Shown here one piece after another: positions 1 to 64,000 of a DNA stretch of 64,000 bases. Position 1 is the stretch's first letter. Each line of letters begins with the position of its first letter. The notes beneath the pieces were generated by a model that made no database searches, was not told where the DNA came from, and saw only the letters and a program-made list of their open reading frames with translations. This stretch comes from Rufibacter glacialis. GTDB taxonomy: Bacteria; Bacteroidota; Bacteroidia; Cytophagales; Hymenobacteraceae. The stretch covers positions 744,001-808,000 of the forward strand of contig NZ_VKKZ01000020.1 of assembly GCF_008271745.1 (NCBI RefSeq), written 5' to 3'. The translations under genes and the position numbers were made by a program.

Positions 1-81
1 CAAGGCCTTCTTGTTTTCAGGGGAAATGACAGACCCATTAAATTCTTTGAACAATATTTGAACAGTAGTAGATTTCCCCAA
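1..81 (-). CDS. Possible partial ORF at the left edge with a P-loop-like GKSTT motif
   Basis: On the minus strand a frame runs open off the left edge. Reading from a TTG at 81 it gives MGKSTTVQILFKEF, followed by NGSVISPENKKAL; an in-frame stop lies just upstream at 93-91. Only 27 codons are visible, so neither family nor start can be settled. The GKST resembles a Walker A lysine/Ser pair but lacks the preceding glycine-rich loop, so it may be a chance ORF or a decayed gene. Very uncertain. Confidence 0.2.
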   Translation of the reverse strand, partial: MGKSTTVQILFKEFNGSVISPENKKAL

Positions 82-167
82 AATTAGTATTTACTAAATT
101 ATATATAGTATATTAGGTGGTCCGGTTCCGTTTATACAGCCTATGCCTGATGGATATACGGATATTT

Positions 168-221
168 GCCTCCACCCAAAGAGCTAATAACCGGAGGAGG
201 CCTTATATACAATAGTTGGGC
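168..221 (+). repeat. attC-like spacer 1 (stem plus GTTGGGC box)
   Basis: A GCCTCC/GGAGGC stem (168-173 with 196-201) is followed by GTTGGGC at 215-221, which fits the integron R' consensus GTTRRRY, and then GTAAGTAAATTT just before the ATG at 238. The left R'' partner is not clear. It is the first of four similar sequences lying 12-28 nt upstream of genes in the first 5 kb. Assignment as a recombination site is inference. Confidence 0.35.
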
Positions 222-237
222 GTAAGTAAATTTATAA

Positions 238-768
238 ATGAGAAAACAGGAAATCATCGAAAGTACTGGAGCAAGGGCTTCCTTATTCTTGGGTTTGCCC
301 TTAGGAATCTCTGCGATGGTGCTTTTTGCAATGGTATCTGTTCTCATCACAGGAGAAAGCCTCTTCCTGTTTGGGTGGTTCTTTACAAATGGAATCCCTA
401 CTTTAGGATTGTTGGTTGCCTTTACCTTGATTCTTTGGTTTGCAGGAAAAATGTTAGCAGGAGACATCTATGCGAACAAGGGTAGGTTCTGGTCAATCAT
501 GAAATACCCTACACTTGTCAATCTTGTAATCTGGTCAGTGTTTCTGTTGGTGTATCTAGTCGCCAATAAGGGATTAGATACTTACTTTGGACTTGAAGTC
601 CCTTTAACATTAGCTGTGATTTCTGTTCTTTTTACACCTTTTACTGTCGGGCTTTGGATTTACAATGCAGTAGACAAAAGAATAAAAATGCCTTCGCCCA
701 ACAAAGTGCATAGTTTAGGTTCAGCTATGCCTCCCCGCATTCTGCACGAACAGTTAGCCTTATCTTGA
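238..768 (+). CDS. Hypothetical four-TM membrane protein
   Basis: 176-residue protein without a recognised family. About four hydrophobic segments are visible (roughly residues 15-40, 43-68, 85-108 and 117-142), so it should sit in the inner membrane. There is no signal peptide, catalytic motif or known domain. The ATG at 238 lies 17 nt after an attC-like GTTGGGC box, and the stop is 3 nt before the next ATG at 772, so the two genes are probably co-transcribed and may be one gene cassette. The region is more AT-rich than the DNA after 3000. Function unknown; a role as a two-gene membrane module with the next protein is only suggested by adjacency. Confidence 0.6.
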   Translation: MRKQEIIESTGARASLFLGLPLGISAMVLFAMVSVLITGESLFLFGWFFTNGIPTLGLLVAFTLILWFAGKMLAGDIYANKGRFWSIMKYPTLVNLVIWSVFLLVYLVANKGLDTYFGLEVPLTLAVISVLFTPFTVGLWIYNAVDKRIKMPSPNKVHSLGSAMPPRILHEQLALS

Positions 769-771
769 ATA

Positions 772-1278
772 ATGAAACTCCCTATACTTGATAAAAAAAG
801 GAAGGCCTTGAATAGAGCAATAAATGTCTCTGTTTTTAGCTTAACGTTTCTATGGCTTATCATCTTCATCTTGGCCTTATTTACTAATGAATTTACGACC
901 AAAGCAATAGCATACCTTATGATTATCAGCGGATTACCTCTACTTACAGGATTGTTAAGCTTAGCAGGGTTAGCGATATATAGGAAGAAGCTTATCGAGT
1001 TTAACAGAAATGGCGAAATTTGCCTTACGCTTAATATAAGTGAGGAGGACTATAAGCTCAATAAGTTGCTAAATATGGAATATTCGGAAAACTTCATAAC
1101 TGTACCTGAGCTTGGTGCAGAGTATGAAATCTCATCAGGAGAAGCTAAAATGCTTTTATCGCAAATGGAGAGAGAGAAATGGCAGATAAGGTTCCAAAAA
1201 AGAAAAACAAGAGCACTCACACAATCTCCCAAAGAAGTATTGGACTCAGCAATGGGAATGCTTTGGGCGGCTTCTTAG
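772..1278 (+). CDS. Hypothetical two-TM protein with cytoplasmic C-terminus
   Basis: 168 residues. Two hydrophobic helices (about residues 20-45 and 50-72) are followed by a soluble charged domain of about 95 residues. Part of that domain, around residues 105-140 (TVPELGAEYEISSGEAKMLL then SQMEREKW), looks like a small winged-helix/HTH-type unit, which would suit a membrane-anchored sensor; this is tentative. It starts 3 nt after the preceding stop, indicating translational linkage. The following gene is separated by an attC-like inverted repeat, so this pair looks like one cassette. No family recognised. Confidence 0.55.
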   Translation: MKLPILDKKRKALNRAINVSVFSLTFLWLIIFILALFTNEFTTKAIAYLMIISGLPLLTGLLSLAGLAIYRKKLIEFNRNGEICLTLNISEEDYKLNKLLNMEYSENFITVPELGAEYEISSGEAKMLLSQMEREKWQIRFQKRKTRALTQSPKEVLDSAMGMLWAAS

Positions 1279-1292
1279 ACAAAAAAGCAATG

Positions 1293-1357
1293 GCTAACCC
1301 AGCACAAAAGTTAAGCTTCAGCTGCGCCTCTCTCACCTTTTGTACAAGCCGTTAGCG
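1293..1357 (+). repeat. attC-like inverted repeat 2
   Basis: GCTAAC (1293-1298) pairs with GTTAGC (1351-1356). Just inside, ACAAAAG (1304-1310) pairs with CTTTTGT (1337-1343), leaving a 26-nt central region with AGCTTCAGCTGCGCC. Outer box, short spacer, inner box and variable centre is the architecture of an integron attC site (R''-L''-centre-L'-R'). It lies between two same-strand orphan genes, ending 12 nt before the ATG at 1370. No integrase gene is in the window. Confidence 0.5.
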
Positions 1358-1369
1358 CAAATAACAACA

Positions 1370-1978
1370 ATGAAAAGTTTAATATTGGCATTCCTCATTT
1401 GCTTGCCTTTTTACAGTTTATTTGCTCAGAAGACTGAAAAGGTTTTTTACAATTCTAGCTTAGATGCCTGGGGATTATTGGGAAGCACTGAAACGCTATT
1501 GATACCAGATGATTCTGTTTACCTTCTCTACCGAATTAGTTATGGAAAGTTATCAGGGGGAAGTATTGACACTCTTTGTTTTAAGGATGGAGTGTATGAA
1601 GGTGAAAAATGGAGGATAACCTTTAATAAAAAGAGGATGGTGTTGAACCACCTTGGTGAATTTAGCTGGAGCAAGAAACTGAGATTTAAGGAATTTGAAA
1701 GATGCGATTCCTTCATCAATAGGAGACAGAATTATTTCTATGCCAGATTGCTATATTATGAATTGAAGGAGACTACTCAAAAATTACTGAAAGAGCCCAA
1801 CGAACAGTGGTCAAACAGACCAAGGCACAATTCAGAGATTGTCCCCCAAAAGGACTCTGAAACTCATTTGAGAATCTATGGGGAGCAATGCCACAAGGAA
1901 TTCAAGCTTGTAGCCGATTCCATCCATAAAGAAAACATAGCCCTTCTAATGAAATTAGCCAAGAAGGAAAGGGAATGA
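1370..1978 (+). CDS. Hypothetical secreted protein
   Basis: 202 residues from the ATG at 1370; this start gives a standard Sec signal peptide (MKSLILAFLICLPFYSLFAQ), whereas an upstream TTG at 1340 would begin inside the attC-like repeat. The mature part is soluble, rich in Lys/Arg/Glu and has no family I recognise. It probably ends up in the periplasm. It forms a single-gene unit between two attC-like spacers, consistent with a cassette. No catalytic motif seen. Confidence 0.55.
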   Translation: MKSLILAFLICLPFYSLFAQKTEKVFYNSSLDAWGLLGSTETLLIPDDSVYLLYRISYGKLSGGSIDTLCFKDGVYEGEKWRITFNKKRMVLNHLGEFSWSKKLRFKEFERCDSFINRRQNYFYARLLYYELKETTQKLLKEPNEQWSNRPRHNSEIVPQKDSETHLRIYGEQCHKEFKLVADSIHKENIALLMKLAKKERE

Positions 1979-2049
1979 GTAATTTAAGTTAACCCTATAG
2001 ATTCCATGGGCTGACAGTTTGTAACCATCATACTTCGGCCAAAATCTTT

Positions 2050-2083
2050 GCCCGTTGTTTACTTGAGGCCGTTGGAGTTATTT
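2050..2083 (+). repeat. attC-like spacer 3 (R'-side only)
   Basis: GTTTACTTGAGGCC followed by GTTGGAGTTATTT (2057-2083) ends 22 nt before the ATG at 2105. It closely resembles 4839-4866 (GTTTACCTGAAGCC then CTTGGTGGTAATTT) and shares the GCC-GTTRG core of the 1293-1357 site. A convincing left half was not found upstream, so the inverted repeat is degenerate. Confidence 0.35.
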
Positions 2084-2104
2084 CCAAAAAATAGAGATTT
2101 TAAG

Positions 2105-2533
2105 ATGGAGATTTTAACCACCATCGTTTCATTTATTTTACTCTCCGGATTACTTGGGTCTCCATTCTTAATTCTATTCACACTAAATAAAAGAAACATA
2201 CGGTTTAAATTATTAGCCTACCTCACCTATGGAATAATGGTGACTATATTCATCACTTTTACCTTCGCTTGGTGGGTAGACGCCTCTAATCAAATTCTAT
2301 TATCGCATTACGGATATAACTTTGATGGCTGGAACGAGACAGAAAGACTTGCAAAGGTGGGTGAGGAAAACTTGACCAGGGTTGAAAGAATTAAAATTAG
2401 TATGTTGGGAATCGGGTGGCCACTTAAAGCCATAATGGGTTATATTTTCTATTCCCCATATCTATTATTGGTTTATCTAATAGATTACACCCTTAAGAAA
2501 AATAAAAAAGAACGTATACCTAACATTGTATAA
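2105..2533 (+). CDS. Hypothetical three-TM membrane protein
   Basis: 142 residues from ATG 2105 (an upstream TTG at 2048 would read through the spacer repeat and is less likely). Hydrophobic segments at about residues 4-26, 36-58 and 108-132 predict three membrane helices. No known domain or conserved catalytic residue. The stop codon lies inside the left arm of the next attC-like inverted repeat (2519-2582), a typical arrangement for gene cassettes. Function unknown. Confidence 0.55.
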   Translation: MEILTTIVSFILLSGLLGSPFLILFTLNKRNIRFKLLAYLTYGIMVTIFITFTFAWWVDASNQILLSHYGYNFDGWNETERLAKVGEENLTRVERIKISMLGIGWPLKAIMGYIFYSPYLLLVYLIDYTLKKNKKERIPNIV

Positions 2534-2582
2534 AATTCAGCTTCGGCCGACGGCCTCACCATCCTTTATACTAGCAAGCTAG
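2519..2582 (+). repeat. attC-like inverted repeat 4
   Basis: GTATAAA (2528-2534) pairs with TTTATAC (2565-2571). The outer left box is CCTAAC (2519-2524) and the right side has AAGCTAG (2577-2583), a decayed match to AAGCC-GTTAG. The centre AGCTTCGGCCGACGGCCTC resembles the centre of the 1293-1357 site. It overlaps the stop of the upstream gene and marks the end of the cassette-like stretch. Confidence 0.4.
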
Positions 2583-2659
2583 CCAGAATAAATAAAAAAG
2601 CCCATTCAACCAGATTAGTATGGACAAGTGCCTTGGTTTTGTATCTGTAGGTATTTTTC

Positions 2660-3027
2660 ATGCAGGGTGCCAAAAACCACCCGATGGATGGGGAGCTTCA
2701 GGCTCGCCTGGACACACCCCAAAACTATACCACCAGTGGCATGATGGACTGCCTTGCAAGAGCGACCGAAGAATGGGAAAGCGAGCTGAACCAGCACTAC
2801 AAAGCATTCCTGGCCCTGCTAGCACCCCAGCAGAAAGGAAGACTGAAGGCAGTACAAAGAAAGTAGATAGAATAATCGCGAAAAGGAAATTAAGCTTCTT
2901 CACACCACTCTACAGCACCTTAAGAGGCACCGTGTGGGTTATAGTTGCCGCCCAGACTAATCAGGAACAAATCAGAAAGCGGGCGCTGGAACTCGGGAGC
3001 TACATAGCCAATCTGACCATAGAGTAG
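2660..3027 (+). pseudogene. Decayed LprI-like (DUF1311) gene
   Basis: The first frame (2660-2866) reads a lysozyme-inhibitor LprI/DUF1311-like segment: TTSGMMDCLARATEEWESEL, then NQHYKAFLALLAPQQKGRLK and AVQRK. It stops at a TAG where the family normally has Trp, with another in-frame TAA two codons later. A third frame continues with EKEIKLLHTTLQHLK (about 2880-2924), and the family's C-terminal helix (GTVWVIVAAQTNQEQIRKRA then LELGSYIANL) is in yet another frame ending at 3027. At least two nonsense changes and two frameshifts are needed to restore one protein. No intact signal peptide remains. Likely a dead gene; family assignment is by pattern recognition. Confidence 0.6.
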
Positions 3028-3031
3028 CTAA

Positions 3032-3084
3032 CTCCCCTCCTCCTTCCCTCCTCTGTCCAGGAGAAGCGTAGGAGGAGGGGAAGT
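3032..3084. terminator. Hairpin between converging genes
   Basis: CCCCTCCTCC (3034-3043) is perfectly complementary to GGAGGAGGGG (3071-3080), with a partly paired loop. It lies between the plus-strand pseudogene and the 3' end of the minus-strand OmpA gene. There is no long T tract, so a role as terminator is a guess from position. Confidence 0.35.
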
Positions 3085-3128
3085 TCAAAGGAACGGTAAA
3101 TTGTCACTGCTCCAGTGGCAGGGGAAGG

Positions 3129-3737
3129 TTAAGAGATAACAATCTCTACCCGGCGGTTCTGCTGGCGGCCCTCGGGGCTGTCTGATCCGTCTGCTTTGGT
3201 GTTGGGCGCGATGGGTTTGGTTTCACCCAGCCCTTCTACCTTGAACTTTTGGGTAGAACTTACGCCGTGGCGCTGCAACCAATCAGCAATGGCTTGGGCC
3301 CGGCGCTCCGACAATGCCCGGTTATAGGCGGCATCACCTTTGGCATCTGAGTGTCCCACAATGGTTACCTTGCTTTTGGCATACTCCTGCACCACCCTGG
3401 CCAGTTTCTCCAGATCCGCCTGCGCATCGGGTTGAATTTCAGCTTTGTCGAAATCAAACAGCACATCGGTGTTAAACTGAATCATCAACCCCAGGTCCGT
3501 CATCTGTGCACCCAGGTCACTGGCCTCTGCCGAGAGCTCACTTACCTCGCCGGTAAGTTTCTGGCCTTGGTCCGCAGGCTGTTCTACGGAAGCAGGACCG
3601 TTTTCCGGGGCGGTGGGAAGCCTTTGGGCCGGGGGAGAGGAAAGAGCCGCTTGCTCCTGGGTTTTAGTGTTCTCTGAGCAGCTGGCCAACAGAAAACACG
3701 CGGCCCCTGCGGCCATTGCTAAAAACCGCCGTTTCAT
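3129..3737 (-). CDS. OmpA-family lipoprotein
   Basis: 202 residues. A lipoprotein signal (MKRRFLAMAAGAACFLLASC, lipobox LASC, Cys20) is followed by a low-complexity Pro/Glu linker to about residue 60 and a C-terminal OmpA-like domain (about 85-202). The domain has the expected features: VLFDFDKAEIQ, VTIVGHSDAKGD, NRALSERRAQAIADWL and GRQQNRRVEIVI. Such domains bind peptidoglycan non-covalently and tether the outer membrane to the wall. The ATG overlaps the stop of the upstream lipoprotein gene by 4 nt (ATGA), so both are translated from one message. Common Pal/OmpA-like family; exact role unknown. Confidence 0.88.
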   Translation of the reverse strand: MKRRFLAMAAGAACFLLASCSENTKTQEQAALSSPPAQRLPTAPENGPASVEQPADQGQKLTGEVSELSAEASDLGAQMTDLGLMIQFNTDVLFDFDKAEIQPDAQADLEKLARVVQEYAKSKVTIVGHSDAKGDAAYNRALSERRAQAIADWLQRHGVSSTQKFKVEGLGETKPIAPNTKADGSDSPEGRQQNRRVEIVIS

Positions 3738-4309
3738 CTTTGAACTGTTATGCCGTCAAAAGATCCTACCTCCGGAATAGAAACAGAAACAGTCTGGGAA
3801 GTAGCCGGCGGGGCCGGGAATTTAAAACTGGCCACACCGGGCTCGTCGGCTTTTACTTTCACCCGTGACCTTTTGCCGCTGGTTTCTATAGGGTTGGCCA
3901 TGTACCTGCCGGCCTGGTCTCTGAGCAGGTTATACTTGCGCGAGGTAGCATCATCAATGTAGGTGATATTGTCTAAAGCGGGATAGGTAAACTTAGTGCC
4001 GCTGGCGGAAGCAGGCAAGGAGTATTGCACTTCTATGGTCAGAATGTCGCCTACCACGCGCGCTTTGGTTAAGGCTACCTGCATGCCTTTGGGGCCCTGC
4101 TGAGTGTCTAATGCCGGCGTAGCAGAGGCTGGTTCAGGCTGCTGGGCAGAGGCCTGGGTGCGTTCCACGCCTACCTCGGAGGCAGGGGGTGCGGTTTCTG
4201 AGGGGGCAGAAGTGGTTTGAACTGCAGTGGTTTCGGTCGTTTTTTCCTGGCTACAGGCCGCCATGCCTACACCCAGGGCACATGCGATCATAAGAGGCAA
4301 CTTTTTCAT
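3734..4309 (-). CDS. Hypothetical lipoprotein, first gene of the OmpA operon
   Basis: 191 residues with a lipoprotein signal (lipobox MAAC, Cys19), an Ala/Thr/Pro/Gln-rich linker to about residue 75, and a compact beta-rich C-terminal domain (about 78-191). That domain (VALTKARVVGDILTIEVQYS, then YPALDNITYIDDATSRKYN, and FKFPAPP) resembles telokin-like/DUF4352-type immunoglobulin domains; this is a weak resemblance. Translational coupling to the OmpA lipoprotein gene through a 4-nt overlap suggests the two act together at the envelope. Substrate or partner unknown. Confidence 0.7.
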   Translation of the reverse strand: MKKLPLMIACALGVGMAACSQEKTTETTAVQTTSAPSETAPPASEVGVERTQASAQQPEPASATPALDTQQGPKGMQVALTKARVVGDILTIEVQYSLPASASGTKFTYPALDNITYIDDATSRKYNLLRDQAGRYMANPIETSGKRSRVKVKADEPGVASFKFPAPPATSQTVSVSIPEVGSFDGITVQR

Positions 4310-4881
4310 AGTTCATCGGGATGTTTAACTACCCAAGTACGGGATGTTTCCACCGGGGTTTCTGACCTTCCTGTGGCCGTCTCTTCTTAGCTTCTTTCTT
4401 TCCTATCCCTGGAAATGAAAGAATAACCTACATTAAAATGACCATTAATGTGCCGGTTAGCGGCGATTGTCAGGATTCATGGCGTTTTCGGTGATGTAGC
4501 GGATATGCATTTTGTAGAAGCCTACCATCCCAGTCAGCAGCGAGAACATGACTAGGCAGTTAATGCGGTGGGGCGCAAAAAAAGCCTTGGGTATAGCCGG
4601 TGGGCAACAACAACAGGGGGAGCAACAGAAGTATTGTCTAGTATTCAGTAGCCTTACTGGCCGTGTACCTAAAATATAGGAAGCTGGTTTATCACCTAAA
4701 TTGGCCTTAAGAGGCAAAAACCCCATTGATTTCTGTCTTTGACGGAGATATATGTTTGAAGGGGTGATTCTTTTGCCTAAATAAAAACGTCCGGTAACAC
4801 GGTATTAAACTTCCACCCCGACCGGTTATCTTGTCGTCGTTTACCTGAAGCCCTTGGTGGTAATTTAAAGCACAGCACGTG
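4310..4881. other. Gene-free stretch upstream of the glycosyltransferase
   Basis: No convincing gene. A short minus-strand ORF near 4457-4726 contains a Cys-run and no family signal and was not accepted. At 4836-4866 there is a sequence (GTCGTTTACCTGAAGCCC then TTGGTGGTAATTT) closely matching the spacer before the gene at 2105, and 4812-4825 is bracketed by short CCGGT/ACCGG complementary pieces. A promoter for the gene at 4882 is expected here but no clear TAnnTTTG was seen. Confidence 0.4.
4836..4866 (+). repeat. attC-like spacer 5 (R'-side)
   Basis: GTCGTTTACCTGAAGCCC followed by TTGGTGGTAATTT aligns with 2054-2083 over its whole length with a few changes. It ends 16 nt before the ATG at 4882, the same placement as the other spacers. 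It is 2.3 kb beyond the cassette-like run, so it is either a solo site or a shared 5' leader motif. Confidence 0.35.
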
Positions 4882-6405
4882 ATGGCACGAAAAGCAACAA
4901 TCCTGACAGGCTTTATCCTCTTGAAATTCCTTTTACAGTACCTCCTGATAAGCCCAGAGTATGATTTGCAGCGTGATGAATACCTCCACCTGGACCAGGC
5001 CAACCATTTGGCGTGGGGCTATGTATCCATACCTCCCATGACTGCCTGGATCGCCTTCCTCATCAAGCTCCTGGGCGACGGCGTGTTCTGGGTTAAGTTT
5101 TTTCCTGCCCTATTTGGCGCCTTAACCATTGTGGTCGTTTGGAAAGCGATGGAAGAACTAAACGGGAACCTGGTGGCCTTGATTCTAGGGGCAACCGGCG
5201 TTCTGTTTTCCGCGCTGTTAAGGCTCAATACCCTTTTTCAACCTAACTCCTTAGACGTTCTGTGTTGGACGACGCTTTACTTCGTGGTCATAAAGTACCT
5301 GAATACGGAAAAGCCGAAGTGGCTGTATGTGGGGGCAATGGTATTTGCCATCGGCTTCCTGAACAAGTACAACATCGTCTTCCTGCTGATAGGCCTTTTC
5401 CCGGCAATCTTAATGACCAAACAACGTGAGATACTAGCTAGGAAGCACCTTTACCTGGCCCTGCTTTTAGGGCTGCTGCTCATCTTGCCTAACCTTTTAT
5501 GGCAATACCTTAACGGGTTCCCGGTTATCCATCATATGAAAGAACTGGCTGATACCCAGCTGGTCCATGTAGACACATGGGGGTTTCTGAAATCGCAGGT
5601 GCTTTTTTATATAGGCTCTTTGTTCGTGATCTTGGCAGCCCTGTACGCCTTGCTGGTTTACAAGCCCTTTTATAAATACAAAGCCTTTTTCTGGGCTATC
5701 CTATTTACGCTTGCTGTTTTTGTTTATTTCAAGGCGAAGGACTATTACGCCATTGGGCTGTACCCCATCTATATCGCTTTCGGGGCCGTTTTTTTGGCCG
5801 ACCTGCTGAGGACCGGATGGAGAAGATATTTGCAACCCGTTGCCATTGCCGTTCCGGTTTTGTTCTTCATTCCGATGTACAATTTTGCCTTTCCTAATAA
5901 AAGCCCCGAATACATCCTGCAACATCAAAAGCAGTACAAGGAGCTGGGAATGCTAAGGTGGGAAGACGGCAAAGACCATGCAATCCCCCAAGACTACGCT
6001 GACATGCTCGGGTGGAAAGCACTGGCCGCTAAAGTGGATAAGGTTTATGCGGATCTTCCTGAACCAAGCAAAACCTTGGTTCTGTGCGATAATTATGGCC
6101 AGGCCGGAGCAATCAATTATTACACCAAAAAGAAGATCAGGGCGGTTACGTTCAACGCCGACTATATCAACTGGTTTAATCTTGACCAATCCTATGAGCA
6201 TCTGATAAGGGTAAAAACCTATTCTGGCAGGGACCGTGAATTAGAGGAAACAAGTCCGTATTTTCATACTTCGCTTGTATCTGATTCCATAACCAACCCA
6301 TTTGCCAGAGAATATCGAACTACCATCTACACTTTTTTAGGGGCTAGGGTGAACATCAACAAGAGAATACAAGAAGAAATTGAGGAAACAAAAAACTACC
6401 ACTGA
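4882..6405 (+). CDS. ArnT/PMT-like family 39 glycosyltransferase
   Basis: 507 residues from ATG 4882 (a GTG one codon upstream is possible). Multi-spanning inner-membrane protein, about ten hydrophobic helices up to residue ~340, then a soluble periplasmic-type domain of about 150 residues. The first loop carries the acidic pair of GT39/PMT_2 enzymes (YDLQRDEYLHLDQANHLAWG, residues about 27-46), and LNKYN plus PNLLW motifs follow. Family members move sugars from polyprenyl-phosphate carriers onto lipid A, proteins or glycans. Single-gene unit; preceded by the attC-like motif 4836-4866. Acceptor cannot be told from sequence. Confidence 0.8.
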   Translation: MARKATILTGFILLKFLLQYLLISPEYDLQRDEYLHLDQANHLAWGYVSIPPMTAWIAFLIKLLGDGVFWVKFFPALFGALTIVVVWKAMEELNGNLVALILGATGVLFSALLRLNTLFQPNSLDVLCWTTLYFVVIKYLNTEKPKWLYVGAMVFAIGFLNKYNIVFLLIGLFPAILMTKQREILARKHLYLALLLGLLLILPNLLWQYLNGFPVIHHMKELADTQLVHVDTWGFLKSQVLFYIGSLFVILAALYALLVYKPFYKYKAFFWAILFTLAVFVYFKAKDYYAIGLYPIYIAFGAVFLADLLRTGWRRYLQPVAIAVPVLFFIPMYNFAFPNKSPEYILQHQKQYKELGMLRWEDGKDHAIPQDYADMLGWKALAAKVDKVYADLPEPSKTLVLCDNYGQAGAINYYTKKKIRAVTFNADYINWFNLDQSYEHLIRVKTYSGRDRELEETSPYFHTSLVSDSITNPFAREYRTTIYTFLGARVNINKRIQEEIEETKNYH

Positions 6406-6618
6406 CCGCCTGTAGAAGAAGGAACATGAAAGGCCATCGCCTTCAAGGCATCCAGGTATACCCGGGAATTAAGGGCTATTGATTAGAACAAACCCGTAGG
6501 GTTCATCTCCTATTTAAGGCCTCTTTTAGACAAATTAACGTTTTTTTGACGTCGCCTTAGGTAATAAGCATGTGGAGTAGCGCGAAGGAGGCGCACCTAT
6601 TAAATGCGTCTTCCCTCC

Positions 6619-9600
6619 TCAATGCTTCACCTCTGCTACGTTATCCTTCGTGTTCCAGTCAATCAGCAGATGGTTCGGGTCTATGCCTACCTGAGCTGGC
6701 CTGCCTGGCACCGTCACGGTGATGGTCTGCTGTTTAGAATGGATAAAGTGCTTCTGGAGGTAAAGAGGATTGCCCAGTTCTTCACCCGGTTTGGAAGTAG
6801 CGTAAACCCCAACTTCAATCCAATCCTTCAAAGGGACTTCTTTCTCTAAACCGGCTTCGCTTACCACCTCTTTGCGGGCCTGCACGTGGAGGGTCACTTG
6901 CCAGGTACCAGCTTTGGTCTGCTGAACAGTTGCCTGGTTTGTCTTCAGGTCCCAGAACGTGTTGGCTTGAAAGAGGTCCTGGAGCAGGTACTGGAGCGAA
7001 TCTGGGGTGGCCGCTTCCAGTTCCTGGTAGAGGTCCAGCGAAGTGGGGAACGGAAGTTTTCCTGGGGGATGATTTTGGAGCAAGCGCCGGAGTGCCCCGT
7101 TTACCCGGTCTTTTCCTATGTATTGGCTCATCGCATACAGCGCCATGGGGCCTTTGCGGTAATTTTGGTACCAATCATCGGCCTGCAGCAGCGGTAAGGC
7201 AGCTTTGGTTTGCGGGTTCTCGTACTCCTCCCTCAAAAAACTCAACAGCTTTTTCTTGTGCGAAGGCCCGTAGGTGGTCTCCAGCACCCCCATGGCTGAG
7301 TACCAGGCAAGGCTTTCGGAAATCAGGCCTGCTCCCTCTACATACGCTTGTTTGAGCTGGTTTCCCCACCACTGGTGCGCAACCTCGTGCGCCACCACTG
7401 CCGTCACCAGGTCAAAACCCCGCTCATCCGCCTTCGGGTTCAAGAGGAAAAAACCTTCTTCCGCCGTAATGTTGATGGGCGCGGCATGGTTCCCGAAGCC
7501 GTACCCGGCATGGGCGACAAACCGGAGTTGCCGGTGTGGGTACGGGCCAAACTGCCTGGTGTAATAGTCCAGTGAAGCTTTTGCGCTTTTCACCATCCGC
7601 GTCGGGTTCTCCGTTTGCCCCACCGGATAGAAAACCTGGAGGATTACCTCTTGCCCCGGGCCAGCCGCCGGGTTTCGCCATTTTCCTTCCTGCACCGCAT
7701 ACTTACCCGAGAAAAAGGCATATTCATTCCGGATGGGCGCCTCTGTGGCATAATGGAAGTAGCGGCGCCCGTCTTTGGTCCAGGTCCGGCGCAACGTGCC
7801 CGGTGCCACCACCTGTTGGTTGGCCTCTGTCCCGACAACGGCCTCAAAACGGATCTGCTCAGGAAATGGGGCGTACCGGCGGGCCTCTACGTCGAAGAGC
7901 GAAGCGGTAGCGGGCCGGGGTGCCAAGCCATTTTCTTTCCGGGCGGCGGCCTCATCCAACTCCCGGTAAGGCAGGTACCCTATAACAGGTAGCCACTCCA
8001 TATTCCGGAAGTAGATGCCCTTTTCCACTACCTGGCCATCGGCTCCGTTGTTGGAAAAGCCTTGCGCTTTATAGGTGACCTGAAAGTTCAGGCGCAAAGA
8101 ATCACCGGGTGGAAGGGGCTTTGCCAGGGCGTAAATCCGGTGGTTATGCTCTTCGTCTGTGAGTACTTCCTTCGCTGGCTGTCCAAAGGTTACCGCAGTT
8201 GTTTCCACGCTCGCCCCCGTAGACAAATGAACCGAGTCAATGGGCGCCTGGCTCTTATTCACCAGCAGGTACGTGCCCTGAATTTCCACCGCCCGCTGGG
8301 TAGGGAACATTTCTACCTGCAGGTTTACTCCGGTTAGCCGAGGCTGGGGCGCGTTCTGGTAGGGTTTGTAGCGCTGCTCGTAGGCAGCCCGCTGCGCCGC
8401 TGAGGCGAAAGCGCTGGTGTAGTCATGCAGCACATTGGTGTTATAGAAGACAAAGCCGCCAAACAGGAGAATGCCACCCAATGCCCCAGCAGTGGTCAAG
8501 GCCGTAGCCCAGGTAAAGCGATGGCGAGCCAATTGAAGCCGGGCCTTCCAACTTACTTCGCGGCCGCGCACCCAAAGCAACCTTGCCCCCACCCCCAGCA
8601 GCAGCGCCCACGCTACCCAATAGGCTTTAAACCACAACCAGGGCTCCACCGATGCCCCAAAACCACCCATGCTGGTATACGACCACTTAGGGCTAGCCCC
8701 GAAAATAAGGAGCTTGTGCTCCAGACCTAAGGTGGAAGCAAACATAATGCAACCAAAAACCAGCAGCGCCACTAAATGACCAACGTATTTCTGGTGGACC
8801 ACCACGTGCACCACCAGCGCCAGCAGAGCAAAGAGCAGGCATTCCACCAACTGAAACCCGAAGAGAACTTGCAGGTACAGCCCTACCTCCACCTGGGCGC
8901 CCCCCATGGCTATTTGGGCCAGGATTCCGGAAAACAGCAGGAAAACGAGCCCACAGATAAGCAAAAGACCAAGGGACAGAAACTTGCTCAGGAAAAGCAC
9001 CCACTCCGGCACCGGAGCCGCGTCAGAGAGGTGGTTCAGACCAGTTTCCCTTTCGCGCCAGACCAACTCGCCGGCGTAGAAAATAGTGAGCAGGAAAATA
9101 AGCATCCAGAACTTTCCGGGCTCCGTGAGGGGAGCAGCCAGGATAGTTAGAATCTGATCTGTACTGGGTAGCAAGGGAACTCCCTTGCCCTTTAAATTGC
9201 CGGGCATAGCCAAGCCTACCACCAACGCTATAAAACCCAATAGAAGCAGCCCAATCCGGCTTTTTGCCAGTGTCCAGAAGGAGTCGCTAGTGATACGCTT
9301 TAACTGGTGCAAATTGGTTTTGAAACTGAAGGTCCCCCTACTCTCCGGTAACGATTCGGCTCTTTCCCATGTCAGCCACGCCAGCCCAGCCGTTGTAGTA
9401 CCTGCTGGAAGTGCCCGCTGCTGTTTTCGGCCTGTTTGGGGTAAAATGAACTGAAAACGGTAATAGGTAAGCGCCAACATGCCCAGCGCCAGGCAAATCC
9501 ATAAGATCCGGTTTACCAGAAACGCCCCCTCCAGTTTAAGAAGGCGCGTATTCATTTCAATAGGGCTCCATTCATTGCTCAGATGGCCTATGACGGGCGT

Positions 9601-10242
9601 AAAACCCATGGGGTCTACCAAGGTCCCTAAACCCCGATGCCCAGTGGAGGCATCCAGCACCTGCCCTACCCCATAGGCCGCCACAAAGAGGATAACGCCC
9701 CCCAAATAGCTGGCCATGGCTTTGCGGGAAAGCGCCGCCAGGGAGAATTGGATAGCCGTGGCAATAAAGGCATTGGGTAAGACCAGAAAGAAGTAGGAAC
9801 TGAAGTAAGCCGTTGGCCAGAACGGACCCAGAATCTCGGCCTCCACCCCGGTGCCATAGAGGGTCAGCAAAATGCCCGCGGGTATGGCCAATAGTATGAG
9901 CACATTTAGCAGAAAAGACGCCAGAAACCGCCCGCCCAGGTACTCGGCCTTGCTGGCGGGAGACGTGTACGTGAGGGAGAACATGCGCGTCTGCACATCC
10001 CTTGCCGCCGCGTCGCCTGCTACCGCCCCGCCCATCAAAAGCCAGAAAACACAACACAAAACGGTGACCGCTGCAATAACAATGGGCGCATTGAGCAGGA
10101 CATACCCCTCCCGGGCATCAGATGCATAGTTGGCAGTCAGGAACAGGAAAGCGAGCACGAGCAGGACCGTAAAGTACCCCCACGTAGACACCTGCCGAAG
10201 CTGGCAGGTAAATTCCAGGTGAAAAATCTTCCGGAACTTCAT
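6619..10242 (-). CDS. ABC-2 permease fused to M1-type aminopeptidase
   Basis: 1207 residues. The N-terminal half (to about 600) has two sets of six or so membrane helices typical of an ABC-2 permease; the C-terminal half is an M1-like metallopeptidase. Zinc site: HEVAH (about residue 950) with the third ligand in SESLAW 20 residues later, one longer than classical HEXXH-x18-E but usual in this fusion family. The exopeptidase GAMEN strand is replaced by YGFGNHAAPINI. The gene starts inside the stop of the ABC ATPase gene (4-nt ATGA overlap). Known architecture in Bacteroidota, substrate unknown; likely export or processing of a peptide at the envelope. Confidence 0.9.
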   Translation of the reverse strand: MKFRKIFHLEFTCQLRQVSTWGYFTVLLVLAFLFLTANYASDAREGYVLLNAPIVIAAVTVLCCVFWLLMGGAVAGDAAARDVQTRMFSLTYTSPASKAEYLGGRFLASFLLNVLILLAIPAGILLTLYGTGVEAEILGPFWPTAYFSSYFFLVLPNAFIATAIQFSLAALSRKAMASYLGGVILFVAAYGVGQVLDASTGHRGLGTLVDPMGFTPVIGHLSNEWSPIEMNTRLLKLEGAFLVNRILWICLALGMLALTYYRFQFILPQTGRKQQRALPAGTTTAGLAWLTWERAESLPESRGTFSFKTNLHQLKRITSDSFWTLAKSRIGLLLLGFIALVVGLAMPGNLKGKGVPLLPSTDQILTILAAPLTEPGKFWMLIFLLTIFYAGELVWRERETGLNHLSDAAPVPEWVLFLSKFLSLGLLLICGLVFLLFSGILAQIAMGGAQVEVGLYLQVLFGFQLVECLLFALLALVVHVVVHQKYVGHLVALLVFGCIMFASTLGLEHKLLIFGASPKWSYTSMGGFGASVEPWLWFKAYWVAWALLLGVGARLLWVRGREVSWKARLQLARHRFTWATALTTAGALGGILLFGGFVFYNTNVLHDYTSAFASAAQRAAYEQRYKPYQNAPQPRLTGVNLQVEMFPTQRAVEIQGTYLLVNKSQAPIDSVHLSTGASVETTAVTFGQPAKEVLTDEEHNHRIYALAKPLPPGDSLRLNFQVTYKAQGFSNNGADGQVVEKGIYFRNMEWLPVIGYLPYRELDEAAARKENGLAPRPATASLFDVEARRYAPFPEQIRFEAVVGTEANQQVVAPGTLRRTWTKDGRRYFHYATEAPIRNEYAFFSGKYAVQEGKWRNPAAGPGQEVILQVFYPVGQTENPTRMVKSAKASLDYYTRQFGPYPHRQLRFVAHAGYGFGNHAAPINITAEEGFFLLNPKADERGFDLVTAVVAHEVAHQWWGNQLKQAYVEGAGLISESLAWYSAMGVLETTYGPSHKKKLLSFLREEYENPQTKAALPLLQADDWYQNYRKGPMALYAMSQYIGKDRVNGALRRLLQNHPPGKLPFPTSLDLYQELEAATPDSLQYLLQDLFQANTFWDLKTNQATVQQTKAGTWQVTLHVQARKEVVSEAGLEKEVPLKDWIEVGVYATSKPGEELGNPLYLQKHFIHSKQQTITVTVPGRPAQVGIDPNHLLIDWNTKDNVAEVKH

Positions 10243-11177
10243 GGCTGTACCTCCTCCACTTCTTGAGGGGGTGCTGGTTGACCATGCACACCGGACATGG
10301 CGCTGAAGTACACATCTTCCAGGTCTGGGGCTACGGGCTCAAAACCATTGCCGGGGTTTACTAGGCTAAACACGTGGACCAGGGTGCGCCCGCCCAGGAG
10401 TTTAGCAGAAATGACCTGGTGCTCCTGCGCTAAAGAGGGCAGTTTGTTCTTCTCTACCAGCGTTCGCCAAATCTTCCCTTGTAGGGCGGCCACCGCCTCC
10501 TGCGTCTGCGCCTCCAGCAAGATCCTCCCTTGGTTGATGATAGCCAGGTTGGTGCACAGTTCAGACACATCTTCTACAATGTGCGTGGAGAGAATCACCA
10601 CGCTGTTCTCGCCTAACTCACTCAGCAGGTTCAAAAACCGGATGCGCTCCGCGGGGTCCAGTCCGGCCGTGGGCTCGTCCACAATCAAAAGTTTGGGGTT
10701 GCCCAGCAGGGCTACCGCCACCCCGAAGCGCTGCCGCATGCCCCCTGAGTAGCCGCCTAGTTTCTGTTTGCGTTTGTCCCAGAGGTTGGTTTTTTTCAGG
10801 AGGCCCTCGGTCACTTCTCTGCGGGAGGCCCGTTCTGTAAAGCCTTTGAGCACGGCAAAGTAATCCAGCAATTCCTCGGCGGTGGCCTTGGGGTATACCC
10901 CGAATTCCTGCGGCAAATAGCCGAGGGTCTGACGCACCTCCTCCTTCTGGTGCACCACATCCAACTTGCCCAGGAATATCTGCCCCTGGTCCGGCTCTTG
11001 CAGCGTGGCCAAGGTGCGCATGAGCGTTGATTTGCCCGCCCCGTTGGGCCCCAGCAAACCATACATGCCAGGTGGAATAGTCAGCGAAATGTCAGCCAAG
11101 GCTTGCACGCCGTTGGCATAAGTTTTAGAGACATTTCTTATGAGTAAGCTCTCCAGAGTATTTTCCATATTTTTCAT
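10239..11177 (-). CDS. ABC transporter ATP-binding protein
   Basis: About 312 residues from the ATG at 11177 (others at 11195 and 11168; the domain begins at LESLLIRNVSKTY, so the later starts are more natural). All motifs of an export-type ABC ATPase are present: Walker A GPNGAGKST, Q-loop YLPQEFG, signature YSGGMRQR, Walker B LLIVDEPTAGLD, and STHIVED (H-loop). The C-terminal 80 residues are a divergent extension. It energises the fused permease/aminopeptidase encoded downstream by a 4-nt overlap. Upstream, CAGCTGTAC occurs twice (11185-11193 and 11238-11246) and might be an operator. Confidence 0.92.
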   Translation of the reverse strand: MKNMENTLESLLIRNVSKTYANGVQALADISLTIPPGMYGLLGPNGAGKSTLMRTLATLQEPDQGQIFLGKLDVVHQKEEVRQTLGYLPQEFGVYPKATAEELLDYFAVLKGFTERASRREVTEGLLKKTNLWDKRKQKLGGYSGGMRQRFGVAVALLGNPKLLIVDEPTAGLDPAERIRFLNLLSELGENSVVILSTHIVEDVSELCTNLAIINQGRILLEAQTQEAVAALQGKIWRTLVEKNKLPSLAQEHQVISAKLLGGRTLVHVFSLVNPGNGFEPVAPDLEDVYFSAMSGVHGQPAPPQEVEEVQP

Positions 11178-11184
11178 GCTTAAG

Positions 11185-11246
11185 CAGCTGTACATTTCTT
11201 TTTGTTATCGGCTTATTTTTAGAAAGAAGCCATTAAACAGCTGTAC
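11185..11246. promoter_or_regulatory. Repeated CAGCTGTAC upstream of the ABC operon
   Basis: CAGCTGTAC is present at 11185-11193 and again at 11238-11246, 53 nt apart (about five helical turns) and directly upstream of the ABC ATPase start. Each includes the palindrome CAGCTG. Such spacing is compatible with two operator sites, for instance for a GntR- or MarR-type regulator, but no regulator gene is adjacent. Confidence 0.25.
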
Positions 11247-11309
11247 TATAATTATTTAGGAGTTGACCTTGATAAAAACCTGTGCAGGAATAACTTTACC
11301 TCCTCTTTT

Positions 11310-11400
11310 CTGTCCTCCTGAAAGGATCTTGGTTGCGGACGGTAGTTGCGCTCCTTAAATTCTATTCTAGTTCGCCCACAAGACCCTTTCAGGAGGACAG
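11310..11400. repeat. 91-bp inverted repeat (16-bp perfect arms, MITE-like)
   Basis: Arm 11310-11325 (CTGTCCTCCTGAAAGG) is exactly complementary to 11385-11400. The pairing continues after one mismatch for five more pairs (11327-11331 with 11379-11383). The 47-nt middle is not coding. It stands in the gap between the divergent ABC and kinase operons. It could be a small non-autonomous element or a long RNA hairpin; no target-site duplication was obvious. Confidence 0.5.
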
Positions 11401-11645
11401 TAAGATGAATTTTATCCTTTCATTTGAAAAAGGAATGAGAGGGCATTTCTATTCTCGCCTGCCCTTCAGTTAGGGTAAAAGAACCACCTTCCTACCAAAG
11501 CCCAAAAACTGATATGCAGCCTTTGCAAAGCAATCGACCAGGGGCGGCTTTTCATCCGTGAGTGCGCTGGTAGACTGTGGTTTTCTTTTGGTAGAGGGAG
11601 ATAAGGGACTGGTCGAGTAGAGGTGCCGGGGTGGCAGGGAAAAGG

Positions 11646-11653
11646 TATCTTTG
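11646..11653 (+). promoter_or_regulatory. -7 element (TATCTTTG) of the LytS kinase gene
   Basis: TATCTTTG matches the Bacteroidota -7 consensus TAnnTTTG and ends 4 nt before the ATG at 11658. If used, transcription would begin at or within a few bases of the start codon, giving a leaderless or nearly leaderless mRNA. A clear -33 TTG was not found at the usual distance. Confidence 0.4.
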
Positions 11654-11657
11654 TTCT

Positions 11658-12698
11658 ATGCAGCGAGTCAAAAACATCTTCCGGCTGGTTCACCTTTCCA
11701 GCTGGGTGCTATTCACCTTTTTGGTGGGTTTGCAATTGCACACAGATGGCCAATCTTACTGGCTCCCCTTAACCATATGGTTCCTGGTGACCTGTTTGTA
11801 CGTTTTTTACAGCCACTTCTATCTGCTGACCCGGTACTTGGGTAAAAATAAAAAGAGAGCTTATTTCCTCCGGCTGGCCGGGATTGTCTTGACCGGGCCT
11901 CTCCCCTTCGTGTTTTTCCACCCTAAAAAGCTGAACACCTGGGATCTTTTCTTTGAGTACTATGCCATGGTGCTGATTTCTATCGTACCCATTTTCCTCT
12001 TTCTCAGCTGGTTGGCCAGAGTCACTGAGAACCTGGTCCTGAATACCATCAAAAAAGAGCAGCTGGAGAAACAGGCCGCGGAGGCCGAACTGCACTACCT
12101 GAAATCTCAGATTAACCCCCACTTTCTGTTCAATACCTTGAACAACATCCACACGCTGGTGTACAAGCAGGCTCCCACTGCCCCCGAGGCCGTTCTGCGC
12201 CTGGCGTCTTTGATGCGCTACATGATCTATGAATCTAACGCCCCCACCGTGCCGCTTACCCGGGAGATGAATTACCTGCAGGATTATATGGGGTTGCAGC
12301 AGCTCAGGTACAGGATGTCGCCGGTGGTGGAGTTGGAAATAAACGGGGACCCTACTTCCTGCCAGATTGCCCCGCTGCTGTTCATTCACCTCCTGGAAAA
12401 CGCGTACAAGCACAGCCCAGCCCGGCTGGGGCCAGGTGACATAAAAGTCAAGGTGGAAATAAAGACCGATTCTCTTACCTTTCATATCCAGAACCCAATA
12501 GGCAAGCACCAGAATAAAGTAATAGAGGAACCTGGGGGAATAGGATGGCCGAATGTTCAGAAGAGGCTGCACTTGCTGTACCCGGGGCGGCACCGGATAG
12601 AGATTGAAAACTCTGGTGAAACGTTCGGGGTAAGGTTAGAAATCAACGGTACTCATGCTCCCATCCATGAAAGAGAAACTCACCTGCTACATCATTGA
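11658..12698 (+). CDS. LytS/YehU-type sensor histidine kinase
   Basis: 346 residues from ATG 11658 (a GTG at 11631 is possible but would precede the -7 element). Four membrane helices (about 12-30, 35-55, 68-88, 100-122), a coiled-coil, then the His_kinase domain (PF06580): the phospho-acceptor lies in QINPHFLFNTLNNIH (His155), followed by LRLASLMRYMIYES and an ATPase domain with LLENAYKHSP (N-box) and GIGWPNVQKRL. No extracellular sensor domain is seen, so the membrane part probably senses. The gene overlaps its response regulator by about 30 nt, so the pair is a two-component system. Confidence 0.9.
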   Translation: MQRVKNIFRLVHLSSWVLFTFLVGLQLHTDGQSYWLPLTIWFLVTCLYVFYSHFYLLTRYLGKNKKRAYFLRLAGIVLTGPLPFVFFHPKKLNTWDLFFEYYAMVLISIVPIFLFLSWLARVTENLVLNTIKKEQLEKQAAEAELHYLKSQINPHFLFNTLNNIHTLVYKQAPTAPEAVLRLASLMRYMIYESNAPTVPLTREMNYLQDYMGLQQLRYRMSPVVELEINGDPTSCQIAPLLFIHLLENAYKHSPARLGPGDIKVKVEIKTDSLTFHIQNPIGKHQNKVIEEPGGIGWPNVQKRLHLLYPGRHRIEIENSGETFGVRLEINGTHAPIHERETHLLHH

Positions 12699-13392
12699 TG
12701 ACGAGCCTTTGGCCCAGGAGATCCTGGAAGAATACGTCGCCAAAGTTCCTTTCCTGGAATGGAAAGGAACGTTTATGAGCCCTCTGGAGGCAGCGGAAAA
12801 CCTGAAAACCGATAAACCAGACCTGCTCTTCCTGGACATCAATATGCCTGACCTGGACGGGCTCAGCTTCATTCCCATGCTGAACCCCAGACCCATGATC
12901 ATCCTTACCACCGCCTACGACCAATACGCGCTGAAGGCATTTGATTTAGAGGTGAAAGACTACCTGGTGAAACCGTTCTCCTTTGAGCGTTTTTACAGAG
13001 GCGTGCTGCGCTTATACCAGGAACATAGCGCCAGGCAGTCCCCTGACAAGAAGGAAGGTAAAGCTGAGCCTAGAAATGAGCAGGAGTATCTTTTCCTGAA
13101 GGTGGGCCACCGCCTCCAGAAAATTGCCGTCCGGGACATTATCTTGATAGAAGGTATGAAGGACTATCTGCGGGTGCATACCGCCCAGGAAAAGATCATG
13201 ACCCTTACCAGCTTCGCCAAACTGGAGGAACTGCTACCTTCCCAGAATTTCATCCGGGTGCACCGGTCCTTCATGGTAGCGATTGATAAAATAGACCACA
13301 TTGAAAAAAACAGAATCAAAATAGCCGACCAGTTGATTCCCATAAGTGACACCTACGCCGATGCTTTTTATAAAATGCTGAAGGGAAATTAG
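12667..13392 (+). CDS. LytTR-family response regulator
   Basis: 241 residues from ATG 12667 (ATG 12655 is an alternative; both overlap the kinase gene). Receiver domain about 5-120 with acidic pocket IIDDEP, phospho-acceptor Asp in LLFLDINMPDLDG and the conserved Lys in YLVKPF. A charged linker leads to a LytTR DNA-binding domain (about 140-235; DIILIEGMKDYLRVHT, FIRVHRSFMV, IPISDTY). It is activated by the kinase encoded just upstream. Target genes are unknown; the divergent ABC/peptidase operon is a reasonable candidate because it shares the intergenic region. Confidence 0.92.
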   Translation: MKEKLTCYIIDDEPLAQEILEEYVAKVPFLEWKGTFMSPLEAAENLKTDKPDLLFLDINMPDLDGLSFIPMLNPRPMIILTTAYDQYALKAFDLEVKDYLVKPFSFERFYRGVLRLYQEHSARQSPDKKEGKAEPRNEQEYLFLKVGHRLQKIAVRDIILIEGMKDYLRVHTAQEKIMTLTSFAKLEELLPSQNFIRVHRSFMVAIDKIDHIEKNRIKIADQLIPISDTYADAFYKMLKGN

Positions 13393-13526
13393 AAAAAGGG
13401 GCCTTACTTCTATTATTTTATACTGGCAGCAGAGGGTGACTTAATTTTAGATTAACTGTAAAAAGACATTTCTAAAACCTCTTCCTTTAATCCTTTCAAA
13501 GGATACATAAGAATACTGTTGGTTCG

Positions 13527-13674
13527 GCTTCGGGAAGGTAATTTTCATAAGAGACAAGAGCAGAGGTGACTCCTAATCATTTCCCATTAATTTTACTGCT
13601 TTAGTCACCTTCCCTAACTTAGTTGGAGAATTAGGTCATTCTTTTATAGCCTTTAGGATGACACTTCCCGAAGC
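13527..13674. repeat. Nested inverted repeats in a gene-free gap
   Basis: Outer arms GCTTCGGGAAG (13527-13537) and CTTCCCGAAGC (13664-13674) are perfect complements. Inside, AGGTGACT (13564-13571) pairs with AGTCACCT (13603-13610), and CCTAA/TTAGG flank 13613-13635. The set of nested stems could fold a branched RNA or be a decayed mobile element. It lies between the LytTR gene and the converging gene at 13956. Confidence 0.4.
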
Positions 13675-13746
13675 TCTATTCCCAGTGGCCTGGAGCCCAT
13701 AGCCACTATGTCTTTCTACAAAATTTAAATTGACCAGTGAGTAGCT

Positions 13747-13872
13747 ATGGCCGAAGTACGAATTGACAAGAGGCCTACGCTTTACGCCGCCTCTGATTTA
13801 CCAGAACAACCACCTCTGGAGAAGATAAACGAAACCTGGGGCAAACGTGGCAGGAGTTCTATACTTCCGTAA
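13747..13872 (+). CDS. Possible small ORF (41 aa)
   Basis: An ATG at 13747 opens a 41-codon frame ending TAA (MAEVRIDKRPTLYAASDLPE, then QPPLEKINETWGKRGRSSIL and P). Composition is protein-like (alternating charged and hydrophobic residues), but there is no homology I recognise, no promoter and no clear ribosome site. It may be a fragment of a lost gene. Low confidence. Confidence 0.2.
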   Translation: MAEVRIDKRPTLYAASDLPEQPPLEKINETWGKRGRSSILP

Positions 13873-13900
13873 CAGGGGAATATAAACCCCATCTATAAAT

Positions 13901-13935
13901 CAAAAAGCCCTGGTACAAAGTCCAGGGCTTTTTGA
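13901..13935. terminator. Bidirectional terminator
   Basis: AAAAAGCCCTGG (13902-13913) pairs with CCAGGGCTTTTT (13922-13933) around a short loop. The A tract on one side and T tract on the other make it a good intrinsic terminator in both directions. It ends the minus-strand gene 13956-15485 and faces the end of the kinase/regulator operon. Confidence 0.8.
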
Positions 13936-13955
13936 TAGGTTTAAGGCAGGTATGT

Positions 13956-15485
13956 TTATTTCATTTTTAACTCTTCCAAAACCAAGTTGATGGTCTGGGA
14001 TTTTTTATCATAATGGTACATGCACACAAAACCAGGCTTTGAAAGTAAGGCCCCGGTTTTGGCATCATCCGGCGAATCTGTCAGGTAGGGAGATAGCTTC
14101 TTGGTGAGGGGCATTTTGGTAGTTTGGGAAACTTCGCCCATTTTGATAGTGGAAATCCCCACGTATGGATTCCCCTTTCCTATGCCCGCATCCTCAAAAT
14201 TACTATACACAATAACCGGCTGGTCTGTATCTCTCAGGCGGGTGGCAAAATCAAAGGTAAACATCTTGTACTTGCGCAGGTGATACGCCAATGAAACCCC
14301 TCCCATAGAGGCGATGTAGCCATCTACATAAATGGATTTATATGGCTTCTCAATCTTATTGATATCTAAGGCTTTGCCGTTCTGATCATAATTAAAGATA
14401 ATGTAGTCCATCACGGTAAAGCCCCATGGAATAGCATTAGGATTGCTACCCGCGGCCATAGCCAGCACTGTTCCCGCCTTCACCGTTTTCCGGAAAGTTT
14501 CAGAAATGATCTGATATCCATTTCCGGTATCCACTATCTTATGGAACAGCACTTTAGGTTTTGAACCAATGCTGAATTTGCGCGACGTCGCTTTGAGGGT
14601 ATTCTGGATTCCATTGTCCCAGTCAATGGTACTATAGGCGGTTTTTTTTCCGTCCGGAGAGAGCTTCATGAAAAAGATCCCGTCTGAATTAACTGCATCC
14701 CATTTCTCACCATCAAAGTACATACCTGCCGTTACTACGTTCCCTTCTTTGTCAATCAAAAAAGCAGAGGGGATCCCCGTTACTTTACCATCAAATAAGG
14801 GCTGTTCATATTTAATGGCCCCGTCTTGCCCATTCAAGCATACAATTTTCCCAGTGACCTTGCTTGACAGGGCACCAGGCCGTTCCGCCGATATTAGCAG
14901 GAGTTGTCCATTGCCGGCCTCTGCGGCTTCAATGTTCACAATTCCTTTGTTATTGGCTACTGTTTTCTCCCACAGCGGGGAAAGGTTGCGGTCTACCTTC
15001 TCTACGTGGTAGCCCCAGGCCTTTTCTTTCACAGTTTGGGTAATGAAGAATCCGTCTTCGTCCATGGAAGCATAGATGGCAGTACTCCCGGCAGTGGCGG
15101 TTTTCTTATTTTGCCGCGTTTCCTGCTTAATGATGTTTCCTTCTAAGTCTACTGTGGCAAAGGTGTTCTGTTTTTTGTTGAAATCTGAGAAAGCAAATAA
15201 GAAATCTTTCCCGTTAAATTCACCACCAATCAATTGCGAGTTCTTGGTGATAAGGATTGGGGTCTTTTTAATCTGGTTCAATTCCAGGTCATAGATTTCC
15301 AGCATGAACTCTACCATGCCGCCTTTGGCTTTCTCGTTTACATAAAAGGTATAATACCCTTTGTCTTTGATAGATTCCACTCCTCTGAATTCCTTTTTGC
15401 GCACTCCCGTGATTTGCGCCTGCTGCGCAGATCCAGAAATAACCACCAGAAACAGGAAGAGTACTGACAGTAAAATTTTTCTCAT
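13956..15485 (-). CDS. Secreted protein of unknown function, repeat-rich beta structure
   Basis: 509 residues with a Sec signal peptide (MRKILLSVLFLFLVVISGSA). The mature protein has many regularly spaced beta-strand segments with 'D-x-x-G' turns (for example MDEDGFFITQTV, CLNGQDGAIKYEQPL, LIDKEGNVVTAGMYFDGEKW, SPDGKKTAYSTIDW), which suggests a beta-propeller. No catalytic residues or named domain recognised; it may belong to an unnamed Bacteroidota family. No lipobox, so it should be periplasmic or exported. It is a single-gene unit closed by the terminator at 13901-13935. Confidence 0.7.
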   Translation of the reverse strand: MRKILLSVLFLFLVVISGSAQQAQITGVRKKEFRGVESIKDKGYYTFYVNEKAKGGMVEFMLEIYDLELNQIKKTPILITKNSQLIGGEFNGKDFLFAFSDFNKKQNTFATVDLEGNIIKQETRQNKKTATAGSTAIYASMDEDGFFITQTVKEKAWGYHVEKVDRNLSPLWEKTVANNKGIVNIEAAEAGNGQLLLISAERPGALSSKVTGKIVCLNGQDGAIKYEQPLFDGKVTGIPSAFLIDKEGNVVTAGMYFDGEKWDAVNSDGIFFMKLSPDGKKTAYSTIDWDNGIQNTLKATSRKFSIGSKPKVLFHKIVDTGNGYQIISETFRKTVKAGTVLAMAAGSNPNAIPWGFTVMDYIIFNYDQNGKALDINKIEKPYKSIYVDGYIASMGGVSLAYHLRKYKMFTFDFATRLRDTDQPVIVYSNFEDAGIGKGNPYVGISTIKMGEVSQTTKMPLTKKLSPYLTDSPDDAKTGALLSKPGFVCMYHYDKKSQTINLVLEELKMK

Positions 15486-15643
15486 AAATTAAACAATGTT
15501 AATAAGGGTTAGGTAGGTTTAACTGTGCAAATTATCATTTTTCCTGCGGGTTGTTTCCTTTATTTTTATATTTAAAAGATTTTATTCCAATCCATCTTCC
15601 ACCGCTTTAAGCAAGCTTTTTATTGGCCGCTACACTCTCTCAC

Positions 15644-16633
15644 ATGCCTGGTTGTACCTACCCTTTCTCCTTCCTTATTTTCCTGTTTTTTACACTGGTA
15701 AACCAGTCTTTGATGGCCCAAGGGAAAGAAGAATCCCACTGGCCCAATGGTAACCCTAAGATCCTGGGGTTCTATGATGACAAGCATTACAAGCACCGGG
15801 AATGGAAAGAATGGTATGAGAACGGACAACTGAAAAAGGTGGAAAATTTCCATCGGGGAAGGCGCCATGGCTTGGTGACCGAATATTATGAAAATGGCCA
15901 GATGCGCTACCAGCAGCAGTACAAGGCCAGCGTTGATTTCAACGGGTCTATTATAGAGGACGGCCCCTGGGTAGAGTGGCACCCTAACGGGCAGAAAATG
16001 AAAGAAGGCACCTATTATGCCGGAGCCTACCAGGGCTTGTGGCAAGAGTGGTACGCCAATGGAAACCCCAGGAAAAAAGAGATTATCCATAACCGGCAGA
16101 AAACCGGTTTGTTCCAGGAATGGCATGAGAACGGGCAGCTTAAACGAGAGGGTACCTATGCCGAAGATAAAAAAGTTGACCAGTGGCAAGAATGGTACGA
16201 AGACGGACAACTGGTGAAAAAAGAATTCTACAACAAAGCCGGTAAACTAGAAGGACAGGTAGTTACTCATTTCCCCAATGGGCAGAAAAAAAGCGAGGGC
16301 CATTACCTTGACGGCCAGAAACTGGGCGAATGGACGGAATGGCATGACAACGGAAAACCCAGAGTAAAGGCAACGTATTCGCCCTATGGGTTAACCGGAA
16401 CCTATACAGAATGGTACCCCAACGGTATCAAGAGCCAGGCCACCACCTATCTGAATAATCTACAGCACGGGCCATGGTTGGAATGGCATGAAACCGGTAC
16501 CCCTAAAACCATTGGAGCCTTCAATAAAGGCCTCCGGGATAAAAACTGGGAGCTCTTCAATTCCGCAGGCGATAAGACTAAAATGGTAGTTTATAAAAAC
16601 GGAGTAAAGAAGAGCGAGAGCACTATCAAGTAA
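15644..16633 (+). CDS. YwqK-like MORN_2 repeat protein
   Basis: 329 residues from ATG 15644, which gives a signal peptide (PFSFLIFLFFTLVNQSLMAQ); an upstream TTG at 15623 does not. The mature protein is about eleven tandem 22-26-residue repeats of the MORN_2/YwqK type: 'EWYENGQLKK', 'EWHPNGQKMK', 'EWYANGNPRK', 'EWHENGQLKR' and so on. These repeats form an elongated beta meander. Proteins of this family are often named 'toxin-antitoxin system YwqK family antitoxin', but no toxin gene lies next to it and secretion argues against an antitoxin role. Function unknown. Confidence 0.85.
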   Translation: MPGCTYPFSFLIFLFFTLVNQSLMAQGKEESHWPNGNPKILGFYDDKHYKHREWKEWYENGQLKKVENFHRGRRHGLVTEYYENGQMRYQQQYKASVDFNGSIIEDGPWVEWHPNGQKMKEGTYYAGAYQGLWQEWYANGNPRKKEIIHNRQKTGLFQEWHENGQLKREGTYAEDKKVDQWQEWYEDGQLVKKEFYNKAGKLEGQVVTHFPNGQKKSEGHYLDGQKLGEWTEWHDNGKPRVKATYSPYGLTGTYTEWYPNGIKSQATTYLNNLQHGPWLEWHETGTPKTIGAFNKGLRDKNWELFNSAGDKTKMVVYKNGVKKSESTIK

Positions 16634-16807
16634 GAAATACTAGAGTTTTTAATAAACATAATACCTCCTGCTTTCCGCCTATTTCTGGAAAAACAGCCGC
16701 TAATCTCCTTCGTATTAAAATTTATTTGATTTTCTTGCATCTGCGCAAAAACACTGCGCAGAAGCTCCTTTGCTTTGCCAGAGTTAATCCACAAAAACAA
16801 CAAAGCT

Positions 16808-17028
16808 ATGGCAAACGCAACCTCTCCCTCACGGGCAAAGACCTTCTGGAACTAGGCTACCCGAAAGACAAAACCATGGAGTTGACCATACAGCTGTTAA
16901 CCGGCCATTTCACCGAAACACCACTGGAGGAACAACGCCAGCTGATGACGCTGTTTTTGGCGAATCCTGCCGAATACCTGACGCATGCTGGGCCCCTTCC
17001 AGTTTCTGATTTGCCGTTTATCCTGTAA
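16808..17028 (+). pseudogene. Orphan fragment resembling the N-terminus of Bacteroidota RtcB proteins
   Basis: The frame ending at 17028 contains GKRNLSLTGKDLLELGYPKD, then KTMELTIQLLTGHFTETPLE and EQRQLMTLFLANPAEYL. This matches my memory of the short N-terminal helical module of RtcB-family RNA ligases in Bacteroidota (LTGKDL..LGYPEG...). The natural ATG at 16808 is one base out of frame with it (ATGGCAAACG where ATGGGCAAACG would restore it), and no catalytic RtcB domain follows; the frame stops after about 70 codons. So it is either a truncated, frameshifted remnant or a small stand-alone protein with a non-ATG start. Confidence 0.4.
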
Positions 17029-17083
17029 AACAGAAAGGAAAGACCAAAACCTCCCTTTCCATCTATCAACTCCATTCCTCCTC

Positions 17084-19426
17084 CTACATCTTGAAAGGTT
17101 GCTCTTTCAGGAAAACCCGGTACTCCTTCACCATGCCTGAGGTGCTTTTGTCTGACCGGGGCAGATAACGGAAGCCTTTCACCGTCACGGATTCCCCTAA
17201 GTCTAGGACCAGTTGATGCGGGTGCTTTGGTTTGGCGGCGCCGTATTGGGTATGCCAGAAGGTGGATTCCTGTTGGTCGTACACCCGGTCGGCGGCATTA
17301 TTCGCGGAGGTTACCTCCTCGCTGTCGGCGTAGACCACTTTCCACTTCAGCCGCGGGATGGGATTTCCTTTTTCATCCAACAATTCCAGTTCCGCTATGG
17401 AGGTAAAGGGTTCATCAGGTTTCTGGGAGCTTAACGCTTCAAAACAGAAGTAGCGTCCGGTCACGGGTTTCCCGAAGGTCGCCTCCTGCCAGCCACTCAC
17501 CGCCGGGAAGGAGGCCGCCAGGACCGGTGTTTCCTTAGTCAAATCCAGTTCTTGGCCTTTGGCCCGGTGCAACAAGGATTCATCGGCCCGAAGCTGATCC
17601 AAAACAGGCGCTTTGAGGCCTGCCACGGTGACTGCCTCTGGCCCGTCCACGTCCAGCACCAGAATCTCGTTCTTGCCTTTCTTCAGCCATACGCCCGGGA
17701 TGAACAGGGTCTGTTGCGGCCCGATTTTCCAAAAACGGCCCAGGTTCTGCCCGTTGACCCAAACCATGCCTTTGCCCCAGGTACTTACATCCAGAAACGT
17801 ATCACCGGTTTGGTCCAGTGTGAAGGATCCTTGGTACCAGGCGGGTCCTTCTACCGTTCCTTTTTTGAACCTCGCCTTCTTCTGAAAATCATACTCCACC
17901 GGGAAGTTGTAGACCAGCCAGTTCCTGAGTTCGGTGGTGTTCTTTCCGTCAGAGACTTCTACCTTCTCGGTGATGCCTTTGCGGTCTATGATGGCTTTGC
18001 CGTAGTTTACCCGTCCGGTGGCTTCTACCAGAATATCCAGTTGGGCATCGCCCGTGAAGGCGGGCAGTTTAACAGTAGTATCGCCTCTGCGCCGGTCAAG
18101 TTTGCCAATGGGTTTGCCGTTCAAAAACACCGCTGCCCAGTCATGCACCTCGGTGATGATTAATCTTTGTCCGGCGGCCGAGGCAGGCAAGGTGGTGCGG
18201 TACAGGATGCGGCCCCAGCCCTGGTCAAAGTTCTCCATGGGCTGAATGTTTTCAGACTTGTTGGGGTTTGGCAGGTTTGCGAACAGCGCAGCGCTTTTGG
18301 TAAGGGTGAAGGTAGGAATCTCGATCACCTGTTTCGCGGCCGGGATCTCTCCCAAGGTCTCCCCTTCCTGCAGGTAGTTCTTGAGCAAGTCCCGTACCGC
18401 GAAAAACTTCTCAGTGGTGTTTCCCTGCTCGCCTACCGGGGCGTTGTAGTCATAAGAAGTGGCCATGGCCGAATAAGGGGGCGCGTTGGCGCCACCCCAC
18501 TGCCCAAAAGAAGTCCCGCCATGGGCCATGTACAGGCTGAAGGAGATTTTGCGGTCCATCATGTCTTTGAGGCTGCCTATAAAGCTGCTCACCGAGCGGG
18601 TTTCATGCGGGCGCCCCCAATGGTCAAACCACCCCGACCAGTACTCGCTGCACATGAGCGGGGAGGTGGGGTACGCTTGCTGAAACGCCTTGAAACTGTT
18701 GTCTATGTTGGTACCGGCCCCGAAGTTGAGCGTGGTGGCCACGCCGTCCAACTGGTACTTGTTGAAGTTAGAGGGCCAGTCGCACCGGAAGAGTTGCACC
18801 TTGTCAAACCCAGCTTCGCGCACGGCATCGCGGGTAGCTTCCATGTAGGCCTGCTCACTGCCGAAGGTGGCATATTCATTCTCCACCTGCACCATGATGA
18901 TGTTGCCGCCGTTCTGGATCTGCAGGGGCGCCAACTGCTGGGCGGCCTCTTTCAGGAACAACTTGGTCCGGTCCATGAAATAAGGGTCTTGGAGCGTTCG
19001 CACCTGAGCGTCCTTCTTTTTCAGGAGCCACCAGGGCAGACCGCCCATGTCCCATTCGGCGCACACGTAAGGGCCGGGCCTTACAATGCAGTACATGCCG
19101 TTCTTCTGCGCCAGCCGCACAAATTCCGCTACATCGTTCTGGCCTTTGAAGTCAAACACCCCTGGTTGCTGCTCATGCAGGTTCCAGAACAGGTAAATAC
19201 AGATGGTATTCATGCCCATGGCCTTGCTCAGTTGGATGCGGTGCTCCCAGTACTCCCGCGGAATACGCGGGTAATGCAGTTCCGCGGCCCTGATCACGAA
19301 AGGTTTGCCGTTGAGCAGGAACTCCTTGTTCCCGAGGGTAAAGTCGCCGGGCTTCTCGCCCAGTTTCTGCGCGTGCCCGGTGAGGCTGAGCAGTAAGAGG
19401 AGCGTTACAAAATATAGACGTAGCAT
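17084..19426 (-). CDS. GH35 beta-galactosidase
   Basis: 780 residues with a Sec signal (MLRLYFVTLLLLLSLTGHAQ). The (beta/alpha)8 domain (about 30-360) has GH35 signatures: IRAAELHYPRIPREYW, RPGPYVCAEWDMGGLPWW, the acid/base Glu184 in VENEYATFG and the nucleophile Glu261 in CSEYWSGWFDHWG. Galactose-binding-like beta-sandwich domains follow, and the last ~130 residues look like an F5/8 type C (CBM32-like) module. It releases terminal beta-galactose from plant or algal polysaccharides in the periplasm. Upstream, divergent, lies the outer-membrane barrel gene, and further polysaccharide genes follow from 23200. Confidence 0.93.
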   Translation of the reverse strand: MLRLYFVTLLLLLSLTGHAQKLGEKPGDFTLGNKEFLLNGKPFVIRAAELHYPRIPREYWEHRIQLSKAMGMNTICIYLFWNLHEQQPGVFDFKGQNDVAEFVRLAQKNGMYCIVRPGPYVCAEWDMGGLPWWLLKKKDAQVRTLQDPYFMDRTKLFLKEAAQQLAPLQIQNGGNIIMVQVENEYATFGSEQAYMEATRDAVREAGFDKVQLFRCDWPSNFNKYQLDGVATTLNFGAGTNIDNSFKAFQQAYPTSPLMCSEYWSGWFDHWGRPHETRSVSSFIGSLKDMMDRKISFSLYMAHGGTSFGQWGGANAPPYSAMATSYDYNAPVGEQGNTTEKFFAVRDLLKNYLQEGETLGEIPAAKQVIEIPTFTLTKSAALFANLPNPNKSENIQPMENFDQGWGRILYRTTLPASAAGQRLIITEVHDWAAVFLNGKPIGKLDRRRGDTTVKLPAFTGDAQLDILVEATGRVNYGKAIIDRKGITEKVEVSDGKNTTELRNWLVYNFPVEYDFQKKARFKKGTVEGPAWYQGSFTLDQTGDTFLDVSTWGKGMVWVNGQNLGRFWKIGPQQTLFIPGVWLKKGKNEILVLDVDGPEAVTVAGLKAPVLDQLRADESLLHRAKGQELDLTKETPVLAASFPAVSGWQEATFGKPVTGRYFCFEALSSQKPDEPFTSIAELELLDEKGNPIPRLKWKVVYADSEEVTSANNAADRVYDQQESTFWHTQYGAAKPKHPHQLVLDLGESVTVKGFRYLPRSDKSTSGMVKEYRVFLKEQPFKM

Positions 19427-19566
19427 AAAAAGAGGTAGTACTGGCCAGGAGTTAAAATAAAGAAAAATTGAAGAGGCAATCTCTTGCGTTTTCCATCAAT
19501 AAGCAGAGGAAGGACTAGTCTGTTTTTGGACAGCTATGTCCTTATTTTTTGTTTCACCACTTCTGA

Positions 19567-19599
19567 TTTAGGGCCGGTTCCTTAAAAACAGGCTCCAAA
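19567..19599. repeat. Dispersed hairpin family, copy a
   Basis: TTTAGGGCCGG, an 11-nt loop (TTCCTTAAAAA) and CAGGCTCCAAA form an imperfect stem with G:U pairs. Stem and loop layout match copies at 23159, 24141, 26403 and 36460. It lies in the 338-bp gap between the divergent GH35 and barrel genes; apart from it nothing definite was seen in that gap. Confidence 0.4.
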
Positions 19600-19764
19600 C
19601 AGGAGGAGACGTGCTTTCTTCTCAGCTAGCCAAGCCTGACAGATAAGATAACCACCGTTTAGCACCATGTAAGGGTAGAGGAAAATAAATTAACAGAATT
19701 ACAATATATAAAATAAACTATTGGCAGATTTTCATGTCAAAGAACAAAATCACCTCTGCCTGGC

Positions 19765-22641
19765 ATGAAAACACATCTCCTCGTTCTCCTATTCTTCTTC
19801 TGTGGTACTGCCTACGTTCAGGCCCAGGGCGCTAAAGTTACCGGCAGCGTCTACAGCGCCCATTACAAAGAAACCCTCCCGGGGGCCAGCGTGCAGCTGA
19901 TCAGACTACCAGATTCTGTGAGGACTATCGTGTCTACCGACAAGGATGGCCAGTTCCATTTCCCGGGGGTGAACCCAGGCGCCTATTCGCTTCAGGTCAA
20001 CTTCATCGGGCACAAACCTTACATAAGACCGATACAGGTGCAGAACACGGCCTTGGACCTGGGGCAGCTTACCGTAGAGGAGGCTTCTACCTTGCTGAAG
20101 GAGATTGAGATAGTAGGCAAAATACCGCTGGGTACGCAGAAAGGAGATACCACGGTCTTCAACGCCGGCGCCTTCAAGGTTGCCGCTGATGCCAGTGCCG
20201 AGGATCTGGTGACCAAGCTGCCCGGGGTGACCGTGGTAGACGGCAAAGTGCAGGCGCAGGGCGAAGAGGTGCGGCAGGTGCTGGTAGACGGAAAACGTTT
20301 TTTTGGGGAAGATGCCAATACCGCCCTCCGGAACCTTCCTGCCGAGGTGATTGAGAACATTGAGATCTTTGACAAGAAGAGCGACCAGGCCGAGTTCAGT
20401 GGTTTTGACGATGGTAACCGCGCCAAGACCCTCAACATCGTGACCAAGAAAAACCGGCGGCAGGGCCAGTTTGGGAAAGTATCTGTGGGCGTGGGCCCAG
20501 CGGAGAAATACATGGCCGGCACCAGCCTGAACATCTTCAAAGGCGACCGGCGCTTCACCATCAATGGGCTCACCAACAACATAAACCTGCAGGATTTCTC
20601 GGTGGGTGAAGCGCCCGGAGGCGGCATGAGAGGACGCCGGAACATGGGTGGCGGCGGTGGCGCTGGCGGCGGAAGCGGCATTTCCACCACCAATAATTTC
20701 GGGCTGAACTACTCAGATTTCTGGGGGCAGAAGATAGAGGTAAGCGGTAATTACAATTACAACAACACCAAGAACGAGAACAACCGGCTCGTGTACCGCG
20801 ATTACCAAATCTCCCGGTTCTTTGACCAGCAGAATGCAGACGAAAGCTATTCAGCCAACCGCAACGAAAACCATCAGTTCAATTTCAGGCTGGATTACAA
20901 AATCAACGACCGAAACCGGCTTTTGATCACCCCCCGGTTCTCTATCCAGAAAAACAGCACCGCCTCCAACACCATTGGGCAATCTATCTTTGACGCCGAT
21001 TCCACGAATGAATCGTATGACGCGACTACCTTAACCACCACAGATAACGTTACTGACGCCGACAATTACTCGTACAACCTGGGTAATGATATCAATTTCA
21101 GCCATCGGTTCAACAAGCCGGGGCGTACCTTTTCCATTAACCTGAACACGGGGTACAACGTCAACAACGGCGACACCTACCGCATAACCAACGTAGAAGA
21201 CTTCATTCGGCCAAGCAGAAGCATTTACCTGAACCAATTGATCAAAGCCAACAGAGACGGATTCAATTGGCGCGGAAGCGTTGCCCTGGGCGAGAAAGTG
21301 GGGGAAAAGGCCCGGGTACAGGCCGAGTACAACATCAGCAACCGGATAGAAGACTCGGAACGGCTGGCCTATGATTTTGGCGAAGGCGAGTACACCGACT
21401 TTAACGCCCGCCTGAGTAACTCCTTTGAAAGTGATTACCTGGCCCAACAGGCCAAAACCAGCTACCAGTACAATACAGACAAAGTACGGGTACAGGTAGA
21501 GGCCCAATACCAGGTAGCGAACCTGCAGAACGAGCAGGAGTTCCCCACCCCGTATCAGGTAAACCGCACGTTCCACAACCTGCTGCCTAACGCCCAATTT
21601 GAATACAAGTTCACCAAGACCAAGAACCTGCAGGTGGATTACCGCACCAACACCAATGCGCCCGGCGTCACCCAGCTGCAGGAAGTGATAGACAATACCA
21701 ACCCGCTCCGGTTCCGGACAGGGAATTCAGGATTGGTGCAGGCGTATCAAAACTCCGTGAACGTACGCTACCGGTCCTTCAACACCGAGAACAACCACGT
21801 TTTCACCTTCTTCGTGAATGCGGCCCAAACGAATGACTACATCACCAACAGCACTTTAGAACTAACCGAGAAGGATGAGGAGTGGCTCGGCTTTGAACCA
21901 AGCGTAGGCGCCCAGTTCATCAGGCCGGTCAACCTGGACGGTAACTGGAATGCCCGCTCTTTTGTAAGCTATGGCCAACCCCTCAACCTCCTCAAGTCAA
22001 ACATCAACTTCCACGGGTCTGTAGGGTACAACAAAACGCCAGGGCTGTTCAACAAGGAGCTGTTTTTCTCCACCTCTACCAACTATGGGCTAGGCGCCTC
22101 TCTCAGCAGTAACATCAGTGAGAACATAGACTTCAACCTTTCTTCCAACGCCAGCTACAACGTTATCAGCACTACCCTGAAGCGCTCCCAGAACACTAGC
22201 AACAACAACTTCTTCAACCAGTCCACGCACCTGCGGGCAAACATTCGGTTCTGGAAAGGTCTGGTGTACCGCACTGAACTTAGCCACCAACTCAATTCAG
22301 GGCTGTCCAGCAACCTGGGCAACACCTCCTTCACGCTCCTGAACATGAGCCTCAGCAAGAAAGTGTTCAAAAGCCAGAAGGGCGAAGTCAGCCTGAGCGT
22401 GAATGACCTGCTAGGGCAGAACATCAGCGTGCAGCGCACCCAAACCGATGCCTACATACAGGACGTGCAGACCTCGGTGCTGCAGCGCTTCGCCATGCTT
22501 ACCTTCTCCTATAACATCCGCTCCTTCACCGGTGCCGCTCCCGGTGAGAGAGGTCCCGGCCAGAGAATGCCAGGTGAAAGAGGAACCATGCGCCCCGGCG
22601 GACAAGGAGGAATGGGCGGAGGCAGGAACCGTAACCAATAA
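19765..22641 (+). CDS. Outer-membrane beta-barrel protein with carboxypeptidase-regulatory-like domain
   Basis: 958 residues with a signal peptide (LLVLLFFFCGTAYVQAQ). A CarboxypepD_reg-like domain (about 22-105) is followed by a TonB-plug-like region (about 115-225; DLVTKLPGVTVVDGKVQAQG, VLVDGKRFFGED, TLNIVTKK) and a long barrel of alternating strands (OMP_b-brl_3/TonB-dependent type). Gly-rich stretches occur at about 286-308 and at the C-terminus. No SusD partner is adjacent, so this is not a classical SusC; it may be a stand-alone transporter or assembly factor. Divergent from the GH35 gene. Confidence 0.85.
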   Translation: MKTHLLVLLFFFCGTAYVQAQGAKVTGSVYSAHYKETLPGASVQLIRLPDSVRTIVSTDKDGQFHFPGVNPGAYSLQVNFIGHKPYIRPIQVQNTALDLGQLTVEEASTLLKEIEIVGKIPLGTQKGDTTVFNAGAFKVAADASAEDLVTKLPGVTVVDGKVQAQGEEVRQVLVDGKRFFGEDANTALRNLPAEVIENIEIFDKKSDQAEFSGFDDGNRAKTLNIVTKKNRRQGQFGKVSVGVGPAEKYMAGTSLNIFKGDRRFTINGLTNNINLQDFSVGEAPGGGMRGRRNMGGGGGAGGGSGISTTNNFGLNYSDFWGQKIEVSGNYNYNNTKNENNRLVYRDYQISRFFDQQNADESYSANRNENHQFNFRLDYKINDRNRLLITPRFSIQKNSTASNTIGQSIFDADSTNESYDATTLTTTDNVTDADNYSYNLGNDINFSHRFNKPGRTFSINLNTGYNVNNGDTYRITNVEDFIRPSRSIYLNQLIKANRDGFNWRGSVALGEKVGEKARVQAEYNISNRIEDSERLAYDFGEGEYTDFNARLSNSFESDYLAQQAKTSYQYNTDKVRVQVEAQYQVANLQNEQEFPTPYQVNRTFHNLLPNAQFEYKFTKTKNLQVDYRTNTNAPGVTQLQEVIDNTNPLRFRTGNSGLVQAYQNSVNVRYRSFNTENNHVFTFFVNAAQTNDYITNSTLELTEKDEEWLGFEPSVGAQFIRPVNLDGNWNARSFVSYGQPLNLLKSNINFHGSVGYNKTPGLFNKELFFSTSTNYGLGASLSSNISENIDFNLSSNASYNVISTTLKRSQNTSNNNFFNQSTHLRANIRFWKGLVYRTELSHQLNSGLSSNLGNTSFTLLNMSLSKKVFKSQKGEVSLSVNDLLGQNISVQRTQTDAYIQDVQTSVLQRFAMLTFSYNIRSFTGAAPGERGPGQRMPGERGTMRPGGQGGMGGGRNRNQ

Positions 22642-22729
22642 GTACAGATCCTTTTACCTGCTGCCTTACACTTGACTTCGGACTAGTTTAGTAAATCAGG
22701 AAGATAGAGCATCTGATCCAGCCGTCTTA

Positions 22730-22792
22730 CCTCGTTACAGTGTACCGAGGCTACATATCCGGGTTCTGTAGCGACGTTACACTGTAACGTCG
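22730..22792. promoter_or_regulatory. Two adjacent related palindromes (GTTACA/TGTAAC type)
   Basis: 22730-22750 reads CCTCG-T-TAC-AGT-GTA-C-CGAGG, a nearly perfect palindrome. 22772-22792 reads CGACGTTAC-ACT-GTAACGTCG, a perfect 9-bp palindrome with a 3-nt centre. Their centres are about 42 nt (four helical turns) apart and share CGTTACA(G/C)TGTA. This looks like a pair of binding sites for a dimeric regulator, though they are not next to a start codon. Confidence 0.4.
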
Positions 22793-22916
22793 TACGCATG
22801 GCCGCTTAGACAAGGAGTAATGGCAGGAACACCGGCAATCCTAACCAGAGCCGCCTGGCTTATTGGTGAAAATCCACAGTAGGGCAATTCTTTATTATTT
22901 TTTACAGAACAGGTCC

Positions 22917-22994
22917 ATCATCACAAAAGCCACTCAGGGTAATCAAGCAAAGATCTTCTTCTGCAAGATTACCCTGAGTGGCTTTTGTGATGAT
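22917..22994. repeat. 28-bp perfect inverted repeat
   Basis: 22917-22944 is the exact reverse complement of 22967-22994, with a 22-nt loop (22945-22966). Pairing stops abruptly at both ends. There is no T tract, so it is not a standard terminator. Such perfect long arms point to a recent origin (an inverted duplication or the ends of a small mobile element) or to selection for a hairpin. The rest of the 22642-23199 gap has no gene. Confidence 0.7.
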
Positions 22995-23158
22995 TGGCTT
23001 TACTGGTATTCCGGGCGTGACAGCGGCGAAGGTTGATCTACGCCAACTGACTTCTATTTTGGGCTCATTTTCAAGAAAATGGCTTGAAAACAAACTTCAG
23101 TGATGGGCTCTGAAGCACAGCAACCTCCCGGCCTGGCCAGAGCGCAAACCTATTCCTT

Positions 23159-23193
23159 GTTTTTAGGCTATTTTTAGAATTCAGGCCTGAAAC
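23159..23193 (-). terminator. Dispersed hairpin family, copy b, downstream of the DUF1080 gene
   Basis: GTTTTTAGGCT, a loop of about 13 nt (ATTTTTAGAATTC) and AGGCCTGAAAC form a stem with one or two mismatches, 7 nt after the minus-strand stop at 23200. Position fits a transcription terminator of that gene. Confidence 0.4.
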
Positions 23194-23199
23194 AACTCA

Positions 23200-24024
23200 C
23201 TAGTTTAGTTTCTTGATTCGGATGTCTTTGAATTCAATGCCCTGGCCTTCGCTCTGCAGGCCTATGTAGCCTTGGGTCAGAGGCTTTCCGTCCTGCTTTA
23301 CGGCCGGGTCATAGTTGTTGGTGACGCCCCCTCCTATCTGCGGACGGGTGTATTGCAAAACGGTATCGCCATTTATCACATGCGTGACCAGGGAATCGCC
23401 TAAGACGATCAATTCGGCCTTTACCCACTGGTTCCACTCAAAAGTAGGGGCAGATGAATTGATACAATGCCGGGGATCAATTTTGCCTTCGTACACTACA
23501 TCGGTGCCCGGGGAGCACATGTTCCCGGTTGGGCGGGGTTTGCCATCTCCTGCCCCAGCCAGCAGCTGGAACTCCACCGAGATAGGCCAATCCTGCTCTT
23601 TCAGAATGGATTGCGGGCTTTGGGAATGGAACATGATGCCGCTGTTTCTATACGTGTAGCTAGGGGCATCTTTCAGCCATTGGTCGGTGAAGCGGTACTC
23701 CCATTTCAGGTGGAAGGAAGAGAAAGGCTCTTTGTAAAACAAGTGCCCATACCGGTTGTCAAAGGTCTGGTAATCGTCATAGTTCACCTGCAGGAGCCCA
23801 TCTTTCACCCGGAAGGTTTGGGCATAGTTATCGCCCACCTCATGGTGGTGGATCTTCACTACCCAGTTCTCCAGGTTCTTGCCATTGAAAAGGGATTTCC
23901 ACTCCTTTTCCCGCTCGCTCTTTTCCTTCAGGGAAGTGGGGGAACAGGAGGAGATGATCAGCCACATGAGGGAAGGCCACAGGACAGCCTTGAAGGAGGT
24001 ACGTCTTGTTTTCCGGTGCATCAT
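23200..24024 (-). CDS. DUF1080 (3-keto-disaccharide hydrolase fold) lipoprotein
   Basis: About 274 residues from ATG 24024. This start is preferred because a -7 element lies at 24068-24061, upstream of it and over the more distal ATG at 24063. Lipoprotein signal with lipobox ISSC. The rest is one concanavalin-like DUF1080 domain: WKSLFNGKNLENW at its start, YRNSGIMFHSQSP, ISVEFQLLAG and GYIGLQSEGQGIEFKDIRIK at its end. Members of PF06439 act on 3-keto-glycosides or bind sugars in the periplasm. It lies among polysaccharide genes and probably helps late steps of sugar breakdown. Specific activity unknown. Confidence 0.88.
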   Translation of the reverse strand: MMHRKTRRTSFKAVLWPSLMWLIISSCSPTSLKEKSEREKEWKSLFNGKNLENWVVKIHHHEVGDNYAQTFRVKDGLLQVNYDDYQTFDNRYGHLFYKEPFSSFHLKWEYRFTDQWLKDAPSYTYRNSGIMFHSQSPQSILKEQDWPISVEFQLLAGAGDGKPRPTGNMCSPGTDVVYEGKIDPRHCINSSAPTFEWNQWVKAELIVLGDSLVTHVINGDTVLQYTRPQIGGGVTNNYDPAVKQDGKPLTQGYIGLQSEGQGIEFKDIRIKKLN

Positions 24025-24060
24025 TTTCAGACTTTTAGGGTTCCAAGCCTTTCGGCTTTG

Positions 24061-24068
24061 CAAACATA
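24061..24068 (-). promoter_or_regulatory. -7 element (TATGTTTG) for the DUF1080 gene
   Basis: On the minus strand 24068-24061 reads TATGTTTG, matching TAnnTTTG. It sits 37 nt upstream of the ATG at 24024, giving a leader of about 30 nt. No clear -33 box seen. Confidence 0.35.
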
Positions 24069-24140
24069 CATAGAAGCTGCTTAGGTTTTCCCTTTCCTAT
24101 AGGCCCCAAATCCCGATTATGCTCTTTGGGTTAGAGCAAG

Positions 24141-24182
24141 TCTGTTTCTGGCAGTTTTTCCCAAAAACAACCTAAAAACAGA
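24141..24182. repeat. Dispersed hairpin family, copy c
   Basis: TCTGTTTCTGG and CCTAAAAACAGA form the arms of an imperfect hairpin with an AT-rich loop that includes TTTTTCCCAAAAA. It lies 73 nt downstream of the stop of the minus-strand gene that ends at 24255. Least regular of the five copies. Confidence 0.3.
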
Positions 24183-24254
24183 TGCTTATATAGAGGGGCT
24201 TGCTTCTGGCAAAAGGCGGTAAATCAGGCTCAAGACAGAATATTCCTCTGGTCC

Positions 24255-26300
24255 TTAGTCAAAGCGGACGGTTTTCTGGTCTCCTTTTCTGAAAGAAACC
24301 GTGAGGGTTTTCCCGGTGGGGTCTTCCTCTATTTTCTGCACCGGCACCAACTCCTTGTCGGTCCACTTCTCGCCAGATCTTTTCCAGAGCATAAGCGTGG
24401 CGTACACTTTTGGTTGTTGCCCCGGCACAAAACTATCTGTGGCGTTGATCACCGAGCTATTCTGACTCTCTGGGTGCAGACCGGTAGCGTTAACGGTTTC
24501 CAGGTTCTCCCACCCCAGCAGGGACACCATAGCGAGCTGGTACTCGCCGTTGTCAATGATTTTCACCGGGTGGGCTTTCACGGTTCGGGACGTTTCTTTG
24601 ATGGGCCCGTTCTTCTGCGGCAAGGCGTAGTGCCCCAACCGCACCTGGGTAGCCTCTGTGCTGAGGTTACGGTCTATTCTCAGGATGCCGTTGGGCAAGG
24701 TGATATCTGCCAGGTTCAGCTTGATTTTATCACTTGTCTCCAACACCACATCACGGTAGTAGACGCCGTCTTCAAACTTCCTGAAGGTGTAGAGGCGCAG
24801 CGCTTCCCAGGCGTTCTTTTTGTTTTTGAAGACGTAATTCATGGCCACTTCCCCTTGGGCGCCATCGGCTTGCCACGGGAAGGCACTGTTATACGCCAGG
24901 CGGTTGTAGTTTTCCGTGGACCGGAATTGTTGCCAGTCTTTGGCCACTGTCTCATGGCACCAGGCCCGCACCTCAGAGGCCCCAATATTGGGGTAGTTGG
25001 TGATCAATAGCTTGGAGCCTTCCTGGAATTTGTTGTAGACGTGGCCTTGGCGGAGCTCTTTTTCCCAGGCCCCCTCATTCTCTTTCACGGTCCAGAAAGG
25101 ATGATCCTCCGGCACAAGCAGGCCCAGGAATATCTTGCCCATCCAGAACACGCTGGGCCGGGCACTGTAGATCTGCACGGCAGGCTCAAAGGGCCCGTAA
25201 AAGCCCAGGGTGGGGAGGTTATCGGGGGCTATGAAGTGCGGGTTCTGCAGAAACTGAAGCATATTACCGGAGGCGATTCTCCGCATCCAGCCGTAGTTGG
25301 TGCCTGGTTCCTGCGCAAAGGCCATGAGCGGGAAAGGCCCGGCCGCAGCAAACCGGTACGAAATGCTGCGGCCCCACATGATCATCTTCCCATCCCGGCC
25401 AAACAAGTGAGGGTAGTTGTCCTTCACTTCTTTGAAGTTGTCCATGAACCGGGCGGCGTAGGCGGGGTAGTGCTTTCTGCCGAAGAACTCTGCCCAAAGC
25501 GGCCCATACACCTGGAACGCCCACATGCTGTAATAGTCATAGGCTGGACTGTCATGGTACCAGCCCTGGCCCCGGTACTGCTCCAAGGACTTATCAAGGT
25601 ATTCCTGCATCAGCTTTTCATTCACCTGATACCCCTGCTCTTGGAAGAAGCTCAATACAAAGATGTTGAAGAACCGCCAGTTAGATGCAATGGTAGGTCC
25701 GTCGCCGTAGCTGAGCATGGTGTTGGCCAAGGCTTCTTTCTGGGTTGGGGTAAGCGGTGCCCACAAAACCTCGGGGATATTGAACAGCGAAATGGCCAAG
25801 GCCCCGAACTCCACCAATATCTGGTTCGCACCACCGTTCTTCGCCCGGGGCTTCACATAGGTAGGGCTAGTGGGATCCGTCAATTTCACCAGCTGATGGC
25901 GGTAATACTCCGCTACTTGGAGGCCGTTGATCTGCAGGTCTGGGTTCTCTTTGAGCAGGGGCGCCGCCATGAACAAGGTTCGGCAAAGGCCTTCCAGCAT
26001 CTCGGTATTGGTGTGCACCCCATCGCGCGGGTAGCTCTTACCCGGTTGTTTGGGAAACACCATAGGGTCATCCAGGGTTTTGACATAACTAAACGCCCCC
26101 GTGAGCAGGTAATGTGCCGCGTCTTTCCAATGCTTTCTGGTCATGCCTGTTTGCGGACTGGTCTTGAAATCGGGGTTGACCAGCTGGAAGGTTCGCGGGT
26201 TTGGTGCGGCATTGACCGGGCCTGCCTCTGTTTGGGCCTTCAGCAAATTTCCTGTGAACAGGAAGGCAAACAACAGCAGCGTTTTGGGGAGGTATTTCAT
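24255..26300 (-). CDS. DUF2264 family secreted protein
   Basis: 681 residues from ATG 26300, which gives a clean signal peptide (MKYLPKTLLLFAFLFTGNLL); an upstream ATG at 26372 adds an unlikely tail. N-terminal (alpha/alpha)6-barrel-like region of DUF2264 (about 45-430; MTRKHWKDAAHYLLTGAF, DSPAYDYYSMWAFQVYGPLW, MIMWGRSISYRFAA) and a beta-sandwich C-terminus. DUF2264 proteins occur with rhamnogalacturonan- and ulvan-degradation genes and resemble glycoside hydrolases or lyases with toroid folds. Next upstream is the GH105 gene, same strand, 162 nt away with a hairpin in between. Confidence 0.85.
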   Translation of the reverse strand: MKYLPKTLLLFAFLFTGNLLKAQTEAGPVNAAPNPRTFQLVNPDFKTSPQTGMTRKHWKDAAHYLLTGAFSYVKTLDDPMVFPKQPGKSYPRDGVHTNTEMLEGLCRTLFMAAPLLKENPDLQINGLQVAEYYRHQLVKLTDPTSPTYVKPRAKNGGANQILVEFGALAISLFNIPEVLWAPLTPTQKEALANTMLSYGDGPTIASNWRFFNIFVLSFFQEQGYQVNEKLMQEYLDKSLEQYRGQGWYHDSPAYDYYSMWAFQVYGPLWAEFFGRKHYPAYAARFMDNFKEVKDNYPHLFGRDGKMIMWGRSISYRFAAAGPFPLMAFAQEPGTNYGWMRRIASGNMLQFLQNPHFIAPDNLPTLGFYGPFEPAVQIYSARPSVFWMGKIFLGLLVPEDHPFWTVKENEGAWEKELRQGHVYNKFQEGSKLLITNYPNIGASEVRAWCHETVAKDWQQFRSTENYNRLAYNSAFPWQADGAQGEVAMNYVFKNKKNAWEALRLYTFRKFEDGVYYRDVVLETSDKIKLNLADITLPNGILRIDRNLSTEATQVRLGHYALPQKNGPIKETSRTVKAHPVKIIDNGEYQLAMVSLLGWENLETVNATGLHPESQNSSVINATDSFVPGQQPKVYATLMLWKRSGEKWTDKELVPVQKIEEDPTGKTLTVSFRKGDQKTVRFD

Positions 26301-26402
26301 AAAGGAGTAGGAAAATGAAACAGCTAATGGAAGAAGCGTGAAACCCTCAAAAGGAAGAGAGGAGCAGAACAAACAGCCATGATTTCCTTGAAGCGCTTGC
26401 CT

Positions 26403-26448
26403 CCCTGGTTTAGGGGCTGGTTCTCTAAAATCAGCCTCTAAACCAGGG
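26403..26448. repeat. Dispersed hairpin family, copy d (17-bp stem)
   Basis: CCCTGGTTTAGGGGCTG (26403-26419) pairs with 26432-26448 along all 17 positions with a single G:U, loop GTTCTCTAAAAT. It lies between the GH105 and DUF2264 genes of the same strand and could attenuate or protect the transcript there. Confidence 0.55.
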
Positions 26449-26461
26449 AAGCGGAAGCTCT

Positions 26462-27613
26462 TTAATCAAGCAGGCGGTACATCTCAGAAGCGGCGAGCAG
26501 AAAGGCCCCTACCCCAAAACCCGTGGTGGAATGGACATCTACTACCTGCCCGGGGATCGCCCTCTCCCCAATGGGTTGCACGTAGCCTAATTTCCCATTG
26601 GGCTGCAGCGCCGTGGTGGTGAGGTAATGGTAGCCTTTGGCCGCCACCGGCAAATATTCTTTCTTGTCCAATAGGCCGTTGTTGATACCCCATAGAAAGC
26701 CATAGGTAAAGAAGGCGGTACCACTGGTCTCGGGGCCGGGCGCATGGGCGGGGTCCAGCATGCTGCGGGTCCAGTAGCCTTCGGGTTGCTGGGCCTTGGC
26801 AATGGATTGGGCCATGTCTTTGAACCGCTGTTCGTATTCTTTCCGGTGGGGAGCTTTTTTGGGCAGATCCTGCAAAACTTTGGCGAAACCGGCAAACACC
26901 CATCCGTCGCCCCGGGCCCAGAAGTCTTTCTTCCCGTTGGCACTCTTGTGCTTGGGGTACACGTACTTGGCGTCGCGGTAATACAGTTTCTCTTCCTGGT
27001 CATACATGATGGAATCAGCGTACGTTAGGTACTCCTGCAGTTTCTCCAGGTACTGTTTGTTGCCGGTTACCCGGTAAAGCTTGGTCATCACGGGCATTAC
27101 CATGTAGAGCCCATCGGCCCACCACCAGTAATCCTGGCGGGGCGTGCTCATCTGGTACTCCATCACTTCCCGCGCCCGGGCTATTTTTTTAGGGTCTTTG
27201 GCACCCTCCAAACAGTACAGGTCAATGTAGGTCTGAAAGCAGATCTGCCAATCCCCGAACAGCACGTAGTCGTCCTTCTCGCCATAACTGTACTTCCATT
27301 TGGCTCGGTCCGTGGACTTAGCCCCCATCCACTGGTTTTTCTCGGCCCAGGCCTCAGAGTATTTCCGGTACTCTTCTTTTCTGGTCACTTTATAGGCTTC
27401 CATGTTCCCTGTGTGGTAGGCAGCGATGTCCCAGAACGCCCAGCCCGGGTGGGGGTTGGTGGTTTGCCAATACGTGTTGGCTCTGTGCAGCTGGTCAGCG
27501 ACCTCCTGCTTGGCTTTGGGTAGCAAGGGGTGCTTGGGCTTGGCCCCCGCGGTCACGGCCCAGGAACCGAGCAGCAGGAGGAGAAACGGGAAATAGATTT
27601 TCTTCTGACGCAT
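26462..27613 (-). CDS. GH105 unsaturated glycuronyl hydrolase
   Basis: 383 residues with a signal peptide (FPFLLLLLGSWAVTAGA). The (alpha/alpha)6-barrel of GH88/GH105 is present: FWDIAAYHTGNMEAYKVT, then DYWWWADGLYMVMPVMTKLY carrying the likely catalytic Asp167, then FWARGDGWVFAGFAKVL and SGTAFFTYGFLWGINNGLL. These enzymes hydrate and remove the 4,5-unsaturated uronic acid left at the non-reducing end by polysaccharide lyases acting on rhamnogalacturonan or ulvan. Placement beside a possible ulvan-lyase-like protein (27685) fits that order of steps. Periplasmic. Confidence 0.92.
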   Translation of the reverse strand: MRQKKIYFPFLLLLLGSWAVTAGAKPKHPLLPKAKQEVADQLHRANTYWQTTNPHPGWAFWDIAAYHTGNMEAYKVTRKEEYRKYSEAWAEKNQWMGAKSTDRAKWKYSYGEKDDYVLFGDWQICFQTYIDLYCLEGAKDPKKIARAREVMEYQMSTPRQDYWWWADGLYMVMPVMTKLYRVTGNKQYLEKLQEYLTYADSIMYDQEEKLYYRDAKYVYPKHKSANGKKDFWARGDGWVFAGFAKVLQDLPKKAPHRKEYEQRFKDMAQSIAKAQQPEGYWTRSMLDPAHAPGPETSGTAFFTYGFLWGINNGLLDKKEYLPVAAKGYHYLTTTALQPNGKLGYVQPIGERAIPGQVVDVHSTTGFGVGAFLLAASEMYRLLD

Positions 27614-27684
27614 ATTAACTTTTAAACGGGGAGGAACATCTTGGTTTTAAGGTATTTCCAGGAAAACAGGGCAATAATGGTTTT

Positions 27685-29049
27685 TCAAAAGTCAGGTTTC
27701 CACTCCACCACCTGGATGGGTTGCGGCCCCAGGCTGGAGCGGCCTTCCCCGTCTACCTGGTCCACCTTCTGGATAAATAAATTGAGCACCTGCTTGTCTT
27801 TCCAAAGCTCGGTGTCATAGGTGGGTTCCCAGGACCCCAACGATTCAGGGGTCAGGTCAAGAATGGCCCATTTAGGGTCTGAGATTTTTTTGATAATCAA
27901 CGCCGAGGCCTTATTTTCTCTTTCCTCATCCCGGAAGATCATCAGAACCGAGGCCTTTTCTCCGGCATTCTTCACCACAACCTGAGGCCTGGCGATGGGA
28001 ATGCGTTTGGTGCCCACCCCACTCAGGCTGAAAGGTGTTTTCCGGAAATCCAGCTCCAGTTTTTGCCAGGCTTTTCCGTTATGGTACACCAGATGGTATT
28101 GGGGAATGGTGGAGCCCTCCGCGCGCCAGTAGGTGGCAATGTAAGGGTTACCGTCTTCATCAGCGGCCATGGAGGTTTGGTTGATCAACTCACTGTTCTG
28201 CGGGATGGTGAAGGCTTTCTCAGCGGTGGCTTCGGTGATGGGCAGGGTATATTTTTCGCCGGTAGACTTCTCCCAGGTTTGGCCCCCGTCACGGGAGCAG
28301 GCGTAGGCCAGGTCATGGTTGCTGGCTACGTTCGGGCTTTCGCGCCACACCCAGGACACATGGAGGGTGCCTTTCTTGTCCAGGTAGGCTTGCCAGTAAG
28401 CATTGCGCTTTCTTTCCCCGTTGATGAGGTTGCTGTGCACCTGCGTCCATTGCCTGGAATTGGTGTCATAGCGGTTGATGACCAAGTTGCCCTGCCCTGA
28501 GCCCCCATCGCGGTAGAAGAACAGGAGGTTTCCGTTGGGCAGCCGGTAAAACTCCGGATACGAAACGGCCTTTTCTCTCTGGCCCGTCATGGGCATCTTT
28601 TCGGTGAGTTGCAGTGCGCCAGGCCGAACACTGCGGGCGTAATTCAATGGGTGGTTGTGGTGGTCCCAGGAAAGGTGCAGGAATCCATGGCCATCTACCA
28701 TCAAGCTGATGGTGTTATGGGCATCAGAGGCATTTCCCTTCAAATCTGTCTTTACCACCTCCCACGTCTCTGCGCCGCTTTTCCTTTTCGCCAACATCAC
28801 AGATCGGTCACTGTCATACCAGGCGGTGTATTGGGTTCCCTGAAACGTCACCAGTGAGTTCTTCCGGAAGGCAACCACATTCACGGAGTTGTTCGCCCAC
28901 CCTCCTTCTGCCACCGTGGATACGTTAGGTGCCTTGACTGGGGAATCTGTCCTAGTTTTAGAGGAACTACACCCGTATACCCCTACCAAAAGGGCCAGGG
29001 CAATAAAGGGAAGTAATGCCTTGCGTTTCTTTTTCAAAGGTTGGTTCAT
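27685..29049 (-). CDS. BNR-4 repeat lipoprotein, PL24/PL25 ulvan-lyase-like
   Basis: 454 residues. Lipoprotein signal with lipobox VYGC (Cys27). The rest is a BNR_4 (PF15892) propeller: Asp-box-like blades such as VDGHGFLHLSWDHHNHPLNY, RDGGSGQGNLVINRYD, LDKKGTLHVSWVWRESPNVA and CSRDGGQTW. His111 (SDAHNTIS) and His131 (WDHHNHPLNY) are 20 residues apart, which resembles, from memory, the pair of catalytic histidines in PL24/PL25 ulvan lyases. Together with the GH105 gene 72 nt downstream this suggests eliminative cleavage of a uronic-acid/rhamnose polysaccharide. Lyase activity is inference. Confidence 0.78.
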   Translation of the reverse strand: MNQPLKKKRKALLPFIALALLVGVYGCSSSKTRTDSPVKAPNVSTVAEGGWANNSVNVVAFRKNSLVTFQGTQYTAWYDSDRSVMLAKRKSGAETWEVVKTDLKGNASDAHNTISLMVDGHGFLHLSWDHHNHPLNYARSVRPGALQLTEKMPMTGQREKAVSYPEFYRLPNGNLLFFYRDGGSGQGNLVINRYDTNSRQWTQVHSNLINGERKRNAYWQAYLDKKGTLHVSWVWRESPNVASNHDLAYACSRDGGQTWEKSTGEKYTLPITEATAEKAFTIPQNSELINQTSMAADEDGNPYIATYWRAEGSTIPQYHLVYHNGKAWQKLELDFRKTPFSLSGVGTKRIPIARPQVVVKNAGEKASVLMIFRDEERENKASALIIKKISDPKWAILDLTPESLGSWEPTYDTELWKDKQVLNLFIQKVDQVDGEGRSSLGPQPIQVVEWKPDF

Positions 29050-29268
29050 GTGGTCACAAGTAGGTGCATGGTACCCTGGAGGTTATAAGCGTTTGGTGAG
29101 CAAGCTTTGGGTGCCGTAGTAGTGGTGCCCTCTTGTTTGGGTGTAGATGGAATACTTCCCGGTGCCCTTTCACTTTTAAGAGGAAGGGACAAAGGTGTTG
29201 AAGAAATTTTCTTGGCTTTGCCTCAGGAGGAAGGTGCGCTCTCTGGCCTTGTTCCCAAGGTTTTCCTG

Positions 29269-29880
29269 TTACGTCCCATTCAGGTATTTGACATTCTTCT
29301 TGAGCCCCAACAACCCCCTGCTCACTAATTTGTAGGCATTGTCAATGCTCAACTCCATGGTACCCGAGATTTCCTGGAAGGTCAGGTTTTTATAGAATTT
29401 AAGTAAAACAGCCTTTCGCTGGTTCACGGGCAACAGAAGCAAACCTTTCTTCAGGGAGGCTTTTTGTTCTAGTTTAGCCTGCGCCAGGATCATGGAATTC
29501 TCCACAGACTCATGAGAACCTCCGCAGCCTCGGGCTATCTCTCCCAGGTTCTCACAAGGGACTTCTTTCCTGTTTTGTATTTCCTTATGAATCCGTCTTT
29601 TCAGGGAAGCATACAGATAGAAGCGGATGGAAGTGGGTTGGGCCAGGTTGCCTTTGCGCTTCCATAAATCAAGGAACAGCCCATGAATACAGTCTTCTAG
29701 TAGCGTTGGGTCTTCTGAGTACTTGCGCCCATACTGGTAAATGACCTGAACATAGTTTTCATAGAGCGTGGCAAAAGCACCTTCATCGCCTGATTGAAAA
29801 CGTTTCCAGACCTCATTATCATCAACGTTTAGTTGGAGACCATTTGGTAGGCGGGTACGGTTGGTGGAAATTGCTTGCAT
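29269..29880 (-). CDS. ECF-type RNA polymerase sigma factor
   Basis: 203 residues. Sigma-70 region 2 (about 22-90: VWKRFQSGDEGAFATLYENY, YQYGRKYSEDPTLLEDCIHG, LFLDLWKRKG) and region 4 (about 140-200: LLPVNQRKAVLLKFYKNLTF, EISGTMELSIDNAYKLVSRG) are clear. It belongs to the Bacteroidota type usually paired with a FecR-like anti-sigma and SusC transducer, but no FecR or SusCD gene is next to it. It precedes the polysaccharide genes on the same strand (219 nt upstream of the BNR-4 gene), so it may control them or be co-inherited with them. Confidence 0.9.
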   Translation of the reverse strand: MQAISTNRTRLPNGLQLNVDDNEVWKRFQSGDEGAFATLYENYVQVIYQYGRKYSEDPTLLEDCIHGLFLDLWKRKGNLAQPTSIRFYLYASLKRRIHKEIQNRKEVPCENLGEIARGCGGSHESVENSMILAQAKLEQKASLKKGLLLLPVNQRKAVLLKFYKNLTFQEISGTMELSIDNAYKLVSRGLLGLKKNVKYLNGT

Positions 29881-30045
29881 ACGTCAGCTGTTCAAAGGGG
29901 CCGGAAACGTTTCCTAAAACCCTTATCAAATGGTCTTTAGCACCTCCCTTGTTTCTTCTCTTCTCCTGTTGACCCTATGCTTTAAATTTAATGTTAATTT
30001 GACAATTATTCAATAGGTTTATAAAAAAAACACCTATCCTCCATG

Positions 30046-30102
30046 ATTGGATGTAAAACAAAAAGCCTATAGAAACTATAGGCTTTTTGTTTTACATCCA
30101 AT
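30046..30102. terminator. 27-bp perfect hairpin, bidirectional terminator
   Basis: 30046-30072 is the exact reverse complement of 30076-30102 with an AAA loop. The upper part (AAAAAGCCTATAG/CTATAGGCTTTTT) is a normal bidirectional intrinsic terminator; the arms extend 14 bp beyond what that needs. It closes the minus-strand metal-binding lipoprotein gene. Confidence 0.85.
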
Positions 30103-30128
30103 TTGGCTAAACCTTTATTGAAACTCCT

Positions 30129-30605
30129 TTACAGGGTTTGGGCGAGGTACTTTTTATAGTTTTGCTCAGATTCAAAATATTCTACATCCCCGTTGGTGCT
30201 GCCTTTCTTCAAAGCGATGAAAGCGGAAGACTTGTCTACCTTCTTTCCGGTTACCGGATCAAGCGCTTCCCGCACCTGGCTTTCATTTTTAATGGTCTTC
30301 ACACACATCTCACAGCAACCGTAATACATCTTGTCGGCAAACTCCACCGGAAATTGCTTCTTCCCCATGTACATGTTGTTCACCATGCAGACCAGTTCTT
30401 TTGGTAGCCCGTCTTTGGTCATGCTGGGCGGTATTTGTTCCTTTTGGTCCGCCGGCATGGCCGCATGCCCTTCAGTGGCGTGAACAACTGCAGGATTTTT
30501 GGTTGCGGAAGAAACCGCCTCAGGCTGTGTTGGGCCTTGATCTGAGGAACAGGAAGTGAAGATTAGTACGGCAAAAACGGAGGATAAGAAAGCGCTTATT
30601 TTCAT
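30129..30605 (-). CDS. MlpB-like metal-binding lipoprotein
   Basis: 158 residues from ATG 30605 (an ATG at 30635 is less likely because it pushes the signal peptide inward). Lipobox FTSC. The second half is a conserved Bacteroidota module with Cys pairs typical of TRASH/YHS-like metal sites: LVCMVNNMYMGKKQFPVE, YYGCCEMCVKTI, LDPVTGKKVDKSSAF, EYFESEQNYKKYL. I recall similar proteins named MlpB near copper- or heavy-metal-efflux genes. No efflux gene is adjacent here. Outer-membrane or periplasmic metal chaperone is the likely role. Confidence 0.75.
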   Translation of the reverse strand: MKISAFLSSVFAVLIFTSCSSDQGPTQPEAVSSATKNPAVVHATEGHAAMPADQKEQIPPSMTKDGLPKELVCMVNNMYMGKKQFPVEFADKMYYGCCEMCVKTIKNESQVREALDPVTGKKVDKSSAFIALKKGSTNGDVEYFESEQNYKKYLAQTL

Positions 30606-30903
30606 TGGTCTATTGATCTTTTGAGAAGATGACATTTTCCTGGCACCAGGCTACACCTAAATTAAATGCCCAGGGTTCGTGGGGCAAAGTTCTTGGAAAG
30701 AGAAGAAAGTTTGCTTACATAATTAGAAGAACGTTTTACATAACTTTCTATTCTATAGGTTTACAAATAGAAAAAGGCTGGAAAAGGGCAAGAGAAGTTG
30801 ATTTCCGTTTTTTAGGTACTTTTTGAAATAGACCCTGGTAACAGAAGGCTTCTTATTCACCATGTTCCTCCTTTGTACCAATCCCCGGGCAGCCACCTTT
30901 TCT

Positions 30904-33900
30904 TCATAAGAAGCGGTGATATGGAGGAACGATCTCTTTATACCATTTCCCCAATACTGGCTTGGTGTTACGCCCTCTTGTTGCTTGATGGGATTGCCCG
31001 GAGGCTGCATTTAATTTATCAAGCCCGAACAGAACCCTTACCTTGTCATCTTTCAAGGCATATTCCATAATGTGCAGCCCTAGTTTCCGGTAGCTTTCAA
31101 ATTGGGCTTCGCTGAAAAACTGGTCTGCCGTGGACTGGTGCGGGAAAGCGGGAAACTCTTGGGCGTACTCGCGTACATCTACTGTTTCATCTCCCATCAA
31201 AGAAGACTTCAGATACACCAGTTTTCCAGAAGGCTTGCCAATAGGATCCTCCGGATACCAGATAGTCCCTACTGCGTAGTGCTGTGACGAGAAAGAAGTT
31301 TCCTTATTCCGGTTGGTGATAGGGGTTACGTCAATCTCGATTTCTACCCCAAAGTCTATCCGGCACCTTCTGATGGCGTTGGCCAGGCCGCCGCAGGTAA
31401 ACTTGTCGTCCTGCTCCCCGTCTCCCATCACCACCAACCTAACCCTTCGCCTAACCAGTTCATACAACCCCATGTTATCAAAATGGGCCCCATCTGAAAG
31501 GCATACATAATCCCTTTTGGTATCAGTTTTTCCTAAAAGGTCATAAATCAGATACCCTAAGCCAAACCGGGGGTCTGCCCTCTCCCATTGGGCGCGCCGG
31601 GGGTTACCCATCCACCACCCAAGCCGGGCGTTGAAAATCGTCATCAGGAAGGCGGTGGCCGCCGAGGAATGGTACCCTTGGTTTGGATTCGCCGCTGCCC
31701 CCGAGATAGCCATGGCGGTGCCTATACCGGGGCCGCCTAAAGAGTTCTTATCTTCTGGATACGCGTAGTACTTGGTAGGCCTGAAGCCATACTCAAATGA
31801 TTTGTTAGCGGCACAGGCAGAAGGCCGGTTGCGGCTGATGTCATACCCACAGTACAGGGGCGTGAACACAAAAGACTCGGCTTTGCGGTCTTGCCGGTCT
31901 AAGTCAGTGGCCTGGGTGGCATTCAAGGTGGTATTGATGATCAACAAAGGCCCCTGGTAGCCGAGGTCTGTTCGCAACTGGGCGAGCTTCAGGTCATCCT
32001 GGCTGTCAAAACCGGTGAAGGGATTGGCGGTAGCTGCCCGTTCCGTCTGGCGCCGAGTAGCGGCCATATACCCCCGCAGCAACCTGTTCCGATAAAAATG
32101 GTGCATGGAAAACTCGTTCACCCCTATTCTCCAGGCCAGCAGGCAGGTGAGGGCAGCCAAGGCGCAGAACAGACCCAAGGCTTTGTAAAGCACATCTGCC
32201 GGCACCTCTATATAGTCCATGGCCATGCCTATTACTTTTGAGGCAATAATGAGCATTCCTACAATAAAAAGATAGGGAGCCACCCGTACCAGAAGATCCT
32301 TCCAACGGGAGGTGTTGGTAGACGAGCTCTGGAGGGCAGGTGTGCCCGACCCAAAGGCAAACCTGACCGCTATTCCTATGAAGGCGAACCAACCACCGGC
32401 CAACGGCAGTAGGTAATGGTCATGCACTACCAGAATCAATTTAGGTCCCAAGAGGCAAATGGCCGATAAGACCACCCATGCTAACATGCCACGGTGGGCA
32501 TGCGCCCCCATGCGTCCCCACCACTCCCGCCGGTCATCGGGAAAAAACTTACCCAACAGGGCCATCCTGGTAACCACCGTAAGGCTCAAAACCTCCATGA
32601 TCAAAGGAGGGCCCAGGATGAACACCATGTTCACCAGAAACTCCTTTGACCTGACGAACTTTTCAAAGGTAAAGGGGGGCTCATATTGTGCCCAGGAAGG
32701 AGAAGATACGGATAAGGATAAATCAACCAGGAAATGTAACCCACTCCAAACCAAGGCCAGCAACATAACCCCGGCAAAGGCTGACACAACAGAGAAAACC
32801 ACCAGGAGAAATATGGCCCCGCTTAATTTAAGGGTCGAATATCTGGGAAGGCAGGCATCATACCGGCCCAGGGCAGCCACCATCAAAAGCCCGAGTGATC
32901 CTATGATGGCAATAGGCCTAAGCAGGGTGAACCGATCCATCACTGAGATGGGGGCACTGCCATGTTCATTCAAGGCATTCTGGTAGATCCAACTGCTTAC
33001 CATAAAAGCCAGTAAAAACCCAATGAGCAGCAGGCCACCCGTGATCAGATACGTTTTATTGGCTTTCAAGAAATTGACCGGGGGCAGATGCTGGCTATAG
33101 GAAGACATGCCCCTCCCGGCCAGAACCGCCCCCACCAGAAGGAGGCCACTGATCACCCAATGCACCAGGGAGGGGCTGGTGCCTGCGGGCCATAATTGCT
33201 GCCAAAAAATATACAGGCAAAGGCCAGCCGCTATAACAGTACAGAGTAAGAGCATGATGACCACCTGATTGAGCAGGGTATTGCGCAGCCAGGTCATGCC
33301 TACCGTCCAGGAGTCTGCCGACATGATGCTACTGTTAGGGGCCAGGTAGTTGCTGAACATACGGAGCCAATGGATGGGCTTCACTTCCTCTCCCATTGGG
33401 TCTGGTGACCTTTCAGGATTCAACCTGTCCTGGACTTTGAACAAAGAGCCTTCCCTTTCAATCCAGGCCGAATACCAGGAACCAATATACCCTCCCCCGG
33501 AAACCGTGGACAGGTAATCGAACTGAGGCAACACCCCGGCCTTGGATAACCCCTGGAGGATTCCCAGATTGAAAGTAGCCGACCGGATGCCGCCGCCCGA
33601 AAAGGCGAGGGCCCGCAACTCCAAATCTGCGGCCTGTTGAATGGGGTCTCCCCTTTTTATGGTACCTGGTTGCTGCCGTAGGGTTCGGCTGGCGGTTACT
33701 TCCTGTAACTCTTCTTTGAAAATGGTCTCAAAAGGTAAGGAAACCTTCTTTTCCAGAAGTCTTTTCACCAAGGTTTCATCTGATTCCAGCAGTGCCCTGG
33801 CTTCTGGGTCTGTGACCAAGTTCTCCTGAAGTTCCCGCTGTTTGAAGGCGCTGCAGTTCCCTCCCTCTATGGCCAGTACCACCTGCACCGGCATATATTC

Positions 33901-34386
33901 CAAGGCCTCTGCCAAAGAAGTGCGGGATTCCTGGGTATTATGAAGGACTAGCCGGAGGGCCACCCGCCATTGCTGAGGGGTTGGAAACGGTTTTACCTTC
34001 GTTTTTGGCTTAGGTGATGACCCATTTTTGGGCAGAAAAGTGGTGCCCGCACCCACTTCAAGCTCAAGATTGGTCTTTAATTCGGGGGCTCGTTTCTGGA
34101 GCCAATCCAGTAAGTTGGAAGAGATAGAAAGGAAGGTTGGGGCATAGTGGTTTTCCTCTCCGTCTTTTGGTTTCTTCAACCAGATCAGTTCTCTGGCCCG
34201 GTCCACGAACCGCTCATTGTCTATCACTTGTTCCAGTTGTTGCAAGATGCTTTTCTTGTCTTTCTCCAAAAGGACCACAGAATCAGCCCCATCTTCTGCC
34301 AGAACATTGGGTGTGGAACGCACCATGTCCTGCATCAACCCAATGATGGACACGGCCCTGGATGTTAAATCTAATATGGCATCCAT
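30904..34386 (-). CDS. Large membrane-embedded patatin-like phospholipase
   Basis: 1160 residues, far longer than usual bacterial patatins. Layout: helical N-terminal domain (1-240) of no known family; patatin core opened by SGGGIRSATFNLG (oxyanion loop, about 263) with nucleophile Ser296 in STVSGGGYIG; an inserted membrane region with about nine helices (roughly 375-720); then the rest of the patatin fold with the Asp of the catalytic dyad in LSDGAHFDNMGLYELV (about 966). It should hydrolyse membrane lipids from within the membrane. Patatins are common effectors in bacterial defence; the N-terminal helical domain could be a signal-receiving unit. Downstream of, and same strand as, the large operon at 36628-52715. 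Confidence 0.85.
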   Translation of the reverse strand: MDAILDLTSRAVSIIGLMQDMVRSTPNVLAEDGADSVVLLEKDKKSILQQLEQVIDNERFVDRARELIWLKKPKDGEENHYAPTFLSISSNLLDWLQKRAPELKTNLELEVGAGTTFLPKNGSSPKPKTKVKPFPTPQQWRVALRLVLHNTQESRTSLAEALEYMPVQVVLAIEGGNCSAFKQRELQENLVTDPEARALLESDETLVKRLLEKKVSLPFETIFKEELQEVTASRTLRQQPGTIKRGDPIQQAADLELRALAFSGGGIRSATFNLGILQGLSKAGVLPQFDYLSTVSGGGYIGSWYSAWIEREGSLFKVQDRLNPERSPDPMGEEVKPIHWLRMFSNYLAPNSSIMSADSWTVGMTWLRNTLLNQVVIMLLLCTVIAAGLCLYIFWQQLWPAGTSPSLVHWVISGLLLVGAVLAGRGMSSYSQHLPPVNFLKANKTYLITGGLLLIGFLLAFMVSSWIYQNALNEHGSAPISVMDRFTLLRPIAIIGSLGLLMVAALGRYDACLPRYSTLKLSGAIFLLVVFSVVSAFAGVMLLALVWSGLHFLVDLSLSVSSPSWAQYEPPFTFEKFVRSKEFLVNMVFILGPPLIMEVLSLTVVTRMALLGKFFPDDRREWWGRMGAHAHRGMLAWVVLSAICLLGPKLILVVHDHYLLPLAGGWFAFIGIAVRFAFGSGTPALQSSSTNTSRWKDLLVRVAPYLFIVGMLIIASKVIGMAMDYIEVPADVLYKALGLFCALAALTCLLAWRIGVNEFSMHHFYRNRLLRGYMAATRRQTERAATANPFTGFDSQDDLKLAQLRTDLGYQGPLLIINTTLNATQATDLDRQDRKAESFVFTPLYCGYDISRNRPSACAANKSFEYGFRPTKYYAYPEDKNSLGGPGIGTAMAISGAAANPNQGYHSSAATAFLMTIFNARLGWWMGNPRRAQWERADPRFGLGYLIYDLLGKTDTKRDYVCLSDGAHFDNMGLYELVRRRVRLVVMGDGEQDDKFTCGGLANAIRRCRIDFGVEIEIDVTPITNRNKETSFSSQHYAVGTIWYPEDPIGKPSGKLVYLKSSLMGDETVDVREYAQEFPAFPHQSTADQFFSEAQFESYRKLGLHIMEYALKDDKVRVLFGLDKLNAASGQSHQATRGRNTKPVLGKWYKEIVPPYHRFL

Positions 34387-34480
34387 AGTTGAAAATGGCT
34401 GGTAGGTGAGGAAAAGGAAGTAGAGGCAGAAGTAAGAGAATCTGGCGCAGGAAGCCCAGACCTAAAGGAGGCGTTGGAAA

Positions 34481-34675
34481 CTAAACTTTCAGGCTGCTGC
34501 CTGCCACGTATGCCTTGCGTTGACGGACCAAAATTTCCATTCGGCCACTAAACCGGGGCTGGCCTTTCTTCAAAAGCAGTGAAGGCAACCTCAGGAAATT
34601 GACCTGGCCTTTTTCAGCACCCCATGTAAAGGTAGGTCCGTTGAGTTCTACCTGAGGGCTTAAACTGGGGTGCAG
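34481..34675 (-). pseudogene. Truncated 3' fragment of an unknown gene
   Basis: On the minus strand a 64-codon frame reads HPSLSPQVELNGPTFTWGAE, then KGQVNFLRLPSLLLKKGQPR and FSGRMEILVRQRKAYVAG, ending at a TAG (34483-34481). It has strongly protein-like composition but no start codon near its beginning; an in-frame stop (34678-34676) cuts it off. This looks like the C-terminal remnant of a gene removed by deletion or insertion. No family recognised. The rest of the 34387-34889 gap holds the hairpin cluster at 34700-34765. Confidence 0.4.
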
Positions 34676-34699
34676 TTAATGACCATTCTTGCCTAGTTT

Positions 34700-34765
34700 G
34701 AGGCTTTCGCCTCACTGAAGTTGCAAACTTCAGCTCATTTTGGGTCCAAGTTGGAAACTTGAACC
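34700..34765. repeat. Cluster of three consecutive hairpins
   Basis: 34700-34713 (GAGGC-TTTC-GCCTC), 34715-34733 (CTGAAGTT-GCA-AACTTCAG) and 34743-34765 (GGTCCAAGTT-GGA-AACTTGAACC, one mismatch) follow each other within 66 nt. The last two share a GTT-G(C/G)A-AAC loop and look like duplicates. The arrangement resembles REP-type intergenic repeats. Confidence 0.55.
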
Positions 34766-34889
34766 AGCTATGTTGTTAGAACTTGACGGCCCTGCCATGA
34801 AAAGGGGTTTCCTTTAACCGGCCAGGCAGAGAGTGGATGGCTTTCCCTGTTAACCCATTCCAGGGCAGTTTCCCAGCGCCAGGCTGGGT

Positions 34890-35882
34890 CTACTGTAGAG
34901 GATTGTGCAACTCAGAGAAAATAGGGGTGCTTGGTTCACCGACCAACTCCTCTAAGGGTGCATGATCCTTGATAGTGGGAAGCGTCAGGTTAAGGGCGGT
35001 TGCGGTATTGGGGCCCACTATCCCATCGCTGGCTTCCAGCCCAAAATGGGTAGCCTGAAAGTTGAGCACGGCCAATAGGGTCCTTACCCCAAAATCCATG
35101 TCCAACCGGCCTTCATAGAATTTCTTCTTGCGCAGTTCCTCCTGGAGCCTGGTTACCAGCTTTCCTTTTGAGCCATACCTAAGACGAGCCGTCAAGGAAC
35201 TTGTGCCGTTCAGGGCTACTTTCTGGGCATCTCGCCCTTCCAGCAGAAAATAGGAAAAGCTGTCTTGCGGCAAGGCGTAGGCATTTCCGTGAAAAGCTTT
35301 CCAGGCCCCGGTATTGGGCTGATTTTTCCTGCTTTTACATTTGGGATACCCCACCACCACCTGGCACCCAGCACTAGCGTAACCATCACTCACCCCCATG
35401 CTCCAGGCGCTATGCAGGTTATCAAACGGCGACATGAATTCTACCCGGTCATGGACGTCAAAATCCAGATCATCGGCGGTTCGCCGGATGGGGAGTTTGT
35501 TCACCTGCCGGAAGGCCTCATGTCCGGAACGGCTTCCCGCATGGTGCACGCCTTTCCGGTAATCTTCATAAAAACCGGTCAGCAATTGGTTGGCCCCCAT
35601 CCCGTTCCGGCTTTTCGCTTTGGAGACATAGGTCTGGCTAGGCACCGTACTTCCCGGAAAAACCGCGAATCCTTTGCCCGGAACCCATTGTCCCAAGGTA
35701 CACCTGGGGTTAAGGTAGTTGATATTGGCGACCTGCAGCAGGTGCTTATCACTGAAAGAGTAATCATCCAAATCAATGGGGAGACACCCCCGCAAGCCAA
35801 AGAACACCATTCCCTTGGATGGCTTCACAAAACAGTTCTGGTCTAAAAGCTGTACCAAATGCTCTTCCCTAAGCTCAAACAT
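34890..35882 (-). CDS. Peptidoglycan-binding protein with an L,D-transpeptidase-like motif
   Basis: 330 residues, no signal peptide. N-terminal ~200 residues are of unknown family but contain His157 followed 16 residues later by ASAGCQVVVG (Cys173), reminiscent of the H...(S/T)xGC active site of L,D-transpeptidase/DUF5675-like folds. The C-terminal part (about 228-300) is a PG_binding_1 domain: LRYGSKGKLVTRLQEELRKK, FGVRTLLAVLNFQATHFGLE, DGIVGPNTATALNL. Cytoplasmic peptidoglycan-binding proteins of this sort occur as cell-wall effectors or exported by specialised systems. It stands between the patatin gene and the large operon on the same strand, so it may belong to that system. Confidence 0.7.
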   Translation of the reverse strand: MFELREEHLVQLLDQNCFVKPSKGMVFFGLRGCLPIDLDDYSFSDKHLLQVANINYLNPRCTLGQWVPGKGFAVFPGSTVPSQTYVSKAKSRNGMGANQLLTGFYEDYRKGVHHAGSRSGHEAFRQVNKLPIRRTADDLDFDVHDRVEFMSPFDNLHSAWSMGVSDGYASAGCQVVVGYPKCKSRKNQPNTGAWKAFHGNAYALPQDSFSYFLLEGRDAQKVALNGTSSLTARLRYGSKGKLVTRLQEELRKKKFYEGRLDMDFGVRTLLAVLNFQATHFGLEASDGIVGPNTATALNLTLPTIKDHAPLEELVGEPSTPIFSELHNPLQ

Positions 35883-36627
35883 GGCCTTCTGTTTTAGAGG
35901 TATTTTTGAAGAAGTCAGTTACAAATGGAAAGTATAGTTTACCCAGCGTTGTTAAGGCTTTTTACCCCGTGGTTGGGGAAACCGAGGGCGTTGTTTGGCA
36001 CCTGGATGGAAACTAACGCTACGGTGCCTTTTGGTAAATCTTTTCCATTTCCCTTTCGCTCAATTTCCTTTAATGGTGCGAAAAGCGGTCAGAGTCATAA
36101 GGGCATTATCCCCTTATTGCAGTTCTATAGCCCAAAATCAGCTAGATTCTGCCCAACCAAAGTACTTACGTTTCAGGGGTGTATTTCTAAAAATTACTAA
36201 AATCGAAACAAACAGTAGGCCTAGGTTATGAATTAAGTAAGTTTACTATTAAAATAAGTAAAAATCAATACTTATCATCAAGGAAAATCTTGTTTTTTAG
36301 CTGCTTATATTAAAAATCCCATGAAACAGCTATAAAAGGCGTTCTTCTCTGTATCCAATTTGAATAAGCCTTTCAGCAGGAAATCAATCAGCTTCTACCT
36401 TTTCAAATTCGCTACAAACCAAAGTTGCATGACCGTATATCTTTAAAACTCTTCCCGTGTTTAGCGCCTGTTTTTAGCAAATCAGGCGCTAAATACTTAT
36501 CTCAGCATACCAGGCCTCCCTCAAAAGTGCATCCATACTTCCTGCTTGAGCGAATATTCCTCCTGAGGAAGGCGCACATCGGTAGAACACCTTCTAATAG
36601 TTATTTTTCCGATAGGTATGATTCGCC
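35883..36627. other. Gene-free gap between the large operon and the peptidoglycan-binding gene
   Basis: About 745 bp without a supported gene; short ORFs here have atypical composition. It is AT-rich around 36190-36330 and probably contains a promoter for the minus-strand gene at 35882, although no TAnnTTTG box is evident. The one clear structure is the hairpin at 36460-36493. Confidence 0.5.
36460..36493 (-). terminator. Dispersed hairpin family, copy e, after the large operon
   Basis: TTTAGCGCCTG (36460-36470) pairs perfectly with CAGGCGCTAAA (36483-36493) across a 12-nt loop TTTTTAGCAAAT. It lies about 135 nt beyond the stop of the last gene of the five-gene operon and may end its transcript. 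Confidence 0.45.
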
Positions 36628-38367
36628 CTAAGCCCGTTGGATGGGTAGGATCTGGTCAAACATCAGATTGGCCAATCCTTCGCCCCTTCCGGCTTGCTTG
36701 CGACGGCCTACCCACAGGTAGGTTTTTCCATTGAGCCAGCGGGTCCGTTGGAAATTCCTCCTGATGATCACCCCTGCCCTGGGAATCTCTTCCTCCTCAA
36801 TAAAGAAAGTAGGCTTATTCTCTGACACTACCCGGCTGAGGGGCCTGGTGCCTTGGGGCATTCTGGCTCGTTGCAGCCTTATTTCCCGGGTCACCTCGCC
36901 TGCGGCTCCTTTTTTCTGCACCGGTAGAAAGGGAATCCAGTTATCAGGCACGGTATTTCCCAGCACATACCGAATCTGGGCTTCCGTTTCAAGGGGAGTG
37001 AATTCCTTCAGATCGGGCACATGCCGCTTCAGCATTCTGCCTGACCCCGCCTCTGAGGGCACCACCTGTTCAATGGCCCACACCATGTTAGACATTTCGT
37101 CTCTGATGAAGTTGACTTTTTCCAGGTCCTCCCCTTCCAGCAGTTTCCCCACGGAGGGGGCCATGTAAAAGACGCTTTCATTCACGGTGGCATTGTCCCT
37201 CTCGGTCTGGTGGAAAACGGCAAACTCCTGCCAGTTCATTTCAGGGTCTTTGGTGGTGGGCGCCACCAACTGGTGTTGGCCGAATACGTCTTTTACCACA
37301 ATCCCTTCAATCTGGCAGATGGTGTTGATACCTAGTTCATACGGCAGGATAAACCAATCATTGGAATACGTGAGGCCATACTCAGCCAAAAGTAAGTTGA
37401 GTAAGGCGGTAGGCGATGCCTCTATCTTCCCGAAATCTGTTTCCTGGTCTTCCATCTGCCACAGGCGTGGATGAGGCATGCCGCTGAATTTAAGGGGAGT
37501 TGGGATAAACGTCTGTAATACCTGCTCGCCTGTGGTTGGCAGATTTGCGTTTCGGTTACTCCGGACGGTTTCCTGGTCGAAGTCTTTCCAGTCCAGGTGC
37601 CCTGAGCTGTACTGATCCGCAACCAACCGTTGGCTGGTTCCTGGCCCGTTGCTCTCCAGGGCGAAATTGTATTCCAGGTGTTCCGGTACCCAAGCCGCCT
37701 GGTCTTTGGCCGGCTGCTGGTACAGGTGCCCAAACCATTTGGTGTAAGCCCCCGCGATCTCTGTGAACAAAGCCCGATGCGAGTTCTCCAGCTGGGGCTC
37801 GGCGGCCACCCAAGACGCAAAACTGCCATTCTGAATCTCCTGGTAAATTTTATACCCATCTGGCAGCAACCCCTGGATTCCTTTGGTAAAATACCGGCCT
37901 TCTTCATCATCTGGCTGAACCTCGGCCGAAAGGACGTATTTGCCCAGCAGGAGAGGCAGGTATTTGTTCAGCTTAAAGGATTTCAGGAGCTTGATAAAAT
38001 GCCTCCCCATTTGGGCTTTCAGGAAGATGGTGGCCTCCAGCGGTTCCTGCTCCACCAAGGTCTCCAGTGGGAAATCAGGTTTGTACGGAATCCGTTCCCC
38101 GTTTTTCAGGACGATTTCCTGCGGTTTGGTGTGTTTTCCTGAAATAGAGGCCTGAAACGGCGTACCGGCATCCTCCCCCTGGAATTCCCCGAACTGCCAC
38201 TGCCGGCAAACCGTCCAGAGGGGATCCCTGATTTCCATGCGGAGGCTATGCCCAAAATCCTTGGAACGGGGGCTGCCTTCTAACCGGTTGTAATTGCTTA
38301 TCAAAGGGAAGATGTACCTCTCCGCCTCTAATTTCACCTTGGAGATAGGGACTAATAGCTTTGCCAT
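36628..38367 (-). CDS. Conserved large-cluster protein, 579 aa, function unknown
   Basis: No named domain. The N-terminus has a distinctive conserved-looking block: YNRLEGSPRSKDFGHSLRME, then IRDPLWTVCRQWQFGEFQGE and DAGTPFQAS. I recall this block ('ERYNRLEPRPR...ARQWQ.GEF.GEDAGSP') in unannotated proteins of actinobacteria and cyanobacteria encoded beside relatives of the neighbouring genes. No signal peptide or membrane helix, so probably cytoplasmic or exported by a special route. It is the last gene of the operon, 33 nt after the 1617-aa gene. Function unknown; no catalytic motif visible. Confidence 0.72.
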   Translation of the reverse strand: MAKLLVPISKVKLEAERYIFPLISNYNRLEGSPRSKDFGHSLRMEIRDPLWTVCRQWQFGEFQGEDAGTPFQASISGKHTKPQEIVLKNGERIPYKPDFPLETLVEQEPLEATIFLKAQMGRHFIKLLKSFKLNKYLPLLLGKYVLSAEVQPDDEEGRYFTKGIQGLLPDGYKIYQEIQNGSFASWVAAEPQLENSHRALFTEIAGAYTKWFGHLYQQPAKDQAAWVPEHLEYNFALESNGPGTSQRLVADQYSSGHLDWKDFDQETVRSNRNANLPTTGEQVLQTFIPTPLKFSGMPHPRLWQMEDQETDFGKIEASPTALLNLLLAEYGLTYSNDWFILPYELGINTICQIEGIVVKDVFGQHQLVAPTTKDPEMNWQEFAVFHQTERDNATVNESVFYMAPSVGKLLEGEDLEKVNFIRDEMSNMVWAIEQVVPSEAGSGRMLKRHVPDLKEFTPLETEAQIRYVLGNTVPDNWIPFLPVQKKGAAGEVTREIRLQRARMPQGTRPLSRVVSENKPTFFIEEEEIPRAGVIIRRNFQRTRWLNGKTYLWVGRRKQAGRGEGLANLMFDQILPIQRA

Positions 38368-38400
38368 GGAGATTGCGTTATGGATAGGGAAATGCGGGGG

Positions 38401-41400
38401 TTATTGCGTGTACGGCCTGTAGAGCTCAAATTTCTGCCGGGCAATGTATTCCAGGAAGTTGTCATTGGAAGCCAGGTAATCCAGGGAAACATTCGCCTCT
38501 TTCACGTCAAACCGGGCCACGGTCATGGGGATCAGATTTTCCATGCCGGCATCAGCCATGAGGTGCGACGGCTCTACGGCCCGGGTCTTGGCCCGGGAAA
38601 GCGTATTGTTCAAAATGCCCAGCAAAACGTCCCAATTCCATTTGGCAGCCCCTTTGGGTTCTACCGCCAGCAACAGGGCATTGGGGGCCGAGGCATTGGG
38701 CTGGTCATAGTTGAAGGCGACGCCCGAGATCTCTTTGTCATTGGGAATGGCCTCTGTCCATTCATCAATCAGCAGAGCAGACTGCAGTTCCTCCACTTTC
38801 CTTGACTGGGCGCCGTGAATGGCCATGGAGATGGTATCATCCAGAATATCAAACTTCTCGCCGGTTTTCTCATTGATTTCAGGAAACTCCACCGCTAACC
38901 AACTGTTGACCTCCAACGGCGGGAACTGGGCTGCCGTGAAGGGGGTGTCGGTCTCTGCCTGGGCTTCTGACAGCATCCTTACCTGCTCCAGGTGCTTCAT
39001 GTTCTGCCGGACGGCCGCCACCGATTCCAGCCAGGTCTCCACGGCCAGTTCGTTGGTGGTGCCCTGTACCTTGTTGATGTGGCGCAAGAGTTGGTTGCCT
39101 TCATCCCCCAAGACTTTGGAAACGTCGGCGGGATTGAGGTACCGGAAGCGGGGTATCACCAGGAAGTCGTCTCCCAGAACCGCTTTTACCGCCTCTGTGA
39201 GCCTGGTGACCTGGGTGTTTGGGTTGGTCTCAGAACTGGCCTTTGCCATTTTATCTTGGGCCAGTTGTAACCGCTGGTTGATGTTCTGCCAGACCCCGGC
39301 GGCAGCGGAAAGCAAATCCACCAAGCGGGTCTCTGGGCTGTGGCCTGCATTCTCTACAAAGGTGGTTTTAATGCCGTACAGAGGTGCCGTTGCCAGGAGT
39401 TGGTGCAGCTGGGCGCTTCCGTTGGCAGACACGGTAACTTTTTCCAAGACGCTGCGGTCGGCCCCTTTTTGATGATATTGGGTAAAAAGCCCCTGAAACG
39501 TGGTGGCTTGTGTTCCGGCCGTGGCACTTTCATTTGGCGCGGTGCTCTCCACCGTTTTCTGAAACAGGGCAAGGCTTTCCACGCAACGGCTTGCCCTGGT
39601 TTTCAGGTCGGTTACCTCCCAGCCATACAGCAGACCCGCGTCTTTGACTTCCGTTTTGGTACGGGGCGAGAAATCTTTGGCGCTGGCGGCGCGTGCCCCC
39701 GTCAACAGCACCCGTAAGGCCCTGAGCAAGGGAATAGCCTGGGCGAGTGTCCTCTTTCCGGGAGCTACCTCGGGCCCGAAACTTATTTTCAGCCTACTTT
39801 TGGCCGGCACCGGCGTAGTGGCGGTATAGACTTGTTCTAGCCGGGCCTCCAGTTCCTGGGCTCCGGACTGCCTATCTGTACCCACGGCATAGATCAAGTC
39901 AATGGGTTGCAGTTTGAGGTCAGCAAGAGAAACAGGCGCACTATTAGATTCCACTCCGTTTTCATCCACTAATGCGGCCGTGGCCAGGATATCAGCGGGA
40001 TTGCCTATCATGGTGCCCAGCCATTGGTTTAACCCCGGTTCCAGGGCAGAACGCGGGCTGGGGTTTTCAGGCCAGTTTTTTCTTTCTGCGGTAGAAACGC
40101 CAGGATTGAAATGCATGGTAATCCGGTTGGTAAAGGAAAGGTGGGTGGTACGGGGAGTTCTGTGGAATTCAAGATCAGGCGGCATCTCCGCGTTCTTAAC
40201 GGCATTGAGCAAGGCGGCGGTTCTATCGGTTTTTCCCTGGGTGGCCTGGTAAGCGGTTTCTGAGACTAACAGGTCATTGAGGGCATCCATGGTGTCTTCC
40301 AGCCGGTTTTTCTCTTTGAGCACCAGGGCCAGATGACTGGTATTGGGTACCACCGAGGCGATTTCCGCCTCTTTTGCGGAAACGATTTTTAGGCCGTTTA
40401 CCACCGAATAGGCCGGCACTGTCTCCTGGGCCACGGTTCCTTGCTGCGGAATGGAAGCATGGTTGATGGGAAACTTCTCGCGGAAGCTCAGGATGTATTG
40501 GTTCAGGTTGTTGGCGGGGTTCAGGCTGGTGACCTCATGCAAGGCCCGTTCAAATTGATAGCCCAGCAAGGCCTCCAAAGATTGGTTGTTCTGGATGCCC
40601 TCATACACAAAAATCGCCCTTCTTACCCGTTCAGAGGAGAGGGTGATGGCAAAGTTGCCTGGGTCGGCCTTGGTGGCGTGGTTTTGGTACCCTGCCAGCA
40701 ATACCCCTGCCGCCGTGGCGTGGTTAAGCGACGGGGTTTGCACGAAGCCCGCATTGGAGGCCACCTGGTAGACCGGTGCGCCGTTGGCAGGTTTCATGGC
40801 TTCTGGTACTTCCACCACTTTTTTCTCCGCTACCTTCAAATTCTCTACCCAACCATAGGCCCCTATGTAAATTCCTTCTGGGGCGGTTTTCCGGTTATTC
40901 TGGAGCCGTCTTTGGAACAGACCTGTCACCCAGGCGTCTAGACGGTAAGTGCACAAGTCTATATGGTCTGACAGGTCCTTATGCAACCGGGAGGTAGGCA
41001 GCTGGGCTAACACCTTCATGGCCCCTTTCATCTCCTGTAAGACCCGGCCCTCTGCGGCTTTATTCCCAGCATCTAAGAAATAGTCCCCAATGGGACCAAC
41101 CACTTTCAGCTTGGCAGGGTCAATGGCCGATGGACTGCCCTGCAGCACTTCCCAACTGGTAATGTCTTTGAACTCGGTGCTGAAATTCAGCAAGCTCTTT
41201 TCAAAAGAGGCTTTTTTCACCAGAATGTTAGAAGTGAAATAATATTCCTCAGTGGCGGTTTGTAACTCCTGTAGAATAGAATGCCGGAGCATGAGGTAAA
41301 GGATACTGTTGGGGGGCCGGGTTCCCAGGTTGTGGACCAAAAGGTCGTTTAGCCGGTTGGCCTGGGAAATCCATTCAATGAAATTCAATTTTTGGGGTCC

Positions 41401-43254
41401 CAGCTTCTCCAGGAAGCGGTCTGGGGCTGGAGGAAGGCCGTCTACCAGCTTATCAAACGGAATGCTGTTCAGGGATTTATAGAAGTTGAGAAAGGTGATC
41501 ATGGAATTATTCTCGTCCTCAGGTTTCACCAGCCCTAACCCTTGCAGGAAAGAAGCGGTGTTTTGCTGCTTTGCTTTGATGGCTTCCTCAAACCTGCTCC
41601 CGTTAGAGGAAGACAGCAGCACGTCAGGCAAATGTCCTAACCGTTGGTGGAAGGTCCGGGAACCGGCGTCTAGCCCCAGAATCTCCAGCATGGTCTCAGA
41701 AGCGTTTCCTCCTCTGCCTACATGGGCCACCTTCTCCGTGGTGATGGCATCCCATTTTTGCTGTAGTTTCTTTAAAACACCAGTTAAACCCTGACTGAAG
41801 ACATCTCTCCCGTTTTCTTCCCAAGCCGTGAAATCGCTGGTCAGCAGCATGGAATAAGGCTGGTCTCCTATCCGGAAGGCGGGCAATGCCCCGGCGGCCG
41901 TAACATGGCTGGTAAAGAACTCCCGCAACAAGGTTTGCTGCTGCTTGCTTAAGATGGGCGCGGCTAAGATCTCCATGTAATAGCCAATGGTAGCCGAATA
42001 CAGCGCCTGGTTCATGGCAGCGGCCTCAAACCTATCACGGATCTGGGCATGGTTTACCTCCTGGAAAAAAGCAGGGTTCACCCCCAGGGCCCTTGCCAGT
42101 TGGGCTGCATCTGTATTTTCCAGAGCAGCAGTACTGCTTGGCACCGGCCCCTCGTAATATCCCTTGGGTAGGTAATTCTCGTTTTTGGTGTAAGCAGACC
42201 CACTGCCCTGGGTGTTGTTGGTGGCACTTCCCTGCGGTAATAAACTGAAGCCCTTTCTGGAATACAGATGGTTCTCCAACACCTGCTCCAGCAAAACCTG
42301 GCTTTCTTTGGGAGTAGAGGATGAAAGCAGCCCCATCACCACCAGGCGCTCCACCTTACCGCCCCGCAAATACTCTGGCTTCATTGGGATCTTGAGGCCA
42401 AGCCCCTGCTCAACGGCCTTGTCAAAGTTGGCCAGCCAAGAGAAACTCTCGTCCAGTTCAATAGAAGTCCCTGATTTCTTGAAAGCAGCCTCGGCCAGGA
42501 ACGGGTCAGGCCCTAGGAAAACCGTGTCTGGCACCACCGCTCCCACAAAGGTGTCTACTACTTTGTTGTCATTGATGAGGTGCACCGCAAACCTATCTGG
42601 TAGCAGTTGGGTGCGGGGAGCCATAGTCCACGCATGGGTTTTGGTTTGGGCTATCTCCTTGAATTGCACCTGGGCATCCGCTACCGCCAGATCAGCCGAC
42701 CAATTCAAAGGCTGCGTCTGCTTTGCCACCCAAATGCCCCTTTGAGTCCCAATAGGCTTTGAGAAAGTGAGCCATGCCTCTTTCTTCAACGCTTCCTTCT
42801 TTTCTCCGCCCTCGCGGTTGGCGCGTACCAGGCTGGTCCAGTACTGTTTCCCGGCTGTTTTTTCATTTTCCGTTAACAATGGTTCATGGGAATGGATATG
42901 GAAGTCATCGGGGTAAATTCTCACCCACAGCTCCTGTTGCCCGGTGGGCAGGGTCACAAACCTGGTCTCCAAGCGAACGGGTAAAAACAGCACTGGAACC
43001 TCCCCTTTCATTTCGGCCGCCACCGCCCGATGGTTATTTAGTTTATACAGCGATTCTATCTCCTGCTGCAGACGGGCCTGGGCAATGTTATAAGCCTCAT
43101 TGGAAGCCCGTATCTTTTCCTGGTTAGAACCAGATAAATTAGGGTTCTCTGATTTCTGGAGGAATGATTTGTCCAGGTACAGCTGGCGGGAGGCTGCGTC
43201 TACTTGTTTCCGGGCCTCGGCAATTTTCAGAAGGTTGGTATCAATGGGAGCCAT
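38401..43254 (-). CDS. Giant conserved-cluster protein, 1617 aa, function unknown
   Basis: Begins with a helical, probably coiled-coil stretch (about 5-75), then a conserved block VPVLFLPVRLETRFV, ELWVRIYPDDFHIHSHEPLL, a long mixed middle with many helices, and an alternating region to the end. No signal peptide, membrane helix or enzymatic motif. The 'LPVRLETRF...VRIYPDD' block appears, from memory, in uncharacterised large proteins of other phyla that sit next to homologues of the 1094-aa and 579-aa proteins. It lies 9 nt after the 1094-aa gene. A structural or scaffolding role is only a guess from size and lack of catalytic residues. Confidence 0.75.
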   Translation of the reverse strand: MAPIDTNLLKIAEARKQVDAASRQLYLDKSFLQKSENPNLSGSNQEKIRASNEAYNIAQARLQQEIESLYKLNNHRAVAAEMKGEVPVLFLPVRLETRFVTLPTGQQELWVRIYPDDFHIHSHEPLLTENEKTAGKQYWTSLVRANREGGEKKEALKKEAWLTFSKPIGTQRGIWVAKQTQPLNWSADLAVADAQVQFKEIAQTKTHAWTMAPRTQLLPDRFAVHLINDNKVVDTFVGAVVPDTVFLGPDPFLAEAAFKKSGTSIELDESFSWLANFDKAVEQGLGLKIPMKPEYLRGGKVERLVVMGLLSSSTPKESQVLLEQVLENHLYSRKGFSLLPQGSATNNTQGSGSAYTKNENYLPKGYYEGPVPSSTAALENTDAAQLARALGVNPAFFQEVNHAQIRDRFEAAAMNQALYSATIGYYMEILAAPILSKQQQTLLREFFTSHVTAAGALPAFRIGDQPYSMLLTSDFTAWEENGRDVFSQGLTGVLKKLQQKWDAITTEKVAHVGRGGNASETMLEILGLDAGSRTFHQRLGHLPDVLLSSSNGSRFEEAIKAKQQNTASFLQGLGLVKPEDENNSMITFLNFYKSLNSIPFDKLVDGLPPAPDRFLEKLGPQKLNFIEWISQANRLNDLLVHNLGTRPPNSILYLMLRHSILQELQTATEEYYFTSNILVKKASFEKSLLNFSTEFKDITSWEVLQGSPSAIDPAKLKVVGPIGDYFLDAGNKAAEGRVLQEMKGAMKVLAQLPTSRLHKDLSDHIDLCTYRLDAWVTGLFQRRLQNNRKTAPEGIYIGAYGWVENLKVAEKKVVEVPEAMKPANGAPVYQVASNAGFVQTPSLNHATAAGVLLAGYQNHATKADPGNFAITLSSERVRRAIFVYEGIQNNQSLEALLGYQFERALHEVTSLNPANNLNQYILSFREKFPINHASIPQQGTVAQETVPAYSVVNGLKIVSAKEAEIASVVPNTSHLALVLKEKNRLEDTMDALNDLLVSETAYQATQGKTDRTAALLNAVKNAEMPPDLEFHRTPRTTHLSFTNRITMHFNPGVSTAERKNWPENPSPRSALEPGLNQWLGTMIGNPADILATAALVDENGVESNSAPVSLADLKLQPIDLIYAVGTDRQSGAQELEARLEQVYTATTPVPAKSRLKISFGPEVAPGKRTLAQAIPLLRALRVLLTGARAASAKDFSPRTKTEVKDAGLLYGWEVTDLKTRASRCVESLALFQKTVESTAPNESATAGTQATTFQGLFTQYHQKGADRSVLEKVTVSANGSAQLHQLLATAPLYGIKTTFVENAGHSPETRLVDLLSAAAGVWQNINQRLQLAQDKMAKASSETNPNTQVTRLTEAVKAVLGDDFLVIPRFRYLNPADVSKVLGDEGNQLLRHINKVQGTTNELAVETWLESVAAVRQNMKHLEQVRMLSEAQAETDTPFTAAQFPPLEVNSWLAVEFPEINEKTGEKFDILDDTISMAIHGAQSRKVEELQSALLIDEWTEAIPNDKEISGVAFNYDQPNASAPNALLLAVEPKGAAKWNWDVLLGILNNTLSRAKTRAVEPSHLMADAGMENLIPMTVARFDVKEANVSLDYLASNDNFLEYIARQKFELYRPYTQ

Positions 43255-43263
43255 AAGTACATT

Positions 43264-46200
43264 TTAGCGCAGCCTGGAAATAGTAATATGCTCCAGAAGG
43301 GTGATCACCTTTGTTTTGTCTATCACCTCCGGAACTTTCACGTCTAGCATTTCAGTAGCATGAATGGCTACCATCACCGGTCTCTGGAATAAAATGGCGG
43401 CCATGTCGGACGAGCTTTTTCCCCAGATTCCGGTAGCAGGATCATTGGGCGCGGTAAAGGTAACGCCCGCCTTCACGGTATTCCCGGGCACCACCTCGGG
43501 TCTCAGGAACTTGATTTCCCGGGCCCCGAAATTCTCCCACGAAAGGTCGTTCCAGGTTATTTTATCGGGTTCATTCGGGTCAAAGGTGACGTCCATCCCA
43601 AACCGGGGCTCGCCGGGCACTTCGGCCAGAATAAAGAACCAGCCAAGTTTATCGGTGAAGTTGGGCGTGGCTTTCAACCCTGCGGCTTCCTCAATGGTCA
43701 GGTCAAAGCCCAGCAATTTAATGTCAGGGCCAATCTCTGCCTGGTACAAGGGGAACTTCACCTCCTTCTGGTAGGCTTCTGGGGTGAGTTCCGTATGGAT
43801 GATCTTCTTGGTTTCTTTAGGGAAGGCCTTCTGCGCGTAAATGACCGTATTGGGAAATTTCTTCAACAAATCACCCCTGATCACAAAAACCAATTGCTCA
43901 GTATCGCCTTTCGCATCTCTGGCATTGTGTTTCCCTAAGACACTTGCCCCCGGCCACATATGGATGGGTTTGATGTCTTTCAGGCTGTCAGCGTCTTTGG
44001 GGGTGGTGTCTGGGGTCACAAATCCGCTCACGTCCCAGAACTGCCTAAAGTAACTTCCCCGCATATCGGTGGGGTATTCCCGCCACAGCAGTTCCTTTCC
44101 CATTTCATAGTTCAGCCCCATGAGGTAGGCCTCAATGAACTTCTGGTTTGTTTTGAGCAGGGAGAGGGTGTTATTGGGAATCAGGTGCAGGTTGGGCAAC
44201 AGAAACTCCTTGTCCAGGTCCACCAGATACTTGTAAGACGCCTCCGGTATATCGGGGTACGCCATGGCTTCCAGAAACTCCTCTTTGGGAATTTTAACCA
44301 TTCCTTCGGGAAACCTGATCCGGGCATCTTTCAGTTTTTTAAAAGATAAGGAAGGATCCAGGTTGCTTTTGACCTGGGCTTCCAGAGAGGCTACTTCCAA
44401 GACCGGAGCCAGCGTTTTCACCTCCTGGAATTGGTACCTGACGTTGGTATTCAAGTAAGCCTGGTTCACCGCTTTGGTAAAAACCGTTTTATCTAATTTG
44501 TTGATGGCCGGTGAAACGGTAGTGATTGGCCCCCGGTCCACGATGATAGGCCCTCCCGGTCTTCCTCCTGTACCCGTAGGGTCTAAAAGAATGACGGGGC
44601 CTTTCGGCTTCGTGCCTCCAGGCCTGAGAATCAAAGGGCCATCAGCCTTGCCTGGGACTGGCTTTAGATCATCTGCCTTTAAGATAAAGGGATTAGGGCC
44701 TTCTGCGTTTTGGGGAGTTTCCCGTTTTATGGGAATATTTCCCAAATCTTTGACCACGACGGGTTTGAAAGGTCCTTTCCATTGTTTTACCTCCGGAAAA
44801 CCACCTTTGAAATTGGGGATATTGTAGGCAAAATCGTCTTCCAGATTGGATTGCCTGCTCCAGACAGCGAGGGTATCCAAATTAGTAGGCGGCTCAAAAG
44901 CCGTAATACTGTTCAGCAGATCAATTCCTCTGAAAGTCTGTTTCGCCTCCGTGGTAAGGCCATTGACCTTGTTCATTTGCTGGATCAGGGCGGTGTTCCG
45001 TTGCAGGACATTCCCAAGGCCTTTGGTAAAAGAGGTATTGTTTCTGGTGATGCGCCGGAAGCTTCCCTCAAAGACCGCTTTAGGCAGAAGGCTCTGCTCC
45101 ACGGCCAGCTTGACCGTTCTGGACCCGGCTAAGATTCTGGCGGCAAGGGGCTGCGTGAAGCTCAACAGGTCTTCTGAGGTTCTTTTCTCCACAGTTTTCC
45201 GGTACATAAAGGTAGAAACGGCCGTGGTGAACTGGAAAAGGCGCATTTTCTTGTTGGCGTCCTGCACCTCACTCAGCTGTTTCCAGGCCCGGTCCATGAA
45301 TTTTTCCTGGTTCTCCTGTACCACCCTGGCCCCAAAGCCGGCCGGCACCCGGTTCCTGGGGTCTCTATTTAAATCATTGTACCAGACCTCAGAAGCTGTA
45401 TCGGCGGCCGGAATCACTTTTTTGCCGGGGATCGCCGGGTCCATTTTCATGGCGTGGTACATCCCGTAATAGGGAATGGAAACATAGGGGTCTTCCAGCG
45501 GATTTTCCTGCTGATACAGGTTCAGGTTGAGCAGCTTCTGCACCTCGGCAAAGAAAGGTTGCGGGGTGTCCTTCGGCGGAAAAACAGTTGATTTGGCGTT
45601 AGGGGCTTTCATGGCTCCTTCCAGCATCATGACCGGAGGCACCGGTGCGGACACCTCCTTGTTTTGATCTGCCTGCACAAAAGCGGGCTTGGAACAATCC
45701 ATGGGCCGTACCCCCACCCGCTCGTCCATGATACGGGGTTCCAGTTGCTTGACCAGAAACTCAAAATCAAAGTTCTGGCCAGTCCTGAAATGCCAGCGGT
45801 AGTAAATGGGCAACTCCCCGTCTGGGGAAGGCCAGGAAACCTGCTGGGCCTTTACTCCAGCCGTAGGACGGCCTAGCCCGGTTAAGCGGCCGGTTTCATA
45901 ACTAGGCACCAAAAATGCATGGTATAGCACATTAGGCGCCAGTTTACGCGGGCACAGAATCCTGCTGTACACCCCGTCTGGGTCTCGTTTGGCATCTTCT
46001 TCCAGGTCATCTAGGAAGGTCTCCAATTCGGATTTCTCATGGGCCAGGTTGGAATGCATGTGGGCCCACAGGTGCAACTGATCAGCCGGCGGCAGATTGG
46101 TCTGATCCAGCACTTTGATGGATGGCAACGGCTGTCTTCTGGTGGTGTCTTCAAATTCGCCTTCTTTGAGGACCACCAGCGCCAGCCAGGGCCTTTGATG

Positions 46201-46548
46201 GTCTTTGTTGGCCCCGGCAGGAGAGGCAGGGGTATATCTCCAGGGAAAGTCCTCGTCATAGAATTCAATGTAGGGCAGCAGGTTAGGTTCATAGTCAGCG
46301 ATACCCAACAAAGGCTCCGTCCGGATGATCATGCTGTTCTGGATGCCGGTCACGTCACCGGGGCCAATCAGCAGAAAATCCTTTTTCAGCCCTGAATCTC
46401 CCACCGCACCATTGACCTGCACGTCAATGGAAATCTGCGCCCTTTCCACCTTGTCTCCGGCAGACGCCCCCAGGGTATCTGTCTCTTTTATATTCCTGGC
46501 GATGCCCCTGCGTGCCCAGGAAAGGAACTGGTATTTACCGAAACTCAT
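43264..46548 (-). CDS. Conserved large-cluster protein, 1094 aa, function unknown
   Basis: Soluble protein without recognised domains. Notable blocks: FLSWARRGIARNI, IDVQVNGAVGD, FLLIGPGDVTGIQNSMIIRT, PWLALVVLKEGEFED, ILCPRKLAPNVLYHAFLVPS and YYRWHFRTGQNFDFEFLVKQ. A Pro/Gly/Lys-rich low-complexity linker (about residues 630-690) divides it into an N-terminal and a C-terminal half. No signal peptide. It lies between the DUF6603-like gene (18 nt upstream) and the 1617-aa gene (9 nt downstream), so all must be co-transcribed. I recall similar sequences only as hypothetical proteins. Function unknown. Confidence 0.75.
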   Translation of the reverse strand: MSFGKYQFLSWARRGIARNIKETDTLGASAGDKVERAQISIDVQVNGAVGDSGLKKDFLLIGPGDVTGIQNSMIIRTEPLLGIADYEPNLLPYIEFYDEDFPWRYTPASPAGANKDHQRPWLALVVLKEGEFEDTTRRQPLPSIKVLDQTNLPPADQLHLWAHMHSNLAHEKSELETFLDDLEEDAKRDPDGVYSRILCPRKLAPNVLYHAFLVPSYETGRLTGLGRPTAGVKAQQVSWPSPDGELPIYYRWHFRTGQNFDFEFLVKQLEPRIMDERVGVRPMDCSKPAFVQADQNKEVSAPVPPVMMLEGAMKAPNAKSTVFPPKDTPQPFFAEVQKLLNLNLYQQENPLEDPYVSIPYYGMYHAMKMDPAIPGKKVIPAADTASEVWYNDLNRDPRNRVPAGFGARVVQENQEKFMDRAWKQLSEVQDANKKMRLFQFTTAVSTFMYRKTVEKRTSEDLLSFTQPLAARILAGSRTVKLAVEQSLLPKAVFEGSFRRITRNNTSFTKGLGNVLQRNTALIQQMNKVNGLTTEAKQTFRGIDLLNSITAFEPPTNLDTLAVWSRQSNLEDDFAYNIPNFKGGFPEVKQWKGPFKPVVVKDLGNIPIKRETPQNAEGPNPFILKADDLKPVPGKADGPLILRPGGTKPKGPVILLDPTGTGGRPGGPIIVDRGPITTVSPAINKLDKTVFTKAVNQAYLNTNVRYQFQEVKTLAPVLEVASLEAQVKSNLDPSLSFKKLKDARIRFPEGMVKIPKEEFLEAMAYPDIPEASYKYLVDLDKEFLLPNLHLIPNNTLSLLKTNQKFIEAYLMGLNYEMGKELLWREYPTDMRGSYFRQFWDVSGFVTPDTTPKDADSLKDIKPIHMWPGASVLGKHNARDAKGDTEQLVFVIRGDLLKKFPNTVIYAQKAFPKETKKIIHTELTPEAYQKEVKFPLYQAEIGPDIKLLGFDLTIEEAAGLKATPNFTDKLGWFFILAEVPGEPRFGMDVTFDPNEPDKITWNDLSWENFGAREIKFLRPEVVPGNTVKAGVTFTAPNDPATGIWGKSSSDMAAILFQRPVMVAIHATEMLDVKVPEVIDKTKVITLLEHITISRLR

Positions 46549-46566
46549 ACGTTTTGGGTCTTAAGG

Positions 46567-49500
46567 TTAAAGAGCGAGCTCGAAACTTTCTACCACCTGA
46601 ATTTTATCTGCTAACGCCGGGTTGCCCTTCACCAGAGAAGCGATGTGTTCTTTGGCCTCTACCAGGGTGCTGGCCCTAAAGCCACCCGCAAAATCAGTGA
46701 GGTTAGACGTGTTGGCAATGGCAAACCCTACCGGATTCACTTCTACTTTGGCAGGGCTGTTGAGGGGGCGGGTACTCGTCTTGCCCCAGCTTAAATTAGA
46801 TTTTGAAACCGCTGATTGCCTTACCAGGTGCCTGAAAGCCAGATCATGGACGGGGAAAAACACCTGGTCATCATCTTGGGTGTAATTCAACTCATAGTTC
46901 ATGACTACCGGTTTCAGGTGGGGTTTGGCGGTCAACAGCTTTCCGCTGTCTTTGAGCTTGAACCCGCTGTCCAGCATCTCAAATGATTTCCTGGACAATT
47001 TTTCGCTTTCACTTAATTTGGTGAAGTGCCCCGGCGCAAACATCTCCTTCTCAGGATCAGTGGCCTGTACTTCTGTGTCAATTAAGACCTTGGAGATGGT
47101 GATCAGGTTCTCCTTGCGCGGCAGTAAGCTGCCGTATTGCTCCATCTTGTAATTGAGCGGGATGGTGCGCTGACTGAACCGCAGTTCTCCGTAGGGATAC
47201 AGCACCAGGGGAGGATTTTCCTCTTCCTCAAAGCTTCTATGGGAGACCGCCTGGTGCTGGGTTTCCGGCAATTCCGCGCGCCAGTTCCTGATATCTTTCA
47301 GCTCACTTTTCACCTTGCCCAGAAGATCTTCGGTGGCTTGATCTATCTTCACAGGGCTATCTCCCCAGGTGGCATCAAACCCGATGGTGACATCAAAAAA
47401 CAGCAGCCCGAAGGTTACCTCCCCTACAATATGCCAAGGCGTGGTACCGGAGAGAACCCCTTTGAAATGGATCCCGAACAGAATGCTGGTGTTTTTCCGG
47501 ATGGCCAGGGTGGCTTCCAAAGAGATGGTGAACCCGAATGGATCAAAGATGAAGATGGCGTCAAAGGCCAGCAACCCATACAGGTTGAATCCCATTGGCC
47601 CGGCTGCCAGCAGTTCCAGTTTAGCCCCAAATTGCAGGGAATTGGACGTGATGGCGAAATAGCACTCTATCGTGAGCCGGGGGTTGTTGCCGCTGAGCAG
47701 GGAAAGCCCGATCCGCACCATGTCACGGAAGGCCGAGGGCAAGGTGGGAACGGAAGGATAATCCCGGAAATCTGGGTGGAACCCGCCCACGCTGATGGCA
47801 AACACGCTTTGGTTTCCCCAGGCCACCGCAAACGCCAGACTGCCCGTCAGCGGAAAACCTACCAGCATGGAATCAAATAGCTGGGCTTCAAAATAGATGA
47901 ATTTGTTCTGGAAGTCCATCACCCCTAAAAAGTTGACCTGCAATTTGAGCAAGGCCGCTTCCTCAGTGGGGAGTTTGGTGCTGATCACCCCCAGGATCAG
48001 AATTTTAGGATCAGGTATCTCCACCATGAGCCCCAGCTCGATCTTGATGAGGGTAGGCGTTCCCCACCCTATCTTGGCCATCAACCCAATCAAAAACTGC
48101 CCCTCCCTAATAGGGAAAATCTGTTTCAGGTCACTGATGATCCTGGGCAGGTTTCCAATGACATCTTCTGGGAACAGGACACTCTTGATGGCATTGGTCT
48201 TCAACCCCAGGCGAAGAGTTTCTACCTGTACGGTTCGGTTGAGCCCCAGCAAGCCGCCTACGCCCAGCAAGGTGAAGCCAAAGGGCAGTTGCATGGGAGC
48301 GAACTCAGCGGTGATGATCACGATCATGGAAAAGCCCTTGGAGCCGTCTGGCATGATGGTGTTGATCAACCCCACGGCTTTCAGGGTGAAGGAGTTCTTA
48401 AACTCCAACTCCAGGGATCCGAAGTATTCTCCCCGAGGCTCATCTATGTACAGGAACCCACCGCCCTTGATCACTTCAGCGTTGATCTTCACTCCTACGC
48501 CGTTGGGCATTTTGAGACTTGGCACAAGATCATATCCGCCTATGCCGCCGGTAACAGTCCGTTTATTTAAATTCAGGTTCATTCCCAGCCGGCTCACGGC
48601 AAGCGTTAGCACCGGCCCGAATTTCAACCAGAAATCAAGGGACGTTTCCAGCACAATATTCTCAAAATTGCCCTGAACCCCAGTCTTGACATTCAGCACC
48701 TCCAGCCCCACCACATTGCCGATGTTTTTGTGCAGCGGCAGCCGCAGGTCAATGGCGTTTAGGATCATTTTGGCCAAACCAGCCACTAAACCGCCTTCGC
48801 CCCCAGAGGCACCTGCTCCTGCTCCTGTTCCACCCCCATCGCCGTCTCTGGAAAGGGCCGAGGTAGTGGTACTTGTCTTGGCGGGCGTACCGGCACTGCT
48901 GTCCCCGAAAAAGAAATTGCGCTGGAGCGAGTACCCGAAGGAAAGCGGTATTTTCTCCTCTACTTTCTCAGGAAGCTTGTCAAACGGAAAACCGGTGAGG
49001 CCCCCGCGCCCGAAAAAGAAAGGCATCTCTGATTTGAAATACAGCACAAAGTCATCTGGGGTAATCTTGAGGCCAAGGCCGTAGGTGCCAAACCCTATCT
49101 TGATAGCTGGCCGGTTGAACATAGACCACATAGAGGGCGTTTTCCGCTCATGCTTGTATTCTACCCCCAGGTGGTTATTCAGGCCCAGGCCTTTGTCTGG
49201 CTGGTTACCAATCCGGAAGATTCCTTCGCCGGCGGCATCAAATTTCACAGACTTGCCATCCCCCACAGAAAGAAGGTAATTTAGTATCCCGGCTTGGTTC
49301 ACCAGCAGGGAAACCCCGCCATGGTCATTGGGAACCCAGGAAAGGGTGTTGTAAAAGGTGGTTTCTGCCTTGTCTGCCGGGGTAATGGTGATGGAATAGC
49401 TGAGGGTACGGTCTGTGATGCTGTCCGCGACCGGGGTGCGGGTGGTTTTCACGCCCTCAAACCCGTACCAGGATTCTATCTGCACAGTTTCTATCCCGTA

Positions 49501-50109
49501 CTTCTCCAGCACCAACTTGTCCAGCAGAAAGAAGCCGGAGCCCAGCAGCAGGAAGATGCAATCAGATACGGTTTTCGCGTCCTCTTCGGTGGCAAATTTA
49601 TCAAACCCCTGGCCCAACCGTTTGAAATAGCCAATCAGGATGTCTTTGACAAACTTGATGGAGCCGCCTTCGGCCGCCGTTTGCCGCCCTACCACACTGA
49701 TCAACTGGATCACACTGTGAAACGTGGGCCTGCGTCTTCTGATGTAATCAATCACCAGGATATTGGTGAACGTGTCCAGGGCTTCTGAGGCGGCAAAGTT
49801 TTTGTCCTCTTCTGACACCGCCGCGGCCCTGAAAAAGCCTTCCAGGCTCAACATGAGTTGGGTCAGGTTGGCCATGGCGTCCGCTAACAGGATAGCGTCC
49901 ACCTCTTTTTTCTCCTTGTTGATGTATTTGTCCAGGCTTTCCGTGGAAGTGGCGTCCGGGCCTTGGCTGGTCTCTTTCAAACCAAGGCTGTTGAGGAATT
50001 CAGTGCGGGAAGCCGGATCGCCTAGCAGCTTGATGCCGGGCGAGAGAATATCCCTGACCGTTTTGAGGATAGATTGAAAAAGGTCTTTTTCCTGCGTCTT
50101 TTCAGCCAT
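46567..50109 (-). CDS. DUF6603-like large protein
   Basis: 1180 residues. A helical N-terminal ~220 residues is followed by a very long beta-rich region (about 230-960) with repeated amphipathic strands and phrases typical of what I recall as DUF6603: FGFTLLGVGGLLGLNRTVQV, GQFLIGLMAKIGWGTPTLIK, GSLAFAVAWGNQSVFAISVG, GFHPDF, LYGLLAFDAIFIFDPFGFTI. The pattern looks like a beta-helix or barrel-like lipid- or surface-interacting domain. A Ser/Gly-rich linker lies at about 405-435. No signal peptide. The gene is 11 nt after the PhoD-like gene. Family name moderately sure; function unknown. Confidence 0.7.
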   Translation of the reverse strand: MAEKTQEKDLFQSILKTVRDILSPGIKLLGDPASRTEFLNSLGLKETSQGPDATSTESLDKYINKEKKEVDAILLADAMANLTQLMLSLEGFFRAAAVSEEDKNFAASEALDTFTNILVIDYIRRRRPTFHSVIQLISVVGRQTAAEGGSIKFVKDILIGYFKRLGQGFDKFATEEDAKTVSDCIFLLLGSGFFLLDKLVLEKYGIETVQIESWYGFEGVKTTRTPVADSITDRTLSYSITITPADKAETTFYNTLSWVPNDHGGVSLLVNQAGILNYLLSVGDGKSVKFDAAGEGIFRIGNQPDKGLGLNNHLGVEYKHERKTPSMWSMFNRPAIKIGFGTYGLGLKITPDDFVLYFKSEMPFFFGRGGLTGFPFDKLPEKVEEKIPLSFGYSLQRNFFFGDSSAGTPAKTSTTTSALSRDGDGGGTGAGAGASGGEGGLVAGLAKMILNAIDLRLPLHKNIGNVVGLEVLNVKTGVQGNFENIVLETSLDFWLKFGPVLTLAVSRLGMNLNLNKRTVTGGIGGYDLVPSLKMPNGVGVKINAEVIKGGGFLYIDEPRGEYFGSLELEFKNSFTLKAVGLINTIMPDGSKGFSMIVIITAEFAPMQLPFGFTLLGVGGLLGLNRTVQVETLRLGLKTNAIKSVLFPEDVIGNLPRIISDLKQIFPIREGQFLIGLMAKIGWGTPTLIKIELGLMVEIPDPKILILGVISTKLPTEEAALLKLQVNFLGVMDFQNKFIYFEAQLFDSMLVGFPLTGSLAFAVAWGNQSVFAISVGGFHPDFRDYPSVPTLPSAFRDMVRIGLSLLSGNNPRLTIECYFAITSNSLQFGAKLELLAAGPMGFNLYGLLAFDAIFIFDPFGFTISLEATLAIRKNTSILFGIHFKGVLSGTTPWHIVGEVTFGLLFFDVTIGFDATWGDSPVKIDQATEDLLGKVKSELKDIRNWRAELPETQHQAVSHRSFEEEENPPLVLYPYGELRFSQRTIPLNYKMEQYGSLLPRKENLITISKVLIDTEVQATDPEKEMFAPGHFTKLSESEKLSRKSFEMLDSGFKLKDSGKLLTAKPHLKPVVMNYELNYTQDDDQVFFPVHDLAFRHLVRQSAVSKSNLSWGKTSTRPLNSPAKVEVNPVGFAIANTSNLTDFAGGFRASTLVEAKEHIASLVKGNPALADKIQVVESFELAL

Positions 50110-50120
50110 GGCCGTAGAAA

Positions 50121-52715
50121 TTATACCAGTTGCGGTCTTTTGGTTTCATCTCCCATGGCCTTCAAAGAAGCCACGTGCTTGATATGCGCTCCAACTGTCC
50201 TCTCGGCCGGTTTTCGGTTGCCTTTTCTGAAAAAGAACTCATGGTGCACTTTCCAACTGGTACCGTCTTCTTCAAAGGTGATTTTACTTACATTAGAGGG
50301 CCAGATGAGCCTCCGGGACACTCCTGAGATAAAGGTGTCCTGGTGGCGCTGCACCACCTTCTGGTAGCCGGTTTTGAGCGATTCCTGGTTGGTGGGGATG
50401 ATGTCTGTTTTGATGTGTTCATCTGGTCTTTCTCTCTCATCTGCCAAAAACCGGAGCCGCCAGCGGTAGTCCGGCTCCACATTCACTTTTGCCCCGGTCT
50501 GCCAGCCCGCCGTAGGAATCACCGCCAGGTCTTGCCGCAGCCGGTGCCTGTTCCGGATGCTGACCTTCCCGGTAACGGAGAGGACTTTGCCTTTCCAGCC
50601 TACTTTTTCCAAATCGGCCCCAATACCGGTGAAGATCTTCTGGATGATGGCTGATTTGAAAAAAGCCAGGTTCTCCATCCAGGCGTTTTTGGAGGCACTG
50701 GAGGTTAACTGCAGAATTCTGCCCGAAGGCGCTGCGTCTGTCCCTTTCCAGTAATCCAAGACCGCGGTAGAGCCAAAATGGACATCCCCAGACAGCAGGA
50801 GCACCTTCTTATAGGTATTCAAGCGCTCAATCAGGCGTTCAAAGGCGGGTACATTGAAGGCCCAGGACTCTAAATCAAATTCGATTTCCCCGGCAATCAC
50901 CCCCACTTCTGAGCCCTCACTATCCTTAATGCCCACCACCGCAGCAGCCGCCGGCTGAATCAATTCTTCAAAGCTGGCTAAGCCCAGTACCGGCACCGGC
51001 GACACGACCATTACAAAGGGAGCCTCAGGATTGGGCAGCACCTCCGGTAGTTGAAGTTTCAGCTCGTCTGCGGGTATCAAGCCCGGAGATGCGTTCAAGG
51101 AAGGGTATTCCCGGCTTGTTCTGGTGTTGAGCACGTAGGTTTGTACCGGGCCGGTGGGGAAGTTATAGTGCCATTTGACTTTGGAGGCTTCGCTTCCCAT
51201 TCCCAGCAAGGTTTCCATGGGCCCAATGACTTCGCTCCTGAGGGTGTCTAACCCGGTTTGAGTGGCTACCCGGTCGCAGTATTCGGCGGTGAGCCTGAGA
51301 AACCTGGTTCTCTCTGTGAGGGTGGTGGTATCTTCGCCGGTTTCTTCAATGGCTTTGTATTCTGAGGGTACGTTGCCCCAATCCTGGAAAACGGCATAGG
51401 CCATCAAGCCATTCCGGATAATGTCCCGCCCCAGGGGTTTGGAATATACCTGGTTTCTCCAACGTTGGGTTAGATTCCAGTCGTCGGTTATTTCATGGTC
51501 ATCAAAAATCATGTAGCACGGCACGTTGGCCATTACCCGGCTCACCTGGGGCAGTACCTTCGCAAAATTCGCTACTTCCTTCAGCTCCCGTTCCAAGGTA
51601 TTCTTGATTTTATCCAACCATTTGGTGTATTTTTCACTGGAAGGGCTTCCCTTCAGAATCTCGGTTAATTTCTCATGGTACACGTACTTTTTAGCCTCGC
51701 CCATCAGGTTGTCTACATCCTTCATCAAAGAGAGAAAATTAGGATCATCTAATGTTCCGGTGCCTTCCAGCAGGTCTTTGGCCACGCTGGCTATTTTTGC
51801 TTTGGTGGGCTCTTTTAGAATCTCATTGATTCTCCGGTAGAAATCCTCATTCCAGGACCTTAGACTCCAAGAGTTCAGATACACGCCGGCGAATTCTTCA
51901 AAACTCATGAGGTGGCACCCGGCGGCCCCGCTGGTAAAACCGGCGTACGTATTGATCACATGCTGCCGCAGGTACGGGGGAAAGGTGACATGCTCGGCCG
52001 ACAGTTCTTCGGTTTTACTGGTGGTATCTACCCTGATGGCAATGGTTTCTTCGCCCACCCGAGAGGTATCTCCCTGGGTACCGGCAAACCGCAGCAAAAT
52101 GCCGGCTACATCATCTGCATAAATCTGGTCTCCGGTGAGAAGCAGTTGCTGCGGTCTGTTTTTTATCTGAGGACTGGTTTCCTTGGAGTAAGATTCCAAA
52201 ACTGAATCCAGGTAGGCGAGAGCGTCATCTCCCTGGCCATGCATTTTTCGGCAAGAAGCCTGCGCAATGAAAAGGTCTTGGGGTTTTTCTGCCGGAATGG
52301 CAAAAGAAGGCAGGATATTGGATTTGTACCCTAAAGCTTTCTGCGGCACCGGGGTGTCTGCATCCGTTAAAAACCCTTCGGTGCGTAAATTCCCCTTTAC
52401 TGCCACCTCTTGTTTATCATCAATCAATAGGTTATAGCTATAGATTTTCCCGGCCTGCAGGCTCACCGCCCCTATTTCAGCCGTCACCACTGCTATCCAG
52501 AGATTTTTTCCGAACTGTACCGTAGGGGCTTCGTTTTTGGTTGTTTCAATGAGGGTGGCGGTGGTGGTCACCCCATCTTCCCCTACTTCCACGTGGTCTC
52601 CTTGGTAAATTTTAAGGGAACAATGGAAATTACTGGAACACGCCAGCCAAACCGAAACTGACTTCTTTTCCACCCTCCTTAAAATAGGGCCGGCAATTAT
52701 TCTCGGGAGTGACAT
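50121..52715 (-). CDS. PhoD-like metallophosphatase
   Basis: 864 residues. N-terminal beta-sandwich (IIAGPILRRVEKKSVSVWLA; about 1-115) as in PhoD-type enzymes, then the calcineurin-like metal site: LLLTGDQIYADDVAG (about 191-205), MIFDDHEITDDWNL (about 405) and LLLSGDVHFGSTAVLDY (about 640). It lacks the Tat or Sec signal that secreted PhoD enzymes carry, so it is probably cytoplasmic, acting as a phosphodiesterase or phosphatase on an unknown substrate. First gene of the five-gene operon; similar signal-less PhoD_2-type proteins appear with the same large proteins elsewhere, from memory. Confidence 0.85.
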   Translation of the reverse strand: MSLPRIIAGPILRRVEKKSVSVWLACSSNFHCSLKIYQGDHVEVGEDGVTTTATLIETTKNEAPTVQFGKNLWIAVVTAEIGAVSLQAGKIYSYNLLIDDKQEVAVKGNLRTEGFLTDADTPVPQKALGYKSNILPSFAIPAEKPQDLFIAQASCRKMHGQGDDALAYLDSVLESYSKETSPQIKNRPQQLLLTGDQIYADDVAGILLRFAGTQGDTSRVGEETIAIRVDTTSKTEELSAEHVTFPPYLRQHVINTYAGFTSGAAGCHLMSFEEFAGVYLNSWSLRSWNEDFYRRINEILKEPTKAKIASVAKDLLEGTGTLDDPNFLSLMKDVDNLMGEAKKYVYHEKLTEILKGSPSSEKYTKWLDKIKNTLERELKEVANFAKVLPQVSRVMANVPCYMIFDDHEITDDWNLTQRWRNQVYSKPLGRDIIRNGLMAYAVFQDWGNVPSEYKAIEETGEDTTTLTERTRFLRLTAEYCDRVATQTGLDTLRSEVIGPMETLLGMGSEASKVKWHYNFPTGPVQTYVLNTRTSREYPSLNASPGLIPADELKLQLPEVLPNPEAPFVMVVSPVPVLGLASFEELIQPAAAAVVGIKDSEGSEVGVIAGEIEFDLESWAFNVPAFERLIERLNTYKKVLLLSGDVHFGSTAVLDYWKGTDAAPSGRILQLTSSASKNAWMENLAFFKSAIIQKIFTGIGADLEKVGWKGKVLSVTGKVSIRNRHRLRQDLAVIPTAGWQTGAKVNVEPDYRWRLRFLADERERPDEHIKTDIIPTNQESLKTGYQKVVQRHQDTFISGVSRRLIWPSNVSKITFEEDGTSWKVHHEFFFRKGNRKPAERTVGAHIKHVASLKAMGDETKRPQLV

Positions 52716-53609
52716 AACCTTTAAGGAATATGCGGATGGAGAAGATATAGTATCCTATTTTCTACCTAACAGGGTCATGTAGCTAAGATAAGTACACATG
52801 AACCTGTATCAGCCGAATCGCCTAGCCAAACGTGTCGTGTTATTGACAGCAATCCTCGGGGAATCTTGGGGGGGGTAGTAATATGAAAACCGTCTTTTAA
52901 GCCGGAGGTGACTATATTAAATTAAGGCGATGAAGAGCGTAAATCAATACTTACTAATGGGTATAAATCCGAAGATTTAAACAAAATACCTTTAAAAAAA
53001 CCCGCTTCTGATTAAACAGGGCCCTCTTTGTACTCCTTTCTACCATAGGAACTAAGGGAATCGGAATTGAAATTGCCGGTAAACCTTACCCCTCTACCTT
53101 AAGGAGTCCACTTGCTAAAAAGGTCGGTAAAGGATGATAGCTAACCATACCCTAACAGGAATTGGGATCCAAAGAATGGAGAAGGTAGAGGGGAAAGCTT
53201 TTCACTTGCTATCAGGAGGAAAAGTGCATAGGGAGGTATTCTGCCTGTCAAGCTTTCAGATACCCCTTCATGAAGGTTGAGAATCTTAATAAAAAGAAAT
53301 AATAGGGAGCATTTCTTATATCTACTATTATCTACTATCTAAGGTCTTTATCTAGGATGCCAATCAAGATGAATTTTGCAAGAAGAAGAGCGCTAAAAGA
53401 TCTCCTCTATCCTGAACTTAGGGGCTATGCCTTACTATAGAACTCTTTTTCACCCAAGCGCGATTTATTACCTTAATACAAGTAGAGACCTTGCCTTATT
53501 TTAATATACTAAACAATTGGTGGTAGAAACTTAAATCATTTGGTATCTAGAAAAACCGTTCATTTCCTTTTTACCTAAGGAAGACCCATTTATATAAAAA
53601 TTCTAGATT
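52716..53609. other. AT-rich gene-free region upstream of the large operon
   Basis: About 890 bp without a supported gene. It must contain the promoter of the minus-strand operon starting at 52715, but no clear TAnnTTTG was found. Visible oddities are a run of eight G near 52868 and a short direct repeat ATCTACTATT-ATCTACTATC near 53320-53340. Base composition is clearly AT-richer than the operon and matches the following caspase region. Confidence 0.45.
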
Positions 53610-56600
53610 TTAATAAGATTGCTGAAGTTCATCTATCCACCTCAACGCATCCCTATGGGCTTGTTCCACTATGCTCTCTGTCGCTGATTGGTATCCCTTT
53701 TCCCAAGATTTTTGATAAGCTTGATGGCCAAGGGTGGACTCAAGAAGTTTCAAAGTTTTAAGATCTTCCTCATACTCCAGCTCCGGTAAAGTAGCTTTGG
53801 CCGCCTCACGTAATTGCATGGAGGCACCGAATAAAATCACACTTTCTCTGGGCTCTTTTAGGGAAAAAGCAATATTGGCTAAACCCTCCAAACATTCAGC
53901 TACTAACTGCCTCCTTCCTAATTCCTGGTGTTTTACCAGGCTTAAGTCAAAATACTGTATAGATTTGATGTAATCATTTTTAGCATTTTGATAATTGCCT
54001 TTTGATTTGGAATTAGCCAGATGGTAAAAAGCGGCGCCCAACTCTTTATAGTTTAAGGCTTTGCCCCATTTATCGGTTGGTCTTTGTAAGTCTAAAGCTC
54101 TATTAAGGAAGTCTATGGCTTCTGTAAACTCTTGTTTTTTGTAGGAAAGAACTCCCAAGCAATTAAGCGTCAAGGGTAAGCCCCACCTGTCACCGAATTT
54201 TTCCCAGATATCATAACTTTGATTATAAAAGACTTCTGCTTTTTCATAATCTTTTTCTGCCGTCAAAACCCTACCTAAATCATTCAGAGAAAGGGCTTTC
54301 CCCCATTCATCTAGCAACTCTTCAAATAGCCGTAGACTTTCTTTCAGCACCCATTTCGCGTCTTTATAATTTCCTTGGTTTAACAGGATAACCCCTACTA
54401 TTATCTTGCAGTATCCCAGCCCACGCCTGGCATCATCTTTCACCTTTGCCTCTGCATTGAAGTCTTTTTCATATTTCCCCCATATTTCAATGCTTTCATT
54501 GAGTTTGGAAAGTGCCATGGTATAATCACTTTGGAGAAATGCCAACCCACCAGCACCGTATAAAGCCTTGGCACGTGAAACGGAAGAATCAGAACCGGTT
54601 GTCTGATCTAACAAGGCTTCTAGCCACTTGCGCCCTTCACTTAAGTGACCTCTCAGGTTCCAGAACCAGAAAAGGTTTCCGGCTAACCCTAAACCTAGTT
54701 GACACATGTCTGCATTTTCCAAACACCATTCTAGAACTGCTCTGAAATTCTCATACTCCAGATTCAGTTTATCCAGCCACCTACCCGGACCTCTTTCCGC
54801 ACTGGTAAGCTTTGTTTCTGCCTCTGCGGCAAAATCAAAAAAAAGGCGGGAGTGGATCTCTTTGATGAAGTACATCTCACCATTTATTTTCAAGCGTTCA
54901 AGGGCGTAGGACCTGATAGTCTCCAGCATACTATACCTGAATTGCCCGTCAAACTGAATCTGGGTTCCTTTTTTCAAAAGCCTTTTGCCCACTAAAGATT
55001 CTATGGCATTGTCAATATCTTCATCAGACAGGTCGTTAATTTTAGACTTATTTGTGCTATTGAAATTGCTCTGCTTGATTTTCTTAAAAAAGCACTTTGC
55101 CATAATAGGCGTAAAACCTCCTTCAAAAACCGATAGAAACCGGAAGACTTGTCTTTCCTCGTCCTTCAAAAAAGAATAATTCCAACTGTTTGTTTCTTGG
55201 ATTGTCTTATACAGTTCAATGATATTTAGATAGGTGTTACTGTTATTCAAGAAGCCACTGCTTTTTATTCTTTTCAAGACAACTTTAGGTTCTACCTTAT
55301 CTATATGGCTTGATATGGTTTCTATGGCTAAAGGGAGGCCCTTTGTTCGCATGCAAATCTCCGCGACCTCCCTAGAATTGGCTTCTGTTAATTCAAAGGA
55401 GGAATTGAATTCTTGGGCACGTTCCACAAAGAGACTGATAGAACAGAAATTAGCAATCAGGTCCTCTGGAGGCAAAGTCAGGTCGGCTGGCTTAGGAAAA
55501 TTTAAAGGGAATAACTTAATTACGTTCTCCTGTTCAATACCAAGTTTGCATTGGCTGGTAATAAGCAGTTTTAAATTCTCACAATTTGCCTGCAACTCTT
55601 GAATAAAATCATTTGCATCCAGTAAATTCTCAAAATTATCGAGCACCAATAAAAAGCTTTTCTTTTTCAAAAAATTAATCAGGTGACGAGGAGATTTGAC
55701 CTCAGGGAATTCAACTGTGGGGGCAATTTCCGTGGGAACTTGTTTAGGGTTAAGTACAGAGGCTAAGGGAATAAAACGAACGTCTACATCGGCCAATTCT
55801 TTCGCTATTTCAATAGCTAACCGTGTTTTGCCTATTCCATTACAGCCTGTCAAGGTAACTATCTTACTGCCATATGGGCGGAAAAATTCCTTAATTAAGG
55901 CTTTCTCCTCATGCCGGCCAAAAAATTTATTGACAGGGATAGGAACTTCACCAGAGTGTATTCTTATAATTGGGGACCTCTCATCTAAGGTTTTCTTTCC
56001 GTAAGAAGCTTTGTTAGGGAAAAAAGGAATTTTGGCAATATCACCCTGCCTCTGGTCAGGAGAATGCACTTCTGGTTTTGGGGCTGCTCCACCATACTTG
56101 TCGACAAGATATTGCTCTGTGAGTTCAGCTAGCGTGCGCAGTGACATATAGTCAGGATAACACCTTTTTCCAGAAACCAAGGCAGAAATCAATCCGTCTG
56201 TAAACATGGTGGTACTGCCATCTGGAGCAATGAGAGCAGGTTTGGTATGATTAGAAGAGCAAAATAAGGCGGTTCCTTTTTCAGGCACTACTTCCAGAAC
56301 ATCTTCTCCGGTACCTACCTCCTTGAAAACTTCGAGAGTCTGTATGGTGGCAGCCTTTTCTGCCAATCCCATAAAATCCTTGGCCGCAGACCCTGAGAAG
56401 CAACAATCAAGGATAACCGTCTTACGAATATGACTGGCAAACTCTTTTAAAGTAAAGGCTAGTGAGCGGATCCCGATGGAAGTGGGACCGGGATTACTTC
56501 CTTCTGTTCCCTTGATAGCCAGGTAATATTCCTGTCCCCTTTCGACAAAATCACCGTGACCGATATAATAAAAGATCAAGTCCTTTGCCTTGCTTCCTGA

Positions 56601-56864
56601 TGCACGAAGACGATCAATGCCTGATTCAAGGAACCGAGCCATCTCTACGTGGATATCTGAAGCGGAAAGAGGAGTGTCAAAAAAATCCAGAAAATTTTCC
56701 TTAGGGACATTGAAGTGACTCATGAAATAGTCGCGCACGCTGTTAGAAGCATGCATGAAGGCATTTATCCCATTATTGAAGTTTATGGCTTTTGGATACT
56801 CACTTGCGCCAAGTAAAATCACCAGGGTGGTTTCACCAGTTGGCTTGGTCTTAACAGTTGCCAT
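53610..56864 (-). CDS. Caspase-NB-ARC-TPR (STAND) protein
   Basis: 1084 residues. Domain order: caspase-like peptidase C14 (about 12-270) with catalytic His103 in YYIGHGDF and Cys in LDCCFSGSA (Cys154/155); a linker; NB-ARC-type STAND ATPase (about 314-520) with FFGRHEEKAL, Walker A GCNGIGKT (340-347), Walker B LLVLDN (405-410), LLITSQ sensor and GLPLAIE; a winged-helix part; then a long TPR array (about 690-1060; LNDLGRVLTAEKDYEKAEVF-type units). Analogous to NLR-like defence proteins: TPR senses, NB-ARC oligomerises, caspase cuts. It lies divergent to an EACC1-like gene in AT-rich DNA. Trigger and substrate unknown. Confidence 0.9.
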   Translation of the reverse strand: MATVKTKPTGETTLVILLGASEYPKAINFNNGINAFMHASNSVRDYFMSHFNVPKENFLDFFDTPLSASDIHVEMARFLESGIDRLRASGSKAKDLIFYYIGHGDFVERGQEYYLAIKGTEGSNPGPTSIGIRSLAFTLKEFASHIRKTVILDCCFSGSAAKDFMGLAEKAATIQTLEVFKEVGTGEDVLEVVPEKGTALFCSSNHTKPALIAPDGSTTMFTDGLISALVSGKRCYPDYMSLRTLAELTEQYLVDKYGGAAPKPEVHSPDQRQGDIAKIPFFPNKASYGKKTLDERSPIIRIHSGEVPIPVNKFFGRHEEKALIKEFFRPYGSKIVTLTGCNGIGKTRLAIEIAKELADVDVRFIPLASVLNPKQVPTEIAPTVEFPEVKSPRHLINFLKKKSFLLVLDNFENLLDANDFIQELQANCENLKLLITSQCKLGIEQENVIKLFPLNFPKPADLTLPPEDLIANFCSISLFVERAQEFNSSFELTEANSREVAEICMRTKGLPLAIETISSHIDKVEPKVVLKRIKSSGFLNNSNTYLNIIELYKTIQETNSWNYSFLKDEERQVFRFLSVFEGGFTPIMAKCFFKKIKQSNFNSTNKSKINDLSDEDIDNAIESLVGKRLLKKGTQIQFDGQFRYSMLETIRSYALERLKINGEMYFIKEIHSRLFFDFAAEAETKLTSAERGPGRWLDKLNLEYENFRAVLEWCLENADMCQLGLGLAGNLFWFWNLRGHLSEGRKWLEALLDQTTGSDSSVSRAKALYGAGGLAFLQSDYTMALSKLNESIEIWGKYEKDFNAEAKVKDDARRGLGYCKIIVGVILLNQGNYKDAKWVLKESLRLFEELLDEWGKALSLNDLGRVLTAEKDYEKAEVFYNQSYDIWEKFGDRWGLPLTLNCLGVLSYKKQEFTEAIDFLNRALDLQRPTDKWGKALNYKELGAAFYHLANSKSKGNYQNAKNDYIKSIQYFDLSLVKHQELGRRQLVAECLEGLANIAFSLKEPRESVILFGASMQLREAAKATLPELEYEEDLKTLKLLESTLGHQAYQKSWEKGYQSATESIVEQAHRDALRWIDELQQSY

Positions 56865-57282
56865 ATCATTAAGTCAAAAAGTTTTCCTTTACGTATTTAC
56901 TATGAAAATACTATTTTTTTTAATAATTTTTATATTTTGACAATATTTTTTATCTTTAATCTCATTGTTTTAGAACTGATACAACAATTAGGTCTCAGCT
57001 CCCTATCCCTTATGGGGAGACTTTGAATTTATTGGGCAGATGATGAGAGGTTAGATAACTAAAAAGAGTGTAGAGACATGTTATTCTCGGTGACCCATAT
57101 TCATCAAAAGAATTGACTATTACTTTTAATTCACCCACAAAAGTGCCCTAACCAGTTTAAGGCAAAGATGAAGGTATAGGAAATCAGAGTAGGGTGGTTG
57201 ATTTTGGAGAACTCCTTTTGGGCAGTCTTCCACCTCCAAACTAATTCACACTTAAATAAGAAACCTAATAACAGCAGAGAAC
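56865..57282. other. Divergent promoter region of the caspase/EACC1 system
   Basis: 418 bp between divergent starts. 56880-56960 is extremely AT-rich with T and A runs (promoter-like). No exact TAnnTTTG was found on either strand; the closest is TATTTTG at 56933-56939. No regulator site recognised. Confidence 0.4.
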
Positions 57283-57636
57283 ATGGAAAAGAAGGAGATC
57301 ACTATCAGAATAGATAAAGTAGAATCAAACGAGGCTACCCAAAGTGCCAGGGAACTTAGAAGCTACCTTAAAAGCGAAATAGAAGAATTACAAATCGATA
57401 TCAAGAAAGAAGCTACCGACACAATGGATTTTGGGGCTACCCTTGTCCTAATATTGGGCGCTCCGGTATTGGTAGAGCTAGCGAAAGGAATTGCGGACTT
57501 TATCAGAGCCTATGGATCTAAAGCTGAGTTTACCATTGAGTGCAATGGTAAATCGATCATATTCAAAGGAGGAACCGAGGATGCCGCCAAGATTGCTGAG
57601 TCACTGAAAGAAATCTGTGCCCCTTCTGCTACCTGA
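57283..57636 (+). CDS. EACC1-like small protein (effector-associated constant component)
   Basis: 117 residues. Layout: short N-terminal strand ITIRIDKV, a helix (SARELRSYLKSEIEELQIDI), a hydrophobic segment (FGATLVLILGAPVLVELAKG, about 50-69), an IADFIRAYG helix, and a C-terminal strand pair (AEFTIECNGKSIIFKGGTED) ending in AAKIAESLKEI. This order matches the EACC1 family (Effector-Associated Constant Component 1) described by the Aravind group in STAND/peptidase conflict systems. It sits divergent to the caspase-STAND gene and 143 nt before the GH43-like gene. EACC1 is thought to link effectors to the ATPase core. Family call is by pattern and context. Confidence 0.75.
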   Translation: MEKKEITIRIDKVESNEATQSARELRSYLKSEIEELQIDIKKEATDTMDFGATLVLILGAPVLVELAKGIADFIRAYGSKAEFTIECNGKSIIFKGGTEDAAKIAESLKEICAPSAT

Positions 57637-57742
57637 TTCAATGAAAGGAGTTTCCTGCGCTCATGTAGCGTTGTAAGGGTTCACGTATTTGAATGGTTTA
57701 AACCCTGTTTCTGAGAAGATGCTCAAAGTATTTTATCTAGTA

Positions 57743-57750
57743 TACTTTTG
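57743..57750 (+). promoter_or_regulatory. -7 element (TACTTTTG) for the GH43-like gene
   Basis: TACTTTTG matches TAnnTTTG and lies 30 nt before the ATG at 57780, at a normal distance. It suggests the GH43-like gene can be transcribed on its own as well as from the EACC1 promoter. No clear -33 TTG. Confidence 0.35.
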
Positions 57751-57779
57751 GATTTCAATGAACCTTTCAATTATCAAAG

Positions 57780-59222
57780 ATGGCTATCTTAACCTCTCCT
57801 CATGATGCACCTTTCATCTTTAAGATCAATTTGAGAGATAATCATGAGAAGGATACATCTGAATTCTCCATTGAAGTTACTGGTAAAGACCCAAAAACAG
57901 ACCAGGTAATAACCAGTTCCTATTTATTGGCTGACAAAAGCCATGTTGCGTATCTTAATTTTTATGACACCTTAGCAAAAGACTTTGATTTGCGTGTACC
58001 ATTGAACAGACGTCGTGAAGAAAAACTATTTGTCAAGAACAATTTCAACACACTACTGAATAAGAATATTGCCCCCACCATCCTATATGGATATGGAGAC
58101 CCGGCAGCTATTCGGGTAGATGGAAAAGAAGGCCAGGAAAAACCATGGTTTTACCTGCTTGCCACCTCCAACGATGCCCCAAACTCTTTTCCAATTATCC
58201 GGTCAAGGGACCTTACGGAGTGGGAGTTTGTGTCCTTTGTTTTCCCAAGTGGGGAAAAACCAGAATGGGCTATTGACGGTGAGAACATCAGTGATTTCTG
58301 GGCTCCCGAAATGCATAAAATTCAGGAGGAGTATGTCACCTGTTTCGTCGCCCGTGAAAAGGAAACCCATGAACTATGCATCGGCATCGCTACGTCACCC
58401 GAACCCACTGGTCCCTTTGTTTCAGGAAAAGAACCACTTTTAAAAGGGAATGTCATTGATCCACACATTTTTGTGGATGATGACAAGAGGGTCTATTTTT
58501 ATTGGAAAGAGGACAATAACGACCTTTGGCCCAGTAAACTTCTCGATTTCCTGTATCGGAACCCACTTTTCATCAAGGATCTCTTCCTCACCAAAGAAAA
58601 TCAAGTCACTGCCTCCTTCGTTCTTACGCTTTGGCCGTGGACCCAAACGCTCAAACCAATGGAGCGATTCATGGTTAACCAAGTACTAATTGAAGCGGTT
58701 GTTTCTGAATTCTCAGCCTTTTATGAACGGTTAACCGGGTTTATGGCCCAACAACCAAACTCTATTCAAATTGAAATCAAATCACTCCTTGAAGTATTAA
58801 GGACTCCCATTTATTCCCAGCAACTTACACCAGCTGGGTATAAGCTTATGGGGGATAAACAGAAGGTCATCGAAAACGACCAGGAATGGGAAGCTCACTT
58901 AGTGGAAGGGACATGGATAACCAAGCGGAATGACAAATACTATATCTTCTATTCAGGCAATGACTTTTCCACTGACCAGTATGGAATAGGTGTAGGTATT
59001 GCCGAATCACCGGTTGGTCCTTTCACAAAAATGGACGAACCGCTTTTGCGTTCAAATTCAGAGTGGTGGGCTCCGGGACATCCTTCGATAGTAGTGGGAC
59101 CAGATGGAAATTCTCAGATGCTACTTCACGCATATTATCCCGGAAAGGCTGGCTACAAACAGTTCCGCGCCTTGCTTTCAGTACCTATACAATTTGAACC
59201 CGACGGTGTCCTAGTGGTCTGA
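57780..59222 (+). CDS. Cytoplasmic GH43-like protein with helical insertion
   Basis: 480 residues, no signal peptide. Five-bladed GH43-like propeller with all three catalytic positions: Asp107 (YGYGDPAAIRV), Asp227 (NVIDPHIFVDDD) and Glu376 (HLVEGTWITKRN), plus FWAPEMH, IATSPEPTGPF and GHPSIVVGPDGN. Two additions are unusual: an N-terminal ~95-residue domain of unknown family and an insertion of about 100-115 mostly helical residues (about 245-360) between the second Asp and the Glu. GH43 enzymes normally act outside the cytoplasm on arabinans or xylans. Its place beside EACC1 and a caspase-STAND gene suggests an effector or target role instead. AT-rich like its neighbours. Confidence 0.8.
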   Translation: MAILTSPHDAPFIFKINLRDNHEKDTSEFSIEVTGKDPKTDQVITSSYLLADKSHVAYLNFYDTLAKDFDLRVPLNRRREEKLFVKNNFNTLLNKNIAPTILYGYGDPAAIRVDGKEGQEKPWFYLLATSNDAPNSFPIIRSRDLTEWEFVSFVFPSGEKPEWAIDGENISDFWAPEMHKIQEEYVTCFVAREKETHELCIGIATSPEPTGPFVSGKEPLLKGNVIDPHIFVDDDKRVYFYWKEDNNDLWPSKLLDFLYRNPLFIKDLFLTKENQVTASFVLTLWPWTQTLKPMERFMVNQVLIEAVVSEFSAFYERLTGFMAQQPNSIQIEIKSLLEVLRTPIYSQQLTPAGYKLMGDKQKVIENDQEWEAHLVEGTWITKRNDKYYIFYSGNDFSTDQYGIGVGIAESPVGPFTKMDEPLLRSNSEWWAPGHPSIVVGPDGNSQMLLHAYYPGKAGYKQFRALLSVPIQFEPDGVLVV

Positions 59223-60294
59223 CTCTATTCCAGAACATACTTATAGAAGAGGAGAAGCAAGAATTCTCATTTGCCCCGCTTTGTATAAGTAGGTATGCTG
59301 GATCTGACATCCATAATGCTAGCCTTCTTCTACGGCTGGCTATTTCACCTATTTTCCAATTATCCCATTGAAGCACTCTTCAGCACACGTGAGTTTGAAG
59401 ATGGGCGTTTAAAAGTTGCAGGGAAGTAACTGAAAAAATAAAATTTACTTGCCCAAAAGAAAGCCCCTTTTGAAGAAGTAGCCCTAAAATGCCATAGCTC
59501 CGGTCTCCCTGCCCTTCCAAGTGGCGAAAATTTGCCCAGTTTCACCAAACAGCTTTCTTAAAAAACCCTGACTTCCGCCCATCTCACCAATCCTTCAGGT
59601 AAAGCCGGCGGAAGCCAGGGCATTTCTTTCTGGTATTCAATTTTCAGGTCTGGCTTTGTGCCAGGTTTAAGGTATTAAATATTGGATAAATTCTTTTTAC
59701 GCACCTGTTCCTCTAGGATTCCGGTGTCTTTTGTTAGGGTTCAGGTCTTGGCTGCTGGAATAACGTTCCCAGTCCAGTGGCAGAGCTAAGTGGGGAAGGT
59801 TCCCTGAGGTTGGGGTAAAACGGGAATCAACTCCCCGTTTCCATCCATTTCTTCTCAAGTTGAACCGAAAACAAATCTACCCAGGTTTCCCTGCTTCTGC
59901 CCCATCCCTGGCCCTGGGCTATTCCCAACCCCGCCCTGTGATTTTTCACAGACCCCTAAAGGAATTTGCCCGGGCATCCCCAGTCTTTTCCCAGAAAAGC
60001 TGGTATGCACAAAGAAGCTGATTATCCTCCTCTATCAGCTTCACCCGTGATACGTAGCTAGCTTATACTCAGTTTGTTACTTTTCCAATACAGCCATTAA
60101 AAAAAAAAAGGGCCTTTCCCTTACACACCTATTAATAATCATTTTATGCTTTCATTTTCTATTCCTTACCTAGTGAGTAGGCTGTCGCATTACAGGAGCT
60201 ACCACCCTGAAGGGGTAAAGGGATTGCTGGAATGGAAGTCATAACTCCTAAATTAGAGACCGGGAATACGTCTATGCCTCTCTCTTGAACCTAT
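59223..60294. other. Gene-free gap after the GH43-like gene
   Basis: About 1070 bp with no supported gene; one minus-strand ORF near 59360-59548 is unconvincing. It marks the change from AT-rich island DNA back to more GC-rich chromosome. The single clear structure is the hairpin at 59566-59620; a run of A residues lies near 60100. Confidence 0.5.
59566..59620. repeat. Long hairpin (13 of 14 pairs)
   Basis: CCCTGACTTCCGCC (59566-59579) pairs with GGCGGAAGCCAGGG (59607-59620) with one mismatch and a 27-nt loop. No T tract follows directly. It may end transcripts entering from the GH43-like gene or mark the island border. Confidence 0.4.
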
Positions 60295-60957
60295 ATGTGG
60301 GATGTTTATATCTATTTTGGCTTACTGATCCTCAGCATCGGGCTCTGGGCATCCTGCTACGGGCGTTTGGCGACGGGCCTGAAGGTGCTGGGCTTCGCCT
60401 TGCTTCTCAACCTGGGCATGGAAGGTTATGCCGCCTATCTGATGTTCCAGTTGAAGAGGAACCTGTACATGTACCATCTGCTCATTCCCATCCAATACAC
60501 CTTATACACGCTGGTGTTCTATTTTGCCTTTCACAGGCCAAAGGTAAAGCAAGCGGCCCTGGCCTCCATTCCGGCCTACCTGCTGGCGGTGATGTTTATC
60601 TTGGTAAGTCTCCAGGTATCAAATGAATACAATTCCTTGGCCCGGTCCCTGAAAAACGTGTTGTTGGCCGCTTGGGCCCTATTTTATTACACAGACGTTT
60701 TCAAAGGCCTGATGGTCCAGCGCCTGGAAAAGGAACCCATGTTCTGGATCAGTACGGGCTTCCTTTTCTATTCCCTCGGGAACTTCTTTGTAGATGGATT
60801 GATGAACCATATCTTAGAGCAGTCTTATGAACTGGGCCACACGCTCTATTTCATCAACGTAGTACTAGGGCTGCTCCTGAATGTGACCATCCTGATCTCC
60901 TTCGCGCTGGCCAGAAAGCAGACCTCCGGGAACCTCGCCTTGGCTCCAAGCCCTTGA
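60295..60957 (+). CDS. Multi-spanning membrane protein of a two-component operon
   Basis: 220 residues, about seven hydrophobic helices (roughly 5-22, 28-50, 58-78, 86-106, 115-132, 148-168, 185-206). No extracellular domain or catalytic motif. It resembles the membrane-only sensory units (7TM-type) that accompany Bacteroidota histidine kinases. It ends 13 nt before the kinase gene, so the three genes 60295-62399 form one operon, and it probably supplies the sensing part that the short kinase lacks. Confidence 0.75.
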   Translation: MWDVYIYFGLLILSIGLWASCYGRLATGLKVLGFALLLNLGMEGYAAYLMFQLKRNLYMYHLLIPIQYTLYTLVFYFAFHRPKVKQAALASIPAYLLAVMFILVSLQVSNEYNSLARSLKNVLLAAWALFYYTDVFKGLMVQRLEKEPMFWISTGFLFYSLGNFFVDGLMNHILEQSYELGHTLYFINVVLGLLLNVTILISFALARKQTSGNLALAPSP

Positions 60958-60970
60958 ACCTTACTATCCG

Positions 60971-61738
60971 ATGATGTCTGATGTGTATTTGATTGTCTGT
61001 ATCGGGACGGCCCTCATGCTGGCGCTTGGGCTCTTCATTTCCTTTATCACCTTCGCCTACAACAGAAAGCGCATGGAACACCAGAAGGAAGTGGAAGGTC
61101 TGTCAGAGGCCTATCAAAAAGAGATTTTCAAAGCCCAGGTAGAGGTTCAGGAGCAGACTTTCCTGGCCATATCACAAGAGATCCATGACAACGTGGGCCA
61201 GGTACTGTCTTTGGTGAGGCTCCATGTCAGTACGTTAGATTGCGGCGGCAATGCTTCTTCCCTCCAGAAGGTGGAGAGCAGCAAAGAGCTCCTGGACCAG
61301 GCCATTGAGGACCTGCGCGACTTATCTAAAAGGCTCAACAGCAACTACGTGGTGCAGCAGAGCCTGTCGTCCCTACTTCAGTTCCAGCTTGGCTTGTTAC
61401 AGAAAACGGGGGCCTTGGAAGCCTCTTTCAGGCTGGTGGGCGAGGAACAGGCCCTGGAGCCGGAGAAGAAGCTGCTCCTGCTCCGGATCGCGCAGGAAGC
61501 GCTCCAGAACATCATCCGCCATGCTGAGGCCTCGTTTATCTGGGTAGAACTCAGCTTTGCCCCAGATAAGATGGTGTTGCAGATCAGAGATGACGGGAAA
61601 GGCTTCCCTACGGCAGGACAGGTTTCGCCCCAAGGCACGGGCACCCATAACATGTACTACCGGGCCGCGCTGATCGGGGCCAGACTCTCCATCCAGAGCA
61701 GCCCGGCTGGCACCCAGGTATTAATTGAAATCCCTTAA
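60971..61738 (+). CDS. NarL-family sensor histidine kinase (HisKA_3)
   Basis: 255 residues (ATG at 60971 or 60974). A single N-terminal membrane helix (about 5-30), a coiled-coil, then a HisKA_3 dimerisation domain with His72 in AISQEIHDNVGQVLSLV and an ATPase domain (LLLRIAQEALQNIIRHAEAS, IRDDGKGF, GTGTHNMYYRAALIGARL). There is no extracellular sensor domain, so input may come from the membrane protein encoded just upstream. It phosphorylates the regulator encoded by the next gene, whose start lies 4 nt after this stop (ATG 61743). Confidence 0.92.
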   Translation: MMSDVYLIVCIGTALMLALGLFISFITFAYNRKRMEHQKEVEGLSEAYQKEIFKAQVEVQEQTFLAISQEIHDNVGQVLSLVRLHVSTLDCGGNASSLQKVESSKELLDQAIEDLRDLSKRLNSNYVVQQSLSSLLQFQLGLLQKTGALEASFRLVGEEQALEPEKKLLLLRIAQEALQNIIRHAEASFIWVELSFAPDKMVLQIRDDGKGFPTAGQVSPQGTGTHNMYYRAALIGARLSIQSSPAGTQVLIEIP

Positions 61739-61742
61739 AACA

Positions 61743-62399
61743 ATGATGATGCTTTCCCCTACCCCTACTAAAGTCGCCCTGGTAGATGACCACAAGCTTT
61801 TCCGCAAAGGGTTGCAGGAACTCATCAACGGGTTCAGCGGCTACACCGTTTGGCTGGAAGCAGAGAACGGGAAAGACTTTATCCGAAAACTCCTCCCCGA
61901 GAGCCTGCCCGCCATTGTGGTTCTGGACATCAGCATGCCCGTGATGGACGGCTTTGAGACCGCCAGGTGGCTCCAGGAGCATTACCCCGAGGTGAGGATC
62001 CTGGCTCTTTCCATGAGCAAAGATGATGAGACGGTCCTTCGCATGTTGAAATGCGGGGTAGACGGTTACGTATTGAAGAACGCCGATCCCTCTGAGCTCC
62101 GGATGGCCCTGGAGGCCCTGGAGTCTAACGGAAGCTACTACGCCAGCAGCGTGGGCGAAATCCTGAAAAGGGACCTGAAGGGAACCCACCAGACGGAGGT
62201 GGAATTGACCCCACGGGAGATGGACTTCCTAAAGTTGGTGTGCCAGGAACTGCCCTACAAATCCATGGCCCCTGTTCTTAATATATCTGACCGGGCCGTG
62301 GAGGCCACCCGCGAAAGCCTTTTCCGGAAGCTGGGCGCTGTCTCCAAAGTGGGACTGGTGCTGTACGCCATCAAGCACGGTATTTACAAGGTGGAATAG
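61743..62399 (+). CDS. NarL/LuxR-type response regulator
   Basis: 218 residues from ATG 61743 (three ATGs in a row; a TTG at 61725 inside the kinase gene is unlikely). Receiver domain (about 10-130): acidic pair VALVDDHKLF, phospho-acceptor Asp62 in VVLDISMPVMDG, Lys in YVLKNA. LuxR-type HTH at about 150-212 (ELTPREMDFLKLVCQELPYK, then ISDRAVEATRESLFRKLGAV). It lies 4 nt after its kinase gene. The regulon is unknown. Confidence 0.92.
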   Translation: MMMLSPTPTKVALVDDHKLFRKGLQELINGFSGYTVWLEAENGKDFIRKLLPESLPAIVVLDISMPVMDGFETARWLQEHYPEVRILALSMSKDDETVLRMLKCGVDGYVLKNADPSELRMALEALESNGSYYASSVGEILKRDLKGTHQTEVELTPREMDFLKLVCQELPYKSMAPVLNISDRAVEATRESLFRKLGAVSKVGLVLYAIKHGIYKVE

Positions 62400-62581
62400 C
62401 CCTACCTGAGTTTTACCCGTCTTTTCTCCAAAATGCCAAGAAAACCCAGAGCAGGACAAAAGGGCTATCAATAGGCACATCAAACTTTTCTGCCGGGGTC
62501 TATAGACTTAGCTTATTCCCTTTTCTTATTACAATCATGTAGAGAAAAGGTAACTTAACCTGTTCTTTAAAAACCTAACGC

Positions 62582-63640
62582 ATGACTGGTACCATACAGT
62601 TATTAGATGTAGGCGATGGCGATGCTATTCTGGTGCACCTGCACAAAGAGGGCAAAGACCTGGTCCTAGTGATTGATGGTGGCCAGGAGCGGCATTATGA
62701 ACAGGTGGTAAAACCGGCCCTCTCAAAGCTGCTACAGGAACTAAACAAAATCGCCCCAGACATTATAGTTGCCACCCATTATGACAGTGACCATATCGGC
62801 GGCTTAATCCCCTTGGTGCAGGACTACCTGCTCGGGATAAAGGAAGTGTGGGTACACCGTAGCCCAGAGCTAGGTCCTGAGGACGGACAGATTTTGGCCT
62901 CCTCTGATAAAAAGGCGCGGTTAAAGCACCTGGGGTTGGAGCGTTTGGAAGAATCACTTGCCCGGGAAACTTACACCGGCCACCTGGAAACGATCACCAG
63001 CAAATCGGCTCTACTGATAGAATCCCTAAAACAATTAGATACGTTCTTAGGCCTTCTGCCAGCAACAATGGTTCGGCAGGTATTCCATGGCGATTCCTAC
63101 CCAGGTTGGCCTGAGATAAAAGTCCTGGGGCCTGAAAAGGGGTATTACCAAAAGCTTTTCCCCGCCTGCACCTCTTTACAGGACCTGGTAGTAGCAGAAA
63201 CCCGTGACTTTTTGACAGCCACCCCTGGGGCGGTTGAGGTAAAGGAAAAAACCAACCCAAACCCAGTCCAGGATCCCTGTCTTAGGCTGAAAGACGATTC
63301 CAGGGTGAGTCTGACGGCTACGAACAAAGCCAGCATTATTATAGCCCTGGACAAGGGAGATCAGCGTTTCCTTTTTACGGGTGATGCAGGTATTCCATCC
63401 TTCAAAGCAATCCCAGCCTGGGAAAAGGAGCTGAAAGACCTTTACTGGCTCAAAGTTCCCCATCACGGCAGCGACAACAACATTTCCAAAGAACTCATAG
63501 ACCTTATGCGCCCGGAGTATGCCGACAGCTCCGGCGACCGGCACCAGGACCAGCATGTATTGGATTGCATTGCCAGGAACACAGTGGATAAATCCGTCAG
63601 ATCCACCAAAACTTCCGGCTGCCTTATCTTTCCTATCTAA
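62582..63640 (+). CDS. ComEC-like metallo-beta-lactamase-fold hydrolase
   Basis: 352 residues, no signal peptide. Metallo-beta-lactamase fold of the ComEC/Rec2 C-terminal type: IQLLDVGDGDAILV and LVIDGG at the start, metal motif ATHYDSDHIGG (His66, Asp68, Asp70, His71), FLFTGDAG (about 262), VPHHGSDNNIS (about 296) and a C-terminal ADSSGDRHQDQHV. ComEC relatives of this sort degrade DNA or act on nucleotides; stand-alone forms are also found as effectors in defence islands. It is a single gene 182 nt after the regulator. Substrate unknown. Confidence 0.82.
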   Translation: MTGTIQLLDVGDGDAILVHLHKEGKDLVLVIDGGQERHYEQVVKPALSKLLQELNKIAPDIIVATHYDSDHIGGLIPLVQDYLLGIKEVWVHRSPELGPEDGQILASSDKKARLKHLGLERLEESLARETYTGHLETITSKSALLIESLKQLDTFLGLLPATMVRQVFHGDSYPGWPEIKVLGPEKGYYQKLFPACTSLQDLVVAETRDFLTATPGAVEVKEKTNPNPVQDPCLRLKDDSRVSLTATNKASIIIALDKGDQRFLFTGDAGIPSFKAIPAWEKELKDLYWLKVPHHGSDNNISKELIDLMRPEYADSSGDRHQDQHVLDCIARNTVDKSVRSTKTSGCLIFPI

Positions 63641-63697
63641 GGAAAGCCCCTGGTAACTCACCCGAATTGACCTTCTCCGGAATACTAAAAAAGCTTC

Positions 63698-64000
63698 TTA
63701 CCTTGTTTTGCGGCTCTGTTTCAACTGCTGCAGCAACTGCGCCATTTCCTGCACTTTCTCGGGATGCTTCTGGGCCAGGTTCTGGGTCTCGCCCTGGTCT
63801 GTGCTCAAGTCATACAGCTGGGGAGCCTCTGCGTTGCCGGTTTCAAGGTTGGTGAGCGTATTCAGCGCCGGGCCTTTGTTGGGTTCAATGTACTTCCAGT
63901 TTCCTTTTACCAAAGCCAGGGCACCGCCTTGCTGCACCAGCACCTCGCGGCCCATGCTGGATTTACCCAGCAAGGTGGGCATCAGATTCTCACTGTCTGG
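63698..64000 (-). CDS. Sulfatase C-terminal part (cut by the right edge)
   Basis: The frame stays open to the window edge (DSENLMPTLLGKSSMGREVL is its first visible segment). It has the C-terminal signature of type I arylsulfatases: LLPTLLGK-like start, QQGGALALVKGNWKYIEPNK, then LYDLSTDQGETQNLAQKHPE and KVQEMAQLLQQLK. The catalytic Cys/Ser-x-Pro-x-Arg region lies outside the window. Sulfatases remove sulfate esters from polysaccharides such as ulvan or other algal glycans, which would fit the polysaccharide genes at 17-29 kb, though it is 34 kb away. Confidence 0.85.
   Translation of the reverse strand, partial: PDSENLMPTLLGKSSMGREVLVQQGGALALVKGNWKYIEPNKGPALNTLTNLETGNAEAPQLYDLSTDQGETQNLAQKHPEKVQEMAQLLQQLKQSRKTR

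Follow-up and report, generated by a model that had tools for sequence, protein, structure and literature searches.

Known EACC1 Systems and the Locus in Rufibacter glacialis

The EACC1 two-gene system was described from computational analysis as an NTP-dependent conflict system (System 4) by Kaur, Burroughs, Iyer and Aravind (eLife 2020; PMC7159879), where it is reported as prevalent in actinobacteria and sporadic in proteobacteria. The known order is EACC1 followed by a caspase gene on one strand, the EACC1 protein has a single transmembrane helix whose middle carries small residues, and STAND NTPases and repeats are described on the partner caspases; the same source suggests a possible role for EACC1 as a membrane-associated sensor by which its partner caspase is activated (PMC7159879). 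Caspase–nuclease loci have been described under the name canu, and offer a precedent for a bacterial caspase that activates an effector (PMC12799240).

The window analyzed here is a 64,000-nucleotide stretch of the genome of Rufibacter glacialis. Like the EACC1 system, it encodes a small EACC1-like protein and a protein with an N-terminal caspase domain, a STAND NTPase and superstructure-forming repeats. Unlike that system, the two genes diverge, the EACC1 and caspase domains both score below the curated cut-offs, and the host belongs to the Hymenobacteraceae (Bacteroidota), while PMC7159879 names actinobacteria and, sporadically, proteobacteria. We read the locus, with a probability of about 0.77, as a known kind of EACC1–caspase–STAND conflict module, here divergently transcribed and accompanied by a bystander GH43 gene. 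The domains, the intact catalytic residues and Walker motifs, the divergent layout and the missing linkage to GH43 in the loci compared are observed directly, and the pairing of EACC1 with the caspase is one of homology, as judged from sequence comparison.

Layout, Composition and Surroundings

An ORF check of the window found the open reading frames of all three genes predicted for the block (Table 1). The left edge of the low-GC block lies where DNA similarity with the congener G003 ends, and the right edge is the base before a 220-aa gene heading a histidine kinase–response regulator set. The block had been noted as clearly richer in AT than its flanks, and it is: GC3 is 0.41–0.43 in its three genes vs 0.56–0.73 in the seven flanking genes measured.

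Table 1. Features of the low-GC block, in window positions or in residues of the encoded protein.
Feature	Position	Strand	Details
Low-GC block with the three genes	52768-60294		GC profile, congener DNA comparison
Caspase–NB-ARC–TPR protein	53610-56864	−	1084 aa; Pfam domains
Caspase domain	within about residues 1-300 (55965-56864)	−	His103, Cys155
NB-ARC domain	residues 322-538		Walker A 340-347, Walker B from 406
TPRs	about residues 820-1030 of the 1084-aa protein
Gap separating the caspase–STAND gene from the EACC1-like gene	56865-57282		418 bp
EACC1-like protein	57283-57636	+	117 aa; PF19953 match
GH43-type glycoside hydrolase	57780-59222	+	480 aa; Glyco_hydro_43 match

The region around the block is variable. 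The PhoD and DUF6603 genes to its left share 80% DNA identity over 7.1 kb with one congener, the match ending at position 52767; the left flank was matched in one of the 15 congeners and the right flank in four others. None of the three block genes occurred in five congener stretches around homologs of the flanking genes. A clean empty site was looked for among the 15 congeners and not found, and no mobile-element border was detected at the locus. No tRNA gene lay in the window, nor any informative repeat in 52000-60900. Promoter-like sites were no more frequent in a sigma-70-type scan of 56800-59400 than in shuffled sequences, and a terminator scan came out near chance. In the 40 kb rightwards from window position 61501, no defense gene other than that of an MBL-fold protein was recognized by eye. 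The proposal that the block was transferred is supported by the differing composition and by the absence of its genes in the five congener stretches; the caspase–EACC1 module was probably acquired horizontally and then diverged. Beside the flanking genes, the congeners carry other genes.

The Caspase–NB-ARC–TPR Protein

Pfam searches, alignment and motifs confirmed a caspase/NB-ARC/TPR protein with intact His103, catalytic Cys, Walker A and Walker B, as originally predicted. The variable C-terminal part, a STAND NTPase with repeats, scored above cut-off for both NB-ARC (34.1 bits vs 23.5) and TPR_12 (87.3 bits vs 30.1). The N-terminal caspase domain has the catalytic His and Cys and scored just below the PF00656 cut-off (19.9 bits vs 21.4). 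Of the two Cys in a ‘DCC’ motif, the conserved one is the second, C155, and equivalents of His103 and Cys155 were kept in all 19 aligned caspases, the window’s included. Walker A reads GCNGIGKT from residue 340 and Walker B LVLDNFE from 406, followed by GLPLA from 509.

The best NCBIfam model for the protein was NF047832, ‘caspase, EACC1-associated type’ (E 1e-20), at 74.2 bits also below its cut-off of 140. As a specific marker this model was rejected: at E 0.001 it matched 110 of 395 Bacteroidota genomes, none above cut-off, and its name proves little because such sub-cut-off matches are common in the phylum. PADLOC returned a generic TPR only. A search of 98 relatives with the whole protein, run at E 1e-30, gave no match in the 97 besides the window’s own genome, and a search for phage homologs of the caspase domain gave none at E 0.001.

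The EACC1-Like Protein

The assignment of the small protein to EACC1 had been left to an HMM search, which returned PF19953 (EACC1) for the product of the gene beside the caspase gene at E 2e-4 and 21.7 bits, below the curated cut-off of 23.6. A profile built without the window protein recovered it among 4708 ORFs at E 2.7e-8 and 32.0 bits, and a profile that also left out its nearest (Isosphaeraceae) relative still did so among the same ORFs at E 8.7e-6 and 23.9 bits. At E 0.01, PF19953 matched 21 of 22 aligned proteins, the window’s being among the 22 and the failing one not named. The profiles used to scan EACC1 loci were built from many of those same rows; the PF19953 result of 21/22 is independent of that. 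At its centre the protein has a hydrophobic LGAP stretch (residues 53-71), and its 19-residue hydropathy maximum was 1.87, with a K and an E inside the stretch, a value that does not by itself settle a membrane helix. Of 395 Bacteroidota genomes searched, the 394 besides the window’s own gave no match to the protein; PADLOC recognized nothing in it, and solved structures offered nothing convincing (best E 0.024). The profile searches support identification of the small protein as a diverged EACC1.

Pairing of EACC1 and Caspase Genes

In 7.3 billion bases of plasmid sequence, a search with the EACC1-like protein at E 1e-5 had a single match, of 39.7% identity, which lies on CP151670 just upstream of a caspase gene. 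When the caspase domain of the window was searched separately, the CP151670 caspase was the best of three plasmid matches (32%, E 1e-39), so that each protein, on its own, has its closest relative in the plasmid collection in the same pair. CP151670 is plasmid pEP7_03 of Isosphaeraceae bacterium EP7, from another phylum than the window. Unlike the window genes, this pair is codirectional, and its caspase protein has the caspase domain only, with no NB-ARC or TPR in Pfam. The EACC1-like stretch of CP151670 is absent from the PLSDB gene table, which is itself incomplete.

PF19953 matched 10 of 390 genomes of the window’s order, nine once the match in G535 (22.2 bits), which lay inside a longer unrelated ORF, was dropped. 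Among 19 plasmid stretches fetched around matches, which take in 17 of the 33 plasmid records matched, 16 had an EACC1 match and three (L064, L116 and L118) had none. A caspase gene directly downstream of EACC1 on the same strand was present in 24 of the 25 other EACC1 loci, with −25 to 182 bases between the two genes; the 25th, a 12-kb stretch of G528, gave no match to a caspase. Set against these 25, the window alone has the two genes diverging. Of the 25, 16 had been found via the caspase, with the small gene just upstream picked for alignment, and the plasmid set leans to the usual gene order for that reason; of the nine genomes to which EACC1 by itself had led, eight have a same-strand adjoining caspase. 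Two loci on Streptomyces plasmids, nearly identical to each other (L113 and L117; NZ_CP109405 and NZ_CP108790), carry EACC1 followed by a caspase–NB-ARC–TPR gene, which is the architecture of the window protein, though unlike the window they are codirectional, with EACC1 first, and their caspases are distant in sequence.

A caspase tree of 50 rows took in 18 of the 24 EACC1-linked caspases, together with 30 comparison rows without EACC1 that were simply the best-scoring Bacteroidota loci; it was rooted at the midpoint, and the program warned of long branches. The window protein joined the Isosphaeraceae protein with a support of 96/67, which is under the double threshold, and grouped as well with a Paraburkholderia protein (L064; 100/99). 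On the window’s side of the tree lay 17 of the 18 EACC1-linked rows, and on the opposite side all 30 comparison rows, joined by a single EACC1-linked one (L120).

An unlikely alternative is that the caspase–NB-ARC–TPR gene and the EACC1-like gene are two unrelated conflict genes in a variable region rather than partners. The divergent orientation, the sub-cut-off family scores and the other genes found beside the flanks in congeners would suit it. So would L064, a relative in the clade of the window caspase: its 12.8 kb gave no match to EACC1, a point against strict pairing on this branch of the caspase tree. Against it, both proteins, searched apart, led to the same neighboring pair in another phylum, and EACC1 is adjoined by a same-strand caspase in nearly all other loci, including those found by EACC1 alone; moreover, the caspase model picked out 30 caspase loci in Bacteroidota, and none of them had an EACC1 match in its 1.5-kb flanks. 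The searches of 395 Bacteroidota genomes with the EACC1-like protein and of 98 relatives with the whole caspase protein gave no second copy with which to compare the pairing in this lineage, a point against our reading. We prefer to see the two genes as partners, and these homologies support the caspase–STAND gene as the sort of EACC1 partner that Kaur et al. reported. As the window genes diverge and do not form one operon with EACC1 5′ and the caspase 3′, the locus is filed as a divergently arranged relative and not as a canonical two-gene operon.

The GH43-Type Enzyme

The third gene had been described as encoding a GH43-like enzyme with an intact active site, and this held: the protein matched Glyco_hydro_43 (PF04616) at E 2e-44, and the expected acidic residues D107, D227 and E376, which we take to be catalytic, are present. 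In an alignment of orthologs the first Asp was kept in all seven that cover the position and the second in all eight, while the Glu was replaced by Asp in one of eight (L041). A structure model built with eight orthologs had a mean pLDDT of 86.1; a single-sequence model (pLDDT 37.6) was useless. The closest solved structure to the model was 4qqs, with a TM score of 0.78 by target and 0.52 by query length. The predicted propeller fold and the active-site Asp, Asp and Glu are like those of 4qqs, from which the protein differs by additional N-terminal sequence and an insert of helices (about residues 249-340) shared with Bacteroidota orthologs. Pfam and the model point to a genuine GH43-type enzyme; PADLOC recognized nothing in it.

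GH43 matches at E 0.001 were found in 62 of 98 genomes, and near full-length orthologs (51–56% identity, E 1e-172 or better) in the window’s own genome and in 10 of the other 97. A further search added eight ortholog loci, two of which duplicated earlier records, a weak ninth match at 34% being left out. The comparison set came to 16 distinct ortholog loci, 4 to 21 kb long. Their neighboring genes were grouped into clusters, one member of each being identified, and included a PhyH-like gene in six loci, an MFS gene in three, a SusC/SusD-type pair in two and a GH9 gene in two. Neither EACC1 nor a caspase occurred at any of the 16 loci, and GH43 occurred at none of the 25 other EACC1 loci, which span about 3 to 16 kb.

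The original prediction had joined all three genes into one system. In such a system GH43 could have been captured into the 3′ slot after EACC1 that normally belongs to the caspase and would act as an effector released or activated by the caspase; it might degrade, for example, a cell-surface, storage or phage glycan. Several features are consistent with this: the GH43 gene follows the EACC1-like gene on the same strand after a gap of 143 bp, the predicted fold is confident and the active-site residues are intact, and all three genes share the low GC3, that of GH43 being 0.43 vs 0.64 and 0.79 in two congener copies. With this low value the gene may have arrived with the block, and a joint acquisition is possible; the window copy could not be placed in a GH43 tree. 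Yet the neighborhood survey turned up no other locus with the three genes together, and the alignment has no window-specific GH43 insertion fit to be a gate cleaved by the caspase. One −7-like box before the GH43 gene, weak as it is, could mean a promoter of its own. GH43 as a third component is unsupported because linkage was absent from both sets of loci and because some orthologs stand beside genes of sugar use (SusC/SusD, GH9 or MFS). No glycoside hydrolase in an EACC1–caspase system was found in the literature searched, and the main text of PMC7159879 has no mention of glycoside hydrolases or GH43. A linked GH43 would represent a new effector class; the present evidence is against it, and we consider a three-component system very improbable. 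What stands of the prediction is the pair of EACC1 and caspase–STAND genes, beside which GH43 is, on these comparisons, probably a bystander.

Predicted Mechanism and Significance

As a two-gene module, the EACC1 and caspase–STAND pair is a predicted defense system whose mechanism we infer from its protein families. The C-terminal TPRs would sense a signal derived from an invader or from stress, and nucleotide exchange in the NB-ARC domain would then lead to oligomerization. This would join the N-terminal caspase domains and activate them, and the caspase might cut itself or cell proteins, so that the infected cell would become dormant or die. As the constant partner, EACC1 may hold, anchor or trigger the caspase, and the GH43 enzyme would act on sugars, outside the module. 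The locus extends EACC1–caspase–STAND systems to a Hymenobacteraceae-type genome and to a divergent layout. It also points to a diverged branch, comprising the window, the Isosphaeraceae pair and perhaps the Paraburkholderia protein, that falls below the cut-offs of current curated models, and it offers a compact two-gene target for testing the role of EACC1.

The Neighboring MBL-Fold Gene

The MBL-fold protein encoded at 62582-63640, which PADLOC matched to LmuA (E 3.8e-31), lies 5.7 kb from the caspase gene and brings to mind the canu loci, with which the window shares a caspase-driven defense logic and a nearby MBL-fold gene. Under this analogy the MBL-fold protein would be a pro-nuclease activated by the caspase. 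In canu, however, the MBL-type nuclease is directly beside the caspase, whereas the caspase of the window is fused to NB-ARC–TPR and has no nuclease adjoining it. The caspase and MBL genes are separated by the 220-aa gene, the histidine kinase gene and the response regulator gene, a trio seen again in 4 of the 15 congeners. We regard this reading as very improbable, and the GC3 of the MBL gene, 0.56, is above that of the block.

EACC1 and caspase genes at other loci

On the Isosphaeraceae bacterium EP7 plasmid pEP7_03 (CP151670), the EACC1-like coding stretch is missing from the PLSDB gene table, which is incomplete; a terminase gene is also listed for this record. The Nocardia salmonicida plasmid carries a canonical EACC1–caspase pair and, close to it but encoded on the other strand, a second EACC1-like match, which is weaker. 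No caspase was matched in the 12 kb around the EACC1 gene of genome G528, and no EACC1 was matched at the Paraburkholderia sabiae plasmid locus encoding a relative of the window caspase. Inspection of the Paraburkholderia protein by eye revealed YVGRAY at the position of the His motif, so the caspase His seems to have been lost.

Features of the window and of the comparison loci
Feature	Location	Strand	Remark
1160-aa protein	window 30904-34386	−	patatin-like phospholipase match
Very large genes in series	window 38401-52715	−	1617, 1094, 1180, 864 aa
TANNTTTG box	window 57743		first base 37 bases upstream of GH43 start
MBL-fold protein	window 62582-63640	+	PADLOC LmuA (Lamassu-type) match, E 3.8e-31
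EACC1-like stretch	CP151670, about 4914-5237	+	upstream of caspase gene
EACC1 gene	G528, 5909-6460
Caspase-like protein	P. sabiae plasmid, 5986-7266
Second EACC1-like match	N. salmonicida plasmid, 1192-1875	−

GH43 gene and flanking genes

The window GH43 (57780-59222) contained a large helical insert inside the propeller (residues about 249-340), which, like an extra N-terminal part, was common to the aligned GH43 orthologs. The box preceding this gene, with the sequence of the Bacteroidota -7 consensus, is likely a chance match.

To the right of the block, the MBL-fold gene was preceded by a histidine kinase–response regulator pair and followed by genes that, by eye, resembled sugar-acid catabolism; no defence partner for this LmuA-like gene was recognised among these right-hand neighbours. 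To the left, the series of large genes included those for a DUF6603 protein and a PhoD-like protein, and the stretch from 45686 to 52767 had 80% DNA identity with one congener.
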